Both the position numbers and the translations under genes were made by a program. From the NCBI RefSeq assembly GCF_009847015.1, contig NZ_WVEM01000007.1:217341-281340 (forward strand): a stretch of 64,000 nucleotides of DNA, in the 5' to 3' direction. This DNA comes from Sunxiuqinia indica. GTDB taxonomy: Bacteria > Bacteroidota > Bacteroidia > Bacteroidales > Prolixibacteraceae. The notes beneath the pieces were generated by a model. That model saw only the letters and a list, made by a program, of their open reading frames with translations. It was not told the DNA's origin and ran no database searches. This document shows positions 1 through 64,000 of the stretch, piece by piece; within the stretch, counting starts at the first letter, position 1, and every line of letters starts with the position of its first letter.

Positions 1-303
1 ATTCGGTTAAAACCAGAAGGTTCTGAAGAATATATCCGGCAACATGCCAATGTGTGGCCCGGAGTATTGGTAAAAATCAAGGAGTGTCATTTAGAAAACT
101 ATTCCATCTTTTTTCGCGACAATTACCTTTTTGCCTACTTCGAATATTCGGGAGATGATTTTGATACCGATATGGCAAAAATGGCAGCTGATGAAGAAAC
201 ACAGCGTTGGTGGGATGTGGTGAAGCCGCTAATGAGCCCTCTGGAAAATCGAAGCCCCGGAGAGTTTTGGAGCGAGATGGAAGAAATATTTCATTTGGAT
301 TAG
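1..303 (+). CDS. rhaM: L-rhamnose mutarotase, 5' partial
   Basis: Open reading frame running in from the window edge and ending at TAG 301-303; 100 codons are visible. The protein has the features of the RhaM/DUF718 family of about 104 residues (LKPEGSEEY near the start, NVWPGV, NYSIF, YFEY, WWDVVKPLM), so only a few N-terminal residues are missing. RhaM interconverts the alpha and beta anomers of L-rhamnose in the cytoplasm before isomerisation. The rhamnose permease gene lies about 0.9 kb downstream, so the rest of the rhamnose catabolic genes probably lie just to the left of the window. Confidence 0.9.
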   Translation: MRLKPEGSEEYIRQHANVWPGVLVKIKECHLENYSIFFRDNYLFAYFEYSGDDFDTDMAKMAADEETQRWWDVVKPLMSPLENRSPGEFWSEMEEIFHLD

Positions 304-371
304 CTTAATATTACAAATTATATATAAATGAACGATAAAGGTCAGGTAATGAGAATATAATTCATCGATTT

Positions 372-1100
372 ATGGAAAATAAAAAATCAAAGTTTGATGC
401 TGGAAGTCCTTTGTCGGGTATATTATTTCAAAATCTTAGATATATCTATTTTACAGAATTGAAGAAAGGCTTAAAAGAAAAGATAAGCAGGAATAAATAC
501 CACATTCAAAGCCAACAAAGTATTACTGCATTCCCGTTAGCAATTGCGGTATGGGAGTCTTTATTAAATGAGGTTTTTTTATCAGATATTGTAAGGCATC
601 ATTACAGAGATAATTTACTTGTTGAAATTAGCAATGAAGCTGAAAGGTGGGACTTGAAAACAAAAACATTAATGTATCCTAAATTTCTATTTGGGAAAAC
701 ATTTGACAAAACGTCTCATAATTTTGCCAATTTCCAGACCATTGCAAAGATTAGAAATGATATAATTCATTACAAGTTTAGTCTTTATGAAGGGCCAGAT
801 AAAGCTATGAAAAATCTAAGAAGTTTGAATGTTTCATACCCAAAGCCAAAAGATGTCAAATGTCCATGGCACATGGAAATTGAGACTTCTGAATGTGTTA
901 GGTTTTGCATAAATACAATTTCAATTTTGGTTGGTGAACTCTTCGGGCTTCAAACGGAATTTTACAAAGGTCAATGTGGTTCCATATACAAGGAAATTTA
1001 TAAGGGAATCTCGGAAGACGAGATAAATGCAATTTTTAATGAGTATGGAATTGATCCTATATCAGTACATGAAGATATGTTTGGTAATAACAGAGATTAA
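372..1100 (+). CDS. HEPN-like protein of unknown function
   Basis: A 242-residue soluble protein with no signal peptide or membrane segment. I do not recognise the family with confidence. The segment KIRNDIIHYK at about residues 129-138 carries an R-x4-H motif typical of HEPN-type domains, which often have RNase activity in toxin-antitoxin or abortive-infection systems. The surrounding sequence is mostly helical, as in HEPN folds. It sits between rhaM and rhaT, and its codons look more A+T-rich than its neighbours', suggesting insertion into a rhamnose operon. No antitoxin-like partner is visible beside it. A non-catalytic HEPN or an unrelated family (Rx4H by chance) is possible. Confidence 0.55.
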   Translation: MENKKSKFDAGSPLSGILFQNLRYIYFTELKKGLKEKISRNKYHIQSQQSITAFPLAIAVWESLLNEVFLSDIVRHHYRDNLLVEISNEAERWDLKTKTLMYPKFLFGKTFDKTSHNFANFQTIAKIRNDIIHYKFSLYEGPDKAMKNLRSLNVSYPKPKDVKCPWHMEIETSECVRFCINTISILVGELFGLQTEFYKGQCGSIYKEIYKGISEDEINAIFNEYGIDPISVHEDMFGNNRD

Positions 1101-1218
1101 AGACATATATTGGCAGAGCTACAGTGTTTTGTTGAAAGTCGAGTTCAACAAACGAATTAGAATAAGGAAGTACCAAACAACTAATAATAAACAACTAACT
1201 GACTAAACAACTTAAACT

Positions 1219-2265
1219 ATGGTACCAACCAGCCCGATAATCGGAACAATGCTGCACGCCATCGGAGGCGTATCTGCCTCATCATGCTATGTTCCTTTTC
1301 AGAAAACAAAAAATTGGTCTTGGGGAACTTTCTGGCTTGTACAAGGCTTGTTTGCCTGGATTTTGATGCCCATACTTATTGGTGTAATTACGGTTCCTGA
1401 TTTCTTCTTCATTTTAAAGCATGCTCCCTCGAAGCCAATTTGGGCTGCTTTTCTTTTGGGCGCTGCCTATGGATTCGGCAGCATGTCGTTTGGCGTTTCT
1501 ATACAGTATATTGGCTATTCATTAACTTATACGCTGGCTATCGGTATTTCTGCTATCGTAGGAACTATTTTGCCTTTGATGATCTTTGGCGGATTAGTCG
1601 AATACTTCACAGCTCCCGGTGGGATGGTTGTTCTGGTTGGGATGATTATTTCGATACTGGGTGTAGCCGGATGCGGTTGGGCCGGTTTTCGAAGAGAGCA
1701 CGAAATGACGATGGCACAAGGAGGATTGAAAAGATCCAATATGTTGATTGGATTGATTTTAACAATAATTGCCGGAGTTCTTTCAGGCGTATTTAATATT
1801 TCATTGGAATTTGGACAACCCATTGCCGATATGGCTGCGAAACACGGAGCTGGTCATTTTGAGGGAAATGCCAAATTAATTGTTTCAACAGCCGGATGCT
1901 GGGTGGTGAATGTAATTTGGTTTGTCGTATTGGGTGTGCGAAAAAAAACGTTAAAAGAATTTACAACTAAAAGCGGACTGAAAAGTAGCGTTATTACTAA
2001 AAATATACTGTGGTCGGCTTTGGCTGGCTCACTGTGGTTTTTGCAATTTTTCTTTTATGGGTTGGGACATGTGAATATGGGGAAATTTCAATTTGCCAGT
2101 TGGGTGCTTCACATGTCTATGCTCATCTTCTTTAGTTATATTATTGGTGTTATTATGAAAGAATGGAAAAACGTAAATCGCAACACCTATATTTTGTTGG
2201 TGATCGCTCTTTTGGTTTTAGTTTCTTCTTTTTGTGTGATTGCTTATGGAAGCATGCAGGGCTAA
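1219..2265 (+). CDS. rhaT: L-rhamnose/proton symporter RhaT
   Basis: A 348-residue inner-membrane protein with about ten hydrophobic segments. It matches the RhaT family in length and motifs: GTMLHAIGGVSASSCYVPF at the N-terminus, W-SWGTFWLVQGLFAW, and FGSMSFGVSIQYIGYSLTY. It imports L-rhamnose with protons. With the mutarotase upstream and the GH78 rhamnosidase downstream it forms a rhamnose uptake and release set. A hairpin followed by T residues lies 85 bp after the stop. Confidence 0.93.
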   Translation: MVPTSPIIGTMLHAIGGVSASSCYVPFQKTKNWSWGTFWLVQGLFAWILMPILIGVITVPDFFFILKHAPSKPIWAAFLLGAAYGFGSMSFGVSIQYIGYSLTYTLAIGISAIVGTILPLMIFGGLVEYFTAPGGMVVLVGMIISILGVAGCGWAGFRREHEMTMAQGGLKRSNMLIGLILTIIAGVLSGVFNISLEFGQPIADMAAKHGAGHFEGNAKLIVSTAGCWVVNVIWFVVLGVRKKTLKEFTTKSGLKSSVITKNILWSALAGSLWFLQFFFYGLGHVNMGKFQFASWVLHMSMLIFFSYIIGVIMKEWKNVNRNTYILLVIALLVLVSSFCVIAYGSMQG

Positions 2266-2349
2266 CGATTCTAAGGTTTTAGACAATATTTTTTGATTAC
2301 TAGTTAGATGAAGGATTTTTTTGCGGGCTTGATGTGTGCTTTTAATAAT

Positions 2350-2371
2350 GAATGATTTTTTCATTCTTTTT
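2350..2371 (+). terminator. Probable terminator after rhaT
   Basis: A 6-bp stem GAATGA/TCATTC with a T5 loop is followed by a T-rich run. It lies 85 bp downstream of the rhaT stop. The stem is short and A+T-rich, so this is a moderate call. Confidence 0.5.
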
Positions 2372-2543
2372 CTAAAAGTAAGGTTATAGTTCAGTATATT
2401 ATTTGAAACGAAGGTAAAAGAAAAAAAACGAAAGCTAAAGTTAAGCTATTTACTATTTTTTGTGTATTTTGGCTGTTGTTTTTGGCAAATTGGAATGAGT
2501 AAAATAAAAATAGAAAATAAACCTAACTAATATTGAATGAATT

Positions 2544-2666
2544 ATGCAGACTAATCCTCAGCCTTCAGTTGAAGGCGCAAATTCAACTCTTATAGATCGG
2601 CTTGATGTGTTGTATGAATATGATCGCGACAGGGAGGCTATTTTAGAAGAAAATCACATGGAATAA
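2544..2666 (+). CDS. Possible 40-residue peptide
   Basis: ATG 2544 to TAA 2664-2666 encodes MQTNPQPSVEGANSTLIDRL and a further 20 charged residues ending EENHME. It lies in the 450-bp gap between rhaT and the MFS gene. No family is recognised and no coding neighbour demands it. Apart from this ORF and the rhaT terminator, I see only A+T-rich sequence in 2266-2716. It could be a small leader peptide or chance. Confidence 0.25.
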   Translation: MQTNPQPSVEGANSTLIDRLDVLYEYDRDREAILEENHME

Positions 2667-2716
2667 TGCTATTATTATAATAATAGTAGAGTTACTAAAC
2701 ACTAACAAATTTTTGT

Positions 2717-4009
2717 ATGAAGGAACAAAATAAGAATGGGGTGTCGGAAAATAAATTGAGCGATGCCCCAGAAGTAGATAAAATATCAAGAGAACAATGG
2801 AAGGCGTCACTTTTGGCTGGAATGGCTTCTTATCTCGATGCCGGATCCATCGTGGCGTTGGGAGCAGGACTATCACTTTTTCAGTCCTATCTTAGTTTAT
2901 CTAATAATGCTGTAGGATTACTTGCTGCGATTGGTCCAAATGCTGTAGGATGTGCTATAGGTGCTTTTATTGGAGGCCGACTTGGCGACAAACTTGGTCG
3001 TAAACGTATTTATCAAATTGACCTGCTTGTTTATGCTTTAGGGATTCTTTTAATTGTTTTTACAATGAATCCGGTCATGTTGTTTTTAGGCACCTTTATT
3101 ATTGGTGTGGCTGTAGGGGCTGATGTGCCAACATCACTTGCCTATGTTGGTGAATCTGCTCCCGATAAGGCAAGGGGGAAATTATTGGGTCTTACTCAGG
3201 TTGCCTGGGGCTTTGGGCCTGTTGTTGTGCTCTGGATGGCTATGTTCCTTGCCGACCTTGGAGTTCTTGGAATTCGTTTGGTATTCCTTCATCTATTTGT
3301 AATAGCCATAATTACTTGGTATTTACGTCGGAGCCTGGTAGAATCATCCCGTTGGAAGGTGGCCGCAAAAGCGACTAAAGTTAAATTGAAGACGCTATTT
3401 TCAGGTTCTAACTTAAAAGGCTTGGCTTATACAGTTATTATATATCTTTTTTGGAACTTAGCTGCTGGTACAGCAGGGATTTTTAATCCTTATATTATTA
3501 AAACACTTGGAGCAGGAAGTCAGGCCATGAGTGTTGGTTTATCAAGTGCAGGCTTCATTATATTTATTATTGTTACGCTAGTTGTTTTTATGCCCCACTC
3601 TGATCGGAGTTTTAAAACGCGAAAAACCATTTGGGCCATTGGTGCCATTATGCAGGTTGTTGCCTATGGTTTATTACTTTTTCTTCCGTTTACCATACCG
3701 ATTATTATTCTAAATATCCTGATGTTTTCTTCAGGTGCAGCTTTAGCTGGTGAGGCCTTTTACAAGGTATTTAGCCAGGAAATTTTTCCAACTATTTTCC
3801 GTGGAACAGCTCAGGGACTAACCTTTGGAGTTAGTCGGACTTTACTGGGGGTTTGGAGTTTCTTTGTTCCTGCGCTGGCAAATGTGGGTATAAAACCGGT
3901 AGCGGGTTTGCTAACCTTCTTCCTCATAGTAAGTGGAGCTGTTGGTTTCTTTTTCATGCCTGATACTTCCGGAAAATCGCTGGAGCAGATTGCAAAAGAG
4001 CGGAGTTAA
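2717..4009 (+). CDS. MFS transporter, sugar-porter type
   Basis: A 430-residue protein with about 12 membrane segments. It has the sugar-porter loop 2-3 signature GGRLGDKLGRKRIYQ (about residues 85-99) and a related second-half loop. A charged, soluble N-terminal tail of about 30 residues precedes the first helix. It lies 70 bp upstream of a GH78 enzyme without a signal peptide, so it probably brings a rhamnose-containing saccharide or glycoside into the cytoplasm. The substrate cannot be read from sequence. Confidence 0.85.
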   Translation: MKEQNKNGVSENKLSDAPEVDKISREQWKASLLAGMASYLDAGSIVALGAGLSLFQSYLSLSNNAVGLLAAIGPNAVGCAIGAFIGGRLGDKLGRKRIYQIDLLVYALGILLIVFTMNPVMLFLGTFIIGVAVGADVPTSLAYVGESAPDKARGKLLGLTQVAWGFGPVVVLWMAMFLADLGVLGIRLVFLHLFVIAIITWYLRRSLVESSRWKVAAKATKVKLKTLFSGSNLKGLAYTVIIYLFWNLAAGTAGIFNPYIIKTLGAGSQAMSVGLSSAGFIIFIIVTLVVFMPHSDRSFKTRKTIWAIGAIMQVVAYGLLLFLPFTIPIIILNILMFSSGAALAGEAFYKVFSQEIFPTIFRGTAQGLTFGVSRTLLGVWSFFVPALANVGIKPVAGLLTFFLIVSGAVGFFFMPDTSGKSLEQIAKERS

Positions 4010-4079
4010 TAATTGTGTTTAGAAATTTGTTCAGTAAAACAGAATAAAAGAAAAGTAACCAAAAGTTAAAAAATAAGAT

Positions 4080-6788
4080 TTGAAAGTAACGAACCTAAAG
4101 ACGGAATATAAAAGCAATCCTGTTGGCTTGAAAGCCTGTAGCCCTCGCTTAAGCTGGAAAATAGTTGATGAGAAAAGGAATGTTTATCAGAACTCTTATC
4201 AAGTGAAATGTGCAGCTTCAGAGTTTGATCTTCAGGATGAAAGCAAGTTGATCTGGAATTCAGGAAGAATTGACTCAGATCAGTCTATTCATGTTGAATA
4301 TGGTGGGCGGGAGCTTCAGTCGGGTCAGCAGGTTTACTGGACCGTTAAAGTGTGGAACAGTTACGAGGAAGAATCAGAGTGGAGTGCTCCGGCATTTTGG
4401 GAAATGGGACTGTTCAATGATGATGATTGGAAAGCTCAATGGATAGAACCTGCCTACAAGGAAGATCCCTCGGATTCGACACCCTCACCTTATTTACGGA
4501 AAGAATTTCAACTTAAAAAAAATATCCGCAAAGCGACAGCTTACATTACTTGCCGCGGTTTGTATGAATTCTCGATAAATGGTGAAAAGGTAAGCAAAGA
4601 TTTGTTTACACCTGGTTGGACCAGTTACGAACAGCGATTGCAATACCAAACTTACAATGTTACCGAGCAACTGATTTCCGGCAAGAACGCCATTGGTGTT
4701 GTCTTGGGCGATGGTTGGTATCGGGGATATTTGGTGTGGCAGGGAAACAAAAATTTGTACGGCGAAAGGCTGGCTTTGCTTTGCCAAATTCGAATTGATT
4801 ACGAAGATGGAAGCCATGAAATGATTATAACCGACGATAGTTGGAAATCGAACACTGGGCCTGTTTTAAAATCGGATATCTATCATGGTGAAACTTACGA
4901 TGCCCGTCTGGAAAATGAAGCATGGGACAAGCCTGACTTCGATGATCAAAACTGGTTCGGTGTCACTATTAAAGAATATGGATTTGCGAATCTTGTTTCT
5001 TCTGAAGGTGTTCCGGTTCGTATCACCGAAACCATCAAGCCGATTGAAAAGATAATCACTCCCAAAGGTGAGCTGGTTTTTGATTTAGGCCAAAATATCG
5101 TGGGCTGGGTGCGTTTCCGACTGAAAGGAAATGCGGGAGATCAAATTACGCTGCACCATGCAGAAGTATTGGATCAGGAAGGCAATTTTTATACCGACAA
5201 CCTGCGGGCCGCAAAGGCTGAAGATACCTACATCTTCAGAGGTGATGGTGTTGAAGAATTCGAGCCTCGTTTTACTTTTCACGGATTCCGCTATGTGCGG
5301 GTGAGCGATTATTCGGGAGATATTTCGTTAGATGATATTGAGGGACGAGTTGTCCATTCGGATATGCCACTTGTTGGTGAGTTTGAGTGCTCGGATCCGT
5401 TGGTAAATCGACTACAAAAAAATATCGACTGGGGTTTGCGTGGTAACTTTCTGGATGTCCCGACTGATTGCCCGCAACGTGACGAACGCCTTGGCTGGAC
5501 CGGTGATGCGCAAGTTTTTGCACCCACAGCTTGCTTTAATCGCAATGCCGCAAGTTTCTACACCAAATGGATGAAAGACTATATTGCGGATCAGCGTGAA
5601 GACGGCAGCGTTCCCTGGGTTGTTCCTAATGTGATTGAAGATGGCGGAGGTACCGGCTGGTCCGACGGATTTGGCGCAACTGGCTGGGCTGATGCTGCTG
5701 TGATTATTCCATGGACAATCTACCGGGTTTATGGCGATCAACAAATTTTGCAGGAGCAATACGAATCGATGAAAGGCTGGGAAGAATACATGATCAAAGA
5801 GTCTGGTGATCGGTATATCTTCGATACGGTGTTTCATTTTGGTGATTGGTTGTCGTTTGCTGAGTATTATTCGTATTACTACAATGCGCCAGACTATGGG
5901 TATGCAGGCGCTCACACCGATAAAGATTTAGTAGCAACAGCTTACTTTTATTACACAACCGGATTGATGCAGCAAATTGCTACGATTCTGGGAAGGACAG
6001 CAGATGCGGATCGTTATGCTGCATTACGACCAAAGATAAAAGAGGCTTTTCAAACGGAGTTTATGACTCAAACCGGCCGGTTGACTTCCAATACGCAAGC
6101 TGCTTATGTCTTGGCTTTGTCATTTGGGTTAATCCCGGATAATTTGGTGGAGACAGCTGCCAAACGTCTGGTGGATGATGTCAATCATTTTGGGCATTTA
6201 ACAACCGGGTTTTTAGGAACTCCAATGCTTTGCCAGGCATTGACCGATTCCGGCTATCCGGAAATCGCATACAAATTGCTGTTTAATAAGCGGTATCCTT
6301 CGTGGTTGTATGCAGTTACTAAAGGCGCTACAACCATTTGGGAACGTTGGGATGGCATTAAGCCTGATGGAAGTTTTCAGGATGTTGGCATGAATTCATT
6401 CAATCATTACGCTTACGGTGCGGTGGGAGAGTGGCTATACTCGTCGGTGGCAGGTTTAAAATTGGACGCAAGTGTTCCGGCATATAAGCAATTTAAAATA
6501 AAACCTTATCCAGCTGAAGAATTGACCTTTGCTAAGGCTAAATATCATTCGATGTATGGCGAAATTCGTACCCATTGGGAACACGATGATAAAACGTTTA
6601 AATTGAACGTGACTATACCTTCGAATACGAAGGCGTTAATTGAAATACCCGGAACTGATTTTTCAAAATTGAAAGAAGGTGGAATTCCCACTCACCAAAT
6701 TCAAGAGATCGAATTAAAAGGAATTGAAGACGGTAGAATAGTCGTACGGGTTGGTTCTGGGAAGTATAAATTTGAATACTCAAAATAA
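4080..6788 (+). CDS. Alpha-L-rhamnosidase, GH78, probably cytoplasmic
   Basis: A 902-residue enzyme releasing terminal alpha-L-rhamnose. The start must be TTG 4080: an in-frame TAA lies at 4074-4076, and the first residues (KVTNLKTEY.NPVG...PRLSW) already match the conserved beginning of GH78 proteins. There is no signal peptide, unlike many relatives. The order is an N-terminal Ig-like domain, beta-sandwich domains (WLNGE-type segments replaced by FSINGEKVS), an (alpha/alpha)6 barrel with DCPQRDERLGWTGD at about residues 462-475 holding the conserved Asp/Glu/Asp set, and a C-terminal beta-sandwich. It follows the MFS gene and precedes a GH127 gene by 6 bp, so the three are likely one transcript. 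Confidence 0.92.
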   Translation: MKVTNLKTEYKSNPVGLKACSPRLSWKIVDEKRNVYQNSYQVKCAASEFDLQDESKLIWNSGRIDSDQSIHVEYGGRELQSGQQVYWTVKVWNSYEEESEWSAPAFWEMGLFNDDDWKAQWIEPAYKEDPSDSTPSPYLRKEFQLKKNIRKATAYITCRGLYEFSINGEKVSKDLFTPGWTSYEQRLQYQTYNVTEQLISGKNAIGVVLGDGWYRGYLVWQGNKNLYGERLALLCQIRIDYEDGSHEMIITDDSWKSNTGPVLKSDIYHGETYDARLENEAWDKPDFDDQNWFGVTIKEYGFANLVSSEGVPVRITETIKPIEKIITPKGELVFDLGQNIVGWVRFRLKGNAGDQITLHHAEVLDQEGNFYTDNLRAAKAEDTYIFRGDGVEEFEPRFTFHGFRYVRVSDYSGDISLDDIEGRVVHSDMPLVGEFECSDPLVNRLQKNIDWGLRGNFLDVPTDCPQRDERLGWTGDAQVFAPTACFNRNAASFYTKWMKDYIADQREDGSVPWVVPNVIEDGGGTGWSDGFGATGWADAAVIIPWTIYRVYGDQQILQEQYESMKGWEEYMIKESGDRYIFDTVFHFGDWLSFAEYYSYYYNAPDYGYAGAHTDKDLVATAYFYYTTGLMQQIATILGRTADADRYAALRPKIKEAFQTEFMTQTGRLTSNTQAAYVLALSFGLIPDNLVETAAKRLVDDVNHFGHLTTGFLGTPMLCQALTDSGYPEIAYKLLFNKRYPSWLYAVTKGATTIWERWDGIKPDGSFQDVGMNSFNHYAYGAVGEWLYSSVAGLKLDASVPAYKQFKIKPYPAEELTFAKAKYHSMYGEIRTHWEHDDKTFKLNVTIPSNTKALIEIPGTDFSKLKEGGIPTHQIQEIELKGIEDGRIVVRVGSGKYKFEYSK

Positions 6789-6794
6789 AAGGAA

Positions 6795-8843
6795 ATGACG
6801 ATGAATAAAATAATGAGAAGAAGCGGTTTTTTGAGCCTGATGATCTTGTTCGTATTTCAATTGTCAGCTCAGGAAAAGAGTTTGGTCAATACATCAAAAA
6901 GTCCGCATGCGAAGCTTTCTCCGGTTAATTTTACCGATGTAAATTGGACGGATGGGTTTTGGGCTGAGCGCTTTCGTGTTTGCGAACAAAGTATGGTTCC
7001 GCACATGATGGGCATGTATATGAATGACTCGATTAGCCACGGCTTCGCCAATTTTGAGATTGCTGCCGGCTTGAAGGAAGGGGAGCATGTTGGTCCTCCG
7101 TTTCATGATGGTGATTTTTATAAAATACTGGAAGCTTTGATTGTGGTTTATTCCATGAATCAGGAAGAAGAACTGGAACATGAGATTGACTCGATCATTG
7201 ATATTATCGGTAAAACTCAGCGCGAAGACGGCTATATTCACACGCCTGTGGTGATTGAACAGTTAAATAGCGAAGATGGGAAAGCGGAATTTGCTGAGCG
7301 ACTCGATTTTGAAACTTACAATATGGGCCATTTGATGACTGCCGCTTGCATTCATTATCGAATAACAGGAAAACGAAATTTACTGGATATCGCCATTAAA
7401 GCCACCAATTTTTTGTATGATTTTTATCAACGAAATAAAAAAGAGCTGGCATTGAATGCCATCTGTCCTTCGCACTATATGGGTGTAACTGAAATGTACC
7501 GAACAACGGGTGATCCAAAATATTTGGAGCTTGCTCAAGGCTTAATCGATATTCGTGCCATGGTTGAAGACGGACACGATCATAACCAGGATCGTATTCC
7601 ATTTCGTCAACAAACAAAAGCAATTGGGCATGCTGTGCGTGCAAATTATTTATACGCTGGGGTTGCCGATGTTTATGCAGAAACAGGCGATGAGTCGCTG
7701 ATGAACGCACTGGATGCTATTTGGCATGATTTGGTGGAAACAAAACTATACATCACAGGGGCTTGTGGCGCATTGTATGATGGTGTTTCACCAAACGGAA
7801 CAACTTATGATCAGCCATCGATTCAGCAAGTGCATCAAGCTTACGGACAAGATTACGAGCTGCCAAATTTTTCTGCTCATAATGAATCATGTGCTAATAT
7901 TGGCAACCTGCTTTGGAACTGGCGAATGTTTTTGGCCACCGGGCAAGCTGAGTACGCTGATATTATGGAGCAAGTGATGTACAATAGTTTATTAGCTGGA
8001 GTTAGCTTGGATGGTGAGCGCTATTTCTACACCAACCCATTGGCGGTTTCAAGCGATTTACCTTTTGAACTTCGCTGGTCAAAGGATCGTGAAGAGTACA
8101 TCGGATATTGTAATTGCTGTCCGCCAAATACGATTCGCACGGTTGCCGAAATTCACAATTACCTGTATAGCATGTCTAACGATGGTCTTTGGTTTAACTT
8201 TTATGCCGGCAACCATTTGAAGACAGAATTGAAAGATGGCTCAAAACTGGAGCTGGAACAAATTACTGACTATCCATGGAGTGGCGATGTTACCCTGAAA
8301 ATCACTAAAGCTCCCAACGGTGATTTGCCATTTCATATTCGTATTCCTTCGTGGTGCGAACAGGCAGAAATTAAGGTCAATGGTGAAGCACTAAACACTG
8401 ATCTTCTGCCCGGAACATATTGTAAAATTGACAGACGATGGGAGAAAGGTGACCATGTAGAATTGAAACTAGCCATGCCGGTTAGTTTTATCGAGGCTAA
8501 TCCTTTGGTTGAAGAAACCAGAAATCAGGTTGCTGTGCAAAGAGGACCGGTAGTTTATTGTCTTGAATCGGTCGATTTGCCCGAAGGTGTTGATCTGTTT
8601 CAAGTTGCTATTTCTCCGGAACAAACATTCACCCCCGAGAAAACTGAAATTGCCAACAGCCAGCTAGTCGCTCTAAAGGGGAAAGCTGAATTGGTGCGCG
8701 AAGCAGATTGGGATCAGGACAAGTTATATCGAAAAATATCGGCAAAGGAGCTCCGGAGTGTTCCAATCACACTAATTCCGTATTATGCCTGGGATAATCG
8801 AGGTAAGTGTGATATGAGTGTTTGGCTGCAACTGGCACGATGA
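6795..8843 (+). CDS. GH127-family enzyme (beta-L-arabinofuranosidase-like), secreted
   Basis: A 682-residue DUF1680/GH127 protein. A signal peptide is visible at about residues 8-25, ending VFQLSAQ. The cysteine-zinc centre of the family is present: HNESC at about residue 365 and GYCNCCPP at about 439-443, with the second CC cysteine as nucleophile by family knowledge. The position of the family's acid/base Glu (Glu322 in the characterised HypBA1, 18 residues before the first zinc Cys) appears to be Gln here (VHQAYGQDY). The substrate may therefore differ from plain beta-L-arabinofuranose; some GH127 members act on aceric acid in rhamnogalacturonan II. ATG 6801 is an alternative start. Last gene of the MFS-GH78-GH127 unit. 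Confidence 0.85.
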   Translation: MTMNKIMRRSGFLSLMILFVFQLSAQEKSLVNTSKSPHAKLSPVNFTDVNWTDGFWAERFRVCEQSMVPHMMGMYMNDSISHGFANFEIAAGLKEGEHVGPPFHDGDFYKILEALIVVYSMNQEEELEHEIDSIIDIIGKTQREDGYIHTPVVIEQLNSEDGKAEFAERLDFETYNMGHLMTAACIHYRITGKRNLLDIAIKATNFLYDFYQRNKKELALNAICPSHYMGVTEMYRTTGDPKYLELAQGLIDIRAMVEDGHDHNQDRIPFRQQTKAIGHAVRANYLYAGVADVYAETGDESLMNALDAIWHDLVETKLYITGACGALYDGVSPNGTTYDQPSIQQVHQAYGQDYELPNFSAHNESCANIGNLLWNWRMFLATGQAEYADIMEQVMYNSLLAGVSLDGERYFYTNPLAVSSDLPFELRWSKDREEYIGYCNCCPPNTIRTVAEIHNYLYSMSNDGLWFNFYAGNHLKTELKDGSKLELEQITDYPWSGDVTLKITKAPNGDLPFHIRIPSWCEQAEIKVNGEALNTDLLPGTYCKIDRRWEKGDHVELKLAMPVSFIEANPLVEETRNQVAVQRGPVVYCLESVDLPEGVDLFQVAISPEQTFTPEKTEIANSQLVALKGKAELVREADWDQDKLYRKISAKELRSVPITLIPYYAWDNRGKCDMSVWLQLAR

Positions 8844-8874
8844 TCGGCTATCCGAAAAGGAGCTTCTGGAGTTG

Positions 8875-8891
8875 AACAACCGATGGTTGTT
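8875..8891 (+). terminator. Hairpin between GH127 and sigma factor genes
   Basis: A perfect 7-bp stem AACAACC/GGTTGTT with a 3-nt loop is followed by TATTAATC. It lies 32 bp after the GH127 stop and 59 bp before the ECF sigma start. It may end the rhamnosidase operon, though the trailing T run is poor. Confidence 0.4.
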
Positions 8892-8949
8892 TATTAATCA
8901 GCTGGTTTCTAATTGAATAGATTCGTAGGATAACAATCAATAAGGGCTA

Positions 8950-9531
8950 ATGTCAGGTGTAAATCTAGAAATAGTAAATTTACGTAATGGTGTTAAAGAG
9001 ACCTACCGGCATCTTTACCACCAATATTATTCGATGTTGTTTAATTTAGCTTATCAGTACCTTGATGATGGCGATGATGCAAAGGAAATTGTGCAGAATG
9101 CCTTTTTAAAGCTTTGGGAAATAAAAGGTCAGCTCAAGGATAATTCCAACTTGAAGAATTACCTGTATACATTGGTAAAAAATGGCTGTCTGAATCAGAT
9201 TAAACGGAATCAGATTGTCAATAATCATAACAACAACATCAAACATAGGGAATTGGAGTTACAGTATGAATCTTTGTCTCGCATGTCTTTTGATTACATG
9301 GAGATTGAAGAGTTGAAGACTAAAATTGAGGAGGCTGTAAGTAATTTACCAGAGCACTGTCGCAAGGTATTTTGCATGAGTCGCTATGAGGGCTTTAAAA
9401 ATACGGAGATTGCTGAAAAACTGAATATATCAGAGAAGACAGTTGAAGCTCATATGACAAAAGCGCTTAAAAGTTTGAGAGTAGCACTAAAAGATTATCT
9501 CCCGTTATTAATCTCAATTCTTTTTCAATAA
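8950..9531 (+). CDS. ECF sigma-70 factor, FecI-like
   Basis: A 193-residue sigma factor with region 2 (YYSMLFNLAYQYL...AKEIVQNAFLKLWE, about residues 26-60) and a C-terminal region 4 helix-turn-helix (NTEIAEKLNISEKTVEAHMTKALKSLR). It directly precedes a FecR anti-sigma gene and an STN-bearing SusC. This is the standard sigma/anti-sigma/transducer arrangement by which Bacteroidota polysaccharide loci sense their glycan. It probably activates the susCD unit and possibly other promoters here. Confidence 0.93.
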   Translation: MSGVNLEIVNLRNGVKETYRHLYHQYYSMLFNLAYQYLDDGDDAKEIVQNAFLKLWEIKGQLKDNSNLKNYLYTLVKNGCLNQIKRNQIVNNHNNNIKHRELELQYESLSRMSFDYMEIEELKTKIEEAVSNLPEHCRKVFCMSRYEGFKNTEIAEKLNISEKTVEAHMTKALKSLRVALKDYLPLLISILFQ

Positions 9532-9594
9532 AATATCAAAATTCGGTTAGGGGTTACTGTTATTGGATTGTTTAGTAATAAATGAATCACAATA

Positions 9595-10590
9595 ATGGAC
9601 AAGGATTTTATCTCAAAAATACTAACAGGTCGGGCATCTGAAGCAGAGAAAAAAACTTACTACCGTTTACTTGCAGAAGACAAGGACGAGCGGGAGTTAT
9701 TTCTGAAAACCAAAGAACTATGGGTTATAACTGCTGCAAACAATAAAATTCCAGAGCAAACAGTTGACCGGGAGTTTGCTGAATTCTGGTCAAAAGCCAA
9801 TCTTCAAGTACAAGATAACAGACCTTTGCGAAAACGCTATAGCTTGTTGCGCTATGCCGCTATTGCTATTCTTTTAATAGGATTAGGTAGTCTTTCCTCT
9901 TACCTGCTATTAAATTCAGATCAAGCAAGTAACCATTTGGTTCAAAAGTTTAGTGCTGAAAAAGGAAGTATGGCTCATTTTGAGTTGGATGATGGAACCG
10001 TTGTGTGGCTGAACTCGGAAACTGAAATCATCTTATCAGAAGATCAAGAGGGAACAAGAAACATCCAACTTAAAGGAGAAGCTTACTTTGAAGTTAAGAA
10101 CTCTGATAAACACGGATTATTAGTGAATGTAGGTGATCTGAAAATAAAGGATATCGGAACTTCATTTAATGTAAAAGCTTATCCTGACGATGACTTTATA
10201 GAAACTACTTTGATGGAAGGAGCTGTCGATATTCTGAAAAGTAATAATGCGGCAATCACAAGACTGAAGCCCGGGGAGAACGCAACCTATATGAAAAGCG
10301 ATAAAAGCCTCAATATTAAGAATGTTGATGTGGAGCTTGTTTCAGCATGGATTGATGGGAAATTTGCTTTTAGAGATAAACGTTTGGAAGATATTTGTCA
10401 TGAACTCGAAAACTGGTATGATGTGAAGTTCCGGTTTGAGGATAAACAATTGAAGGATTTCCGTTACTCGGGCGCTATTGATAAAACGACAACGGTAGCT
10501 TATGTTTTAAAAATGTTGAAACTAACAACTAATATTCAATATCAAATAAATAATAAACCATATGAACCCGATGAAATAATCATTTACTAG
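9595..10590 (+). CDS. FecR-type anti-sigma factor
   Basis: A 331-residue inner-membrane protein. It has a cytoplasmic N-terminal sigma-binding part, one membrane helix at about residues 84-106 (YAAIAILLIGLGSLSSYLLL), a periplasmic FecR domain (AHFELDDGTVVWLNSET... at about residues 124-210) and a C-terminal DUF4974-like domain (WIDGKFAFRDKRLEDICHELE onward). It should hold the upstream ECF sigma inactive until the STN domain of the downstream SusC signals ligand. It lies 63 bp after the sigma gene. Confidence 0.93.
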   Translation: MDKDFISKILTGRASEAEKKTYYRLLAEDKDERELFLKTKELWVITAANNKIPEQTVDREFAEFWSKANLQVQDNRPLRKRYSLLRYAAIAILLIGLGSLSSYLLLNSDQASNHLVQKFSAEKGSMAHFELDDGTVVWLNSETEIILSEDQEGTRNIQLKGEAYFEVKNSDKHGLLVNVGDLKIKDIGTSFNVKAYPDDDFIETTLMEGAVDILKSNNAAITRLKPGENATYMKSDKSLNIKNVDVELVSAWIDGKFAFRDKRLEDICHELENWYDVKFRFEDKQLKDFRYSGAIDKTTTVAYVLKMLKLTTNIQYQINNKPYEPDEIIIY

Positions 10591-10622
10591 GCTCTCAAAG
10601 AAGGATACTTGTTGAAAATAAG

Positions 10623-10654
10623 TAAACCGGGAAGGCGGCATCCGACCCGGTTTA
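10623..10654 (+). terminator. Hairpin between fecR and susC
   Basis: A perfect 9-bp inverted repeat TAAACCGGG/CCCGGTTTA with a 14-nt loop. It lies 32 bp after the anti-sigma stop and about 60 bp before the susC start. It could terminate the sigma/anti-sigma transcript so that susC is driven from its own promoter, or act as an attenuator. No strong T run follows. Confidence 0.5.
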
Positions 10655-10716
10655 GAATAGTTCAATAAGCTTTCTATGAAAACCTATTGAGTATTAACTA
10701 TAAACATTCCAAAATT

Positions 10717-13700
10717 ATGAAAAAAAATCTATTTTCTCCTGTGCCAATAAGGTCCGGGATAATGAAATTTCTATTTGTTATGAAACTAACTGCTTTTCTA
10801 CTTTTTCTTAGTTTTGTTTCTATCGCGTCAGGCTCCTATTCGCAGGGCACACGCATTAGTCTCAAAATTGAGAACAATAGTATTATCGATGTTTTTAATG
10901 AAATTGAGAGGGTTTCGGATTACGGATTCTTCTTCAAAAGCGACCAACTGGATATGAATAAGCAATATACAGTTGAGTTTAATGATGCGTCAATTGAGGA
11001 TGTGATGACCCGACTTCTGGATAAGGACAAGTATAATTACGAGGTTATTGGAAGAACAATTGTGGTTAACCGAACAGATGGTGTTACCAACATCGGACAG
11101 GCTCGTAAAATACGAGGAGTTGTAACAGATGGTGCTGGAGCTCCTCTTCCTGGTGTGACTATCGTAATTGAAGGGACACAAACAGGAACGATATCTGCAC
11201 TGGACGGAAGTTATGAACTGGAAGTCCCAGCTGATGCTGAGTTTCTGGTGTTTTCATTCATTGGGATGCAAACGCAGAAGGTAAGCGTTTCGAATGCCAG
11301 CAATGTGGTCATGTATGATGATACCATTGGGCTCGAAGAAGTGGTAGCAGTGGGGTATGGAACCATGAAAAAAAGTGACCTGACAGGCTCTGTTACCCAG
11401 GTTAAGGCTGAAGATTTGGTTAGTGTTTCTGCGTCAAATCCAATTGAAGCATTACAAGGAAGAGCTTCTGGAGTTGCAGTAATAAATGCCGATGCTTCTC
11501 CCGGATCTTCACCAACTATTCGAATTCGTGGTAGCGGGTCGATTACTGCTGGAAACGAACCACTCATTGTTGTGGATGGATTTCCTTTGGTGAATAATAA
11601 TCTGAATGATATTAGCAGCAACGATATTGAATCAATGGAGATATTAAAAGATGCCTCATCTGCTGCTATTTACGGATCGAGAGGAGCGAACGGTGTTATT
11701 TTAATTACAACTAAAAAAGGCAAAAGAGGACAAAATAATCTGGAGGTAAGTGGATCGTTGGGGATTGCAACTCCTGCAAGGGTGCCTGAAATGCTGGGAA
11801 GGGAAGATTTCGTTAATTTTATTAATGATGCTTACACCTATTCAAATGGAACTCCGGTTTATTCTTCGTCTAATCCAGCTCCTTCGTATGATGTTGACTG
11901 GCACGATGAAATTATCAGGAACTCTTCCAAGGTGCAGAACTATTCTGTAGCATTCAGTGGAGGAAAGGATAAAACGTCTTATATGCTGTCAGGTAATATC
12001 TTTTCGCAGGATGGAATGGTTGAAGCTTCTGGTTTTGAGAAGTTTACTGTGCGTGTAAATTTAGACCATGAATTTAAACCCTGGTTGACTGTTGGAACGC
12101 ACATGCAAGTGGGCAGGTCGCAACGAGATGTTCGCGATAATCCAACAGGTAATATTTTCCGTTACGGTTGGCCAACTGTGCCTGTTAAAAACCCTGATGG
12201 AAGCTGGTATTATGCCACTGAAGATCCTTCAATCAGCTCTTATTTCGAAGGTACCTGGAATCCGGTTGCAGAAGCGTCGGAAGTAACAAACGAGCTGAGT
12301 ACTGATCGGTTACTTGGAGATGTTTATGCTTTATTTACTCCTGTTAAGAACGTAACGTTCAAGACAAATTTCGGTGTTGATATTGCCAACGAAAAGCAAT
12401 ACGAATATTACACATCTAATTCAAGCGCAGGAATTGGATCAGGAAGCACAGGTACTGGTGGACAAACCTATCGGAGAAAAACAAGTCGGTTAACTGATAA
12501 TATCCTGACTTATTCGAATACTTGGGACAAGCACCGTTTGACAGCTACTGGTGTATATTCATGGCAGGAATATGTTTATGAAGACCTGGAAACCAGCGGC
12601 TCTGGTTTTTTGAATGATGCAACTGGCGCAAATGATATGTCCTATGCCAGTATTGAGAGTATTTCTATTAACTCTGATAAATATTCAAATCGATTGATTT
12701 CATGGACAGCCAGAGCTTCGTATTCTTATGACGATAAATATTTACTAACCGTTACAGGAAGATATGATGGCTCTTCCAGATTTGGAAAAAACAATAAATG
12801 GGGATTTTTTCCATCAGTAGGATTTGGTTGGAGAGTTACTCAGGAGCCATTTTTAGCCGGAAATGAAACCATTACTAACCTGAAGTTGAGAACCAGTTAT
12901 GGTGTTACAGGAAACCAGGAGATTGGTAATTATCAATCACTTGCTTCTTTAAGCACTGCCTACTATGTATTTGATGGTGTCCCAATTCTAGGATTTGCTG
13001 AAACCATTGGTAATCCTGATCTGAAATGGGAACGTAATATTCAGTATAATGTCGGAGTAGATGTTGGCTTTTGGAACAGATTGGATTTGAATTTGGATTA
13101 TTACTCTCGTCAAACGTCTGATTTATTATATAATGTGCCCATTCCGACTACGTCTGGTTATTCAAGTATGTTGAAGAATATTGGTGAAGTGAAAAATGTT
13201 GGACTTGAACTAACAGCTCATGCACGGATCATCGATTCTGAATTTAAATGGGATGTGACAACCAATGTCTCCAGTAATAAAAATGAAGTTGTTGAACTTT
13301 ATGGCGATGTTGAAAAAATTAATTTAGGTTCATCTACAGGGGGTATTGCTCGCTATCTGATCGTTGGTGAAGCAGTAAATAGCCTGTGGGCTCGCGAGTC
13401 CGCCGGAATTATTACAACACAGGATCAACTTACGGCTTACCGGACCATTCGATCGTCTGCCGAGTTAGGTGAAGAAATGTACATCGATAAAAATGATGAC
13501 AAGAGCATCAATAGTGAAGACTACATTAATATTGGTTCAACTGAGCCTGATTTCTTTTATGGTGTCTCAACGAGCCTGTCATACAAAAATCTAAGTTTGG
13601 ATATATACGGTCAAGGCGCAACAGGTCTTGCTGCACAGGATGAAAATACGGGGTACTTAACATTTGGAGAAAACCAGGTGCAGAACAGAAATTACCTGCC

Positions 13701-14016
13701 AACAAGATATGCTTACGATAGAATGTGGAGTGAAGAAAATCCAACTGGTACATTTCCTCGTGCAGGTGCACAGGAAATATCATTGTCAGACCGTACCAAT
13801 GGAGGGTGGAATTATTTTATTGTGAAAAATATTAAAGTTGGCTATGACTTTTCTTCAATGATCAGAAATTTAAATTGGGTAAGTAATCTGAATTTTTATG
13901 TCAATGCACAGAATTATTTGAATTTCGCAAACCATCGGGGTTACAACCCAGAAAACGGGAAGGTTGATTTCCCTTATGCAAAAACAATGATATTTGGAAT
14001 CCGAGCTAAATTTTAA
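10717..14016 (+). CDS. SusC-type TonB-dependent outer-membrane transporter with STN domain
   Basis: The protein is 1099 residues from ATG 10717; this start is preferred over an in-frame TTG at 10687 because it begins MKKN before a signal sequence. The signal segment (KLTAFLLFLSFVSIASGSYSQ) is followed by an STN domain (about residues 45-105), a CarboxypepD-regulatory-like beta-sandwich (RKIRGVVTDGAGAPLPGV, about 125-205), a plug domain (EEVVAVGYGTMKKSDLTGSV onward) and a 22-stranded barrel ending in aromatic-rich IFGIRAKF. It imports oligosaccharides across the outer membrane with TonB energy. The STN domain couples it to the FecR/ECF pair upstream. SusD follows 19 bp downstream. Confidence 0.95.
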   Translation: MKKNLFSPVPIRSGIMKFLFVMKLTAFLLFLSFVSIASGSYSQGTRISLKIENNSIIDVFNEIERVSDYGFFFKSDQLDMNKQYTVEFNDASIEDVMTRLLDKDKYNYEVIGRTIVVNRTDGVTNIGQARKIRGVVTDGAGAPLPGVTIVIEGTQTGTISALDGSYELEVPADAEFLVFSFIGMQTQKVSVSNASNVVMYDDTIGLEEVVAVGYGTMKKSDLTGSVTQVKAEDLVSVSASNPIEALQGRASGVAVINADASPGSSPTIRIRGSGSITAGNEPLIVVDGFPLVNNNLNDISSNDIESMEILKDASSAAIYGSRGANGVILITTKKGKRGQNNLEVSGSLGIATPARVPEMLGREDFVNFINDAYTYSNGTPVYSSSNPAPSYDVDWHDEIIRNSSKVQNYSVAFSGGKDKTSYMLSGNIFSQDGMVEASGFEKFTVRVNLDHEFKPWLTVGTHMQVGRSQRDVRDNPTGNIFRYGWPTVPVKNPDGSWYYATEDPSISSYFEGTWNPVAEASEVTNELSTDRLLGDVYALFTPVKNVTFKTNFGVDIANEKQYEYYTSNSSAGIGSGSTGTGGQTYRRKTSRLTDNILTYSNTWDKHRLTATGVYSWQEYVYEDLETSGSGFLNDATGANDMSYASIESISINSDKYSNRLISWTARASYSYDDKYLLTVTGRYDGSSRFGKNNKWGFFPSVGFGWRVTQEPFLAGNETITNLKLRTSYGVTGNQEIGNYQSLASLSTAYYVFDGVPILGFAETIGNPDLKWERNIQYNVGVDVGFWNRLDLNLDYYSRQTSDLLYNVPIPTTSGYSSMLKNIGEVKNVGLELTAHARIIDSEFKWDVTTNVSSNKNEVVELYGDVEKINLGSSTGGIARYLIVGEAVNSLWARESAGIITTQDQLTAYRTIRSSAELGEEMYIDKNDDKSINSEDYINIGSTEPDFFYGVSTSLSYKNLSLDIYGQGATGLAAQDENTGYLTFGENQVQNRNYLPTRYAYDRMWSEENPTGTFPRAGAQEISLSDRTNGGWNYFIVKNIKVGYDFSSMIRNLNWVSNLNFYVNAQNYLNFANHRGYNPENGKVDFPYAKTMIFGIRAKF

Positions 14017-14035
14017 ACCTTAAATTCTCAGAACA

Positions 14036-15622
14036 ATGAAATTAATTAAATATATAATTTTAAGTTGTACAGTGCTTATATTTTCTCAGTGTACAGACTT
14101 AACCGAAGAACCCTACACCTTTTTGTCTCCAAGCAATTACTACAACAACGGAGAAGAACTTGGTCGTGCTCTGGTAGGTGTTTATGATGGCTATCAACGA
14201 GAGTTCAATGGTTATTATAAATACATCATGTACCTGGAAGTAAGAACCGAATTTGGATCACCAGCATATGCAAAGGACAACATGCACCTTTGGAATGTGT
14301 GGAATGATGTAAATAATGCTGATAAAATGGTTATCACGAATTGGGATGATGCCTATGATATTATTAACCGTGCGAATTTGGTTATTGGGCGGGGAGCTGA
14401 TGTTGAAATGGATGAAAGCCTAAAAGCAAGGTTTTTTGCCGAAGCTCGATTCTTGAGGGCTGCAACTTATTTCAATCTTGTTCGCTTATATGGAGGGCTT
14501 CCTATTCCAGATTCATTTACAGAAGGACTCGAAGGACTTGAAATTCCCAGAAAATCGGTTGATGAAACCTATACATATATTATTAAAGATTTGGAATATG
14601 CAATAGAAAACTTACCAAAGAAATCAGAGTATGATGCGAATGATATTTGGAGAGCTTCTAAGGGAGCTGCGCAGTCATTGCTTGGCGATGTTTATTTAAC
14701 AAGAGGAGGCATGACAGGTGATGAAACTTACTTTCAGAAAGCTAAAGATTATACCGAAGCGGTAATGCAATCTGCCGAATATGCACTTGAACCTGATTTT
14801 AAGGACTTGTGGTATTGGTGGAACACAAATAATAAAAATGGAATGGAATCTGTTTTTGAAATCCAATACGGTGGGGTTGACAAGGAGTATAATAATACAC
14901 ATACCATGTTTGGAGTGAATATTACTGAATATACGCTTGGTTGTTATATGTATCGTCGTTTCGGACCTTCAATTTCGCACTACTTATCATACAGTGACAC
15001 GGATGCCCGTAAAGAAGGAAGTTTCCTGACTCGTTTCAATACGACTGAGAAAGGAAATCCAAGCCATATTTTAGATACGCTGGTATTCGTTCCTGAGGAC
15101 AAAGGTTTCTACCCTGGCTCCAAAGGATGGAAAACAGCAAGTCCTGGAAACCTGAAGTTTTACGATCGAACACCAGAATCAGCAACTTTGAAAAAGCCGC
15201 AAGCAACTTCATATGTTATTCGCTACGCTGATGTCTTATTAAACTATGCGGAGGCGGAAAATGAGCTAAATGGACCAACAGCGTCTGCTTACAAAGCAGT
15301 TAATGATGTTCGTAATCGCGCAGACTTAGATGATTTGCCTGCCAATTTGACTAAAGAACAGTTCGCAGACTCAATCTACCGTGAAAGAGGATGGGAATTT
15401 GTTGGTGAAGGTCTCCTGTATTTTGATGAACTACGAACTGATAGAATCGGAGAGAACGTTAAGAAGCATGTAAAATGGGGAAATGATGAAGGAATCTATA
15501 TGTATGTGGATGCTCCATTGGAGTTTGTTCCATCAAAGGACTTCTTATTTAAAATACCTCAGTACGATTTAGATTCGAATCCTGCGTTAGTTCAAAATCC
15601 AGATAATGTATCAGCTGAATAA
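14036..15622 (+). CDS. SusD/RagB-family outer-membrane lipoprotein
   Basis: A 528-residue SusD homologue. The lipoprotein signal ends at FSQC (Cys about residue 19). SusD features follow: PYTFLSPSNYY, the TPR-rich region AEARFLRAATYFNLVRLYGGLPI, and the C-terminal YAEAENELNG...VNDVRNRADLDDLP and YRERGWEFVGEGLLYFDELRTDR segments. It caps the SusC barrel and binds glycan at the cell surface. It is the last gene before a strong palindrome. Confidence 0.95.
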   Translation: MKLIKYIILSCTVLIFSQCTDLTEEPYTFLSPSNYYNNGEELGRALVGVYDGYQREFNGYYKYIMYLEVRTEFGSPAYAKDNMHLWNVWNDVNNADKMVITNWDDAYDIINRANLVIGRGADVEMDESLKARFFAEARFLRAATYFNLVRLYGGLPIPDSFTEGLEGLEIPRKSVDETYTYIIKDLEYAIENLPKKSEYDANDIWRASKGAAQSLLGDVYLTRGGMTGDETYFQKAKDYTEAVMQSAEYALEPDFKDLWYWWNTNNKNGMESVFEIQYGGVDKEYNNTHTMFGVNITEYTLGCYMYRRFGPSISHYLSYSDTDARKEGSFLTRFNTTEKGNPSHILDTLVFVPEDKGFYPGSKGWKTASPGNLKFYDRTPESATLKKPQATSYVIRYADVLLNYAEAENELNGPTASAYKAVNDVRNRADLDDLPANLTKEQFADSIYRERGWEFVGEGLLYFDELRTDRIGENVKKHVKWGNDEGIYMYVDAPLEFVPSKDFLFKIPQYDLDSNPALVQNPDNVSAE

Positions 15623-15630
15623 ATTATAGA

Positions 15631-15660
15631 ATGGTGGAAGCTTTTAAAAGCTTCCACCAT
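15631..15660 (+). terminator. Perfect 30-bp palindrome after susD
   Basis: The 15-bp arm beginning ATGGTGGAAGCTTTT is followed directly by its exact reverse complement, ending CTTCCACCAT. As RNA it can fold into a strong hairpin with an AU-rich top, 8 bp after the susD stop. It probably ends or stabilises the susCD transcript. I see nothing else in the rest of the 320-bp gap up to the GH29 gene. Confidence 0.65.
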
Positions 15661-15942
15661 TAACATTTCTTGTTTGTCGGTGTGCATATTTTACCCAACA
15701 TCAGACATTCCTATGAAAAACCTGCCTTTCCATATCTTTTTGCGGGTTTCAAGCCCCATTTAGATTCTCGAAGAGCTAAAGGAATTAGTTGTTCAACAAG
15801 TAGTTCTTTTTGCCAATTCAAGTCTGTGCTAACTTCGTGTTTCGTCGTTTTTTCTTTGACTTGATTGAATACAAAAAGTTGAATTCTGAAAAAAAAAATT
15901 GGTTTTCAACTCAAATTAGAAATCAAGAGAATAAGACAAATT

Positions 15943-17463
15943 ATGAGATTGATACTATTAATCGTGTTTTTTAGTATTGCTTCGTTTAGTTGTAAAACTA
16001 AGAAACAGGAGGAATCTAAAAAGATTCATTTTGAACAAACCTGGGAGTCCTTAAGTCAGCACGAATCTGCTCCTGAATGGCTGAAAAACGATAAATTTGG
16101 CATTTATTTTCATTGGGGCGTTTATACGGTTCCGGCTTTTGGCTTTGAGTGGTATCCCCGCTTGATGCATAAAAAGAATGATAAATATTTTGGGAGTGAT
16201 ATTTATGAACATCACTTAGATACTTATGGACATCCTTCAGAGTTTGGGTATCACGATTTTGTTCCGATGTTTAAGGCCGAAAAATTTGATCCCGAAGCAT
16301 GGGCTGAATTATTCAAAAAGGCAGGAGCTAAATTTGCCGGGCCGGTTGCGGAACATAGTGACGGCTTTTCGATGTGGGCTAGCAATATAACTCCGTGGAA
16401 TGCCATGGACAAAGGGCCTCATCAGGATATTGTTGGAGAACTGGAAAAGACGATTAGAGGTCAGGGCTTAAAATTTATAACGACTTTTCATCATGCTGTG
16501 AACTTACAGCGCTACAGCGATAAGCCAGAAGAAACTTATTTTCGAAATAGTTATTATCCATACATCAATGGAATGCCGCCTACTTCGAACGACCCGGAGT
16601 TAAAGTACCTTTACGGAAATATTCCCGAACAACAATGGTTAAATGAAGTTTGGTTCCCCAAACTCAAAGAGGTCATAGATAACTATAATCCGGATCTGAT
16701 GTGGTTTGATTCAGGATTGGATCTGATTCCCGAAAATTACAGAAAAGAATTTGCGGCGTACTACTTAAATCAAGCGGAAGATTGGGGCAAAAGTGTAGCC
16801 ATTGTCCGGAAGCAGGATGATTTACCGCTCAGCATGAGCATCAACGATCTGGAAAAGTCACGCATGAATCGAATGGGCAAACATGTCTGGATGACTGATG
16901 AAACGATTAGTACCGGAAGTTGGGGATATACCAACGATTTAGTAATTAAGCCAGCAGAAGATATTTTGCATGTTTTAATTGATATTGTAAGTAAAAATGG
17001 AGTTTTGCTTTTGAATATTTCACCGAAATCGGATGGAGTTATTCCTGACAATCAGAAAGATGTATTGCTGAAAATGGGAGATTGGTTGGGTAAATATGGA
17101 GAGGCGATTTACAATACCCGACCATGGTATATATTTGGCGAGGGGCCAACCCTGCAACCTGAAGGTAATTTTGAGAATCATAGTGATTTCAAGAAAGTGA
17201 AGTATTCGGCAGAGGATGTTCGGTATACCACCACAAAAAATGTCATTTACGCAGTAACACTTGGAAGTCCAGAACCAAATAAAAAAATTGTTTTTAAAGC
17301 ATTCAGTCCGTCGGAGGTTACTCGTGAACTGAAAATTAAAAACATAGCTATTCCCGGTTCATCTCAAATAATAGAATATGAAATGAAAGAAGATGGCCTA
17401 TGGGTAAAAACTCCGGACGTTATGAATGAAATGGCAGTCGTTTTTAAAATCGAAATAGAGTAA
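15943..17463 (+). CDS. Alpha-L-fucosidase, GH29, lipoprotein
   Basis: A 506-residue GH29 enzyme. The N-terminal lipoprotein signal ends SFSC (Cys about residue 17). The barrel motifs KFGIYFHWGVYTVPAFGFEWY, AKFAGPVAEHSDGFSMW and the nucleophile motif NPDLMWFDSGLD (Asp at about residue 254) are present. NGVLLLNISPKSDG and a C-terminal beta-sandwich follow. It removes terminal alpha-L-fucose (or a related L-sugar) outside the cell or in the periplasm. It stands after the susD terminator and before the GH2 gene with its operator. Confidence 0.92.
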   Translation: MRLILLIVFFSIASFSCKTKKQEESKKIHFEQTWESLSQHESAPEWLKNDKFGIYFHWGVYTVPAFGFEWYPRLMHKKNDKYFGSDIYEHHLDTYGHPSEFGYHDFVPMFKAEKFDPEAWAELFKKAGAKFAGPVAEHSDGFSMWASNITPWNAMDKGPHQDIVGELEKTIRGQGLKFITTFHHAVNLQRYSDKPEETYFRNSYYPYINGMPPTSNDPELKYLYGNIPEQQWLNEVWFPKLKEVIDNYNPDLMWFDSGLDLIPENYRKEFAAYYLNQAEDWGKSVAIVRKQDDLPLSMSINDLEKSRMNRMGKHVWMTDETISTGSWGYTNDLVIKPAEDILHVLIDIVSKNGVLLLNISPKSDGVIPDNQKDVLLKMGDWLGKYGEAIYNTRPWYIFGEGPTLQPEGNFENHSDFKKVKYSAEDVRYTTTKNVIYAVTLGSPEPNKKIVFKAFSPSEVTRELKIKNIAIPGSSQIIEYEMKEDGLWVKTPDVMNEMAVVFKIEIE

Positions 17464-17673
17464 GCTCACAAAACTGTAGAGCAATATGGCAGAAATTACC
17501 GGAATCTCAGGGTGTTGATAACAGTCTTACTTTCAATCTTCAGCTTGCATCTGCTGTTTTATTGAGATTGAAAGTTCAATGATATTTACAATCAGAAAAT
17601 AGAAACAAACGATCTTGTAATTGGCAAATTTATTGCGAAGTCATGATGTTTGTTTTTCAATATTTAGTAGAAT

Positions 17674-17687
17674 TGAAAACGTTTACA
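17674..17687. promoter_or_regulatory. LacI-type operator upstream of GH2
   Basis: TGAAAACGTTTACA, one mismatch from the perfect 14-bp palindrome TGTAAACGTTTACA. It is the exact reverse complement of the copy upstream of the LacI-family gene. It abuts a -7-like box and lies 66 bp before the GH2 start, a position suited to repression. Confidence 0.75.
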
Positions 17688-17695
17688 TAAATTTG
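17688..17695 (+). promoter_or_regulatory. Bacteroidota -7 box for the GH2 gene
   Basis: TAAATTTG matches the TAnnTTTG consensus and touches the operator at 17674-17687. A -33 element at the usual spacing is only weakly present. Confidence 0.5.
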
Positions 17696-17752
17696 TACTC
17701 GTTTGTCATACCTTGAATTCAATAGTAAAACCTACAACATAAAAATTTAATT

Positions 17753-20700
17753 ATGCGAAAGTTTTTGATTTGGCTTATTTTCATATCGTTTTTATACTCA
17801 TGTTCTGATCAACATCCTGTACGACAAGATATCTCCTTAAATGAGGGGTGGTATTCTATAGCCAACGATACAAATAAACTTGCATATAATGGATTTGAGT
17901 CTCCGGTTTACTCAACGGAGGACTGGGAGGAAGTTAATGTTCCGCACAATTGGGATGATTATGGCGGTTATCGTCGTTTAAGGCATGGAAACAGGCATGG
18001 TTATGCGTGGTACCGGAAGTCATTTCAGCTTGAAAAGCAAAATAACAAACGGTATTTTCTTTGGTTTGAAGGCGTAGGTTCTTATGCGACAGTTTGGTTA
18101 AACGGCGATTCAATCGGATACCATGCCGGAGGGCGGACTTCATTTACGCTGGATGTCACTAACCATATTCGTTTTGATAAAGAAAACACGTTGGCAGTCC
18201 GAGCAGACCATCCTTCAGGTATTCGGGATTTACCCTGGGTTTGCGGCGGCTGTAGTCCCGAATGGGGATTTTCCGAGGGGAGTCAGCCGATGGGTATTTT
18301 TCGTCCGGTTCATTTGATTGTAACTAATCCTATTCGCATTGAACCATTTGGAGTTCATATCTGGAATGATGATAAAATTACTGCTGAACTTGCAGACCTC
18401 CATTTAACCACCGAAGTAAAAAATAATAAGGAGCAGGTGGCAAAGGTTGAAGTGATTAATAAATTGTTTGATGAGCGTGGTCGGCTGATAAAAGAAGTCG
18501 CTACTTTTATTCATCTTTCTCCTGGTCAGGTTGATACTGTTCGGCAACATATTGATCAGATTGTAAATCCGAATCTGTGGTCAATTGAAGATCCATATTT
18601 GTACAAGGTCAGCACCGAAGTATTACAGGACGGAGAACTGGTTGATCAGCTGGAAACGCCCTATGGAATTCGATGGACGAAGTGGGATATCAAGGGAAAT
18701 AATCCTTCAAATCGTTTTTATTTGAACGGAAAGCCCGTGTTTATTAACGGTACCGCTGAGTATGAACATATGATGGGGCAGGGGCATGCTTTTTCTGATG
18801 AGCAGGTTCTTTCGAGAGTAGCGCAAGTAAAAGCTGCGGGATATAACGCTTTTCGTGATGGACACCAACCACATAATATACGCTATCAACAACAATGGGA
18901 CAGTTTAGGAATTTTATGGTGGCCACAAATGAGCGCTCATATCTGGTTTGGCAATACTGAATTTCAGGCCAATTTTAAGCAACTATTACACGACTGGATT
19001 AAAGAACGTAGAAATAGCCCATCAATTATTTTGTGGGGTCTGCAAAACGAATGCACCATGCCAACTGAGTTTGCACGGGAGTGTACCGAATTAATTCGGG
19101 AACTAGATCCGGGAGCATCGAGCCAAAGGCTAGTGACCACTTGCAATGGAGGAACAGGAACCGATTGGAATGTCATTCAAAACTGGTCGGGCACATACGG
19201 TGGAAATCCAGATATTTATGATGAAGAACTTTCGGAACAATTGCTAAACGGCGAATACGGAGCATGGCGAAGTATTGATCTGCATACCGAGGGCGATTTT
19301 GAATACAAAGGGCCTTTAAGCGAAGATCGGTTTTGGCAGTTAATGGAGTCGAAAGTACGTTTAGGTGAAGCTGCCAGCGATCAGTCTTGCGGGCAGTTCC
19401 ACTGGCTGCTCACCTCGCACGACAATCCTGGACGAACACAGGCTGGCGAAGGCCTTCGCGATATTGATCGGGTTGGTCCGGTAAATTACAAAGGAGCACT
19501 AACCATTTGGGGTGAACCGTTGGATGTTTTTTACATGTTCAGGTCGAATTATGCACCCAGGGAAACCGATCCGATGGTTTACATTGTATCGCATACCTGG
19601 CCTAATCGATGGGAAAAAACTGGCATTAAAGATGGCATTCGGGTTTTCTCCAATTGCGAAGAAGTTGAGCTCTTCAACGGAGTGCGTAAAAACTCACTTG
19701 GCCGGAAAAAGCAGGGACCAATTGGTACTCATTTCAAATGGGATCAGGTGGATATTCAAAACAATGTGCTCTATGCCGTTGGATATGTTGATGGCAAGGA
19801 AGTTGCCGAAGATTATATCGTTTTAGGTTTGTTGCCTGAAGCGCCAGGTATAAAAGAACTAGCAGGAGAAGTAAAGCCACTCACTGATAATTTGGGAAAG
19901 AACTATTTATATCGGGTGAATTGCGGTGGCCCGGATTATCTTGATCAAGAAGGAAATACCTGGCAAGCTGATGTTCATAAAGACGAGTCGGGCTGGGGAT
20001 CGGTATCCTGGACCGATGACTATGATGATTTGCCGGCATTTTATGGAAGTCAACGCATCACTTACGATCCAATTCAAGGCACCGATGAATGGAAACTTAT
20101 ACAAACTTTCCGCTATGGCCGTCATAAACTGGCTTACAAATTTCCTATTCCTGATGGCGATTATCAGCTTGAAATGTACTTCGTTGAGCCTTGGTATGGA
20201 ACCGGAGGAGGATTGGATTGCAACGACTGGCGCGTCTTTGATGTTGCGGTAAATGACGAAGTCGTTATTGACGATTTGGATATTTGGGAAGAAGTTGGTC
20301 ATGACAACTTGTTAAAGAAAACCGTTAATGTTTCAGTAAAAGGAGGCGAATTGGAAATTTCATTTCCTGAGGTGAAAGCTGCGCAGGCTGTGATTTCAGC
20401 AATTGCCATTTCAACACCTGATGAGAATGTAAAACCTGCGGAGTCTTCAAGTCGATTGTTTAAAAATCTACAAGTTGCGGGTGAAAATAAGTCAACCTGG
20501 AGTGCAAAAAGTTGGATGAACAATGGAGATCTGCTTTATTCAGACGCAGATGCCAAAATTATTTCGTTGCCTCCATCCTTATTTGGTAGCGAGTGGGTAC
20601 AAACAACTGTATTTCCTGAAACTACAACTGGAAATTCAATCGGTACATTCGAGCTTAATGAAGAGTCTGATTTAATAATTGGTATTGATGAATCGATTAC

Positions 20701-21289
20701 TGATAAGCCAAAATGGCTTGAAGATTTTACAAAAAGAAAGGATATTCTGCGATCGACATATAATAGCGGCACCAACTATGAGATCTATCAAAAACGATAT
20801 GCGAAAGGCGAGAGCGTGGAGTTGCTTCCGCTTAATTCATCCAATTCGCCCATGTATGTTGTTGCTGCCGTTCCGGTAACCAATTTGGATGCTCCAATTG
20901 ATTTAAGGCCATCGTTTAAGTATGAGGCTGAGGAAGCTGGAGATGTCGGGAACGCCAGAAATACTGAAATTTTAAAGAAGGACTGCAAACTTGTTCCCGG
21001 TAAAGGCGATGCGATAGAGTGGACCTTTAAAGTAGGATTGGCCTCAAAATACGGTTTGGAATTTCGCTACATGAATAAAGGCACCGAGGATATCACCGTT
21101 GATGGAGAAATAATTGCTGCAGACGGACGATTGGTGTGGAGTGGCGAATGGGTATTTCCAGTAGCCGATGTTAAATGGAAGAGTTTGAGAACCGACACCC
21201 AAACGACAATCAACGCAGGCACCTATACTTTAAGGTTGACGCCCAGACAACAAGGCCCTTTTTATTTTGATTGGATGAAAATTCAGTAG
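17753..21289 (+). CDS. GH2-family glycosidase with malectin-like and C-terminal accessory domains, lipoprotein
   Basis: A 1178-residue GH2 protein. The lipoprotein signal ends FLYSC (Cys about residue 17). It has a sugar-binding sandwich (VPHNWDDYGGYRR...WLNGDSIGYHAGGRTSF), an Ig-like domain, and a TIM barrel with acid/base LWGLQNE (Glu about residue 433) and probable nucleophile in LNGEYGA (about 500). A malectin-like domain (YRVNCGGPDYLDQEG... to about 890) and a C-terminal beta-sandwich that may bind carbohydrate (about 1055-1178) follow. Beta-galactosidase or a related exo-activity such as beta-glucuronidase is likely; the exact substrate is not readable. A LacI-type operator lies just upstream. 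Confidence 0.88.
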   Translation: MRKFLIWLIFISFLYSCSDQHPVRQDISLNEGWYSIANDTNKLAYNGFESPVYSTEDWEEVNVPHNWDDYGGYRRLRHGNRHGYAWYRKSFQLEKQNNKRYFLWFEGVGSYATVWLNGDSIGYHAGGRTSFTLDVTNHIRFDKENTLAVRADHPSGIRDLPWVCGGCSPEWGFSEGSQPMGIFRPVHLIVTNPIRIEPFGVHIWNDDKITAELADLHLTTEVKNNKEQVAKVEVINKLFDERGRLIKEVATFIHLSPGQVDTVRQHIDQIVNPNLWSIEDPYLYKVSTEVLQDGELVDQLETPYGIRWTKWDIKGNNPSNRFYLNGKPVFINGTAEYEHMMGQGHAFSDEQVLSRVAQVKAAGYNAFRDGHQPHNIRYQQQWDSLGILWWPQMSAHIWFGNTEFQANFKQLLHDWIKERRNSPSIILWGLQNECTMPTEFARECTELIRELDPGASSQRLVTTCNGGTGTDWNVIQNWSGTYGGNPDIYDEELSEQLLNGEYGAWRSIDLHTEGDFEYKGPLSEDRFWQLMESKVRLGEAASDQSCGQFHWLLTSHDNPGRTQAGEGLRDIDRVGPVNYKGALTIWGEPLDVFYMFRSNYAPRETDPMVYIVSHTWPNRWEKTGIKDGIRVFSNCEEVELFNGVRKNSLGRKKQGPIGTHFKWDQVDIQNNVLYAVGYVDGKEVAEDYIVLGLLPEAPGIKELAGEVKPLTDNLGKNYLYRVNCGGPDYLDQEGNTWQADVHKDESGWGSVSWTDDYDDLPAFYGSQRITYDPIQGTDEWKLIQTFRYGRHKLAYKFPIPDGDYQLEMYFVEPWYGTGGGLDCNDWRVFDVAVNDEVVIDDLDIWEEVGHDNLLKKTVNVSVKGGELEISFPEVKAAQAVISAIAISTPDENVKPAESSSRLFKNLQVAGENKSTWSAKSWMNNGDLLYSDADAKIISLPPSLFGSEWVQTTVFPETTTGNSIGTFELNEESDLIIGIDESITDKPKWLEDFTKRKDILRSTYNSGTNYEIYQKRYAKGESVELLPLNSSNSPMYVVAAVPVTNLDAPIDLRPSFKYEAEEAGDVGNARNTEILKKDCKLVPGKGDAIEWTFKVGLASKYGLEFRYMNKGTEDITVDGEIIAADGRLVWSGEWVFPVADVKWKSLRTDTQTTINAGTYTLRLTPRQQGPFYFDWMKIQ

Positions 21290-21410
21290 ACAGAAAGAAT
21301 TTCAAATGATATGTTTGGATCCTATTCGATATATCAACTACGATCGTTTAGAAAGCTTTTATATTTCTTGCAAATAAATATATATTTGCTAGCAGTATTG
21401 GAAATTTGAA

Positions 21411-22160
21411 ATGGATGAAATAAGAAAAGCTTTAAAGTCATTTGACATAGTTAAGCTTTCTGACATCAATAATGTTCGTTTGATGAATAGGATTGATACG
21501 AAGTATTGCTTGAACAAGTCAATGTTGCCTTCAATTTTGAATGATATTGATACGGATTATTTTGTTCTGGAAATTCAAAATGAGCTTCTGCATCCTTACC
21601 AGACGACCTATCTGGATACACCGGATGATAAAATGTATTTAGCACATCAAAATGGATGGTTAAATCGTCATAAGGTTCGGGTTCGGGAATATGAACTTTC
21701 AAATGATAAATTTCTGGAGGTCAAGTTGAAAACGAACAAAGGACGATGCATTAAAAGTCGTATCGGATTTCAGAAAGACAAATTTGATTTCACGGATGAG
21801 GAAAAAAAATTTCTGAATCAGAAAATGCCATACCATCCTGCCGGGTTGGAGCCAAAGATAAAGAATTGGTTTCGTCGGATTACGCTCGTCAATAAAGGGT
21901 TTACTGAACGTGTAACAATTGATATTCATCCTTCTTTTCAAAATGAAAAGGGGGAAACTTTATTGCGAAATTTGGTCATTGTTGAAATAAAACAAGAAAG
22001 ATCAGCGCAGGCTTCGGAAATCAAAAAGGTGCTCAAAAAAAATAGAGTCAGGTTGCAGCGTTTTAGTAAGTATTGCATTGGAAGAGCACTTTTGGAAGGT
22101 GAACTGAAGCAGAATCGGTTTAAATCTCGCATTATGAGATTGCAAAATGAATTTAATTAA
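21411..22160 (+). CDS. VTC-domain protein (polyphosphate-polymerase-like)
   Basis: A 249-residue soluble protein with the VTC domain pattern of basic residues on alternating strands: RLMNRIDTKYCL near residue 25, YLDTPDDKMYLAHQNG, HKVRVREYE, FLEVKLKTNKGR, and a C-terminal IVEIKQERS...RVRLQRFSKYCIGRALL. In eukaryotes this tunnel fold makes polyphosphate; the bacterial stand-alone proteins have no agreed function. It starts a tight group with DUF4956 and DUF2490 genes, a combination often found with a CotH-type gene. Confidence 0.85.
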   Translation: MDEIRKALKSFDIVKLSDINNVRLMNRIDTKYCLNKSMLPSILNDIDTDYFVLEIQNELLHPYQTTYLDTPDDKMYLAHQNGWLNRHKVRVREYELSNDKFLEVKLKTNKGRCIKSRIGFQKDKFDFTDEEKKFLNQKMPYHPAGLEPKIKNWFRRITLVNKGFTERVTIDIHPSFQNEKGETLLRNLVIVEIKQERSAQASEIKKVLKKNRVRLQRFSKYCIGRALLEGELKQNRFKSRIMRLQNEFN

Positions 22161-22172
22161 CAGATTACGAAA

Positions 22173-22844
22173 ATGACTCTACTCAATATCCTGGCGCAAG
22201 TTGACCAATCTATTGAAGCATATCGCTTGTTCGACATTAAGTTGATCAATGTGGAAGATTTTACAGAACTGATTGTGCGGCTTCTTTTAAATATGGCGGT
22301 TATCATCGTTATTGTCGCCGGGTTGTATGCAAGAAATAGTAAACGTCGGGATTTCTTTTTTAGTTTTATTGCTATTAGCATCGTCATCTTTTTACTGTGC
22401 TTTTTGCTCGAAAGTGTGAAAATGGAACTAGGCTTTGCCTTTGGGCTTTTTGCTATATTTGGAATTATTCGCTACCGGACAGATCCGATCCCCATAAAAG
22501 AAATGACATACTTATTTGTCATTATTGCCATTTCAGTTATTAATGCTCTTGCTAATAAGAAAATTAGCCATGCCGAATTAGTATTCACCAACCTGGTGAT
22601 TATTGCTGGATTGTGGGGCTTAGAAAAGGTACTTCACCTAAAACAAGAACTATCTCAACTCGTTATTTATGAGAAGATTGAAAATCTACAGGCAGACAAA
22701 AAGGAGGTTTTGTTAGCTGATTTAAAGGATCGTACAGGAATTGATGTAAAGCATTATGAAGTAAAAAAGATTGACTTTATGCGAGATATATGCTACATCA
22801 ACATTTTTTATGATGCACATCATGATTATAAAATTCGCGGTTAA
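22173..22844 (+). CDS. DUF4956 membrane protein
   Basis: A 223-residue protein with several membrane segments in the first 150 residues and a soluble C-terminal domain (LADLKDRTGIDVKHYEVKKIDF). The core FAFGLFAIFGIIRYRTDPIPIKEMTYLF is typical of DUF4956. It lies 12 bp after the VTC gene and overlaps the DUF2490 start by one base (TAATG), so the three are co-translated. The function is unknown; partnership with VTC proteins is a recurrent gene-order observation. Confidence 0.88.
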   Translation: MTLLNILAQVDQSIEAYRLFDIKLINVEDFTELIVRLLLNMAVIIVIVAGLYARNSKRRDFFFSFIAISIVIFLLCFLLESVKMELGFAFGLFAIFGIIRYRTDPIPIKEMTYLFVIIAISVINALANKKISHAELVFTNLVIIAGLWGLEKVLHLKQELSQLVIYEKIENLQADKKEVLLADLKDRTGIDVKHYEVKKIDFMRDICYINIFYDAHHDYKIRG

Positions 22845-23479
22845 TGACGAAAAAGGAAATTAGTCTATTTGTTCTCTTGTTATTGTCTACAGCAACCTTT
22901 GCTCAGGAAAAGCCTGCGATGTGGTTTGAATTGGAGTTTAAGAAGGAAGTTACCTCAAAATTAGATTTTGAGCTAGTACCAGAGTATCGCCTTTCGCCTG
23001 AACTTGAATGGGATGAATATTTTATTGAAGCTGGTATCCAATATGAACTGTTCAAATTTTTGAAAGTTGGTGGAGCGTATCGATTTTATCAGGAAAATAA
23101 GAAAAAGAATGATGAGACCGGGCATCGTTATATTTTTGACGTCAAACCTGAATTGGAAATCGATCGTTTTGAATTGCAGTGGCGTATTCGATATATCAGC
23201 TATTTTAAATCAGAAGATGTTGAGGAGCCAAAACCCTATCTGAGGTATCGTTTAAAAGTAAAATACAATATAAAAAAGTCTGATTTTGAGCCCTATGTCC
23301 ATATAGAAACTTATCAGGATTTGAATAAAGATGATTTTACCAAAATTCGATATACGGGCGGGGTAAATTACGAAATTACTAACAGGCAAAGTGTTAGCCT
23401 GTTTTATCGGTATCAGGATTTTTGGGAGAAGGAGGAGGTATTGCATATTGTCGGATTCGGGTATAGCCTGGAACTTTAG
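22844..23479 (+). CDS. DUF2490 outer-membrane protein
   Basis: A 211-residue protein with a signal peptide (LFVLLLLSTATFAQ). The pattern of amphipathic strands rich in aromatic residues ends in VGFGYSLEL, as in small outer-membrane barrels; the layout fits DUF2490. It is translationally coupled to the DUF4956 gene. The function is unknown. Confidence 0.8.
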   Translation: MTKKEISLFVLLLLSTATFAQEKPAMWFELEFKKEVTSKLDFELVPEYRLSPELEWDEYFIEAGIQYELFKFLKVGGAYRFYQENKKKNDETGHRYIFDVKPELEIDRFELQWRIRYISYFKSEDVEEPKPYLRYRLKVKYNIKKSDFEPYVHIETYQDLNKDDFTKIRYTGGVNYEITNRQSVSLFYRYQDFWEKEEVLHIVGFGYSLEL

Positions 23480-23512
23480 TTAATAAACCTTAATCTAAAC
23501 CTAGTTGAAAGC

Positions 23513-23848
23513 ATGAATTCGGACAACTTATTTCTGAAATTTGCACAGCTGTTGTTCTTGATTATTACTCAACTTATTGGAAATGCACAGCGTAAAAAAA
23601 TAGTGATTCGATCAGATATTGCGGTGTAACAATTTAAAAAGATAAGTTTATTTCCTACGATTGATACCCCATAGTTTACCCTTCATCCTGAAAAATATAG
23701 CGAACCCATTGACTGGGAGGTTTTTGAAAGTTCGGGGAATGTCTATTATACCTCAGATGGCTCTGATCCTGGAGAAGGGTATACCGGTAGCGTTTCCATA
23801 ATTCTATTTCGTATCAGGAGTGTTTATTTATCAAATTCATATCTGTAA
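23513..23848 (+). pseudogene. Decayed CotH/chitobiase-C-terminal-like gene
   Basis: One frame reads from ATG 23513 through a signal peptide (LLFLIITQLIGNAQ), TAA at 23627-23629, FPTIDTP, TAG at 23672-23674, and on to a segment with SGNVYYTSDGSDPG before stopping at 23846-23848. The YYTSDGSDP motif is typical of the chitobiase C-terminal-like sandwich that often begins CotH-kinase proteins. CotH genes frequently sit in VTC/DUF4956 clusters. Two in-frame stops and an abrupt end show decay; everything beyond the sandwich is gone. This accounts for most of the gap 23480-24075. Confidence 0.65.
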
Positions 23849-23929
23849 TTACAACTACGTCGATAAAATTATTCGAAACTAATTTTATTGAGAATTTTAA
23901 AAGTAAAAAAAAAACATGTACATTTATTT

Positions 23930-23943
23930 TGTAAACGTTTTCA
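23930..23943. promoter_or_regulatory. LacI-type operator upstream of the LacI-family gene
   Basis: TGTAAACGTTTTCA, one mismatch from a perfect 14-bp palindrome, 132 bp before the regulator start. It suggests autoregulation. Confidence 0.72.
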
Positions 23944-24075
23944 TTTTTAACACTTGCCTTCAGAACCAATTAAATAGTTGTGGAATGCTAATGAAGCTTT
24001 TCGGGAGATGTTAAAAGTTATTGTCCAAAGATTTAAGTTATCTTTGGCAAAATTAAATAAGACACTTATTTCAAT

Positions 24076-25071
24076 ATGGGGAGCCTAAACGATGTTGCAA
24101 AAAAGGCTGGGGTTTCAATTGCTACTGTATCCCGGGTTATTAATAATGGATCGAATGTAAATGAAGTTACTCGAGCAAGAGTATTAAACGCAATTAAGGA
24201 GCTTCGGTATCAGCCCAGTCGCGTTGCTAAAAGACTCCGATCAAAGAGTGTGTCAAGCAACCTAATTGGAGTACTTATCCCTGATATTCAAAACCCCTTT
24301 TATGTTGATGTGCTTCGTGGTATCGAAGATGTTACCTACGAAAATAACTATGCACTGATCATGTGTAACTTTCAACAGGATGAGAAGAAAGAAAAGTTGT
24401 ACCTGGATATTTTGCAATCTGAATCGATTGATGGATTGATTGCGGCACCAGCCCATGAAAAAGATGCTAAGGTAATCAGTTTAGTGAAAGAAGGATTGCC
24501 AATTGTTTGTTTCGACCGCGGACTTCAGGGAGTTGATGTTGATGTGGTGTTGGTGAATAATCGCGAGGGAGCTTTTAAAGCGGTAGATTATTTGGCGAAG
24601 GCCGGATATAAGCGTATTGCTGCTATATCTGGTTTGGAGCACTTGCCTTCTAGTCAATTGCGCGACAAGGGTTATCGTGAGGCGTTGGAAGAAAACGGAC
24701 TTTCATTTGATCCAAAATTGATTAGGCATGGAGACTCGAAACACGAAAGTGCGGTGCGTCTTTGCGACGAGTTATTGAGCTCCGAAAATCCTCCAGACGC
24801 TATATTCACAGGGAATAACCTGATTACTCTTGGTGCCTTGGAAACCATTCATAAACGGAAACTGAAGATCCCTGAAGATATTGCGATTGTTGGTTTTGAT
24901 GATATGTATTGGTCAATATCGTTAAACCCGCCTTTAACTGCTGTTTATCAGCCTGCCTATGAAATAGGCAGACGATGTGCCGAGCTGTTGATTCAACGTA
25001 TCAAAGATCCTCAACGTCCTTCTATCCAAATGATTTTGAATACACAATTAATGATTCGAAGTTCTTGCTGA
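24076..25071 (+). CDS. LacI-family transcriptional regulator
   Basis: A 331-residue LacI/GalR protein. The N-terminal helix-turn-helix (SLNDVAKKAGVSIATVSRVINNG) and hinge (RYQPSRVAKRLRSK) cover residues 1-60, followed by a periplasmic-binding-protein-like effector domain (IGVLIPDIQNPFYVDVLRGIE; FTGNNLITLGALETI; VGFDDMYWS). It should bind the TGTAAACGTTTACA-type sites found upstream of itself, the GH2 gene and the divergent GH28 and Fe-ADH operons, and release them when a sugar-derived effector binds. The effector is unknown. It sits in the middle of the locus. Confidence 0.93.
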   Translation: MGSLNDVAKKAGVSIATVSRVINNGSNVNEVTRARVLNAIKELRYQPSRVAKRLRSKSVSSNLIGVLIPDIQNPFYVDVLRGIEDVTYENNYALIMCNFQQDEKKEKLYLDILQSESIDGLIAAPAHEKDAKVISLVKEGLPIVCFDRGLQGVDVDVVLVNNREGAFKAVDYLAKAGYKRIAAISGLEHLPSSQLRDKGYREALEENGLSFDPKLIRHGDSKHESAVRLCDELLSSENPPDAIFTGNNLITLGALETIHKRKLKIPEDIAIVGFDDMYWSISLNPPLTAVYQPAYEIGRRCAELLIQRIKDPQRPSIQMILNTQLMIRSSC

Positions 25072-25205
25072 TCTGGCGAGTTAAGGCATGATTTAAGAGA
25101 ACCGATATTGTTTTTCTTAAAATTACACTAGCTTTTTTTTAGTAAAGTAATCGATTGTTAATATTAATTTGGACATTTGATTTTTAAAACCAAAATCAAT
25201 TCCAA

Positions 25206-25823
25206 ATGATACGAAAATCTTTTGTCGTCCTCCTTGTTATTTTTCTATCCCGTTTAATAATTAGTTGTTGTAACTGTAGTAACGAAACCATTGATTTTGA
25301 TTTCGATGCTATCGAAATCACGAATCTGGATAATTCAGGAGTTTACCTCACAGAGCTTGAGGGAAATACAATGAAACGAGCTGCAGTGTCATTTAGAGTT
25401 ACAGTATTGTCGGAGGAATATATTTATGCTGATTTGGATGGGATGAGTAACTGGGGGTTTTCTTCATCTTATGCGATGGAATGCGATTGTTATCCATTTT
25501 TCAAACCGAACCAATATATTGAAAGTATTAATATTGTTACGCAATTTGATATTTCTGAGACGATCAAAGAAAATACGCTTGTCAATGATCTTTTTCGTGG
25601 AAAGCAAGCTGCAAGCCGAAGCGTTCAGGTGGAGGACTACAAGACGCTTGAAGAGATTATCGTAGAGCTTCCTAAAAATGAAGAAAGTATTGATTCTCAA
25701 ATTGATTTCGAGTTGTTTTGTATCCAAGCTATTGATAATGAATCTGCTCAGTTTGAAATAGAAATTGTTTTTAACGACGGACTGATCTTAACAACTTCCA
25801 CTAATCAAATTCATTTACAATGA
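25206..25823 (+). CDS. Putative lipoprotein of unknown function
   Basis: A 205-residue protein with a hydrophobic N-terminus ending IISCCNC, a probable lipobox with Cys at about 21, and a beta-rich body. It resembles small Bacteroidota lipoproteins of the DUF5034 kind, but I am not sure of the family. Its stop overlaps the start of the next gene by 4 bp (ATGA), so the two are made together. Confidence 0.7.
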   Translation: MIRKSFVVLLVIFLSRLIISCCNCSNETIDFDFDAIEITNLDNSGVYLTELEGNTMKRAAVSFRVTVLSEEYIYADLDGMSNWGFSSSYAMECDCYPFFKPNQYIESINIVTQFDISETIKENTLVNDLFRGKQAASRSVQVEDYKTLEEIIVELPKNEESIDSQIDFELFCIQAIDNESAQFEIEIVFNDGLILTTSTNQIHLQ

Positions 25824-26683
25824 GAAGTTATCTCGTTCAAAAACGAAATTGGAGGCTAGTACTTTTTTTATGGCTTTGCTCGTTAAATCTCTCGGCGCAG
25901 GAAAAAATAATTCGCAATCTGGAACTATCATTTTCCTTAGGTTTGGCTGATTATAATGCCGACAGTCTGTCCAATAAAGAGCACGTGGATTGGGCCAATT
26001 ATATTGGAGAGGAAGATTTTGCTGAAGCCGTCATTGTAAAATGGGGAGCCCGGTTCGATCTGTTCAAAAATTGGAAAGCTGATATGGCTTTAACCATGCA
26101 AGATGATTTTTTGCCGCTTAATTTGAAGCTGTCTCTTCAATATTTTCCTTTGAAATGGATTGGAGTACATGGTGGGTTTAAAACATTTCATACTGATGTG
26201 GATAATGGGAAACAGTATTTTAGAATAACGCAACCTGATTTGATCTACTACTTTTCTGACTATGAGTACACGACTTTAAATAACGTTTCGTATTATGCGG
26301 GGCCGGTTTTTAACTTAGCTTTTGGTCCTGTGTCGTGGCGAACAACCATAAATGCAGGTTTTACCCGTCGCCCTGGTTTTGATGATCATTTTGAATATAA
26401 GTTGCGTGACAACAATAAGCAAGTGAGAGTAGATTTTTCGGCAGATCCGGGATTTGATTTTATGTGGGGGGCAAACTCCCTCTTACAACTCGATTGCTGC
26501 TCCTTTGGAAAAACAAAACTTGGACTACAGGTTCGGACTGATTTTCATTTTAGCGATCTTAAAATTGACTATCGTCAACGAGAACTTGATTGGTTGGGGA
26601 ATATAGCAGAGCAGGAGGTTGAGGGAGATCCTCGTGAGTTTAGTTGGGTAGAAGCAGATGCCGGGGTATTCCTTCGTTTCTGA
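25820..26683 (+). CDS. Putative outer-membrane beta-barrel protein
   Basis: A 287-residue protein with a signal peptide (LVLFLWLCSLNLSAQ), alternating hydrophobic/polar strands and a C-terminal aromatic residue (GVFLRF). I do not recognise the family. It is translationally coupled to the preceding lipoprotein gene, and both are transcribed away from the LacI-family gene. A role with that lipoprotein in the outer membrane is inferred. Confidence 0.7.
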   Translation: MRSYLVQKRNWRLVLFLWLCSLNLSAQEKIIRNLELSFSLGLADYNADSLSNKEHVDWANYIGEEDFAEAVIVKWGARFDLFKNWKADMALTMQDDFLPLNLKLSLQYFPLKWIGVHGGFKTFHTDVDNGKQYFRITQPDLIYYFSDYEYTTLNNVSYYAGPVFNLAFGPVSWRTTINAGFTRRPGFDDHFEYKLRDNNKQVRVDFSADPGFDFMWGANSLLQLDCCSFGKTKLGLQVRTDFHFSDLKIDYRQRELDWLGNIAEQEVEGDPREFSWVEADAGVFLRF

Positions 26684-26699
26684 TTAGCTATTAAAAAAC

Positions 26700-26732
26700 A
26701 GAGATGGCACCTTTTGAAAAAATGCCATCTCT
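26700..26732. terminator. Bidirectional terminator between convergent genes
   Basis: A 10-bp stem AGAGATGGCA/TGCCATCTCT with a loop containing T and A runs. It sits between the convergent outer-membrane protein gene and the GH95 gene. Confidence 0.7.
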
Positions 26733-26750
26733 CTCGATTATAGTTGGATG

Positions 26751-29591
26751 TTATAGTTCGTTAAATTCATAAACTTCACCTTTTTGCGTTTCCTGTTCAA
26801 TCATTTTATCTCCGTATTTTAAGCGCAATGGTTTGCCGGCAGCCGATTTCACATGAACTGTTTGAAGTTGTCCATCTTTCCAGGAGAAACTCAGTTCAAA
26901 ACCGTTTCGGGCTCTTAACCCTGATATTTTTCCTTCAGACCAATCGCTGGGTAGTGCTGGCAATAAATGAATGTACCCCTGATGGCTTTGCATCAACATT
27001 TCAGCAATTCCTGCAGCTCCTCCAAAGTTGCCATCAATCTGAAACGGAGGATGCGCATCAAACAGGTTGGGGTAGGAGCCTCCTGATGATTCCCGTTCGG
27101 GGTCAATGGCTGAGCTGAGTAGCATTTGAATCATCGTGTTGGCATGATCGCCATCTAAAAAGCGAGCCCAAAAGTTTATTTTCCAAGCCAAACTCCAACC
27201 GGTGCCGGCATCGCCCCGGTAAATCAACGACTGGCGTGCTGCTTTCATCAATTCAGGTGTCTCATCCCAGGTAAACTCACTTCCCGGGTGAACGCCCCAC
27301 AAATGAGAAACATGTCGATGATGATTGGTTGTGTCATCAATATCTTCCATCCATTCCTGTAGCTGTCCGTATTGTCCAACCTGATAGGGGGCAATATGGT
27401 CGAGCTTATCTTTTACAAGCTTGGCAAAATCATGATCAGTGTCTAATATTTTTGAACTTTCAATGACAATTTTAAACAGCGAGCGGATAATTTCATGATC
27501 CATGGTTGGTCCGGCAACTAATCCACCATTTTCGGGTGAGTTTGAAGGGGTACTGATCAAAAAACCAGTTTCCGGGTCTTCAACTAAAAAATCGACAAAA
27601 AACTGCGCGGCTCCTTTAATTTGCGGATAAGCTTCGTCTTTTAAAAATTCCTTGTCTTGAGAGTATAAATAGTGCTCCCACAAATGATGACAAAGCCAGG
27701 CCCCTCCGGTAACCCAAATTCCATGGTTCGAGTTGTTGATGGGAGCAGTTCCCCGCCATTGGTCCGTATTGTGATGGTGCACCCAGCCATTGGCTCCATA
27801 GTGGGCTTTAGCTGTTTTGCTGCCTTGCTCCGACACTTCATCAATTAGCTTGAATAAGGTGTTGTGGCATTCTGCAATGTTTAATGGTTCAACCGGCCAG
27901 AAATTCATTTCGCAATTGATGTTGGTGGTGTATTTACTGCCCCATGCCGGATAGATTTTGTCATTCCAAATTCCTTGTAGGTTTGGAGGATTGGTACCGT
28001 CACGCCCCGAAGAAAGCATGAGATAGCGGGCATACTGCACATAGGTGGCTGCCAAGTCCTGGTCAGCTTCGTTTTTAATATTGAAAATGCGTTCGTCAGT
28101 TGGCTGTTGTCGTTTTTCTTTTCCGCCAAACTCAATGCTAAAACGATCGAAAAGAGGTTTGTAGTCTGCTAGATGTGCCTCTTTAATTGTCTCGTATGTT
28201 TTTGATGTTGCACTCGCTAAATAGTCGTTGCAGCGAGTTTCCGGATCAGCCGAAATGTCTTGATAGCTTTTATAGTTGGTTGCAGCAACTAGTTTTAGCG
28301 TAGCTTCGTTGGCATTAGTAACCGTAATTCCATTATCGGTCGTGGTTACCTGTCCGCTTTCTGTCGAAATGCTTAACAAGGCTGTTCCTTTCATTTCGCC
28401 ATCTTCTACTTTTAACGAGAAGCCAATGGTGTTGTCGTCTACTTTGAAGAATGAGTGAATCGGGTGCTCGGTTTCAAAAGTAGCTTTAAATGAAATTTTG
28501 CCTTTCTGATCAGCTGAAAGTTTAACCGCGATCAATTCGTCAGGATGACTGGCGAGGAATTCACGTTTGTAAGTAACTCCTTCTACTTCATAAGTAACAT
28601 TTGCCAGAGCATTCTGAAGATCCAGATTTCGCCTGAAATTTGTAAACTGGTCATGTCCGTCAAATGCGATTTTGATATCTCCAAATGGTTGATAGTCGGC
28701 CTGATATTGTGGGTAGAATGGAGGATCTTCATCAATTACATTGTATTTCCAATCGCCTTCAATAAAAATTGAATCGCTCTTTAGCCCTTTTGGCAGCAGG
28801 TGCATTTTTTTTGAGCCGGTACGGACGGCATTAAAACCACCTGTTGAGACGTAGTTATTGATTAAAACAGCAATAACATTTTTGCCTTTCTTGACCAGAT
28901 TACCCGGAATCGTATATGTGCGGTTGGTATTACTTTCATCCATTGAGCCAACCTGTTGACCATTAAAATAGGTGAAATCCTGATCCTTAATTTTCCCGAG
29001 ATTAATGACTAGCTTTTTCCCTTTCCAATTTTCGGGAACATCAATTGTCTTTCTGAAAAGTACCGAGCCGTTCATGTCGGGCAAGCCCTTTCGTTCCCAT
29101 ACACTTTTGTAGTCAATCAGCATGGTTTCCCATTCCGAATCATCAAAAGTAGCTTGAAAAGCTGTTTGTACTTTGGGGAGGTTGAGCAGGCTATCTGCCC
29201 AAAGTTTCTTTTTCTCTGGGAAATCTTCTTCGTATGCCTGTTTTCCCATAAAAACTTTGTTGGCGAGTTTTTCAGCTGCGTCTTGTTTTCCGTCGAATAG
29301 TAATTGGCGAATTTCACTGAGATACTTGTTGGCATCTTCCCGGTAGTAGGTTCTGGGCATGCAATCCCAAAGCGTTTCCTCGTTGAACTGGATATGCTCT
29401 TCAGAAGGGATTCCATAAACCATTGCACCAAGGCGTCCATTCCCAATAGGAAGCGCTTCTTCCCATATTTGTGCAGGCTTGTTATACCACAGCTCCAGTG
29501 TTTCTTCCTGTTCTTGTTGCCTACAGGCCGGAAAAATAAAAGCTCCACAGAGAATAAAAATCAGAGAATAATTGAATGCTACGTTTTTCAT
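26751..29591 (-). CDS. GH95-family alpha-L-fucosidase/galactosidase with inserted sandwich, lipoprotein
   Basis: 946 residues from ATG 29591; the longer start at 29627 places 12 residues before MKNV and runs into a hairpin, so it is less likely. The lipoprotein signal ends FIFPAC. GH95 motifs: LWYNKPAQIWEEALPIGNGRLG, FNEETLW, TTNINCEMNFWP (about residue 559), STPSNSPENG, and QIDGNFGGAAGIAEML (about 853) holding the catalytic Asp. A galactose-binding-like sandwich (SVLFRKTIDVPENW...YFNGQQVGSMDE) is inserted at about 150-260, inside the N-terminal domain. Substrates known for the family are alpha-L-fucose and alpha-L-galactose. Confidence 0.9.
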   Translation of the reverse strand: MKNVAFNYSLIFILCGAFIFPACRQQEQEETLELWYNKPAQIWEEALPIGNGRLGAMVYGIPSEEHIQFNEETLWDCMPRTYYREDANKYLSEIRQLLFDGKQDAAEKLANKVFMGKQAYEEDFPEKKKLWADSLLNLPKVQTAFQATFDDSEWETMLIDYKSVWERKGLPDMNGSVLFRKTIDVPENWKGKKLVINLGKIKDQDFTYFNGQQVGSMDESNTNRTYTIPGNLVKKGKNVIAVLINNYVSTGGFNAVRTGSKKMHLLPKGLKSDSIFIEGDWKYNVIDEDPPFYPQYQADYQPFGDIKIAFDGHDQFTNFRRNLDLQNALANVTYEVEGVTYKREFLASHPDELIAVKLSADQKGKISFKATFETEHPIHSFFKVDDNTIGFSLKVEDGEMKGTALLSISTESGQVTTTDNGITVTNANEATLKLVAATNYKSYQDISADPETRCNDYLASATSKTYETIKEAHLADYKPLFDRFSIEFGGKEKRQQPTDERIFNIKNEADQDLAATYVQYARYLMLSSGRDGTNPPNLQGIWNDKIYPAWGSKYTTNINCEMNFWPVEPLNIAECHNTLFKLIDEVSEQGSKTAKAHYGANGWVHHHNTDQWRGTAPINNSNHGIWVTGGAWLCHHLWEHYLYSQDKEFLKDEAYPQIKGAAQFFVDFLVEDPETGFLISTPSNSPENGGLVAGPTMDHEIIRSLFKIVIESSKILDTDHDFAKLVKDKLDHIAPYQVGQYGQLQEWMEDIDDTTNHHRHVSHLWGVHPGSEFTWDETPELMKAARQSLIYRGDAGTGWSLAWKINFWARFLDGDHANTMIQMLLSSAIDPERESSGGSYPNLFDAHPPFQIDGNFGGAAGIAEMLMQSHQGYIHLLPALPSDWSEGKISGLRARNGFELSFSWKDGQLQTVHVKSAAGKPLRLKYGDKMIEQETQKGEVYEFNEL

Positions 29592-29610
29592 GGTTCTTTG
29601 GTTGATAAAC

Positions 29611-29652
29611 AAATAAGCTTTTAACAATCGGATGAATTGCTAAAAGCTTATT
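29611..29652. repeat. Long hairpin upstream of GH95
   Basis: The arms AATAAGCTTTTA and TAAAAGCTTATT are perfect inverted repeats, extended inward by CAAT/ATTG. The hairpin lies between the GH105 terminator and the GH95 start on the minus strand. It may be an mRNA leader structure or a second terminator. Confidence 0.5.
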
Positions 29653-29709
29653 TTTATTTGGTGTATGAGCTTTGATTTTGAAGCCTCATTTAATGAATAC
29701 TATAAAATA

Positions 29710-29744
29710 AACAATCAAGAGGGCGCATCCCCTAGCCGATTGTT
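29710..29744 (-). terminator. Terminator of the GH28-GH105 unit
   Basis: Read on the minus strand: AACAATC, inner AGGG/CCCT, then GATTGTT followed by TATTTTAT. It lies 9 bp after the GH105 stop. Confidence 0.65.
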
Positions 29745-29752
29745 AGATTTTC

Positions 29753-30934
29753 TTATTTGTCTAATTCAACTGCTGCTAAAATAAATGGACCAACTCCTTT
29801 GCAGTCGTTTTTAACAATGGTTTCGGTGGTGTAATACTCGTAACTTCCATCGCGATAGGGATTGCCTCCCAGCCCACAACTACCGCAAATGTTTACCATG
29901 CTGGGCAGTCCATCTTCATCTTCAATAATAAAGGTTTCAACCATATCGTCAAAAGCTTCGCTGGCAATATCGAAGTACTTGTTGTCCAAATAACCCTTGT
30001 TGGCACCTTTGGCCATTGCATAAATATACATGGCAGTTCCCGATCCTTCCAGGTAATTTCCTTCACGATTTCCTTGGTCGAGTACCTGATACCACACGCC
30101 ACTTTCCTCATCTCGAACCTGAAGCAGGGCATCGATTGTGTTTTTCAATATTTCGATCAGGTCAGCACGATCCGGATGATCTTCAGGCAGGTCGTCCAAA
30201 ACATCAACAATGGCCATAACATACCATCCCATGGCACGACTCCAAAAGTGAGGAGAAAGCCCCGTTTCCGGATCAGCCCATTTTTGCTCCTTACTTTCAT
30301 CCCAGGCATGATACAGCAGTCCGGTTTTTGGGTCGCGTGTTTTTTCATACACCAGCTCAATTTCGTGCGTGGCAACATCATACCACTTAGGAGCGTCAAA
30401 TTCACGAGCATACATGCTTAAAAAGGGCATGCCCATGTAAACTCCATCCAACCATATTTGCGACGGATAGCGCTTTTTATGCCAATAGCCACCACTCTTT
30501 GTTTTTGGATGGTTTTCCATTTGGGTGATAAACTGCCCCAATGCTTTCTTGTATTTTTCTTCGCCAGTCTTTTTGTACAGAATGATCAGGTTTTTGGCCG
30601 GATTGATCAGGTCAATATTGTACTTTTCCATGCTGTATCGTGGAATAGTACCATCTTTTTCTACCATTTGGTCGATGTAGGCTTCCATGTAATCAGAATA
30701 CTTGGGATCTTTATCTCCAAGTTTGTTGATGGCCATTCCAAGCAAGGCTACGTCATACGACCAGCCCATTCGGGTACGACCATTGTAATAACCTAAACTA
30801 TCGTTTCTCTGCATAACGGCATCAGCCATTTTTACACTCCATTTTTCTTGAGCTGCTTCTGTTTGTTGCTTGTTTGTATTTGCGCTACAGCTGCTTAGAA
30901 TTGCAACGATGGCAATAAAAATTAAATGTTTCAT
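29753..30934 (-). CDS. Unsaturated rhamnogalacturonyl hydrolase, GH105, lipoprotein
   Basis: A 393-residue GH105 (YteR/YesR type) enzyme. The lipoprotein signal ends LSSC (Cys about residue 16). An (alpha/alpha)6 barrel carries MGWSYDVALLGMA, YPSQIWLDGVYMGMPFL (catalytic Asp about residue 159), LLYHAWDES and SPHFWSRAMGWYVMAIVDVLDDLP. It removes the 4,5-unsaturated uronic acid left by pectin or rhamnogalacturonan lyases. It is 21 bp downstream of the GH28 gene on the same strand, so the two work as a unit. Confidence 0.93.
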   Translation of the reverse strand: MKHLIFIAIVAILSSCSANTNKQQTEAAQEKWSVKMADAVMQRNDSLGYYNGRTRMGWSYDVALLGMAINKLGDKDPKYSDYMEAYIDQMVEKDGTIPRYSMEKYNIDLINPAKNLIILYKKTGEEKYKKALGQFITQMENHPKTKSGGYWHKKRYPSQIWLDGVYMGMPFLSMYAREFDAPKWYDVATHEIELVYEKTRDPKTGLLYHAWDESKEQKWADPETGLSPHFWSRAMGWYVMAIVDVLDDLPEDHPDRADLIEILKNTIDALLQVRDEESGVWYQVLDQGNREGNYLEGSGTAMYIYAMAKGANKGYLDNKYFDIASEAFDDMVETFIIEDEDGLPSMVNICGSCGLGGNPYRDGSYEYYTTETIVKNDCKGVGPFILAAVELDK

Positions 30935-30955
30935 CTATTTTATCTTTTAGCTTGA

Positions 30956-32527
30956 TTATTCTGTTATGTTGAAATTCGCGTCCTTTGATTTTATAACTTT
31001 ATTCGTCACATTAACCAGTTCATTGTTTTTAAGGTATATGGCTTTTGTCTTTTCTCCATCTAATTGAAGAAAAACATCAGTCGGATATGTCTGGAAGCAA
31101 TTGTAAATAAATGAGTTCTGAACGTCAGTCAGTTTTATGACAGGGATTCCATTTTTAGGAGTGTCGGTTTTTACATTATCGATAATTAGGTTTTTCGAAT
31201 CTGTTGCCATTACGGATGGCCCATCCTGTGTGTCAACTTTTACATTATGAAATTCAATATTCTCCGCATCTTCAATTGAGAATCCTTTTTCTCCTTTTAG
31301 TTGAATGTCGTTGAATGTTATGTCTTTAATTTTTAGCTCATCAAGACCTAGTAAAAATCCAGCTTGATAGGCTTCGCCGGTGATGTTGCTAAAGTGAATG
31401 TTCCGGAATGAGGGGGTTCTTTCTGAAACCGGTTCATCTGCCGTTTTTGAGTAAAACATATTGAGTTTAATCGCTTCTTTGCGAATTCCTTTCATGATGA
31501 TATTGCTTACCCTGATGTCTTCAACCACTCCGCCACGTCCGCGAGTCGATTTGATTCGAATACCCCGGTCTGTACCTTCGAACACGCAGTTGGAAATTGT
31601 TACTTTTTTTACTCCGCCTGACATTTCACTACCAATGACGACAGCACCATGTCCATTTAGCATCGTACAGTTCGTAATGGTAATATTTTCACAGGGCGTA
31701 TTCATTTTTCTCCCTGCCCGATCTTTGCCCGATTTTATGGTAATACAGTCGTCGCCCACCGAAATATGGCAGTCGGAGATATGAACATTTCGGCATGATT
31801 CCGGGTTGATGCCATCCGTATTCGGAGAATCCGGATTGTTTATGGTTACATTTGTTACGGTTACATTATCACAAAACTGTGGATTTACCGTCCAAAAAGG
31901 GGAGTTGGTAATGGTTATTCCTTCAATCAGCACATTTTTACAGTACATAGGCTGGATAAATGGAGGACGAAGAAAACCACGTTCGATCATTCCCGGTTCA
32001 TCGGGGTACAGTATTTCTTCATTTTGCTTGGCAAACTCTTGCTGCCACTCCGATTTGAAGTCTTTGGGTTGCGAATAAAGCCAGTGGTGATAGTCCCACC
32101 ATTTTTTTCCTTGACCATCAATCTTACCTCGTCCGGTAATTGTAATGTTTTCGGCTTCGAATGCGTAAAAAAGAGGTGAAAAATTAACCACATCAATACC
32201 TTCCCAGCGAGATTGTACCATGGGTAAATAGTCATTGAAATCGTCAGAAAATTTCAATGTTGCTCCTGCCTCTAAATGGATCGTAATATTGCTTTTTAAC
32301 ACGATTGGGCCGGTTAAATATTCACCTGCCGGGAAATAAATTGTTCCTCCACCTTCCTTACAGGCAAGTTCAATTGTGTGATCAATGATATCAGTTATTT
32401 TTTGTTTCCCTTGATTGGTCGCCCCATGATCAAGGATGTTGAAGCTGTTTTGAGCAATAGCTGAGAACCCTATGGCAATGGTAAATAACGTAAGTAATAG
32501 TTTGTACTTTGCTTGATTTGCGATCAT
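30956..32527 (-). CDS. Polygalacturonase-like GH28 enzyme
   Basis: A parallel beta-helix protein of about 523 residues from ATG 32527 (an upstream in-frame ATG at 32551 would add eight residues before the signal peptide). The signal sequence is YKLLLTLFTIAIGFSAIAQ. GH28 active-site motifs are present: NTDGINPESC, VGDDCITIKSG, GHGAVVIGSE and RGIRIKS, which supply the catalytic Asp residues, His and the RxK pair. It cleaves galacturonan or rhamnogalacturonan, exo or endo unknown. First gene of the minus-strand unit, with operator and promoter just upstream. Confidence 0.92.
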   Translation of the reverse strand: MIANQAKYKLLLTLFTIAIGFSAIAQNSFNILDHGATNQGKQKITDIIDHTIELACKEGGGTIYFPAGEYLTGPIVLKSNITIHLEAGATLKFSDDFNDYLPMVQSRWEGIDVVNFSPLFYAFEAENITITGRGKIDGQGKKWWDYHHWLYSQPKDFKSEWQQEFAKQNEEILYPDEPGMIERGFLRPPFIQPMYCKNVLIEGITITNSPFWTVNPQFCDNVTVTNVTINNPDSPNTDGINPESCRNVHISDCHISVGDDCITIKSGKDRAGRKMNTPCENITITNCTMLNGHGAVVIGSEMSGGVKKVTISNCVFEGTDRGIRIKSTRGRGGVVEDIRVSNIIMKGIRKEAIKLNMFYSKTADEPVSERTPSFRNIHFSNITGEAYQAGFLLGLDELKIKDITFNDIQLKGEKGFSIEDAENIEFHNVKVDTQDGPSVMATDSKNLIIDNVKTDTPKNGIPVIKLTDVQNSFIYNCFQTYPTDVFLQLDGEKTKAIYLKNNELVNVTNKVIKSKDANFNITE

Positions 32528-32639
32528 AGTTCGTCGATTCGTTTTTATCAATATTAATTAGTCTGATTTTTAGCAGCCTGAGAAGGAGATAGAATGATTC
32601 ATAAGACTTCATTTTGTCGTTCAGACTGATTTTATAAGA

Positions 32640-32669
32640 CAAATATAAATGTAAAAAATATAAAAACAA
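32640..32669 (-). promoter_or_regulatory. Promoter of the GH28 unit
   Basis: On the minus strand TTG (32669-32667) and TATATTTG (32647-32640) are 19 nt apart. This matches the Bacteroidota -33 and TAnnTTTG -7 elements and spacing. The LacI-type operator touches the -33 element. Confidence 0.65.
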
Positions 32670-32683
32670 TGAAAACGATTACA
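32670..32683. promoter_or_regulatory. LacI-type operator for the GH28 unit
   Basis: TGAAAACGATTACA, two mismatches from TGTAAACGTTTACA. It is directly upstream of the -33 box of the minus-strand promoter. The rest of the 32552-33263 gap holds A+T-rich sequence and the second operator at 33102. Confidence 0.65.
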
Positions 32684-33101
32684 CATTTATTGATGCTGTG
32701 TGTATTGATTTTTACAAAGTCGCGGCTGGTTGTTGTTGGCGAGGTGATGTTAATATAATATCCTAAAGCTTATTTTTAGTTTAGTTGAATTGCTGTCTGG
32801 GATGTGGCTAATGTTTTTATAATGAGTATTATATATGAGCGTTTGTGCTGGTTTTATTGAAGGGGAAATAAACGCGTTTTGAATAGTATTCTTAACTGAA
32901 AATTTTTGAAAGATATGTATCCTTATGGTGAACTCACAGGTGAGATCTGACAATTTGTTCAGGATTGATTTAATTATTACTAATTAATCGTTGAAATTTA
33001 GATGTGTTCTTAACATCCAGTGTTTGAGATGCATGTGTCGAGCTTGCTATGCTTGTCAATAGTTGGATTTGCATAAAATTAAAAAAAGGTATAAATTGCG
33101 C

Positions 33102-33115
33102 TGTAAACGTTTACA
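33102..33115. promoter_or_regulatory. Perfect LacI-type operator for the 17-kb operon
   Basis: TGTAAACGTTTACA, a perfect 14-bp palindrome, 149 bp before the Fe-alcohol dehydrogenase start. It is the best of the four copies in the window and defines the consensus. Confidence 0.8.
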
Positions 33116-33263
33116 TAATGGGATTGCAAGCTTTTTTAACTGGTGCTATTTCAGGGGTTTGACGCTGTGGACGTTGCTAACTCGTGATTTTTTTTAAGGG
33201 TTAATAATTGAATAGAGGCGCTAATGGTAGGTGTGCCTATTCATCGCCGAACATAAATTAAAA

Positions 33264-34409
33264 ATGAATAGAATTTTACTTCAACAACCGTCAAGCATTG
33301 TGTTTGGCGAAGATAGTCTTGGAAAGTTTACGGAAGACTATTTAAATATGAAACATAAATCGTTATACCTGTTGACAATTAGTCCGGTAGTGCCCTTGTT
33401 GGGCGATTTATTAAAGACTTTTGAAAAAGAAGGAATCCGGGTTCAAATCAACACCGGAATAGAAGGAGAGCCTTCATTTCGTGATTTTGAAAAGGTTCTG
33501 TTAGAAGCTCGAAACTTTGGCGCCGATAGCGTGGTTGGAATTGGAGGTGGAAGTGTTTTGGATGTCGCAAAGTTTTTAGCAGCAATGCTGAAAAATGACC
33601 AAAATATATCAGACGTTATAGGAATAGGCTTGCTCAAGGAGCGAAAAACTTATTTGGCCTGTTTGCCAACCACCAGTGGTACTGGAAGCGAAGTTTCTCC
33701 AAACGCGATATTTCTTGATGAAAAAGATGGTGGCAAAAAAGGCGTAATCAGTCCGTTCCTTGTGCCCGATGGCGCATATATCGATCCAGCCTTAACAGTT
33801 GGAGTTCCGCCGGCTGTTACTGCAGCAACCGGTATCGATGCGTTGACACACTGTTTAGAGGCATACGTTAATCGTTTTGCTCATCCAATGGTTGATTTGT
33901 GGGCATTGGAAGGAATCCGGTTAATCAGTCAAAATTTGGAGAGCGCTTGTAAAGACGGTAACGATATAGACGCTCGCGCGGCAGTTGCTTTAGGAAGTGT
34001 ATATGGCGGAATGTGCCTGGGGCCGGTTAACACGGCAGCAGTGCATGCGTTGGCGTATCCGTTGGGAAGCATCTACGACGTTCCGCACGGGTTGTCAAAT
34101 GCACTGATGTTGCCTTATGTGATGGAGTACAACATGCCTGAGGGCAACGAACGTTTGGCCGGAGTAGCAAAAGCTTTGGGCGTTACTCAGTCCGGAGCTG
34201 ACTCGGAACTGGCTCAGTCCGGAGTGTTAAAGATTAAAGAATTGATTGCTGCCTGCGGTTTGCCAGGTCGGCTATCCGAAATTAACATCAAAAAGGAAGA
34301 CATTAAAAAGATGGCAGATGCAGCTATTTTGGTTCAACGTCTTTTAAATAATAATGTAAAGGAACTAACAATAGAGGACATTGTTTCGATCTACAAAAAA
34401 GCATATTAA
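33264..34409 (+). CDS. Iron-containing alcohol dehydrogenase
   Basis: 381 residues from ATG 33264; a GTG at 33231 is in frame but adds an unlikely leader. A group III Fe-ADH with the NAD-binding GIGGGSVLDVAKF motif (about residues 91-103) and PTTSGTGSEVSPNA. Metal ligands are in DPALTVGVP, GIDALTHCLEA, VHALAYPLGS and DVPHGLSNALMLP. It oxidises an alcohol or reduces an aldehyde using NAD(P). As first gene of an operon with an aldolase, a PdxA-like dehydrogenase and a DUF1537 kinase, it probably acts on an aldehyde made by the aldolase or on the incoming sugar; this is inference. Confidence 0.9.
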   Translation: MNRILLQQPSSIVFGEDSLGKFTEDYLNMKHKSLYLLTISPVVPLLGDLLKTFEKEGIRVQINTGIEGEPSFRDFEKVLLEARNFGADSVVGIGGGSVLDVAKFLAAMLKNDQNISDVIGIGLLKERKTYLACLPTTSGTGSEVSPNAIFLDEKDGGKKGVISPFLVPDGAYIDPALTVGVPPAVTAATGIDALTHCLEAYVNRFAHPMVDLWALEGIRLISQNLESACKDGNDIDARAAVALGSVYGGMCLGPVNTAAVHALAYPLGSIYDVPHGLSNALMLPYVMEYNMPEGNERLAGVAKALGVTQSGADSELAQSGVLKIKELIAACGLPGRLSEINIKKEDIKKMADAAILVQRLLNNNVKELTIEDIVSIYKKAY

Positions 34410-34412
34410 CGA

Positions 34413-35336
34413 ATGAAACCTGGAAAAAAATACCATGGAGTAATTGTGCCAATGATTACTCCATTTAAAGAAGATAATACAATTGATGGAGAGTCGGTTG
34501 GGCGCATTGTTGGGCTACTCAAGAGTGCTGGTGTGTATCCATTTATTTTAGGAACTACCGGAGAGGCTCCGTCTATTTCGGATGAGCAGAAAGACCGAAT
34601 GGTTGCTGAGACTGTAAAATACGCTGGTGCAGGTTGTCTGGTGTATGCGGGTATTTCATCCAATTGCTTTGAAGAGTCGGTAACAATGGCTCGGAAATAC
34701 CATGGAATGGGAGTTGATGTTGTTGTTGCAACGCTTCCGGCTTACTATCCGATGAACAATCAGCAGATGGTGAATTATTTCACGGATTTAGCTGATCAGG
34801 TACCTTGTCCTTTGATTATTTATAACATGCCGGCAACGGTCAAAATTTCAATCCCGTTAGAGGTTCTTGATCAATTAAGCAAGCATCCTAACATTGTTGG
34901 AACAAAGGATTCGGAGCGAGATCTGGAACGCTTAGATCGTTCTATTGAATTGTGGAAAGATCGACCGGATTTTGTCCACCTTTTAGGTTGGGCTGCTCAA
35001 TCGGCTTACGCTTTAAAAAAAGGATCCGATGGCATTGTTCCAAGCACCGGCAATTTTGTGCCGGAACTTTATCAAGATCTATACCTGTCGAACTTGGAAG
35101 GCAAGTTTGAACGAGCGGACGAACTGCAACGGCAGACAAACGATTTGTCATTGCTTTATCAAAAGGACCGAATTTTAAGCCAATCAATTCCAGCCTTAAA
35201 GTCAATTCTGGCTGTAATGGGAATTTGCGGAACTCAGGTTTTGCCACCAATGTATCGTTTACACGATGAAACAGTATTTCAGAATAATATAAAAGAAGAA
35301 TTACAAAAATTAGAAATTATTCAGCTCAATGAGTAA
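34413..35336 (+). CDS. DHDPS/NAL-family class I aldolase or dehydratase
   Basis: A 307-residue TIM barrel with the family motifs GTTGEAPSIS (about residues 48-57), IIYNMPATV with the active-site Tyr (about 137), and IVGTKDSERD with the Schiff-base Lys (about 166). Members split or dehydrate 2-keto acids: dihydrodipicolinate, N-acetylneuraminate, 2-keto-3-deoxy sugar acids. Its place with a PdxA-like enzyme and DUF1537 kinase argues for sugar-acid breakdown, not lysine synthesis. The gap to the preceding gene is 3 bp and its end overlaps pdxA by 8 bp. Confidence 0.88.
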   Translation: MKPGKKYHGVIVPMITPFKEDNTIDGESVGRIVGLLKSAGVYPFILGTTGEAPSISDEQKDRMVAETVKYAGAGCLVYAGISSNCFEESVTMARKYHGMGVDVVVATLPAYYPMNNQQMVNYFTDLADQVPCPLIIYNMPATVKISIPLEVLDQLSKHPNIVGTKDSERDLERLDRSIELWKDRPDFVHLLGWAAQSAYALKKGSDGIVPSTGNFVPELYQDLYLSNLEGKFERADELQRQTNDLSLLYQKDRILSQSIPALKSILAVMGICGTQVLPPMYRLHDETVFQNNIKEELQKLEIIQLNE

Positions 35337-36366
35337 CTTAAATAATCTACCCATTTTGGCAATTACAATGGGCGACCCGGCAGGAGTTGGTCCGGAGATT
35401 GCTGTTAAGACCTTTGCGAATCAGCAAACCTATGAAATTTGCAAACCTTTGTTGGTTGGCAATACCAGTATTTTGAAGAAGGCGATCAATTTGTTACAAT
35501 CCGAACTTCAGATTAATAGTGTTGACGATGTTGATCAAGCTCGCTTTCTGCATGGAACGATCGATATTTTTAATTTAGACGTTGAAGATCCTGATGCGAT
35601 AGAATTTGGAGTTGTTTCTGCTGTGGCGGGTGATCTGGCTTTTCGCACTGTTAAGCAGGCCATTGACCTGGCACTTGCCAAAAAGGTTGATGGCACGGTT
35701 ACCGGACCAATCCACAAAGGAGCGATTCATGCGGCGGGTCATCACTTTTCGGGACACACCGAAATTTATGCACACTACACAAACACTTCTAAATACGCCA
35801 TGTTGCTGGCCGAAGAAGACCTTCGGGTGATTCATGTGAGCACCCACGTTTCGTTGCGTCAGGCCTGCGATAATGTAAAAAAAGACCGCGTTGTTGAGGT
35901 GATTCACCTGCTAAATGACAGCCTGAAAAAGCTCGGAATTGAAAATCCGAAAATTGGAGTAGCAGGATTAAATCCTCATTCGAGCGACGACGGATTATTT
36001 GGATACGAAGAAAAGGAAGAGATTGAGCCAGCCTTGAAAGAAGTTCAAGCCGAAGGAATTGATGCCGAAGGACCTGTGCCGCCGGATACCCTTTTTGCTT
36101 TGGCTACGGGAGGAAAATTCGATGGTTGTGTGGCTATGTATCATGATCAGGGACACATCCCCTTTAAAGTTGTTGGTTTTAATTGGGATAAGGAAAAAAA
36201 GGTCATGAAAAGTGTGAAAGGAGTGAATATTACGTTGGGACTTCCAATCATCCGTACATCGGTAGATCATGGAACTGCCTTTGAAATAGCCGGAAAAGGA
36301 GTCGCTAGTCCGGATGCACTTTTATTAGCCATACAATATGCCACAAGACTACATCAGTCGAACTAA
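35329..36366 (+). CDS. PdxA-like 4-phospho-sugar-acid dehydrogenase
   Basis: A 345-residue PdxA-family protein: AITMGDPAGVGPEIAVK at the start, GTVTGPIHKGAIHAAGHHFSGHTE, HVSTHVSL and AMYHDQGHIPFK with the three metal-binding His, then GLPIIRTSVDHGTAFEIAGKG. Classic PdxA serves vitamin B6 synthesis. The PdxA2 branch, found next to DUF1537 kinases, oxidises and decarboxylates 4-phospho-threonate or erythronate to dihydroxyacetone phosphate. Here the adjacent DUF1537 kinase supports the second role. It overlaps the aldolase gene by 8 bp. Confidence 0.88.
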   Translation: MSNLNNLPILAITMGDPAGVGPEIAVKTFANQQTYEICKPLLVGNTSILKKAINLLQSELQINSVDDVDQARFLHGTIDIFNLDVEDPDAIEFGVVSAVAGDLAFRTVKQAIDLALAKKVDGTVTGPIHKGAIHAAGHHFSGHTEIYAHYTNTSKYAMLLAEEDLRVIHVSTHVSLRQACDNVKKDRVVEVIHLLNDSLKKLGIENPKIGVAGLNPHSSDDGLFGYEEKEEIEPALKEVQAEGIDAEGPVPPDTLFALATGGKFDGCVAMYHDQGHIPFKVVGFNWDKEKKVMKSVKGVNITLGLPIIRTSVDHGTAFEIAGKGVASPDALLLAIQYATRLHQSN

Positions 36367-36377
36367 TAAATATAAAG

Positions 36378-37547
36378 ATGATAGCTGTTATAGCAGATGA
36401 TTTTACAGGAGCCGCAGAGATTGGGGGAATTGGGTTAAGGCACGGATTGAGGGTAATGATTGAAACGAGTGTGGAGAAGGTTGACGATATTGATTTATTA
36501 ATCATCGCTACAAACACCAGATCATTAAATGAGGAAGAAGCATCCAAAGAGATTGATAAAATTGTAAAGAAGCTGTTGATGCTTGAACCGACTTTCATTT
36601 TTAAGAAGTTAGATTCAGTACTGCGGGGGAATGTTAACGCAGAACTACATGCTCAAATGAAAGCTTCTGGCAAGGATCTTGCGATTGTTGTTGCTGGAAA
36701 CCCTTATTTCAAACGAATTATTAAAAACGGAATTTACTATATCGAAGATATTCCTTTAGCTGAAACCTCGTTCGGGAATGATCCGGAGTATTCAATCCAT
36801 TCATCATCAGTTGTTGATTTGTTGAGTAGTACTTATTTAGTTGCGAAGTCGGCAAGGCCAACGGACGAATTACCGAAAAGCGGATTAATAATTGGCGACA
36901 TAACAAATGATGTTGAAATGAAGAAATGGAGTCATCGTCTTGACAATAATATGGTGGTTGCAGGAGGAGCAGGCTTTTTTGATTCGCTCTTGTGTGGTAT
37001 TTTTGGCGTTGAAGAAACCAACCACACAGGTAGGGATTATACGTTTGGGAGACGGTCACTCTTTGTGTTCGGAAGTGCTTACCCAAAACCCCCGGATATG
37101 GATGGGCTTACATTAAACAATAATATCTCGGTTATTAATATGCCTGATGAAATTTTCAATAATGCCAATTACGATTCCCAATGTATGCAGACCTGGATTG
37201 CAAACGTTGTTGATGCGTTGAAAACAAATAAAAATGTTTTCGTATCCATAAAGCATAAGTTTTGTGATGAGGAAGGATTATCCGTTCGTCTCACAAAAAT
37301 GATTGGTGAATTAGTCGCAGGAGTTATCAAATCAGTTGAGCTGAATGATCTTTTTATTGAAGGCGGAGCAACTGCTTCAGCGGTTTTCAACTATTTAGAA
37401 ATTAATAGATTGGTGCCTTTTGGGGAGTTGGAACCCGGAATTATCCAAATGAATCCTGTTAAATATCCAAATTTAAAAGTAACCACCAAGCCGGGAAGTT
37501 ATAAATGGCCAAAAAATAAAATTCACTTTATAAAAACTAACAACTAA
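36378..37547 (+). CDS. DUF1537 four-carbon acid sugar kinase
   Basis: A 389-residue DUF1537 family kinase: N-terminal IAVIADDFTGAAEIGGIGLRHG, FKKLDSVLRGNVNAEL (about residues 75-90) and a C-terminal nucleotide-binding part (FIEGGATASAVFNYL, GELEPGIIQMNP). Known members phosphorylate threonate, erythronate, 3-oxo-tetronates or 3-oxo-isoapionate. It lies 11 bp after the PdxA-like gene, whose substrate it should make. The precise acid is not readable from sequence. Confidence 0.9.
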   Translation: MIAVIADDFTGAAEIGGIGLRHGLRVMIETSVEKVDDIDLLIIATNTRSLNEEEASKEIDKIVKKLLMLEPTFIFKKLDSVLRGNVNAELHAQMKASGKDLAIVVAGNPYFKRIIKNGIYYIEDIPLAETSFGNDPEYSIHSSSVVDLLSSTYLVAKSARPTDELPKSGLIIGDITNDVEMKKWSHRLDNNMVVAGGAGFFDSLLCGIFGVEETNHTGRDYTFGRRSLFVFGSAYPKPPDMDGLTLNNNISVINMPDEIFNNANYDSQCMQTWIANVVDALKTNKNVFVSIKHKFCDEEGLSVRLTKMIGELVAGVIKSVELNDLFIEGGATASAVFNYLEINRLVPFGELEPGIIQMNPVKYPNLKVTTKPGSYKWPKNKIHFIKTNN

Positions 37548-37550
37548 TCA

Positions 37551-39122
37551 ATGCAACCTACTACTTCTATTCACCTAATCGACTATATCATCATTGTACT
37601 AACTCTTGTTGTTTCAGTTGGAGTTGGAGTTCGTTTTGCGAGACAGCAAAAAAGCACTGGCAAGTATTTTACGGGGGGAGGAACACTGCCTTCATGGGCC
37701 ATTGGGATGTCAATCCTCGCCACTTTAATCAGTAGCATCACCTTTTTAGCCTATCCGGGTGAAGGATACGGTTCAAACTGGATCAGGCTGGTGCAAGGAT
37801 TAATGGTGCCCATTGTATTAGTTTTCGCCATTGGCTTTATTGTGCCTTTATTCCGGCATGTAATACGCTTGAGCGCCTACGAGTATTTTGAACGACGCTT
37901 TGGCTTTTTTGCACGGCTATACAGCTCCCTGGGGTTTATCTTGACACACTTTGCAAAAATGGGAACTGTTTTTTATATCATTTCACTTGCATTGGGAAAG
38001 ATGATTGGGATGGATACGGTTACGATTATTTGGATAATCGGAATTGCAGTGATTATATTGACCATGCTTGGCGGAATTGAAGCAGTTATCTGGTTGGATG
38101 TGATCCAGGGATTTATGCTAATTTTTGGAGGAATTGTGACGCTGATTATTTTGCTGTTCAGTACTGACGGAGGGCCGTCTGAAATTTGGTCGGTAGCGAT
38201 GGAAAACGGACGAATTGGTTTTGGCCCATTTGACTGGGATTTTGTCAACCTTACATTTTGGGTAATGGCACTAAACGGTATTTTTTATGCCATTCAGAAA
38301 TATGGAACTGATCAAACGATCGTGCAACGGTATTTAACGGCAAAGTCAGACAAGGAAGCGATCAAGGCGTCATTAATCGGTGTTTTGCTCAGTGTGCCGG
38401 TCTGGGCGTTATTCATGTTCATCGGAACGGCTCTGTTTTCTTATTATCAAATATCGCAAGATGTTTTGCCGGAGGGAATTAAAAATGATGCGGTCTTTCC
38501 AATTTTCATTGTATCTAAGTTGCCGGTTGGTGTAGTTGGTTTAATTATATCGGCATTAATTGCAGCGGCAGTTTCCAGCTTAGACTCAGATTTAAATTGT
38601 TTATCTGCAATTGTTTTAGAGGATTACTACCTTCGGTTTCGTCCAAAGAGTTCTGAAAAAGAACAGGTATTGTTGAGTAAAATCTTTATTGTTCTTGCAG
38701 GTCTTGGTGCGATTGGAGTAGCCTTGTTTTACGTTCATGCGGGCGGCAAAGGAGTGCTGGGTATAATTTTCACTTTGTATGCGATATTCTCAGGAGGAAT
38801 TGCAGGAATGTTTCTACTCGGAATTTTTTCAAAAATACCCAACAAGCAAGGGCTTTACTTTGGAATTGGAGCCAGTGTATTATTTACGGCCTACGCTTTG
38901 TTAACATCTACGCCAATCGGAGCTGCCAGTGGAAAAGAGTCTTTGTTAATTGACTTGGGCGCTTTCAATTTCACCCAACACAAATACATGATTGGGGTTT
39001 ATAGTCATGTGGTATTGTTTGTGGTTGCTTTTATTGCAAGTTTCTTCTTTAAGTCGAAAGAAATTGATGACCGCTTAACGTACAAAGGGTGGTTGAAATA
39101 CAAACGAACAAATGCGGCTTAA
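37551..39122 (+). CDS. Sodium/solute symporter (SSS family)
   Basis: A 523-residue inner-membrane protein with about 13 hydrophobic helices. Typical SSS segments are present: GVGVRFARQQKSTGKYFTGGGTLPSWAIGMSILATLISSITFLAYPG near the N-terminus and LIISALIAAAVSSLDSDLNCLSAIVLEDYY (about residues 325-355). It lies 3 bp after the kinase gene and probably imports the monosaccharide or sugar acid released by the secreted enzymes encoded next. Confidence 0.92.
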   Translation: MQPTTSIHLIDYIIIVLTLVVSVGVGVRFARQQKSTGKYFTGGGTLPSWAIGMSILATLISSITFLAYPGEGYGSNWIRLVQGLMVPIVLVFAIGFIVPLFRHVIRLSAYEYFERRFGFFARLYSSLGFILTHFAKMGTVFYIISLALGKMIGMDTVTIIWIIGIAVIILTMLGGIEAVIWLDVIQGFMLIFGGIVTLIILLFSTDGGPSEIWSVAMENGRIGFGPFDWDFVNLTFWVMALNGIFYAIQKYGTDQTIVQRYLTAKSDKEAIKASLIGVLLSVPVWALFMFIGTALFSYYQISQDVLPEGIKNDAVFPIFIVSKLPVGVVGLIISALIAAAVSSLDSDLNCLSAIVLEDYYLRFRPKSSEKEQVLLSKIFIVLAGLGAIGVALFYVHAGGKGVLGIIFTLYAIFSGGIAGMFLLGIFSKIPNKQGLYFGIGASVLFTAYALLTSTPIGAASGKESLLIDLGAFNFTQHKYMIGVYSHVVLFVVAFIASFFFKSKEIDDRLTYKGWLKYKRTNAA

Positions 39123-39201
39123 GCTTGCGGCATTGGTTTTGTATTGAATCTGATCATAACGAATTTAGATGATCACCTTTGATTTAAAATTCTAACTCAA
39201 C

Positions 39202-42200
39202 ATGAAAATGTATATCAAATCAGAAAAAGCAATTTCATTAATTTTCATAATATTATTGGTCTTGAGTAGTAGTCCGTTTTATGGATTCGCTCAAGAGCCA
39301 GATTTGAAGCCTGTATCGGTTTCTAAAGATGGTCGTTTGTTATACGGAAAAGACGAAGACGGCAATCGGGTTCCCGATTTTAGCTATGCTGGATATAAAG
39401 CTTCAGAATCAGAAATCCCTTTCGTCGAGCCGAAAGTTGTTGTTGCTCCGGTGGAAGGAGACGCGACGCTCACCATTCAAAAAGCATTGAATTATGTCGC
39501 ATCGTTACCTTTAAATGAGAATGGCTTTCGAGGAGCTGTTTTACTACAGAAAGGTACGTTTAAAGTCAATGGACGGCTGGTGATTAAGGCTTCAGGTGTT
39601 GTGCTGCGAGGAAGTGGTTTTGGCGACAATGGAACTACATTGATAGCTGGAGGAAAAGACCGGCAGACCTTTATTCGGATTCTTGGGAAAAGTGATCAGT
39701 TTTTTACTGATACAACGCGTATTTCTAATTCATACGTGCCTGTAAATGCGATGAAGTTTGTGGTTGAAAATACTGAAGCTTACAAAGTAGGCGACCCGGT
39801 TATTGTTCATCGTCTATCGTCTCAAAAGTGGATTGAAAGATTAAGTATGGTTGAATTTGGTGGAGAAGAAACGGGGTGGATTGGCTGGAAACCCGGAAAC
39901 CGCGATATCTACTGGGATCGTACGATTACCGCAATCGAAGGAGATACCATTTTCGTCGATGCTCCGCTAACAACTGCATTAGATACGACTTGGGGAGCTA
40001 GTGGAATCATAAAATATAACTGGAAAGGACGAATCAACAACATTGGGATTGAAAATCTAAATTTGGAGTCGGCTTTTGATGAAACGAATTTGAAAGATGA
40101 AAACCATTGTTGGTCAGCTATAACTATTGAGAATGCTGAAAATGTATGGGTACGTCAATTAACTTTTAAGCATTTTGCCGGGTCGGCAGTTGCTGTTTAT
40201 GAAACCGCTAAAAAAGTAACGGTTCAGGATTGTGTTTCAACAGATCCGGTTTCTGAAATCGGCGGTCAGCGGCGATATACCTTTTTCACAATGGGGCAAC
40301 AAACCTTGTTTCAACGCTTGTATGCCGAATATGGTTATCATGATTTTGCCCTTGGTTTTTGTGCTGCCGGGCCAAACGTTTTTGTGCAATGTGAATCGCA
40401 TTTGCCCTACGAATACAGCGGGACAATTGACAGTTGGGCATCCGGTGTTTTATTCGATATTGTGAATGTTGATGGACATGCCATTTCCTTTAAAAATCAG
40501 ATGCTCAACCGCCAGGGAGCTGGCTGGACTGCTGCCAATTCCATGCTGTGGCAATGCTCTGCTGCGCTGATCGAAAACTACGCCCCACCTACAGCGATGA
40601 ACTGGAGTTACGGTGCCTGGAGTCAATTTTCGGGCAATGGATATTGGGCTGAAGAAAATAACCATGTCACACCCCGAAGTTTGTTTTATGCACAGCTAGC
40701 TGATCGACTGGATAAGAAAACCGAGGAGTTTGCTGACCAGGTAATGCCCTTCGACGATAACTCAACAAGTAGCCCTACTGCCGAACAAGCTCAGGAATTA
40801 ACGGAACAAGCTTACACACCGGCGCTACGTTTGGAAGATTGGATTATGCAAGCGGACGACCGCGATCCGATTTCACTGGAAGCAGCAACTGCCATAAAAG
40901 CAAGCGAATTAAAAGACAAGAAGAAAATTGCAACAGAAGTTCTTCATCCAATTACTGTTGAAAACGGGAAATTGGTTAAAGATGATTTGGTGTTAACCGG
41001 CATGCGCTTTACGGTGCCTTGGTGGAGGGGAGTGGCTCGTCCCTATGCTACGAAGAAGGCAACTCCTGCTGTTACACGTTATGTCCCGGGCCGAAATGGT
41101 CACGGATATACCGATAACCTGAATGAGGTGATTGACTGGATGGATGAATACAATATGGTTGGTCTTGAACACAATTATGGCTTGTGGTACGATCGTCGCC
41201 GCGACGATCATCAGCGAGTTCGAAGGATGGATGGTCAGGTTTGGGCTCCATTTTACCAGCAGCCTTTTGCCCGAAGCGGACAAGGAACTGCCTGGGACGG
41301 ATTGAGTAAATACGACTTAACCAAATATGATGATTGGTACTGGAATCGACTTGCTGATTTTGCCGACTTGGCTGACAAAAACGGCAAGCTGTTGGTGCAT
41401 CACAACTATTTTCAGCATAACATTTTAGAAGCCGGAGCTCACTGGGCTGACAGTCCGTGGCGACCTGCGAACAATATTAACAACACCGGTTTTCCAGAGC
41501 CGGTGCCTTATGCGGGAGATAAACGGATTTATATGGCCAAACAGTTTTATGATGAAAGCCATCCGGTACGCCGGAAGTTGCATCAGGCCTATATTCGTCA
41601 ATGTCTGAATAATTTTGCTGATAATTCAAACGTCCTTCAGCTGATTAGTGCTGAATATACAGGTCCGCTTCATTTTACCGAATTCTGGTTAGAAACGATT
41701 GACAATTGGCAAAAGGAAACCGGGGAAGATAAATTGATAGGATTGAGTACCACCAAGGATGTTCAGGATTCTATTTTGGCGAATAAAAAATACGCAGATC
41801 TGATCGATGTAATTGACATTCGCTATTGGAGCTATCGCGAAGACGGAACGTTGTATGCGCCACTGAGCGCTCAGCAGTTGGCGCCGCGTCAGCATGCACG
41901 ACAGGTAAAACCCGGCAAACGCTCCTTCAGCTCTGTTTATCGTTCGGTGTTCGAATATACGTCTCAATACCCTGAAAAGGCCGTTGTTTTTTCTGAAGGC
42001 CGATACAATGTATATGGTTGGGCTGCTTTTATGGCCGGAGGTTCGCTTGTGGTTCTCCCCGAAAATTTGCCGGCCGGGTTTTTATCCGATGCCATTTCGA
42101 TGCGGCCCGTTAAGCCGGATGCTAACCCTGAAGAAGAGTGCAGCTTGGAAAGTGACAATGCACTTATCATTTATTCGCAGAACAAATCAGAACTTTCGAT

Positions 42201-42360
42201 TGACCTGACTGGAAGGAAAGGACGATATGTCGTTAAATTTATTCAACCTCCGGATGGGACTTTACTCAATAAAGAGACTATAATAAAGGGAGGCGAAAAA
42301 CAAGCGATTAAACTGCCTCAAAAATCATCACTCATAACTTGGATTAAAAAACAACAATAA
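39202..42360 (+). CDS. Beta-helix/DUF6298 fusion protein, secreted
   Basis: A 1052-residue protein with signal sequence SLIFIILLVLSSSPFYGFAQ. The first half (about residues 60-500) is a right-handed beta-helix of pectate-lyase-superfamily type (IQKALNYVASLP, LRGSGFGDNGTTLIAGG, ENAENVWVRQLTFKHFAGSAVAV, VTVQDCVS). The second half (about 595-1050) resembles DUF6298, a glycosidase-like barrel (FTVPWWRGVARPYATKKATP, MVGLEHNYGLWYDRRRDDHQRVRR, LISAEYTGPLHFTEFW). The activity of such fusions is not known to me. The position before a GH140-like gene suggests action on a pectin side chain. Confidence 0.75.
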   Translation: MKMYIKSEKAISLIFIILLVLSSSPFYGFAQEPDLKPVSVSKDGRLLYGKDEDGNRVPDFSYAGYKASESEIPFVEPKVVVAPVEGDATLTIQKALNYVASLPLNENGFRGAVLLQKGTFKVNGRLVIKASGVVLRGSGFGDNGTTLIAGGKDRQTFIRILGKSDQFFTDTTRISNSYVPVNAMKFVVENTEAYKVGDPVIVHRLSSQKWIERLSMVEFGGEETGWIGWKPGNRDIYWDRTITAIEGDTIFVDAPLTTALDTTWGASGIIKYNWKGRINNIGIENLNLESAFDETNLKDENHCWSAITIENAENVWVRQLTFKHFAGSAVAVYETAKKVTVQDCVSTDPVSEIGGQRRYTFFTMGQQTLFQRLYAEYGYHDFALGFCAAGPNVFVQCESHLPYEYSGTIDSWASGVLFDIVNVDGHAISFKNQMLNRQGAGWTAANSMLWQCSAALIENYAPPTAMNWSYGAWSQFSGNGYWAEENNHVTPRSLFYAQLADRLDKKTEEFADQVMPFDDNSTSSPTAEQAQELTEQAYTPALRLEDWIMQADDRDPISLEAATAIKASELKDKKKIATEVLHPITVENGKLVKDDLVLTGMRFTVPWWRGVARPYATKKATPAVTRYVPGRNGHGYTDNLNEVIDWMDEYNMVGLEHNYGLWYDRRRDDHQRVRRMDGQVWAPFYQQPFARSGQGTAWDGLSKYDLTKYDDWYWNRLADFADLADKNGKLLVHHNYFQHNILEAGAHWADSPWRPANNINNTGFPEPVPYAGDKRIYMAKQFYDESHPVRRKLHQAYIRQCLNNFADNSNVLQLISAEYTGPLHFTEFWLETIDNWQKETGEDKLIGLSTTKDVQDSILANKKYADLIDVIDIRYWSYREDGTLYAPLSAQQLAPRQHARQVKPGKRSFSSVYRSVFEYTSQYPEKAVVFSEGRYNVYGWAAFMAGGSLVVLPENLPAGFLSDAISMRPVKPDANPEEECSLESDNALIIYSQNKSELSIDLTGRKGRYVVKFIQPPDGTLLNKETIIKGGEKQAIKLPQKSSLITWIKKQQ

Positions 42361-42372
42361 ACCTTATAAAAT

Positions 42373-43776
42373 ATGTTACGAAATTTATTGATCATTACGA
42401 TAGCTGTATTTTTTGCTGTTGGTTGTACTTCAACCTCAAAGGAAGAAAAGAAAGAAGATACGGGGTTACCGCTTTTAAAAGTGTCTGAAAACGGACATTA
42501 TTTTGTTGAAGAGAATGGCGATCCGTTTTTTTGGTTAGGCGATACCGGTTGGCTGCTATTTTCAAAGCTTAATCGGGAAAATGCAGTGAAATATTTGGAA
42601 ATCCGCAAAGAGCAAGGATACAATGTTATTCAGGTAATGGTATTGCACAGCGTAGGAGCTGTCAATATTTATGGCGATTCAGCCTTAGTAAATGCCAATG
42701 TGGCAAAACCGGTGGTTACCGAAGGAAATGCATTCGACGACTCGCTGCAATATGATTATTGGGATCATATGGATTATGTGATTGATCAGGCTGCCGAAAA
42801 AGGATTGTACATGGCCTTGGTTCCTGTATGGGGAGGCAATGTAAAAAGTGGTTATGTATCAAGAGAAGAAGCCTCTGTTTATGGCCAGTGGATAGCCAAT
42901 CGCTACAAAGACCGCAAAAATATAATTTGGCTGAATGGTGGTGACACCATGGGGAACGATTCAACGGCTACCTGGAATAATCTGGGAAATGCGATCAATG
43001 ATACTGATCCGAATCACCTGATTACCTTTCACCCACGCGGACGGATGCAGTCATCTGATTGGTTTGCTAACGAAGCTTGGTTGGATTTTAACATGATCCA
43101 GTCCGGACACCGAAATTACGAGCAGGATGATACGGAGCGCTCTTACGGTGAAGACAATTGGCGTTACATGCAAACCGATTGGGATATGACTCCGGCTAAA
43201 CCAACCATTGATGGCGAGCCTTCTTACGAAGGAATTCCTCAGGGCTTACACGATACATTGCAACCATTTTGGAATGATGATGATGTTCGTCGATATGCAT
43301 ACTGGTCCGTATTTTCCGGAGCATTCGGCTATACTTATGGACATAGTGCTGTAATGCAGTTCTATAAGCCGACGGATAATGAACCGGCATACGGAGCCAG
43401 AGAATATTGGACCGAAGCAATTGATGCTCCGGGTGCCAAACAGATGGTTCACCTGAAAGATTTGATGCTATCGCGTTCTTATTTGGATAGAGTGCCGGAT
43501 CAAAGTTTGATAGCCGGTGAAAATGGTGAGCGGTATGATTACTTAATCGCTACTCGTGGTTCAAACTATGCCTTTATCTACACGTACACCGGAAGAAATA
43601 TTCCTGTTGATATGGAGCAGTTTAAAGCTGAAAAAGTAAAGGCAAGCTGGTTTGATCCCCGAAATGGAGAAACTACAGCCATCGGTGAGTTTGAGACCCA
43701 GGGTGTTCAGGAATTTGATGCCCCGGGTGAAAAAGAGAATGGTAACGACTGGGTGTTGATTCTTGACGAAGTATAG
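42373..43776 (+). CDS. GH140-like (DUF4038) apiosidase candidate, lipoprotein
   Basis: A 467-residue protein. The lipoprotein signal ends FAVGC (Cys about residue 18). The DUF4038 barrel begins PFFWLGDTGWLLFSKLNRENAVKYLE. Probable catalytic residues lie in IIWLNGGDTMGND (Asp about 195) and PTIDGEPSYEG (Glu about 282). These match the Asp/Glu pair and spacing of the GH140 enzyme that removes apiose-linked side chains from rhamnogalacturonan II. A short C-terminal sandwich follows. Related DUF4038 proteins may have other specificities, so apiose is a reasoned guess. Confidence 0.75.
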   Translation: MLRNLLIITIAVFFAVGCTSTSKEEKKEDTGLPLLKVSENGHYFVEENGDPFFWLGDTGWLLFSKLNRENAVKYLEIRKEQGYNVIQVMVLHSVGAVNIYGDSALVNANVAKPVVTEGNAFDDSLQYDYWDHMDYVIDQAAEKGLYMALVPVWGGNVKSGYVSREEASVYGQWIANRYKDRKNIIWLNGGDTMGNDSTATWNNLGNAINDTDPNHLITFHPRGRMQSSDWFANEAWLDFNMIQSGHRNYEQDDTERSYGEDNWRYMQTDWDMTPAKPTIDGEPSYEGIPQGLHDTLQPFWNDDDVRRYAYWSVFSGAFGYTYGHSAVMQFYKPTDNEPAYGAREYWTEAIDAPGAKQMVHLKDLMLSRSYLDRVPDQSLIAGENGERYDYLIATRGSNYAFIYTYTGRNIPVDMEQFKAEKVKASWFDPRNGETTAIGEFETQGVQEFDAPGEKENGNDWVLILDEV

Positions 43777-43835
43777 CATTCATATTGACTTCTGAGTTTT
43801 TTGGAATTGGAAAACTTCAATTTAATTGATTTGAA

Positions 43836-45680
43836 ATGATAAAACTGAATAAAATATTACTCGTGTCCGCCTTGTTATTAAGTGGAGTGGGAGTAGCTTC
43901 AGCTCAGGAAATCCCTCATTTTACAGGGACCGAGCTCAACAATCCTGACTATCATCATGGGCAACTGAGCCCGGCAATGGGCGTACATAACATTCAGGTG
44001 ATGCGCGCCAATCGCGAACTTCCTGAAACTGCTGATAATTTTGGATGGACCTACAACCATGCGCCTATGTTGGCGTATTGGAACGATACGTTCTTTTTAG
44101 AATATTTAAGCGATCCGGTTGGAGAGCACGTTCCACCGGGACAAACCTTTTTGGTGACTTCAGAAGATGGTTACGAATGGTCGAAGCCTGAGGTTATTTT
44201 TCCTCCGTATTCCATTCCGGACGGAACGCAAAAGGAGGGAAGTGATCAAGTGGCAAAAGATTTGCTGTCGGTGAATCATCAACGAATGGGAGTTTATGTT
44301 TCTTCTGATGATCGTTTATTTGCCATCGCCTACATTGCTATTTCTATTGATGCACACGACAGCCCGAACGATGGAAAAGGAATTGGAAGAGTTGTGCGCG
44401 AAATTCATAAAGATGGTTCCTTCGGGCCGATCTATTTCATTCGTTATAACGAAGGGTGGAGCAAAAAAAATACGGACTATCCGTTTTATACGAAGAGCAA
44501 GGATAAAGGGCTTGTTAAAGCCTGTGAAGAAATGCTATCCGATCCGCTTGTTCAACAACAGTGGAACGAAGAAGCGGATCGGGATGATCCGTTAATTCCC
44601 ATACAAAAACAGTATAAAGCTTTCTCGTACTATCACTTGCCGAATGGTAACGTGGTTGGCCTGTGGAAACATGCCCTCACTGCGGTGAGTGAAGATGAAG
44701 GAAAAACCTGGACAACGCCCACTCGTGCCCCTGGCTTTGTAAATAGCAATGCTAAGATTTGGGGACAACGTACTTCCGATGGTCGTTTTGCGACAGTATA
44801 CAATCCCTCCGATTTTCGCTGGCCTTTAGCTATTTCAGTGAGTGAGGACGGTCTCAATTATGAAAATTTACTTTTGGTGAATGGTGAAATTACAACCATG
44901 CGCTATGGTGGTAACTATAAATCTTATGGTCCGCAATATGTTCGCGGTATTCAGGAAGGTAATGGTACACCTCCTGATGGAAACCTTTGGATAACGTACA
45001 GCATTAATAAGGAAGATATCTGGGTTTCAACAATTCCAGTGCCTGTTAAATCGAAGGCTGAGAATCATGTTAATGAAGATTTTTCTGCGATGGATTCAGC
45101 ATCTGCTTTGGACAAATGGAATCTTTTTAGTCCGGTTTGGGCGCGTGTTGGTATTGAAAAAGATGCTGATGGAACATCCTGTCTGACCTTAAAAGACAAA
45201 GATGAATTTGACTACGCCAAAGCCAAGCGGTTGTTTCCGCCATCCGATTCGGTGAGCGTTGAGTTTACAATTGAAGCAGAGCAAAATGACCATGGTCTGC
45301 TGCATGTTGAATTGCAAGATGAAGAGAACACCGGAACGTTGCGCCTTGTTTTTGATAAGGATGGGATACTGAAACACAAAGCAGGCTATCGTTTGCGGAA
45401 TATTATGGAGTACGAAGCCGGTAAAAAATACACCATTCGTATTGAAGCGACCACTTGGTCTCGTTTTTACGATGTGTATGTAAATGGTGAAAAGAAAACC
45501 ACGGGCTTGAGTTTTGCACCGGTTCACGAAGTCCAAAGCATTCAGTTTCGTACTGGAGAGGTCCGCCGCTTTCCAACTGTCGATACGCCAACTGATCAAA
45601 AATTTGATGTTCCTCAAAGCGGAAAGCCTGTTGACGAAGCTGTCTTCCGCATTTATTCGTTGAAAACTGAAAAATTATAG
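43836..45680 (+). CDS. Beta-propeller enzyme candidate with C-terminal LamG-like domain, secreted
   Basis: A 614-residue protein with signal peptide LLVSALLLSGVGVASAQ. Residues about 30-410 look like a propeller: YHHGQLSPAMGVHNIQVMRANRE, GWTYNHAPMLAYWNDTFFLEYLS, LVTSEDGYEWSKPE, VSEDEGKTWTTPT. The His-rich N-terminal part recalls the GH145/PL42 families, which cleave the rhamnose-glucuronate link of arabinogalactan; I hold this only loosely. Residues about 415-614 resemble a concanavalin-like (LamG) domain (SVSVEFTIEAEQNDHGLLHVEL, YDVYVNGEKKTTGL). It lies within the 17-kb operon. Confidence 0.65.
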   Translation: MIKLNKILLVSALLLSGVGVASAQEIPHFTGTELNNPDYHHGQLSPAMGVHNIQVMRANRELPETADNFGWTYNHAPMLAYWNDTFFLEYLSDPVGEHVPPGQTFLVTSEDGYEWSKPEVIFPPYSIPDGTQKEGSDQVAKDLLSVNHQRMGVYVSSDDRLFAIAYIAISIDAHDSPNDGKGIGRVVREIHKDGSFGPIYFIRYNEGWSKKNTDYPFYTKSKDKGLVKACEEMLSDPLVQQQWNEEADRDDPLIPIQKQYKAFSYYHLPNGNVVGLWKHALTAVSEDEGKTWTTPTRAPGFVNSNAKIWGQRTSDGRFATVYNPSDFRWPLAISVSEDGLNYENLLLVNGEITTMRYGGNYKSYGPQYVRGIQEGNGTPPDGNLWITYSINKEDIWVSTIPVPVKSKAENHVNEDFSAMDSASALDKWNLFSPVWARVGIEKDADGTSCLTLKDKDEFDYAKAKRLFPPSDSVSVEFTIEAEQNDHGLLHVELQDEENTGTLRLVFDKDGILKHKAGYRLRNIMEYEAGKKYTIRIEATTWSRFYDVYVNGEKKTTGLSFAPVHEVQSIQFRTGEVRRFPTVDTPTDQKFDVPQSGKPVDEAVFRIYSLKTEKL

Positions 45681-45684
45681 TTGA

Positions 45685-47250
45685 ATGTATAAGTTGAAAA
45701 ATACAATAAAATTAACACTCATTATTGCTTTCACCTGGATGTGTTTATTGCCGGCTACGGCAAGCCAAAAAGGAAAGAGCAGTGAAAAACAGCTCCTTCA
45801 AGCTGAGGATTTTAAGCACTATGTCGATTATTTTAATCGCATGGAAGATGAAAATATTGCCGGCGCTATCCCTAATACCGAATCATGGGAATGGATGAAA
45901 GCCAATATCCCCCTGTTCGAATGTCCGCAAGCCAATTTTGAGGAAATGTATTACTACCGTTGGTGGACCCTGCGCAAGCACATCAAAGAGACTCCCAAAG
46001 GATACGTCATGACCGAGTTTCTGGTTCAACGTCCGTATGCTGATAAATACAACATGATTAGTTGTGCCTTGGGGCATCACATATACGAATCCCGCTGGTT
46101 GCGCGATCGCAAATATGTGAACGACTATGTCCATGTTTGGTTTCGGGGTAATGAAGGTGGAAAAATGAATAAGCTTCTCAAGTTCAGTAGTTGGACGGCC
46201 AATGCTCTTTACAACAAATACCTGGTTGATGGAAACAAGGAGTATTTGGTGGATATGTTGCCTGATTTACTTTCAGAATACGAAGCGTGGGAGCTTGAAA
46301 AAAAAACACCTTCTGGCCTGTTTTGGCAATACGATGTTCGCGATGGCATGGAAGAGCAAATTAGTGGTGGACGTCACGTGAAAAATAAGCGCCCAACGAT
46401 TAACAGCTACATGTATGGAAATGCAAAAGCCATTGCTAAAATTGCAGGTTTAGCCGGAAAGAAGAAAGTTGCTGAAAAATATGAAGCTAAAGCTGATACC
46501 TTACAAAAGCTGGTGAATGATAGCCTTTGGAATGCTGAGGCGAACTTCTACGAAACGGTTAACGAAAAAGGAGGTTTTGCGGAGGTGCGCGAAGAAATTG
46601 GATTCATTCCATGGTATTTCAACTTGCCAAAGGAAAAGCAGCAAAGTGCCTGGGAACAGGTAAAAAGCACTCAGGGGTTTTTAGCTCCTTTTGGGCTGAC
46701 AACTGCCGAGCGAAGTCACCCGGAGTTTCGCTCTCATGGCTGTTGCAGCTGCGAGTGGGATGGTGCCATTTGGCCATTTGCAACGTCACAAACCATGACT
46801 GCCATGGCTAACCTGATCAATAATTACGATCAGGATGTGGTGAACGATTCCATTTATTTTAGACTGATGGAGTTGTATGTTGAATCACAATATTACCGCG
46901 GTCGCCCATATATTGGAGAGTATTTGGATGAAGTAACTGGCTATTGGCTTAAAGGAGATCAGGAGCGAAGCCGCTACTACAATCATTCAACCTTTAATGA
47001 CTTAATTATTACCGGACTGGTTGGTTTGCGTCCCCGCGATGATCAGAAAATTGAAGTGAACCCCTTGATTCCCGAAGATAAATGGGATTGGTTTTCGCTC
47101 GATCAAGTTTCTTATCATGGGAAAAGTGTCAGCATCATTTGGGATAAAACGGGCGAAAAATACAAGTTAGGGAAAGGGCTTATCATTTTAGTCGATGGAA
47201 AAGAGGTTGGACGAAGTGAGCACCTCGAACACCTGGTTTGTAGTTACTAA
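45685..47250 (+). CDS. MGH1/GH63-like (alpha/alpha)6-barrel glycosidase, secreted
   Basis: A 521-residue protein with signal sequence LTLIIAFTWMCLLPATA. It has the helical-barrel pattern of MGH1/GH63/trehalase-like enzymes: FLVQRPYADKYNMISCALGHHIYESRWLRD, GLFWQYDVRDGMEEQISGG, RPTINSYMYGNAKAIAKIAGL, HGCCSCEWDGAIWPFATSQT, ending in a C-terminal sandwich. The acidic residues of DVRDGMEE and CEWDGAIWP are likely catalytic. The substrate is unknown. It starts 4 bp after the propeller gene. Confidence 0.75.
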   Translation: MYKLKNTIKLTLIIAFTWMCLLPATASQKGKSSEKQLLQAEDFKHYVDYFNRMEDENIAGAIPNTESWEWMKANIPLFECPQANFEEMYYYRWWTLRKHIKETPKGYVMTEFLVQRPYADKYNMISCALGHHIYESRWLRDRKYVNDYVHVWFRGNEGGKMNKLLKFSSWTANALYNKYLVDGNKEYLVDMLPDLLSEYEAWELEKKTPSGLFWQYDVRDGMEEQISGGRHVKNKRPTINSYMYGNAKAIAKIAGLAGKKKVAEKYEAKADTLQKLVNDSLWNAEANFYETVNEKGGFAEVREEIGFIPWYFNLPKEKQQSAWEQVKSTQGFLAPFGLTTAERSHPEFRSHGCCSCEWDGAIWPFATSQTMTAMANLINNYDQDVVNDSIYFRLMELYVESQYYRGRPYIGEYLDEVTGYWLKGDQERSRYYNHSTFNDLIITGLVGLRPRDDQKIEVNPLIPEDKWDWFSLDQVSYHGKSVSIIWDKTGEKYKLGKGLIILVDGKEVGRSEHLEHLVCSY

Positions 47251-47278
47251 CTCGCAATCAATAAAAAGAACGATACCA

Positions 47279-47956
47279 ATGAAAAAATCATTACTAATAG
47301 CTTCTGTTTTTGCAGCAGTGTCTTTCTTGTACACTCCGGCTACCGAGGCAAATTGTACCGTACACCCATCGGTCGTTAGCGATCAGTTATCCGATCAGGA
47401 ACAGAAAGCAACCGAGTGGGTGAAATCGCTAGAGTTGGCCGATAAAGCAAAAGAAGAGCGCGTAATAGACATTGTAGCCGAACATCTGACGGCAGTGAAA
47501 ACTTGGCATGATGAGCACCCCGGATCAGCGGTTCCTGCCGGAGTTAATCCAAGGACAGGGGAAAAGCTGACCGAGCTGGATCGACAAATGATTGCCGATT
47601 CAGCCATGCCCGAAAGTGTGCATGAGAATTTAATGAGCGGACTTCGTAAAGAGTTGAAAGAAGAGCAGGTTGAAGCTATTTTGGATAAATACACCGTAGG
47701 TAAGGTTGACTTCACCATGCGTGGTTACTACGCCATTGTGCCGGACCTAACCGACGAAGAAGCCGCTGTAATTTTAGGCCATTTAAAAGAGGCTCGCGAA
47801 ATGGCAGTCGATTATAAACAGATGAAAGAGATCTCTGCTATTTTCGAAATCTACAAAACGAAGTGCGAGAAATACTTAAACAGTAACGGAAGAGATTGGC
47901 ACCAGCTTTACAAGGCCTTTGTCAAAAAAATAAAAGAAGAAAAAAACAAAAAGTAG
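47279..47956 (+). CDS. DUF3826 protein, secreted
   Basis: 225 residues from ATG 47279 (an in-frame ATG at 47195 overlaps the previous gene and adds a leader before the signal peptide MKKSLLIASVFAAVSFLYTP). A mostly helical protein matching DUF3826 (EWVKSLELADKAKEERV..IVAEHL..VKTWHDEHP; VEAILDKYTVGKVDFTMRGYYAIVPDLTDEEAAVI). DUF3826 genes recur in Bacteroidota glycan loci but have no known function; a binding or assembly role is possible. Confidence 0.85.
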   Translation: MKKSLLIASVFAAVSFLYTPATEANCTVHPSVVSDQLSDQEQKATEWVKSLELADKAKEERVIDIVAEHLTAVKTWHDEHPGSAVPAGVNPRTGEKLTELDRQMIADSAMPESVHENLMSGLRKELKEEQVEAILDKYTVGKVDFTMRGYYAIVPDLTDEEAAVILGHLKEAREMAVDYKQMKEISAIFEIYKTKCEKYLNSNGRDWHQLYKAFVKKIKEEKNKK

Positions 47957-48123
47957 ACTTTACATTGCTAATTTAAAGCGTGCATTGAATACGAAATGAG
48001 CATGATCAATATTTTGCTCAGACAGGGGATGATTATTGGGAGTTACATGTGCAGGTGCACCAAACTAAAGCATTCCAGAGGAGTACCGAAATTGCTCAAA
48101 CTTAAATTGAAAAATATAAACAG

Positions 48124-49227
48124 ATGAAATTATATTTCAGAAATAGTCTAATTGTGATGTTTGTTCTTGCTTGTCTTTTTTCAGTTGAGGCAAAAGCACA
48201 GGAAAATCGGTGGAAAAAAGGAATCGTAAAAGAACAGTTTATATACGAAGAAGATGTTTATCCTTCATGCCATGCCGGAACGTTGGCCGAAACGCCGCAC
48301 GGTATTGTTGCTGCTTGGTTTGGCGGCACACGCGAACGAAACCCGGATGTGACCATCCGTTTCAGTCGTTTGGTCGATGGTGAGTGGACAAAGTCGGTTG
48401 AAGTGGCCAACGGGGTGCAAAACGATACGCTGCGTTATCCAACCTGGAATCCGGTTTTGTATCAAATTCCTGATGGCGATTTGTTGTTGTTTTATAAAGT
48501 TGGGCCTAGTCCTTCCGGTTGGTGGGGCATGCTGAAGCGTTCATCGGACAACGGATTAACATGGAGCGAAGCCGAAAAACTACCTGATGGCTTTATTGGC
48601 CCGGTAAAAAATAAACCGTTGTTGTTAGATAACGGCGATTTGATCTGCGGGTCAAGTACTGAAGGAGGCCAGGGATGGCAGGTGCATTTCGAACTGACCC
48701 CTGATTTTGGTAAAACCTGGCGTAAGGTTGGACCAATTAATAGCCCGAGCACCTATCAAATTATTCAGCCCAGTGTTTTGAAACACCAAGACGGGCGTTT
48801 GTCTGTTTTATGCCGAAGTAAAAACAGCGTGTTGGTTGATTCTTATTCTTCGGACAACGGCGAAACATGGTCATTGCCGCAAGCTTCCGGACTTCCAAAT
48901 AACAACTCAGGAACCGATGCCGTTTCGTTGCAGGATGGCCGTCAACTGGCTGTTTACAACCACGTAAAAACACCCATTGGCGCTAAAAAAGGTTATCGCA
49001 CACCACTTAATGTAGCAGTTTCCGATGATGGCAAACACTGGTCTGCAGCGCTGGTATTGGAAGATTCCGAAATCAGCCAGTATTCTTATCCGGCAGTAAT
49101 TCAGTCGGCTGATGGCATGGTGCATTTTATTTACACCTGGCGTCGTGAGCGAATGAAATACGTAAAAGTTGATCCGGCAAAATTGGAATTGACTGAAATT
49201 ATCGATGAAAAGTGGCCTGAAAAATAA
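48124..49227 (+). CDS. Asp-box beta-propeller protein (sialidase-like fold), secreted
   Basis: A 367-residue protein with signal peptide NSLIVMFVLACLFSVEAKAQ. Several Asp boxes are visible (SSDNGLTW, TPDFGKTW, SSDNGETW, SDDGKHW), so a six-bladed BNR propeller is expected. The classical sialidase RIP motif is missing; instead there is CHAGTLAETPHGIVAAWFGGTRE at about residues 45-67. Automatic naming as exo-alpha-sialidase would be misleading; in a pectin locus this group probably acts on a different acidic or deoxy sugar. Confidence 0.8.
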   Translation: MKLYFRNSLIVMFVLACLFSVEAKAQENRWKKGIVKEQFIYEEDVYPSCHAGTLAETPHGIVAAWFGGTRERNPDVTIRFSRLVDGEWTKSVEVANGVQNDTLRYPTWNPVLYQIPDGDLLLFYKVGPSPSGWWGMLKRSSDNGLTWSEAEKLPDGFIGPVKNKPLLLDNGDLICGSSTEGGQGWQVHFELTPDFGKTWRKVGPINSPSTYQIIQPSVLKHQDGRLSVLCRSKNSVLVDSYSSDNGETWSLPQASGLPNNNSGTDAVSLQDGRQLAVYNHVKTPIGAKKGYRTPLNVAVSDDGKHWSAALVLEDSEISQYSYPAVIQSADGMVHFIYTWRRERMKYVKVDPAKLELTEIIDEKWPEK

Positions 49228-49234
49228 CAAGACG

Positions 49235-50623
49235 ATGAGTAAAAAGATTCTTTTTCTGTTTACACTTTTGTTTTCGGTTTTTCTAGTCGAAGCGCAAAAC
49301 TCAGATACTAAATATAGTCGGGACTTGGAGGATGTTTTGCTGGATATTGAAAAGCAATATCAGGTCGATCTTAGTTTTGCAGGCAGTATGGTTCGTGGTA
49401 AAATGCTGGATTATGCCAATTGGCGCTTTCGACCAACCATTGAGGAGACGCTGAAAAATGTACTGACTCCTTTCGATCTGGTTTTCGAGAAGAAAGATGA
49501 TAATACCTATCGCATCTCGCACTTTCGTTATTCTAAAATTACCCTGAGAGAGGGAGTTGAACGATTGGAGTACATGAAAACATTGTATGACGATCAGAAA
49601 TCCTGGGAAGTGCGAAAGGCTGAATTAAAAGAGTGTATGCGTGCTATTTTTCATCTCGATGATCTGCCCGAATGGCCGGACTCTGATCCGATTGTTACCA
49701 ACAAACGGAAGATGAACGGCTATCAGGTTGAAAATATAGCATTGGAAGTTTTGCCCGGATTATACACCACCGGGTCGATTTACAAGCCTGCAAAATTGAA
49801 AGGGAAGGTTCCGGTAATATTGTGCCCGAATGGTCATTTTACCAATGGTCGGTATAACGAAGATATGCAGATACGTTGTGCAATGCTCGCTCAAATGGGA
49901 GCCATTGTCATGAATTACGACCTGTTTGCCTGGGGCGAAAGTTTGCTTCAATTTGAAGATCATAAGCAAAGCACTGCGCAACTGGTTCAAGTGCTCAACA
50001 GCGAACGAATACTGGATTATTTATTGTCGCTCAATCATGCTGACCCTGATCGGGTTGCAATTACAGGTGGTTCTGGTGGTGGTAGCCATACGATGCTGAT
50101 CTCGGCTATCGACGAACGAATCAATGTGAGTGTGCCGGTGGTGATGCTGTCGTGCTACTTTTATGGCGGTTGCCCTTGCGAAAGTGGTCAGCCAATTCAC
50201 CTGTGTGGTGGAGGAACCAACAATGTTGAAATTGCCGCCATGTTTGCGCCCAAACCACAACTGGTTATTTCCGATGGCGGCGATTGGTCGAATCATGTGC
50301 CGGAATATGAGTTTCCGTTTATGCAGCGAACTTATGGCTTTTACAATCAACTCGATCATGTAAAAAATGTGCATCTACCTGAAGAAGGACATGACTACGG
50401 TCGCTCGAAACGGATTGCCATGTACGATTTTATGGGCGGGTTTTTACAGTTGGATACCCTCAGCGTTAAAGATAAGAGTGGAAATTATGACGAATCGAAC
50501 AGCGTGATTGAAGATGAAGCAGCCATGTATGTTTTTGGTAATGACAAGGCTAATCTACCGGAGAAGGCCATTCTGGGAATTGATGAGCTTAAAAAAGTGC
50601 TGAAGACAACTTTTGGTGAGTAA
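49235..50623 (+). CDS. STN-domain/alpha-beta hydrolase (esterase) fusion, secreted
   Basis: 462 residues from ATG 49235 (an upstream ATG at 49205 overlaps the previous gene). Signal peptide KILFLFTLLFSVFLVEAQ. An STN-like domain follows at about residues 25-95 (LEDVLLDIEKQYQVDLSF...TIEETLKNVLTPFDLVFEKKDDNTYRI). Then comes an acetylxylan-esterase/dienelactone-hydrolase-like domain with nucleophile motif ITGGSGGGSH (Ser about 280), Asp in ISDGGDWSNH and His in EEGHDYGRSKR. A Cys-rich insertion (CYFYGGCPCESGQ) lies near the active site. Probably removes acetyl or another ester from pectin. Last gene of the 17-kb operon. Confidence 0.8.
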   Translation: MSKKILFLFTLLFSVFLVEAQNSDTKYSRDLEDVLLDIEKQYQVDLSFAGSMVRGKMLDYANWRFRPTIEETLKNVLTPFDLVFEKKDDNTYRISHFRYSKITLREGVERLEYMKTLYDDQKSWEVRKAELKECMRAIFHLDDLPEWPDSDPIVTNKRKMNGYQVENIALEVLPGLYTTGSIYKPAKLKGKVPVILCPNGHFTNGRYNEDMQIRCAMLAQMGAIVMNYDLFAWGESLLQFEDHKQSTAQLVQVLNSERILDYLLSLNHADPDRVAITGGSGGGSHTMLISAIDERINVSVPVVMLSCYFYGGCPCESGQPIHLCGGGTNNVEIAAMFAPKPQLVISDGGDWSNHVPEYEFPFMQRTYGFYNQLDHVKNVHLPEEGHDYGRSKRIAMYDFMGGFLQLDTLSVKDKSGNYDESNSVIEDEAAMYVFGNDKANLPEKAILGIDELKKVLKTTFGE

Positions 50624-50839
50624 TTTTGCAACGACAACGAGGCTTTTAAAGCGTATGGAATTGAAGATAGTAAAAAATGGGCTTGACATGGAACAGATCA
50701 GAATCCTATTCTCACTTTGTATCACGCTGACAACGACAGTTGTACTTTTAGATTTGATATAAAACCTGGAGGTTCTGAAAGAATCGTTCCTGTCAATGCT
50801 ATTTGCTTCAGTTTCCATTCCGGAATACAACATCAATAA
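50624..50839 (+). pseudogene. Decayed coding remnant after the esterase gene
   Basis: In the frame of the esterase, past its stop, a protein-like stretch runs NEAFKAYGIEDSKKWA, a TGA, then HGTDQNPILTLYHADNDSC and about 30 further residues to a TAA at 50837-50839. No start codon fits. It looks like a fragment of a secreted protein that once followed the operon. The parent family is not recognised. Confidence 0.3.
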
Positions 50840-50905
50840 TCTTACAAACAATTTTAATTTCTGAACGTTCTATATTATAAGTAAAACCCTTAAAGTGTTA
50901 ATAAT

Positions 50906-51115
50906 ATGGAATTTAGCGAAAAAATTAAAGACGAATTAGAAGGAAGAATCAAAAAACTTGAAAACTTTGTTGCAGACAAAGGAATAGGCTCGAAACAGCT
51001 TGAAAAGGCAAAAAATGCACAGCGTAATGTGAATTTAGCCGTCTTTGCGGGGAGTTTAATCACTATTGCAGGAATTACTCTTTGGGCATTGCGTAGCAAT
51101 AACAAAGAAGATTAA
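50906..51115 (+). CDS. Small single-span membrane protein
   Basis: A 69-residue protein with a charged coiled-coil-like N-terminal half (FSEKIKDELEGRIKKLENFVADKG) and one membrane helix (VNLAVFAGSLITIAGITLWAL) near the C-terminus. The ATG is clear and the composition is protein-like, but the family is unknown. It stands alone between the degraded end of the locus and the IS remnant. Confidence 0.6.
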   Translation: MEFSEKIKDELEGRIKKLENFVADKGIGSKQLEKAKNAQRNVNLAVFAGSLITIAGITLWALRSNNKED

Positions 51116-51189
51116 CAGTTCTCATGATTAAAATTGGTTATTGCTGATTAGAGTTTGCCCCTGGTTGTTGCCTTGTTGAAATGCCGGAA

Positions 51190-51730
51190 ACTCGGTTGAG
51201 AGTTTTCCATATTTCAACAGGAACTTAACTGGAGTTAAATACCCCGGACATGAGCGACGCCTTCCGTCGTTATACCTCCCAAGCCAGGCAATGGCGTATT
51301 AGTGTGTCTGCGGTATACTTTCAAACAAACCGAAGTTTAGCACATGCTGCCTCTAAGCTCTTTTAAAACGTTCAGCCAAAACGTCCGAGTCGGCTTTCGT
51401 GGTTGAGTATATTCTTCCATTCAAGATCATTTTGAAGCTACTATTCCATTTTATCAGCAGGCTTCATTTTTTTCTATCCGATCTTTTCGAACCGTATTCT
51501 GCAAGCTTAGCTCGGCAACAATCTGCTTATATCGAGCTGGCAATTTCTCCCGATCATTGTTTAATTGCCTGACCTGAGACCCAATCATGTCTGAATATTT
51601 ACCCTTCCGTTTATAACAGGTGCTCTGACTGATTTCGTGATCACTAACAGATGTCAGAAACTGATCGTCCGTTTTCCTGTGATGCGATAATCTCGATGAT
51701 TTGAGGCTTGGTTAATTGATTCGTTTTCAT
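51190..51730 (-). mobile_element. Degenerate IS3-family insertion sequence remnant
   Basis: Read on the minus strand from ATG 51730: an OrfA-like start MKTNQLTKPQIIEIIASQEN then GRSVSDIC, a frameshift with stops, then DHEISQSTCYKRKGKYSDMI and QIVAELSLQNTVRKDRIEK, the usual IS3 OrfA helix-turn-helix and leucine-zipper pattern. Further on, AIAWLGRYNDGRRRSCPGYL followed by TPVKF matches the end of an IS3 integrase (OrfB). The catalytic core of OrfB is deleted, so the element is dead. No clear terminal repeats are seen. Confidence 0.72.
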
Positions 51731-51955
51731 CACCCCTGAATTTAGATCTTCATTATTGTAGCTGTTTTAGGCTAGACTACACGATTATTTTATCACTTCT
51801 ACCCAAAAGACGATTATTATTACCGTCAAAATACGATTTATCATTTCTCCTATGATGTGAATTATTCCGGAAATAGAAATCTCCAAAAAACAGATGATCT
51901 TCCGGCACTTCTATCAGAATAATCAATTACACTGTTGTCCGGGAAAAATGGAGTT

Positions 51956-52049
51956 ATGGGCTAAAGCCCGGACGCTCCGGTGCGATGACTAACCCCGGGA
52001 TTAATCCCGGGGTTAGTGAATGCCAGATATGACACGGGCTTTAGCCCAT
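51956..52049. repeat. Nested palindromic (REP-like) element
   Basis: Outer arms ATGGGCTAAAGCCCG (51956-51970) and its exact reverse complement (52035-52049) enclose a perfect 30-bp palindrome at 51988-52017 built on ACTAACCCCGGGATT and its complement. It is far more G+C-rich than its surroundings. The form resembles intergenic REP/BIME-type repeats. The rest of 51116-52345, outside this and the IS remnant, shows no genes. Confidence 0.65.
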
Positions 52050-52245
52050 CATTTTAACCGGACGCTAATGAATCAATCATTAAAGGTTTTTGACTGATTT
52101 CTGATAGTTGTATTGTTGGAGTCGCTCTGCATTTGCCAGCGTTTTTAGATAAATCAAGCTATGTTCAAGTGTTTTAATCGTTTCTGATCGTGGAATATGT
52201 CCACCTTAATTACTCATTACTCCACCTGTTTTTCGCAATTGCAAC

Positions 52246-52253
52246 TATATTTG
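52246..52253 (+). promoter_or_regulatory. -7 box upstream of GPH symporter gene
   Basis: TATATTTG matches TAnnTTTG, 92 bp before the symporter start. A -33 element is not convincing. No LacI-type operator is present here, so this unit may be controlled separately. Confidence 0.4.
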
Positions 52254-52345
52254 CATCACACAAAATATCCACAAAGTATCGTGCTATATGGATTGAAAGA
52301 TATAAACGAATTAACTATTGAAGACCAAACTTTATAATTAAATCA

Positions 52346-53692
52346 ATGAATACTAAAGCTCAAAAGCTAACCTTACTTGAAAAAATCGGCTATGGATCGG
52401 GAGATGCTGCCGTAAACGTGGTTATTTCGTCCATGTTCTTGATCATCACCTATTTTTACACCGATATTTTCGGACTCAAACCGAAAGATGTCGCCCTCAT
52501 GTTTTTACTGGTACGATTGATTGATGCCATTAGCGATCCGCTTATGGGATTGATTACCGACAAGTATAAATTTAAAGGTGGCCGGTTCCGCCCATACTTT
52601 TTGTATCTGTCAGTTCCTTTTGGCATCTCGGTTTTTCTAACCTTCACCACACCCGGTTTTGATTATGCCGGCAAACTGATTTATGCTTACATCACCTACA
52701 TTTTTGTTACGCTGATGTTCACATCGGTTACCATTCCATACATTTCGCTGATTGGGGTATTAACCAACGATCCGCAGGAGCGGCTATCAGCAAACGGCTA
52801 TCGCCTTTTCTTTGCAAAGGTGGCCGCTTTTATGGTGTCGATTGTGGTTCCTGTTCTGGCTGAAAAACTGGGTAAAAACGATATGGGACGAGGATATCAG
52901 CTGGCCATGGGATTAATGGCGCTAATGGGAACCTTGCTTTTCTTATTTAGCTATTTTACCACTAAAGAACGCATTGAACACGTTGTAGATAAAAAACCGC
53001 TGCTCGAGCAGTTTCGTTTACTCATAAAAAACAAACAGTGGCTGATTCTTTGGGGATCGTGTCTGTCGGGAACAACCGGTTATGTAATTCGTAGTTCGGT
53101 GGCTATATTTTATGCCAAATACTACCTGGGAGGCGACGCCGGAATGCAGTCGACTTTTATGGCAACAGGTGTTGCCGGAGCTATTTTGGCCATGCCGCTG
53201 TCAACGCTTATTACCAAACATTTTTGTAAGGTAAAACTGTTTTGGATGTCGCAGTTGGGAGTAGGTGTGTTAAGTGTACTGATGTTTGTTTTGGTTCAGC
53301 CAAAACCCGACAGCATATTGCTGGCTTACGTACTTTATTTTATTCTTTCTGTAGTGGTTGATGTGCATGCGCCGGTATTTTGGTCGGCTATTGCCGAAGC
53401 GGTAGACTATGGCCATGCCGAAAGCGGCAAACGTGTTTCAGGACTCTCATTCGGAGGTATTTCTTTTGCTCAGAAAGCAGGAATGGGAGTTGCCGGAGCG
53501 GTGGTTGGTTTGTTACTCGACGCTTTTGGATATATTCCTGATGAGATTCAAACAAAAACAACGCTGATGGGGCTGGCTCTAATGCTAACCATTATTCCCG
53601 GAGTTTTTCATGTGATTAATGGAATGTTGATTTACCGCTATAAAATCACCGATAAATATTACGAAACAATAAAAGCAAAACTTCATATTTAA
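52346..53692 (+). CDS. GPH-family sugar:cation symporter
   Basis: A 448-residue protein with about 12 membrane segments and the GPH/MelB signature early in the protein: LLEKIGYGSGDAAVNVV, FYTDIFGLKPKDVALMFLLVRLIDAISDPLMGLITDKYKFKGGRFRPYFL. It imports glycosides, pentosides or hexuronides with sodium or protons. The downstream GH43 gene, starting 1 bp after its stop region and lacking a signal peptide, suggests import of small arabino- or xylo-type glycosides for cytoplasmic hydrolysis. Confidence 0.92.
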   Translation: MNTKAQKLTLLEKIGYGSGDAAVNVVISSMFLIITYFYTDIFGLKPKDVALMFLLVRLIDAISDPLMGLITDKYKFKGGRFRPYFLYLSVPFGISVFLTFTTPGFDYAGKLIYAYITYIFVTLMFTSVTIPYISLIGVLTNDPQERLSANGYRLFFAKVAAFMVSIVVPVLAEKLGKNDMGRGYQLAMGLMALMGTLLFLFSYFTTKERIEHVVDKKPLLEQFRLLIKNKQWLILWGSCLSGTTGYVIRSSVAIFYAKYYLGGDAGMQSTFMATGVAGAILAMPLSTLITKHFCKVKLFWMSQLGVGVLSVLMFVLVQPKPDSILLAYVLYFILSVVVDVHAPVFWSAIAEAVDYGHAESGKRVSGLSFGGISFAQKAGMGVAGAVVGLLLDAFGYIPDEIQTKTTLMGLALMLTIIPGVFHVINGMLIYRYKITDKYYETIKAKLHI

Positions 53693-53693
53693 A

Positions 53694-54698
53694 ATGGATA
53701 CTACAGGACAAAATGCGCCACTGGTTGAGCAACGCGCCGATCCGTTCGTGTACAAACATACCGATGGTTATTATTATTTCACCGGCTCGGTGCCTACCTA
53801 CGATCGTATTGAGCTTCGGAAATCGAAAACCATAGCCGGCCTGAAAGATGCCGAAACATTTGATGTGTGGTTTAAGCACAACGACGGCCCCATGAGCCGT
53901 CATATCTGGGCTCCTGAAATTCATTACCTCGATAACAAGTGGTACATCTACTTTGCCGCCAGCGAAGAAGAAGATATTTGGAAATTGCGTCCTTATGTGT
54001 TGGAATGCAAAGGTCAGGATCCGCTAAAAGACGAATGGATTGAGCTGGGGATGATGCAGGCTGCCGATGGCGATGAAAAGTCTTTTATAGACTTTTCCCT
54101 GGATGCTACCATTTTCGAGAATGAGGGCAAACGCTATTTCTGTTGGGCCGAGAAAACCGGTGGACAGTTTGCTGCTTCCAATTTATATTTAGCCGAAATG
54201 GAATCGCCCATCAAGCTAAAAACCCTGCAGTTTATGCTTACAACACCCGATTACGATTGGGAACGAGTTGATTTCTGGGTAAATGAAGGACCAGCGGTGA
54301 TAAAAAACAAAGGCAAGATTTATATTTCCTTTTCGGCAAGTGCAACAGGAGCTTGTTATTGTATGGGACTGATGGAAGCCGATGAGAATTCGGATCTGCT
54401 CGACAGAAATTCGTGGAAGAAATCGAGGTATCCGGTGCTGAAAACCGATTACGAAAAGCAGATTTACGGACCAGGACACAATTGTTTTACGGTGGCTGAA
54501 GATGATGTAACACCATTGTGTATCTACCACGCTCGCGACTATGAAAAAGCGGTTGGCGATCCGGCAGTTGTTCCAAAAACGGATAGCAGACCTTACGAAG
54601 AAATAATCAAGGACCCATTATACGACCCTAACCGGCATGCCCGGGTTCTGGAAGTAAAATTTGATAGTGATGGGAAGCCGGTGTTTGCGTTTCATTAA
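53694..54698 (+). CDS. GH43-family glycosidase, cytoplasmic
   Basis: A 334-residue five-bladed beta-propeller enzyme without a signal peptide. The catalytic triad is visible in QRADPFVYKH (Asp about 16), FSLDATIFE (Asp about 133) and WVNEGPAVIK (Glu about 197), with HIWAPEIHYLDNKWYIYFAAS typical of the family. Alpha-L-arabinofuranosidase or beta-xylosidase activity is likely. It is co-transcribed with the GPH symporter. Confidence 0.88.
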   Translation: MDTTGQNAPLVEQRADPFVYKHTDGYYYFTGSVPTYDRIELRKSKTIAGLKDAETFDVWFKHNDGPMSRHIWAPEIHYLDNKWYIYFAASEEEDIWKLRPYVLECKGQDPLKDEWIELGMMQAADGDEKSFIDFSLDATIFENEGKRYFCWAEKTGGQFAASNLYLAEMESPIKLKTLQFMLTTPDYDWERVDFWVNEGPAVIKNKGKIYISFSASATGACYCMGLMEADENSDLLDRNSWKKSRYPVLKTDYEKQIYGPGHNCFTVAEDDVTPLCIYHARDYEKAVGDPAVVPKTDSRPYEEIIKDPLYDPNRHARVLEVKFDSDGKPVFAFH

Positions 54699-54751
54699 TC
54701 AAATAATTTTTGTAGCCCTATCAGGTGGGCGAAGTCACCAAAATGCAAACC

Positions 54752-54774
54752 GGAGTCAGGGAAACGATGACTCC
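54752..54774. repeat. Hairpin after GH43
   Basis: GGAGTCA/TGACTCC arms with a 9-nt loop, about 55 bp after the GH43 stop. No T run follows on the plus strand. Confidence 0.35.
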
Positions 54775-54881
54775 AGTCGCTGTTAAACAAACTCGTGTCA
54801 TGTTAACTAAACTGCAGTTCTATGCGGGTAAACTGGTTTAGGAATAAGTGTGGGAGCGTGTAGTTAAGAATAAAAAAACTG

Positions 54882-54918
54882 GCAAAAAAAATCCGACTAA
54901 ATTTCATTAGTCGGATTT
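54882..54918 (-). terminator. Terminator of the 593-residue protein gene
   Basis: A 12-bp stem AAATCCGACTAA/TTAGTCGGATTT with a 6-nt loop, followed on the minus strand by a run of T. Confidence 0.8.
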
Positions 54919-54936
54919 GATGTGAGATGTATTTTA

Positions 54937-56718
54937 TCAAATATTGATTTGCTCTAATTTTTGCTTGAAGATATCCAGTTCGGTAAAAACATCCTTCTTC
55001 ATTTCCTGCAACTTATGTTCGTATTTTTTAAAGAAGTCTTGGTAATAGTCAATACCATCCTGTAGATTTTTCTTGAACTTTTTAAAATACCCCAATTGCT
55101 TTTTATCTTCTTCGGCTTGCGCTTCTTTCAGATTTTTTTCCAGATAATCAACATACATGTTGAGTTCTTTCAAAAACAAGTTCGGACGTTTGACATCTTT
55201 TAAGAGGTTGATTCTGCCATAAATGTGATCGACCATTTTTTGCAGCGAAACTACTTCTTTGAAATAGGCAATGTTTGGCCCGGGACAAATACTAACACCT
55301 TCTCTTTTGCTGTTCATTGTCAGTCCGTTTGCCAAATAGGTTGAATTGGTCAATCCTTCACACAAACATTCCTTTTCGGTTAGCTTACTCTTCTTCCATT
55401 GCTTTTCCGAATCGGTAAGTGCAGATTCATCCACTTCTTTGAGTTTCTTTTTCAGATATTGTTTTGAAGCTGTGCAGATTGGCTCTTCGGTATATTCCGT
55501 ATTGAAAACCAGATAGCGCAAGGTGCATGGAAAGCCCGGTTTGTCAGCTTTCAGGTAGTTTTGAATTTCATTTTGCTGGCTGGTTCCTCTAACATTATTA
55601 AAATGAACACCAAGCGGAGAAGCATCGCTCAAATACACATCTTCTTCACCGGCATTTTTTAGCAGTTCCAGACTTTGCTTGTCAATATTACACGCTTCGG
55701 GAACCAGCATAAATGGGCTACCCCAACCAATATTATCCAATTCGTATTCGTCTAGTAATAGCTGATGCTCTTCATTGGTGCCAACACCACCCTGAGCGGT
55801 AATTTTCATCTCGGGAGCTTTTTCAAGCTCCGCTAAACCTTTGTCTTGAAGTCCTTTCTGGTAAACGTCAAAGGTAGACTCTAATAACTCTTGGCGTTTT
55901 TCCTTAAACTCCTGAAGAATAGGACCTAGTAAATAGCCCTGGGTGGCAAACGCATGTCCACCACAATTCAATCCTGACTCAACGCGGAACTCTGAAATCC
56001 AGATGCCTTTCTTTGCCAAAAAGCGTCCTTGAACCATGGCCGAACGGAAATCGCTTACCTTGAGGATAATCTTTTTCTTTAGTTGTCCGTTTTCGTCCGG
56101 GTAGAAATCTGAAAAGTTTTCGAGGTAGCTGTAAAGTCTTGGATTCATACCGGCAGAAAGTACCAGAGACGAATTCAAATCGCTATTGGCAAAACCTCTC
56201 AATGCAGCATGCGCGTCATTATACTCGGTCGGCAGTTTTTCGCGATCTTTAAAATTCGCTTTATCCAGTTTGGTCATGATGTTTACATCTATACTTCCGG
56301 GTGTCAGATGGTTGCGAATCCAGTTTTTTACGTCCTGAACGTTTTTATTTTCAGAAAGCTGGTTAAATTTTTCACGAATCTGGGTTGAATTAGGAAGTAG
56401 TTCCATGAACTTATCTAAATCACCTCCTTTTTTATGAAAATTGTTGACCAGCTCTTCATATTTATAGTTGACTAATTTGTCAACCAAATTGAGATAGGCC
56501 GTAATGCGTTTTGCTCTAAAGTCTTCTACTTTGTTGCTGATGTTTTGGTAGGGGAGGTCAAATTTTCCGCAATAGAATTCACGCATCTTCTCCATCAAAA
56601 CGTCATCCACCAGCGAAAGAACTGATGATATTCCTAAGTGTGCTACCCGTACAGGCGTGTCTAAAGTATATCCCAGTCCCATGACCGGAATGTTAAACGT
56701 ATGCGAATAAAAGCTCAT
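54937..56718 (-). CDS. Conserved protein with nitronate-monooxygenase-like barrel
   Basis: A 593-residue soluble protein. The start FNIPVMGLGYTLDTPVRVAHLGISSVLSLVDD, the middle ESGLNCGGHAFATQGYLLGPIL, and ITAQGGVGTNEEHQLLLDEY...IGWGSPFMLVPEACN recall an FMN-binding TIM barrel of the nitronate monooxygenase/enoyl-ACP-reductase II type, but with large extra segments. A helical, lysine-rich tail (about residues 490-593) looks like a coiled coil. Conserved-looking Cys sit in LNCGGH, KECLCEG and SICPGPN. The function is unknown; it appears to be a house-keeping gene outside the glycan locus. Confidence 0.65.
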   Translation of the reverse strand: MSFYSHTFNIPVMGLGYTLDTPVRVAHLGISSVLSLVDDVLMEKMREFYCGKFDLPYQNISNKVEDFRAKRITAYLNLVDKLVNYKYEELVNNFHKKGGDLDKFMELLPNSTQIREKFNQLSENKNVQDVKNWIRNHLTPGSIDVNIMTKLDKANFKDREKLPTEYNDAHAALRGFANSDLNSSLVLSAGMNPRLYSYLENFSDFYPDENGQLKKKIILKVSDFRSAMVQGRFLAKKGIWISEFRVESGLNCGGHAFATQGYLLGPILQEFKEKRQELLESTFDVYQKGLQDKGLAELEKAPEMKITAQGGVGTNEEHQLLLDEYELDNIGWGSPFMLVPEACNIDKQSLELLKNAGEEDVYLSDASPLGVHFNNVRGTSQQNEIQNYLKADKPGFPCTLRYLVFNTEYTEEPICTASKQYLKKKLKEVDESALTDSEKQWKKSKLTEKECLCEGLTNSTYLANGLTMNSKREGVSICPGPNIAYFKEVVSLQKMVDHIYGRINLLKDVKRPNLFLKELNMYVDYLEKNLKEAQAEEDKKQLGYFKKFKKNLQDGIDYYQDFFKKYEHKLQEMKKDVFTELDIFKQKLEQINI

Positions 56719-56871
56719 ATATTTTTTTGATTTTACAGTAGAACGCAGCGACTAGTTATTCTTCCCAATTACGTATAACAAAATCCCGTTATCTACTCAG
56801 TTTAACCTGCGCAAAGGTACCTATTTTTATTTCGTTTGAAAGAATATCTTTCAAAGCGCCTTTGAAATAAT

Positions 56872-59679
56872 TTATAATTTTTCAGACAGGGCCTTGCCAG
56901 TGTGTGAATCAGTCGCTTTTACCAGGTTTTCGGGTGTGCCTTCGAACAAAATATGTCCTCCGTTTTTACCACCTTCAGGGCCTAAGTCGATGATCCAGTC
57001 GGCCGACTTGATAATTTCCAGATTGTGTTCTATGATAATTAAACTATGTCCTCTTGAAATAAGTGCGTTAAATGAATCCAGCAATTTTTTGATGTCGTGA
57101 AAATGCAGCCCGGTAGTTGGCTCATCAAAAATGAATAATGAGGGCGAATCTTTTTCCTTGGAAAGAAATGCTGCCAGTTTTACCCGTTGGCTTTCACCGC
57201 CTGATAAGGTCGATGAGCTCTGTCCCAGTTTCACGTATCCCAAACCAACATCCTGCAAGGGTTGAAGCTTTTTCGCAATCTTTTTCTCTGTCGTTCCGGC
57301 ACTACTCCCAAAGAATTCGATTGATTCGTTAATGGTCATTTCCAAAATGTCGTGAATGCTTTTCCCATTAAACAGCACTTCCAGAATTTCATCCTTAAAC
57401 CGTTTTCCTTTACAGCTTTCGCATAGGAGGTGAATGTCGGCCATAAATTGCATTTCTACCTTTATTTCACCTTCTCCCTGGCATTCCTCACAGCGCCCTC
57501 CATCAACATTAAACGAAAAGTGCGAGGGCTTAAATCCCTGGTATTTGGCTGACTGCTGCTCGGCATAAAGCTTGCGGATTTCATCGTAGGCTTTCAGGTA
57601 AGTGACCGGGTTCGAACGTGACGATTTTCCAATCGGGTTTTGGTCAACAAATTCCACCGAGGTTAGTCGTTTAAAGTCGCCGGAGACCGTATCGTGTTGT
57701 CCGGTTTTTTCGCCGTATCCGCCAAATCGTTTTGCGATAGCCGGATATAAAATTCGGCTTACCAGGGTTGATTTTCCCGATCCGCTAACTCCGGTCACAA
57801 CCGTCATGGTATTCAGCGGAAATTTAACGGAGACATTTTTAAGGTTATTTTCGCGAGCACCTTTTATTTCGATAAAGTTATTCCACTTTCTGCGTGTTTT
57901 CGGAATTTCAATTTCTTTTGTGCCATTCAGGTAGTCTGCTGTTAAGCTATTTTTTGCGGTCAGTAATTTCTCGTGATTGCCCTGAAAGATTAGTTCACCG
58001 CCATGAACACCCGCTTCGGGGCCAATGTCGATAACTTCGTCAGCTGCCCGAATGATTTCCTCATCATGCTCCACAACCAATACGGTGTTTCCAATTCGTT
58101 GCAGTTTTCGTAACACTTTGATGAGCCGTTCTGTATCTTTGGGGTGCAAGCCAATACTGGGCTCATCCAAAATATAAAGCGATCCAACTAAGCTTGATCC
58201 AAGCGATGTTGCCAGGTTAATGCGCTGCGATTCTCCTCCTGAGAGCGAGGATGACAAGCGATTTGTTGTTAGGTAACCTAATCCAACATCATCCAAAAAC
58301 TCCAACCGGTTTTTAATTTCGATGAGTATGCGTTTGGCTAATTGTTGCTCGTGCTCTGAAAACTGAATGTCGTTAAAGAAATCTCTTAATTCGGTTACCG
58401 GTAACAGCACCAAATCTTGTATCGACTGCCCGTCAACTTTTACATAGCCGGCTTCTTTTTTTAGTCGGGTTCCTCTACATTCGTGGCAGGTTGTTTTGCC
58501 ACGATAGCGTGAAAGCATTACTCGATATTGGATTTTATAACTTTTTGACTCCAGCATTTTAAAGAAGGCATTGAGCCCCTCAAAATAAGAATTGCCATCC
58601 CATAATAGTTGGCGTTGCTCCTCTGTTAGTTCATAATATGGGCGGTGTATTGGAAAGTTAAAATCAGATGCGTGTTGGATGAGTTCGTTTTTCCATTTTT
58701 GCATGCTTTCGCCTTTCCAGCAAGCCACGGCGTCCTGGTAAATTGATAATGACTTGTCGGGAACCACCAGGTCTTCATCAATGCCAATTACTTTTCCGTA
58801 GCCCTCACAAGTGGGGCAGGCACCAACCGGATTGTTGAAGCTGAATAAATGCTCACTGGGTTCTTCAAACTCAATACCATCAGCCTCAAATAAGTTTGAG
58901 AAAGTTTTCTCAATAACTTCTTCTCCTTTATATATTTTTACCAGGCATGTGCCATGGCCCTCAAAAAAAGCAGTTTCAGTAGAATCGGCCATTCTGCTGA
59001 TGTTATCTTCTTCATCGGTTGCGGTTGCCTGCACCCGATCAATGACGATATTACATTGGTCGGAGTAAAAATCAGCGTCTTTATTTTCTAATAATTGATC
59101 AATGCGTTTGATTCCCCCGGGAGTTTCTATTCTGGAGAATCCTTGTTGCATCAACAATTCAGCTTCTTCCAATACTGAACGTCCATTCTTAGGAATCAAA
59201 GGAGAGCATATCAAAGCACGGGTGCCTTCAGCAAAAGAGCTGATGTAATTAACCACATCGCTCACACGATGCCGTTTTACTTCTTGCCCCGATATTGGCG
59301 AAATTGTTTTTCCTGTTCGTGCGAAAAGCAATTTCAGGTAATCGTATATTTCGGTTGAAGTACCGACCGTAGAGCGTGGGTTGCGCGTATTAACTTTTTG
59401 CTCGATAGCTATGGCAGGAGGGATGCCTTTGATGAAATCAACTTCAGGTTTGTTTATTCTTCCTAAAAACTGACGGGCATAGGATGATAAGCTTTCAACA
59501 TACCGCCTCTGGCCTTCTGCATATAAGGTATCGAAGGCAAGTGATGATTTTCCTGAACCCGAAAGTCCGGTAATAACCATAAGTTTATTACGGGGGATTT
59601 TTAGTTCAATGTTTTGTAAATTGTGTACTCGTGCACCCTTTATATGGATCTCCGATGCTGCTAATTTATTGTTTGTCAT
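56872..59679 (-). CDS. uvrA: Excinuclease ABC subunit UvrA
   Basis: A 935-residue protein with two ABC ATPase halves. Walker [21 protein letters not shown] (about residue 40) and [15 protein letters not shown] (about 632), signature [19 protein letters not shown] and [19 protein letters not shown], and zinc-binding Cys pairs in [16 protein letters not shown] and CEECQGEG...CESCKGKR. It recognises DNA damage in nucleotide excision repair with UvrB and UvrC. The length and domain order are normal for the family. It is not linked functionally to the glycan genes. Confidence 0.96.
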
Positions 59680-59840
59680 GGAAACTGTATCAATTTTAGG
59701 CGAGATAAATTTGTTTTTTATTCAAAAAACTCACATTTTTACCCCGTGCAAAAATAACAAATTGTTTTATTCATACTAAAAATCTGATTGCCTATAGAAG
59801 AACTTTACTTTCGACATTTAGAAATATAAATAGATAAGTA

Positions 59841-60434
59841 ATGTTCAATTCAGAATCGATGAACGACAATATGCTCGTTCAAAAGTTTATTGATGGTGAT
59901 CAACTCGCTTTAGAAGAGCTTGTCAATCGACACAAAAACAGGGTTTTTACATATGTTGTATTGATTGTGAAAAACCATCAGCTCGCAGAAGATATTTTCC
60001 AGGATACATTTATAAAGGTTATTCGTTCGCTCAAAACAGGTAAATATACCGAAAACGGTAAGTTTGTTTCCTGGGTGTTGCGAATTGCGCACAATCTGAT
60101 CATCGATCACTTTCGAAAAGAGAAGTTGTTAAGTACAACATCAAATGATGATACCGAGATTGATCTGTTCAATTCGCAGAGGTATTCCGATGAAAATATT
60201 GAAGACCGTTTGGTTGGTGACCAAATCACAGAAGATGTGCGAAATTTGATTGACTTACTTCCGGATGATCAAAAGCAAGTGATTATCATGCGTCACTACA
60301 TGGGCTTGAGTTTTAAAGAAATTTCGAAACATACTGATGTGAGTATAAATACTGCTTTGGGAAGAATGAGGTACGCTTTAATTAATCTCCGCAAGCTGAT
60401 TGAAAAAAATAACTTAAGCTTGACTAAAATTTAA
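59841..60434 (+). CDS. ECF-type RNA polymerase sigma factor
   Basis: A 197-residue sigma factor: region 2 DQLALEELVNRHKNRVFTYVVLIVKNHQLAEDIFQDTFIKVIRSL (about residues 18-65) and region 4 LPDDQKQVIIMRHYMGLSFKEISKHTDVSINTALGRMRYALINLRK. ATG 59859 is an alternative start. No FecR or transmembrane anti-sigma follows; instead a 78-residue small protein gene lies 64 bp downstream. The class differs from the FecI-like factor in the glycan locus. Confidence 0.92.
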   Translation: MFNSESMNDNMLVQKFIDGDQLALEELVNRHKNRVFTYVVLIVKNHQLAEDIFQDTFIKVIRSLKTGKYTENGKFVSWVLRIAHNLIIDHFRKEKLLSTTSNDDTEIDLFNSQRYSDENIEDRLVGDQITEDVRNLIDLLPDDQKQVIIMRHYMGLSFKEISKHTDVSINTALGRMRYALINLRKLIEKNNLSLTKI

Positions 60435-60498
60435 CAGTTTCGCGAACAATAAATTTTTCGCATAGACGTTTTCTATTTGAATTTCGAAACAAATTAAA

Positions 60499-60735
60499 AT
60501 GCCTATGATGAAAAGTTTTACCTTATCTTATTTTTTTAACACGTACCAAAACGATCAATTTTCTCAGAAGAAGATTGATTCAAGAAGCAGGGAGGAGAAT
60601 GACATGATCACAGAAATGAGTGAAAGATTATTTTCACCATCGGAAAAATCAGTTCAACAGATTTTAGATTTTTCAAAATCGTACGAAGTGTTAAACTCCC
60701 GAATGACCAGCAGTATTGAGCTAATCAAAAATTAG
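60499..60735 (+). CDS. Small protein downstream of ECF sigma factor
   Basis: A 78-residue soluble, helix-rich protein (ENDMITEMSERLFSPSEKSVQQILDFSKSYEVLNSRMTSSIELI). I do not recognise the family. Its position after an ECF sigma gene and before a strong terminator suggests it belongs to the same transcript and could modulate the sigma factor. Confidence 0.6.
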   Translation: MPMMKSFTLSYFFNTYQNDQFSQKKIDSRSREENDMITEMSERLFSPSEKSVQQILDFSKSYEVLNSRMTSSIELIKN

Positions 60736-60758
60736 TTGCAACAACGGAAATGTATTGT

Positions 60759-60788
60759 AAAGCATCTTGACTGAGATGCTTTTTTTTA
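60759..60788 (+). terminator. Rho-independent terminator
   Basis: AAAGCATCT/AGATGCTTT stem with a 6-nt loop, followed by a run of T. It ends the sigma-factor unit. Confidence 0.85.
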
Positions 60789-60798
60789 TGTACCTTCG
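60767..60798 (+). promoter_or_regulatory. Promoter of the SPFH unit
   Basis: TTG (60767-60769) and TACCTTCG (60791-60798) are 21 nt apart, close to the Bacteroidota consensus. It overlaps the upstream terminator. Confidence 0.5.
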
Positions 60799-60820
60799 TG
60801 ATATCAATATGATATCAATT
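60799..60820. repeat. Tandem 11-bp repeat at the SPFH promoter
   Basis: TGATATCAATA and TGATATCAATT in direct tandem, period 11 bp (one helical turn), immediately downstream of the -7 box. Each holds a GATATC palindrome. It could be an operator for the ribbon-helix-helix protein encoded two genes on. Confidence 0.5.
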
Positions 60821-60833
60821 TAAATTAAATGCT

Positions 60834-61679
60834 ATGGAAAAGGTATACAATGCAAAATCAGGTTACTTATTCGTTTTCATTGAACTTGTTTTGGTTATTC
60901 TTGCTGTTTTTTCGCTGGTTTCAAAAATGATTTTTCTTTTACTTCCGGTCATTCTTCTGTTTATAGCAATAGCTATTGGATTTATGGTTGTTAATCCTAA
61001 TGAGAGTGCTGTTCTTGTGCTGTTTGGCGATTATCGGGGGACGGTAAAGCAGAATGGTTTTTTCTGGGTAAATCCGTTTTTTAAGAGTACAAAAATATCT
61101 TTGCGAGCCCGGAATCTTGATAGTGAGCCGATTAAAGTGAATGATAAAATTGGAAACCCGGTGATGATTGGAGTTGTTTTGGTTTGGCGGGTTCAGAATA
61201 CATTTAAAGCAGCATTTGATGTCAACGAATACGAACATTTTGTGAACATCCAAACAGAGGCTGCCATACGGAAATTAGCGGGTCTTTATCCATATGATAA
61301 TTTTGAAGATGAAGAGGCTGAAATAACCTTACGCAGTGGGGGTGAGGAAGTGAACGATGAATTGGAACGTGAGGTCTCAGAGCGATTAGCGATTGCCGGA
61401 ATTGAAGTAATTGAAGCACGGATTAACTATTTGGCTTATGCTCAGGAGATTGCGCAAGCGATGTTAAAACGTCAGCAGGCCACTGCAATTGTTGCTGCAC
61501 GGTTTAAAATTGTGGAAGGTGCTGTCGGTATGGTTGAGATGGCCTTGGAAGAGTTAAGCCAGAAGGGAATTGTAGAGTTGGATGAAGAGAAGAAAGCAAC
61601 GATGGTTGGAAACCTGATGGTTGTGCTTTGCGGAGACAAAGAGGCTACTCCAGTTGTAAATACCGGATCAATTTATTAA
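60834..61679 (+). CDS. SPFH/Band 7 membrane protein
   Basis: A 281-residue protein with two close hydrophobic segments at residues about 8-55 and an SPFH domain (NPNESAVLVLFGDYRGTVKQNGFFWVNPFFKSTKISLRARNLDSEPIKVNDKIGNPVMIGVVLVWRV). A coiled-coil region (AQEIAQAMLKRQQATAIVAARFKIVEGAVGMVEMALEEL) follows. It probably forms an oligomeric ring in the inner membrane, as for stomatin/HflK-type proteins. It is followed by genes for an Arc-like DNA-binding protein and a zinc ribbon. Confidence 0.9.
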   Translation: MEKVYNAKSGYLFVFIELVLVILAVFSLVSKMIFLLLPVILLFIAIAIGFMVVNPNESAVLVLFGDYRGTVKQNGFFWVNPFFKSTKISLRARNLDSEPIKVNDKIGNPVMIGVVLVWRVQNTFKAAFDVNEYEHFVNIQTEAAIRKLAGLYPYDNFEDEEAEITLRSGGEEVNDELEREVSERLAIAGIEVIEARINYLAYAQEIAQAMLKRQQATAIVAARFKIVEGAVGMVEMALEELSQKGIVELDEEKKATMVGNLMVVLCGDKEATPVVNTGSIY

Positions 61680-61772
61680 TCAGAGTTTGTTCTGGATGTG
61701 GGATTATAAACGATAGAATAGTGGCTTTTTGTCGATATTTATTTGTAACGAATAAAAGAGGAAGGATTTTGA

Positions 61773-61943
61773 ATGGGAAAGAAGAAATCATTTGTTTTAC
61801 GATTAGACCCGGATGATTATGCTTCTTTGGAGCGTTGGGCTGCCGACGAATTTCGAAGTATAAATGGTCAGTTGGAGTGGATTATTCATAAAGCCTTAAA
61901 AGATTCCGGGCGTAAATCGGATAAAAAAGATAAAAGCAAATAA
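61773..61943 (+). CDS. Arc-like ribbon-helix-helix protein
   Basis: A 56-residue protein: KKSFVLRLDPDDYASLERWA forms the beta-strand and first helix, DEFRSINGQLEWIIHKALKD the second, then a lysine-rich tail. This is the ribbon-helix-helix (Arc/MetJ) DNA-binding fold, which works as a dimer. The short gene lies 94 bp after the SPFH gene. It may regulate its own operon. Confidence 0.85.
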   Translation: MGKKKSFVLRLDPDDYASLERWAADEFRSINGQLEWIIHKALKDSGRKSDKKDKSK

Positions 61944-61953
61944 AATCAATGAA

Positions 61954-62163
61954 ATGAAAAATTCATATTTATGTGCGAAGTGCGGAAGCAAGAAAGCATC
62001 GGTTGACGTAATACGTACGACAGGCTCTGGTTTTACACGATTTTTTAATATTCAGAACCGGAAGTTTAAAGCAGTGTCTTGCGAAAGATGTGGTTATACC
62101 GAGTTTTATAAAACAATCAACACCTCTGGAGCGGGAAATGTGCTTGATTTTCTGACAAATTAG
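61954..62163 (+). CDS. Zinc-ribbon protein (DUF2082-like)
   Basis: A 69-residue protein with two CxxC knuckles, CAKCGSKKA and CERCGYTEFY, about 40 residues apart, and a VIRTTGSGFTRFFNIQNRKF middle. It resembles the DUF2082 nucleic-acid-binding zinc-ribbon family. It starts 10 bp after the ribbon-helix-helix gene. The molecular role is unknown. Confidence 0.8.
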   Translation: MKNSYLCAKCGSKKASVDVIRTTGSGFTRFFNIQNRKFKAVSCERCGYTEFYKTINTSGAGNVLDFLTN

Positions 62164-62186
62164 TTGGGTGACTTTAATCGTAGAGG

Positions 62187-62218
62187 AATCCAGGAACGTA
62201 TGTTTCTTGGGTTTTTTT
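62187..62218 (+). terminator. Probable terminator after the zinc-ribbon gene
   Basis: AATCCAGGAAC pairs with GTTTCTTGGGT, allowing G-U pairs, and is followed by a T run. Confidence 0.6.
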
Positions 62219-62431
62219 GTTTGTAGGAGATTTGGAAGTCATATTTTACAACATATTTTTGATCGGGTTGTTTTTTTAATTATGCTATTATCAGTATATT
62301 AAAAAACTTAATGAAAATAGGATAATAAGTAACATGTCCTGATTAGCTTTCTAACTATAAAACTATGACAGTATTAATATATATTTATACGAGAATTTAC
62401 TGTTTGAATCTAAGTGGGGAGGAAGGAAGAG

Positions 62432-63157
62432 ATGTTTAAAGAACCAGATGTAAAAGATTGTGTAAACTGTGGAATGACCTGTTGTGTCCATTGTTTGCCA
62501 AAGGCTGAGGCGAGCATTTTTGAGTGTCTCAATAAGGAGGATATGGATTACTTGATGACATGTAAGCGAAATGTAATTTTCAATCCGGGAGAAACAATTA
62601 TCAAGCAGAATACTTCGACTACTCACTTTGTTTGTATTAAAGACGGACTTGCCAAGGTTCTTGCAGAGGGACACAATGGGAAAAATGTAATACTCAAATT
62701 AATATCAACTCATAGTTTAGTTACTGCCGGTGGAGTAATTAGTGACGATATCAGGCATTTTACAGTCTCTGCACTTACTCAGGTTGAGTGCTGTTTTATT
62801 GATTCGAATAGGTTGCATGTTTTGTTGTCACGCAATAGTAGATTTGCCTACGAACTTTTGAAATATAATAATAAGCAAAATCTTCAAATGTTAGATTCCT
62901 TGATTCGCCTGAATCAAAAATATATGCCTGGCCGCGTCGCGGATACCTTGTTGTACCTGAAAAATGAAATCTATAATTCGAACCCATTTAACTACAAATT
63001 AAGTAAGCAGGAATTTGCTGAAATGTCAGGAATGACAAAGGAAAGTTTCATTCGAAATATGAAAGAGCTTGAGGTGTCCGGTATCATCAAACAGAGCAGA
63101 AATGAAATTGAAATTCTGAGTGAACCGGAGCTGATCAAAATTAGTAAAAATGGCTGA
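62432..63157 (+). CDS. Crp/Fnr-family regulator with N-terminal Cys cluster
   Basis: About 241 residues from ATG 62432 (an in-frame ATG-type start at 62414 adds six residues). The N-terminus holds CVNCGMTCCVHC (C-x2-C-x3-CC-x2-C). A cyclic-nucleotide-binding-like beta-roll (VIFNPGETIIKQNTSTTHFVCIKDGLAKVL) and a C-terminal winged helix (LSKQEFAEMSGMTKESFIRNMKELEVSGIIK) follow. The Cys set could bind a redox cofactor such as an Fe-S cluster, or be a relic of the Cys pattern seen in many Bacteroidota Crp/Fnr proteins. It precedes a multihaem cytochrome gene, suggesting redox control. Confidence 0.88.
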   Translation: MFKEPDVKDCVNCGMTCCVHCLPKAEASIFECLNKEDMDYLMTCKRNVIFNPGETIIKQNTSTTHFVCIKDGLAKVLAEGHNGKNVILKLISTHSLVTAGGVISDDIRHFTVSALTQVECCFIDSNRLHVLLSRNSRFAYELLKYNNKQNLQMLDSLIRLNQKYMPGRVADTLLYLKNEIYNSNPFNYKLSKQEFAEMSGMTKESFIRNMKELEVSGIIKQSRNEIEILSEPELIKISKNG

Positions 63158-63297
63158 TTGATATATGTCAATTATTACTTCGAATTATGTCACTCAATAA
63201 GCTTTCGTAATTAGTGCTTTCAATTCTACTTTTACAAGTAAAACTAAGCAAGTGGAAGTAGTTCCACGTTAATTTGAATGTACTAAATTATAAGCGT

Positions 63298-64000
63298 ATG
63301 AAACTCAGAGAAATAACCAAATTACTTGTAGTAGCAGCACTAGTGCTGTTTGTCATTCCTGCATGTGTTAAAGAGGGCCCTCCAGGATTAGATGGAGCAG
63401 ATGGAGCCGATGGTGTAGCCGGAGCTGATGGAGCTGATGGTGAAGTTGCATGTTTAGTCTGTCATTCTACAGAAGTAAAAGAAGATAACGAAAGAGAGTA
63501 TTTTCGCTCACAGCATGCATCAGGTGCACTTTCTCTTGATTATGCCGGAGGACGTGATGGATGTGCTGAGTGTCACTCGGGAAATGGATTTGTTGAATGG
63601 GTGGAAACAGGAGATGTTACTGCTAACATTACCCCGGAAGCAATCAACTGTAATACTTGTCATGATATTCACAGTACCTTTGCTGTTGAAGACTATGCAC
63701 TTAGGATTACTACTCCCGTTGATGTGATAGGTGTAACAGTTGATCTTGGTAATTCTAGCAACCTTTGTGTAAATTGTCATAAACCTCGCAGAGGGTGGGA
63801 AGATTATGATGATGGTTCACTAGCGGACTCAGTTATGGTTACCAGTACTCATGCCGGACCTCACCATGGACCACAAACTGCAGTGCTGATGGGCTTGGGT
63901 GGTGATCATCGGATTGGTTCGATTGATGCTTCAGCAATAGGACCATCCACACACGGAACAGATGTTGAAGATGCGACATGTGTAGGTTGTCATATGTATG
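63298..64000 (+). CDS. Multihaem c-type cytochrome lipoprotein, 3' partial
   Basis: Starts at ATG 63298 and runs off the window (234 codons seen). The lipoprotein signal LLVVAALVLFVIPAC (Cys about residue 21) is followed by a collagen-like Gly-X-Y stretch of seven triplets (GPPGLDGADGADGVAGADG...). At least five CxxCH haem motifs follow: CLVCH, CAECH, CNTCH, CVNCH, CVGCH. It is an extracytoplasmic electron-transfer protein; the partner is unknown. The small hairpin GTGGAA/TTCCAC at 63252-63267 lies just upstream. Confidence 0.88.
   Translation, partial: MKLREITKLLVVAALVLFVIPACVKEGPPGLDGADGADGVAGADGADGEVACLVCHSTEVKEDNEREYFRSQHASGALSLDYAGGRDGCAECHSGNGFVEWVETGDVTANITPEAINCNTCHDIHSTFAVEDYALRITTPVDVIGVTVDLGNSSNLCVNCHKPRRGWEDYDDGSLADSVMVTSTHAGPHHGPQTAVLMGLGGDHRIGSIDASAIGPSTHGTDVEDATCVGCHMY

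Follow-up and report, generated by a model that had tools for sequence, protein, structure and literature searches.

The DNA analysed here, referred to as the window, is a 64,000-nt stretch of the genome of Sunxiuqinia indica (assembly GCF_009847015.1, contig NZ_WVEM01000007.1, positions 217,341–281,340 of the forward strand). Five forward-strand genes occupy positions 33264–39122 of the window. The first encodes an Fe-ADH (33264..34409; PF00465/PF25137), the open reading frame (ORF) of which extends from a GTG start at 33231. It is followed by a Schiff-base lyase of the DHDPS/NanA superfamily (34413..35336; PF00701), a dehydrogenase/decarboxylase assigned to the PdxA2 type by its bit scores to solved PdxA2 (35329..36366), a DUF1537 kinase with SBD_N and NBD_C domains (36378..37547; PF07005 and PF17042), and a sodium:solute symporter of the SSS family (37551..39122; PF00474). 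According to the ORF calls, successive genes are separated by 3 bp, an 8-bp overlap, 11 bp, and 3 bp, and these calls together with the Pfam assignments bear out the compact five-gene set described in the initial annotation. Seven further genes follow the symporter in the same direction, encoding a DUF6298 protein, a GH140-like protein, GH143, GH142, a DUF3826 protein, a sialidase-like BNR protein, and an esterase-like protein. A scan for internal terminators and promoters that might break the operon returned none that was convincing, with hits at about the level of shuffled sequence, and all of the forward-strand terminator-like hits fall inside genes.

A motif scan and comparison with relatives identified the palindrome CTGTAAACGTTTACAT (33101..33116), which precedes the operon, as a LacI-type operator. 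Copies with one mismatch lie upstream of a lacI-type gene (23930..23943) and of the GH2/malectin gene at 17753 (17674..17687), and a weaker copy with two mismatches lies upstream of the divergent GH28-GH88-GH95 genes (32670..32683). If up to two mismatches are allowed, the core TGTAAACGTTTACA occurs at five sites in the window versus 0.36 expected by chance. The perfect form, ATGTAAACGTTTACAT, is present upstream of the Fe-ADH gene in two related loci (L049 and L052) and upstream of the LacI gene in a Melioribacter locus (L071). The LacI-family regulator of the window (24076..25071, forward strand; PF00356) is probably the repressor of the operon, and a LacI protein 54–77% identical to it adjoins the cassette in eight related loci. 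The enrichment of sites and the conservation of the operator in relatives confirm the earlier proposal that one operator is common to the five genes and the seven downstream of them.

The downstream genes, all on the forward strand, encode a DUF6298 protein (39202..42360; PF19815, 784 bits), a GH140-like apiosidase (42373..43776; PF13204 and PF12904), a predicted GH143 Dha hydrolase (43836..45680; PF24067, 400 bits against a cut-off of 27), a predicted GH142 beta-L-arabinofuranosidase (45685..47250), a DUF3826 protein (47195..47956; PF12875) whose true start is probably further downstream, a sialidase-like BNR beta-propeller with weak sialidase matches (48124..49227; PF13088), and an esterase-like alpha/beta hydrolase with weak matches to AXE1/GCE_fung (49205..50623), homologues of which (48–57% identical) are found in GH143 loci. 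Dha is 3-deoxy-D-lyxo-heptulosarate, a rare C7 acid sugar of plant pectin that is found in side chain D of RG-II. The GH143 protein aligns with 5mqr, the solved structure of BT1020 from Bacteroides thetaiotaomicron, with 793 bits over 590 residues (residues 24–610 of 5mqr), such that the N-terminal propeller is matched across the whole module, and the GH142 protein aligns with the same structure with 760 bits over 494 residues. By sequence comparison, the two genes are thus the N- and C-terminal halves of BT1020 encoded separately. The locus resembles BT1020 in having both modules with full-length matches, but differs from it in dividing them between two adjacent genes and in linking them to genes for the proposed intracellular breakdown of Dha. 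The activity of GH143 as a Dha hydrolase has been described, and Dha is a seven-carbon analogue of sialic acid (PMC6811678). Because GH143 and GH142 sit in the same operon as the five genes, Dha is the likely substrate of the set. The initial annotation had left open which pectin sugar feeds the pathway; it did not recognise the adjoining GH143 and GH142 genes, which now point to Dha.

An alignment of 65 family members shows conservation of K165, Y137, and the TTGE motif of the lyase, with T142 at the position where DapA carries the Arg of its YNVPxRTG motif. R169 and W193 are found in at least 95% of these sequences, and it may be guessed that R169 binds the distal carboxylate. The AF2 model (pLDDT 94.6) places N-acetylneuraminate lyase 5c54 as the nearest fold to the predicted structure (TM 0.90). 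The lyase scores 147 bits against the DapA model TIGR00674, below the cut-off of 206, and 122 and 95 bits against the NCBIfam NanA models, below their respective cut-offs of 281 and 382. The genome contains four DHDPS-family genes: the window lyase, a DapA-like gene beside ligA, a galactarate-type gene, and a NanA-like gene. A role as the DapA of lysine synthesis was rejected given the absent DapA Arg, the missed TIGR00674 cut-off, and the separate DapA-like paralogue. The missing Arg, the sialic acid lyase as nearest fold, and the relationship of Dha to sialic acid (PMC6811678) support a reading in which the enzyme acts on Dha, and we propose that it is a Dha aldolase that releases pyruvate.

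Against solved PdxA2/D-threonate 4-phosphate dehydrogenase proteins the window PdxA reaches 289 and 283 bits, compared with 189 bits against E. coli PdxA. A second PdxA is encoded on contig C4 of the genome, so the window gene is not the sole copy; this paralogue scores nearly equally on the PdxA2 side (197/191 bits) and against PdxA (183 bits) and is not clearly PdxA2-like. A vitamin B6 role for the window protein was rejected on account of the second copy. The initial annotation had named service in lysine or vitamin B6 synthesis as an outcome that would overturn its reading, and the separate DapA-like and PdxA genes speak against it. The window PdxA scores 341 bits against NCBIfam NF002891, a narrow model with a cut-off of 583. 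For the kinase, SBD_N scores 119 bits (cut-off 25) and NBD_C 37.9 bits (cut-off 28.3), and the best NCBIfam match is the D-threonate kinase model NF047819, at 130 bits over the N-terminal part only and below the cut-off of 450. Thus, both the kinase and the PdxA2-type protein fall short of the family cut-offs, with these families still being the best or near-best matches. We propose that they are a D-threonate kinase and the enzyme that converts 4-phospho-D-threonate to DHAP and CO2, respectively. The Fe-ADH assignment is based on a domain score above the cut-off and on conserved metal-ligand positions: D203, H207, H272, and H286 (numbered from the GTG ORF at 33231) are each kept in at least 95% of 58 homologues and, by analogy with FucO, are probably the metal ligands. 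The proposed role of this enzyme is reduction of a C4 semialdehyde acid to D-threonate, and that of the SSS symporter is import of Dha across the inner membrane.

Scanning 84,980 species genomes yielded 80 lyase loci, the flanks of which encode SSS in 73 cases, PdxA in 65, DUF1537 in 63, Fe-ADH in 59, and GH143 in 14. Four more loci were added for the analysis of gene order. Of the resulting 84 loci, 56 contain the complete five-gene set, and many of the remainder are cut by contig ends. Two orders recur, with lyase-SSS-FeADH-PdxA-kinase in 29 loci, mostly from Prevotella and Bacteroides, and FeADH-lyase-PdxA-kinase-SSS in 27. The Fe-ADH gene is missing near the set in five Prevotella-type loci and in L055, and several other loci that lack it are cut. 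Conservation of the five-gene order had been named as a check in the initial annotation, and its presence in two forms supports the suggestion made there that a Schiff-base aldolase and an Fe-ADH act in one catabolic route and supply a PdxA2/DUF1537 module for C4 acids.

The cassette is found in several phyla, and GH143 also adjoins it in phyla other than that of the window (L055, L074, and L036). A whole-genome search identified GH143 in 73 of 79 lyase genomes (35/40 and 38/39 in the two sets searched), versus 17 of 296 genomes in a phylum sample. The other six lyase genomes, together with G074 and G176, show no GH143, and some of these are incomplete MAGs. Among 151 sampled Bacteroidaceae, GH143 is present in 19 and the lyase in five, all of which are among the 19; when the centre genome is omitted, this overlap has p = 1.5e-4, although such p-values are guides only as the species are related. 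Of the 17 genomes in the phylum sample that carry GH143, 14 lack the lyase, suggesting that Dha is handled otherwise there or not at all. The dependency is therefore one-way, in that the cassette nearly always implies GH143 and the reverse does not hold. As GH143 marks RG-II use generally, its co-occurrence alone cannot single out Dha.

Taken together, the five genes likely constitute a Dha catabolic cassette tied to the enzymes that free Dha from RG-II, and for its substrates and reactions we infer the following route. GH142 would take off the capping L-arabinofuranose, GH143 would then free Dha from RG-II, and the SSS symporter would import it. The DHDPS-family lyase would cut Dha between C3 and C4 to give pyruvate and 2,3-dihydroxy-4-oxobutanoate, and the latter would be reduced to D-threonate by the Fe-ADH, using NAD(P)H. 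Phosphorylation by the DUF1537 kinase would give 4-phospho-D-threonate, and oxidation and decarboxylation by PdxA2 would yield DHAP and CO2, with DHAP entering glycolysis. The route would be redox-neutral at the price of one ATP if both dehydrogenases share one coenzyme. The atom balance of the C3–C4 cleavage closes, with pyruvate and a C4 acid carrying its aldehyde at the far end as products. In Dha the C5 hydroxyl points left and that of C6 right; after reduction and renumbering from the acid end, these become C2 left and C3 right, which is D-threonate. The same steps would lead to L-erythronate from a D-arabino or D-ribo sugar instead of the D-lyxo sugar. In 2016, Zhang et al. reportedly found that DtnK (DUF1537) and PdxA2 turn D-threonate into DHAP and CO2. 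D-Threonate fits as an intermediate because retro-aldol cleavage and reduction of Dha give exactly the DtnK/PdxA2 substrate. The work of Zhang et al. is cited in two further papers, one of which reports D-threonate as a substrate of a DUF1537 kinase (PMC10971088) and the other PdxA2 in organic acid catabolism (PMC9997740).

Other fates of pectin sugars were weighed against this route. Kdo, the second 3-deoxy-ulosonate found in RG-II, could be cleaved by the lyase to pyruvate and D-arabinose, with the remaining genes serving another purpose; Kdo is likewise specific to RG-II in plants, promiscuity is common among the pyruvate lyases of this superfamily, and the operon encodes a sialidase-like BNR protein. 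We nevertheless regard this reading as very unlikely, as a five-carbon aldose would leave the adjacent C4-acid kinase and PdxA2 without a role, the retained partner gene is GH143, the Dha hydrolase, and a different NanA-like lyase gene of this genome lies next to genes for SSS, BNR, and rhamnosidase proteins (L044). Alternatively, the lyase could belong to galacturonate breakdown as a KDG- or galactarate-type aldolase, with PdxA2 and DUF1537 handling free threonate, which would suit the pectin context and the related aldolases in the superfamily. Against this, contig C38 carries a galactarate-type operon encoding a dehydratase, a DHDPS lyase, a GarR-type reductase, and a MOFRL/DUF4147 (glycerate-kinase-type) protein, and a KDPG-aldolase homologue is encoded on C11; the tie to GH143 and the two conserved five-gene orders would also go unexplained, making this highly improbable. 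The operon on C38 can be viewed as a C6 analogue, one carbon shorter, of the proposed Dha logic.

The initial annotation had listed apiose, aceric acid, and an unsaturated uronate as candidate substrates, which are probably wrong, as GH143 and GH142 point to Dha and an apiose module lies elsewhere. That module (L144) consists of an FGGY kinase, an isomerase, a split transketolase, and an ABC transporter, which we take to match the apiose route. The same type of module adjoins the five-gene set in Prevotella, in G033 and, without the isomerase, in L055; since the two modules coexist, and are adjacent in Prevotella and G033, apiose is probably not the substrate of the set. Breakdown of apiose, apionate, or aceric acid could be argued from the GH140-like apiosidase in the operon and from G286, where OiaK, a DUF1537 member of apionate breakdown, adjoins a GH143-GH140 operon. 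However, OiaK is not among the families matched by the window kinase, a domain search of the operon genes found no RuBisCO-like OiaX gene, OiaK/OiaX occur beside GH143 only in G286, and a pyruvate lyase would have no obvious role, leaving this reading barely credible. Dha could also be degraded by other steps, such as oxidation before cleavage or a different role for the Fe-ADH, which is absent near the set in some loci. Its presence in 59 of 80 loci, with several others cut, and the exact match of the reduced retro-aldol product to the known DtnK/PdxA2 substrate make such a variant a slim prospect. Overall, the main rivals are countered by the separate DapA-like, PdxA, galactarate-type, and apiose-type genes that the genome keeps.

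The proposed Dha cassette shares features with known systems. As in D-threonate catabolism by DtnK and PdxA2, it combines a kinase, a PdxA2-type dehydrogenase, and a transporter, but it is extended upstream by a DHDPS-family lyase and an Fe-ADH, is tied to GH143 and GH142, and would have threonate as an intermediate rather than an imported substrate. Galactarate/glucarate breakdown, with its keto-deoxy-hexarate aldolase, GarR, and glycerate kinase, similarly converts a keto-deoxy-aldarate to pyruvate and a semialdehyde acid that is reduced and phosphorylated, whereas the proposed route is one carbon longer and has no dehydratase, with the Fe-ADH replacing GarR and DUF1537 plus PdxA2 replacing glycerate kinase. 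The N-acetylneuraminate lyase route also pairs a Schiff-base lyase of this superfamily with SSS-type transport of a sialic-acid-like sugar, but the window set lacks an epimerase and a ManNAc kinase, its lyase scores below the NanA cut-offs, and its proposed product is a C4 acid. We found no described pathway for Dha catabolism in open-licence papers, and one may be described elsewhere; the cassette probably brings known enzyme families together in a new way, to break down a sugar for which we found no described route.

Genomes of three loci (L057, L071, and L073) encode the lyase and GH143-like genes without GH142, a hint of Dha outside RG-II. In Ignavibacteria, KSB1, and Opitutales, the GH143-like enzymes are sometimes accompanied by sulfatases and not by GH142. 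We tentatively suggest, at less than even odds, that the cassette serves Dha utilisation in general, well beyond land-plant RG-II, and that these groups use it, with their GH143-like enzymes, on Dha-containing algal glycans; if so, the lyase would be a genomic marker of Dha cycling. The cassette offers a complete and stereochemically exact proposed route from Dha to glycolysis. It also suggests a function for a set that, in Prevotella of rumen and gut and in Bacteroidota of soil, might otherwise be annotated as genes of lysine, vitamin B6, and alcohol metabolism. It would also serve as a genomic marker of those RG-II degraders that retain the carbon of Dha.

In the window, GH143 and GH142 are encoded by two genes (43836–47250), and in Bacteroidaceae (loci L038 and L142) by one fused gene; the fused GH143-GH142 protein is approximately 1100 amino acids long in Bacteroidaceae and reaches 1400 amino acids or more in Prevotella. 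The DUF6298 (39202–42360) and DUF3826 (47195–47956) proteins of the window were found alongside GH140/GH143 at many loci and are possibly RG-II enzymes. A Pfam search at 0.001 with the 593-amino acid ORF at 54937–56718 of the window returned no match.

Directly upstream of the five-gene set in three Prevotella loci (L058, L103, and L141) are genes for a split transketolase, a glycerol-kinase-like FGGY kinase, and a fucose-isomerase-like protein, an arrangement that resembles a single RG-II rare-sugar operon. At L103, an SDR gene occupies the usual position of the Fe-ADH. At L040 (1541–4200) in genome G286, homologues of the 3-oxo-isoapionate kinase OiaK and the RuBisCO-like decarboxylase OiaX are encoded downstream of a GH143-GH140-DUF6298 operon; judged from these sequences, both of which scored below the cut-off, this would be an RG-II locus carrying an apionate branch.

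Two other DHDPS-family lyases are encoded on contig C38 of the S. indica genome. One, a second NanA-like enzyme, is encoded next to an SSS symporter, a rhamnosidase, SusCD, and a BNR protein 58% identical to that of the window, making this locus (L044) a candidate for Kdo or sialic acid. The other lies in a galactarate-type operon (L139, 13330–19431) with a GarR-like reductase and a MOFRL/DUF4147 protein; the same contig contains three operator-like sites at approximately 8–11 kb.

Canonical GH143 was not found near the lyase at three loci. At two of these, L033 (G074) and L037 (G176), the lyase is accompanied by Fe-ADH, PdxA, and DUF1537 proteins. Neighboring genes encode sulfatase and sialidase-like proteins at L033 and a sulfatase at the third locus, L073. 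Perhaps the targets of these three loci are algal glycans.
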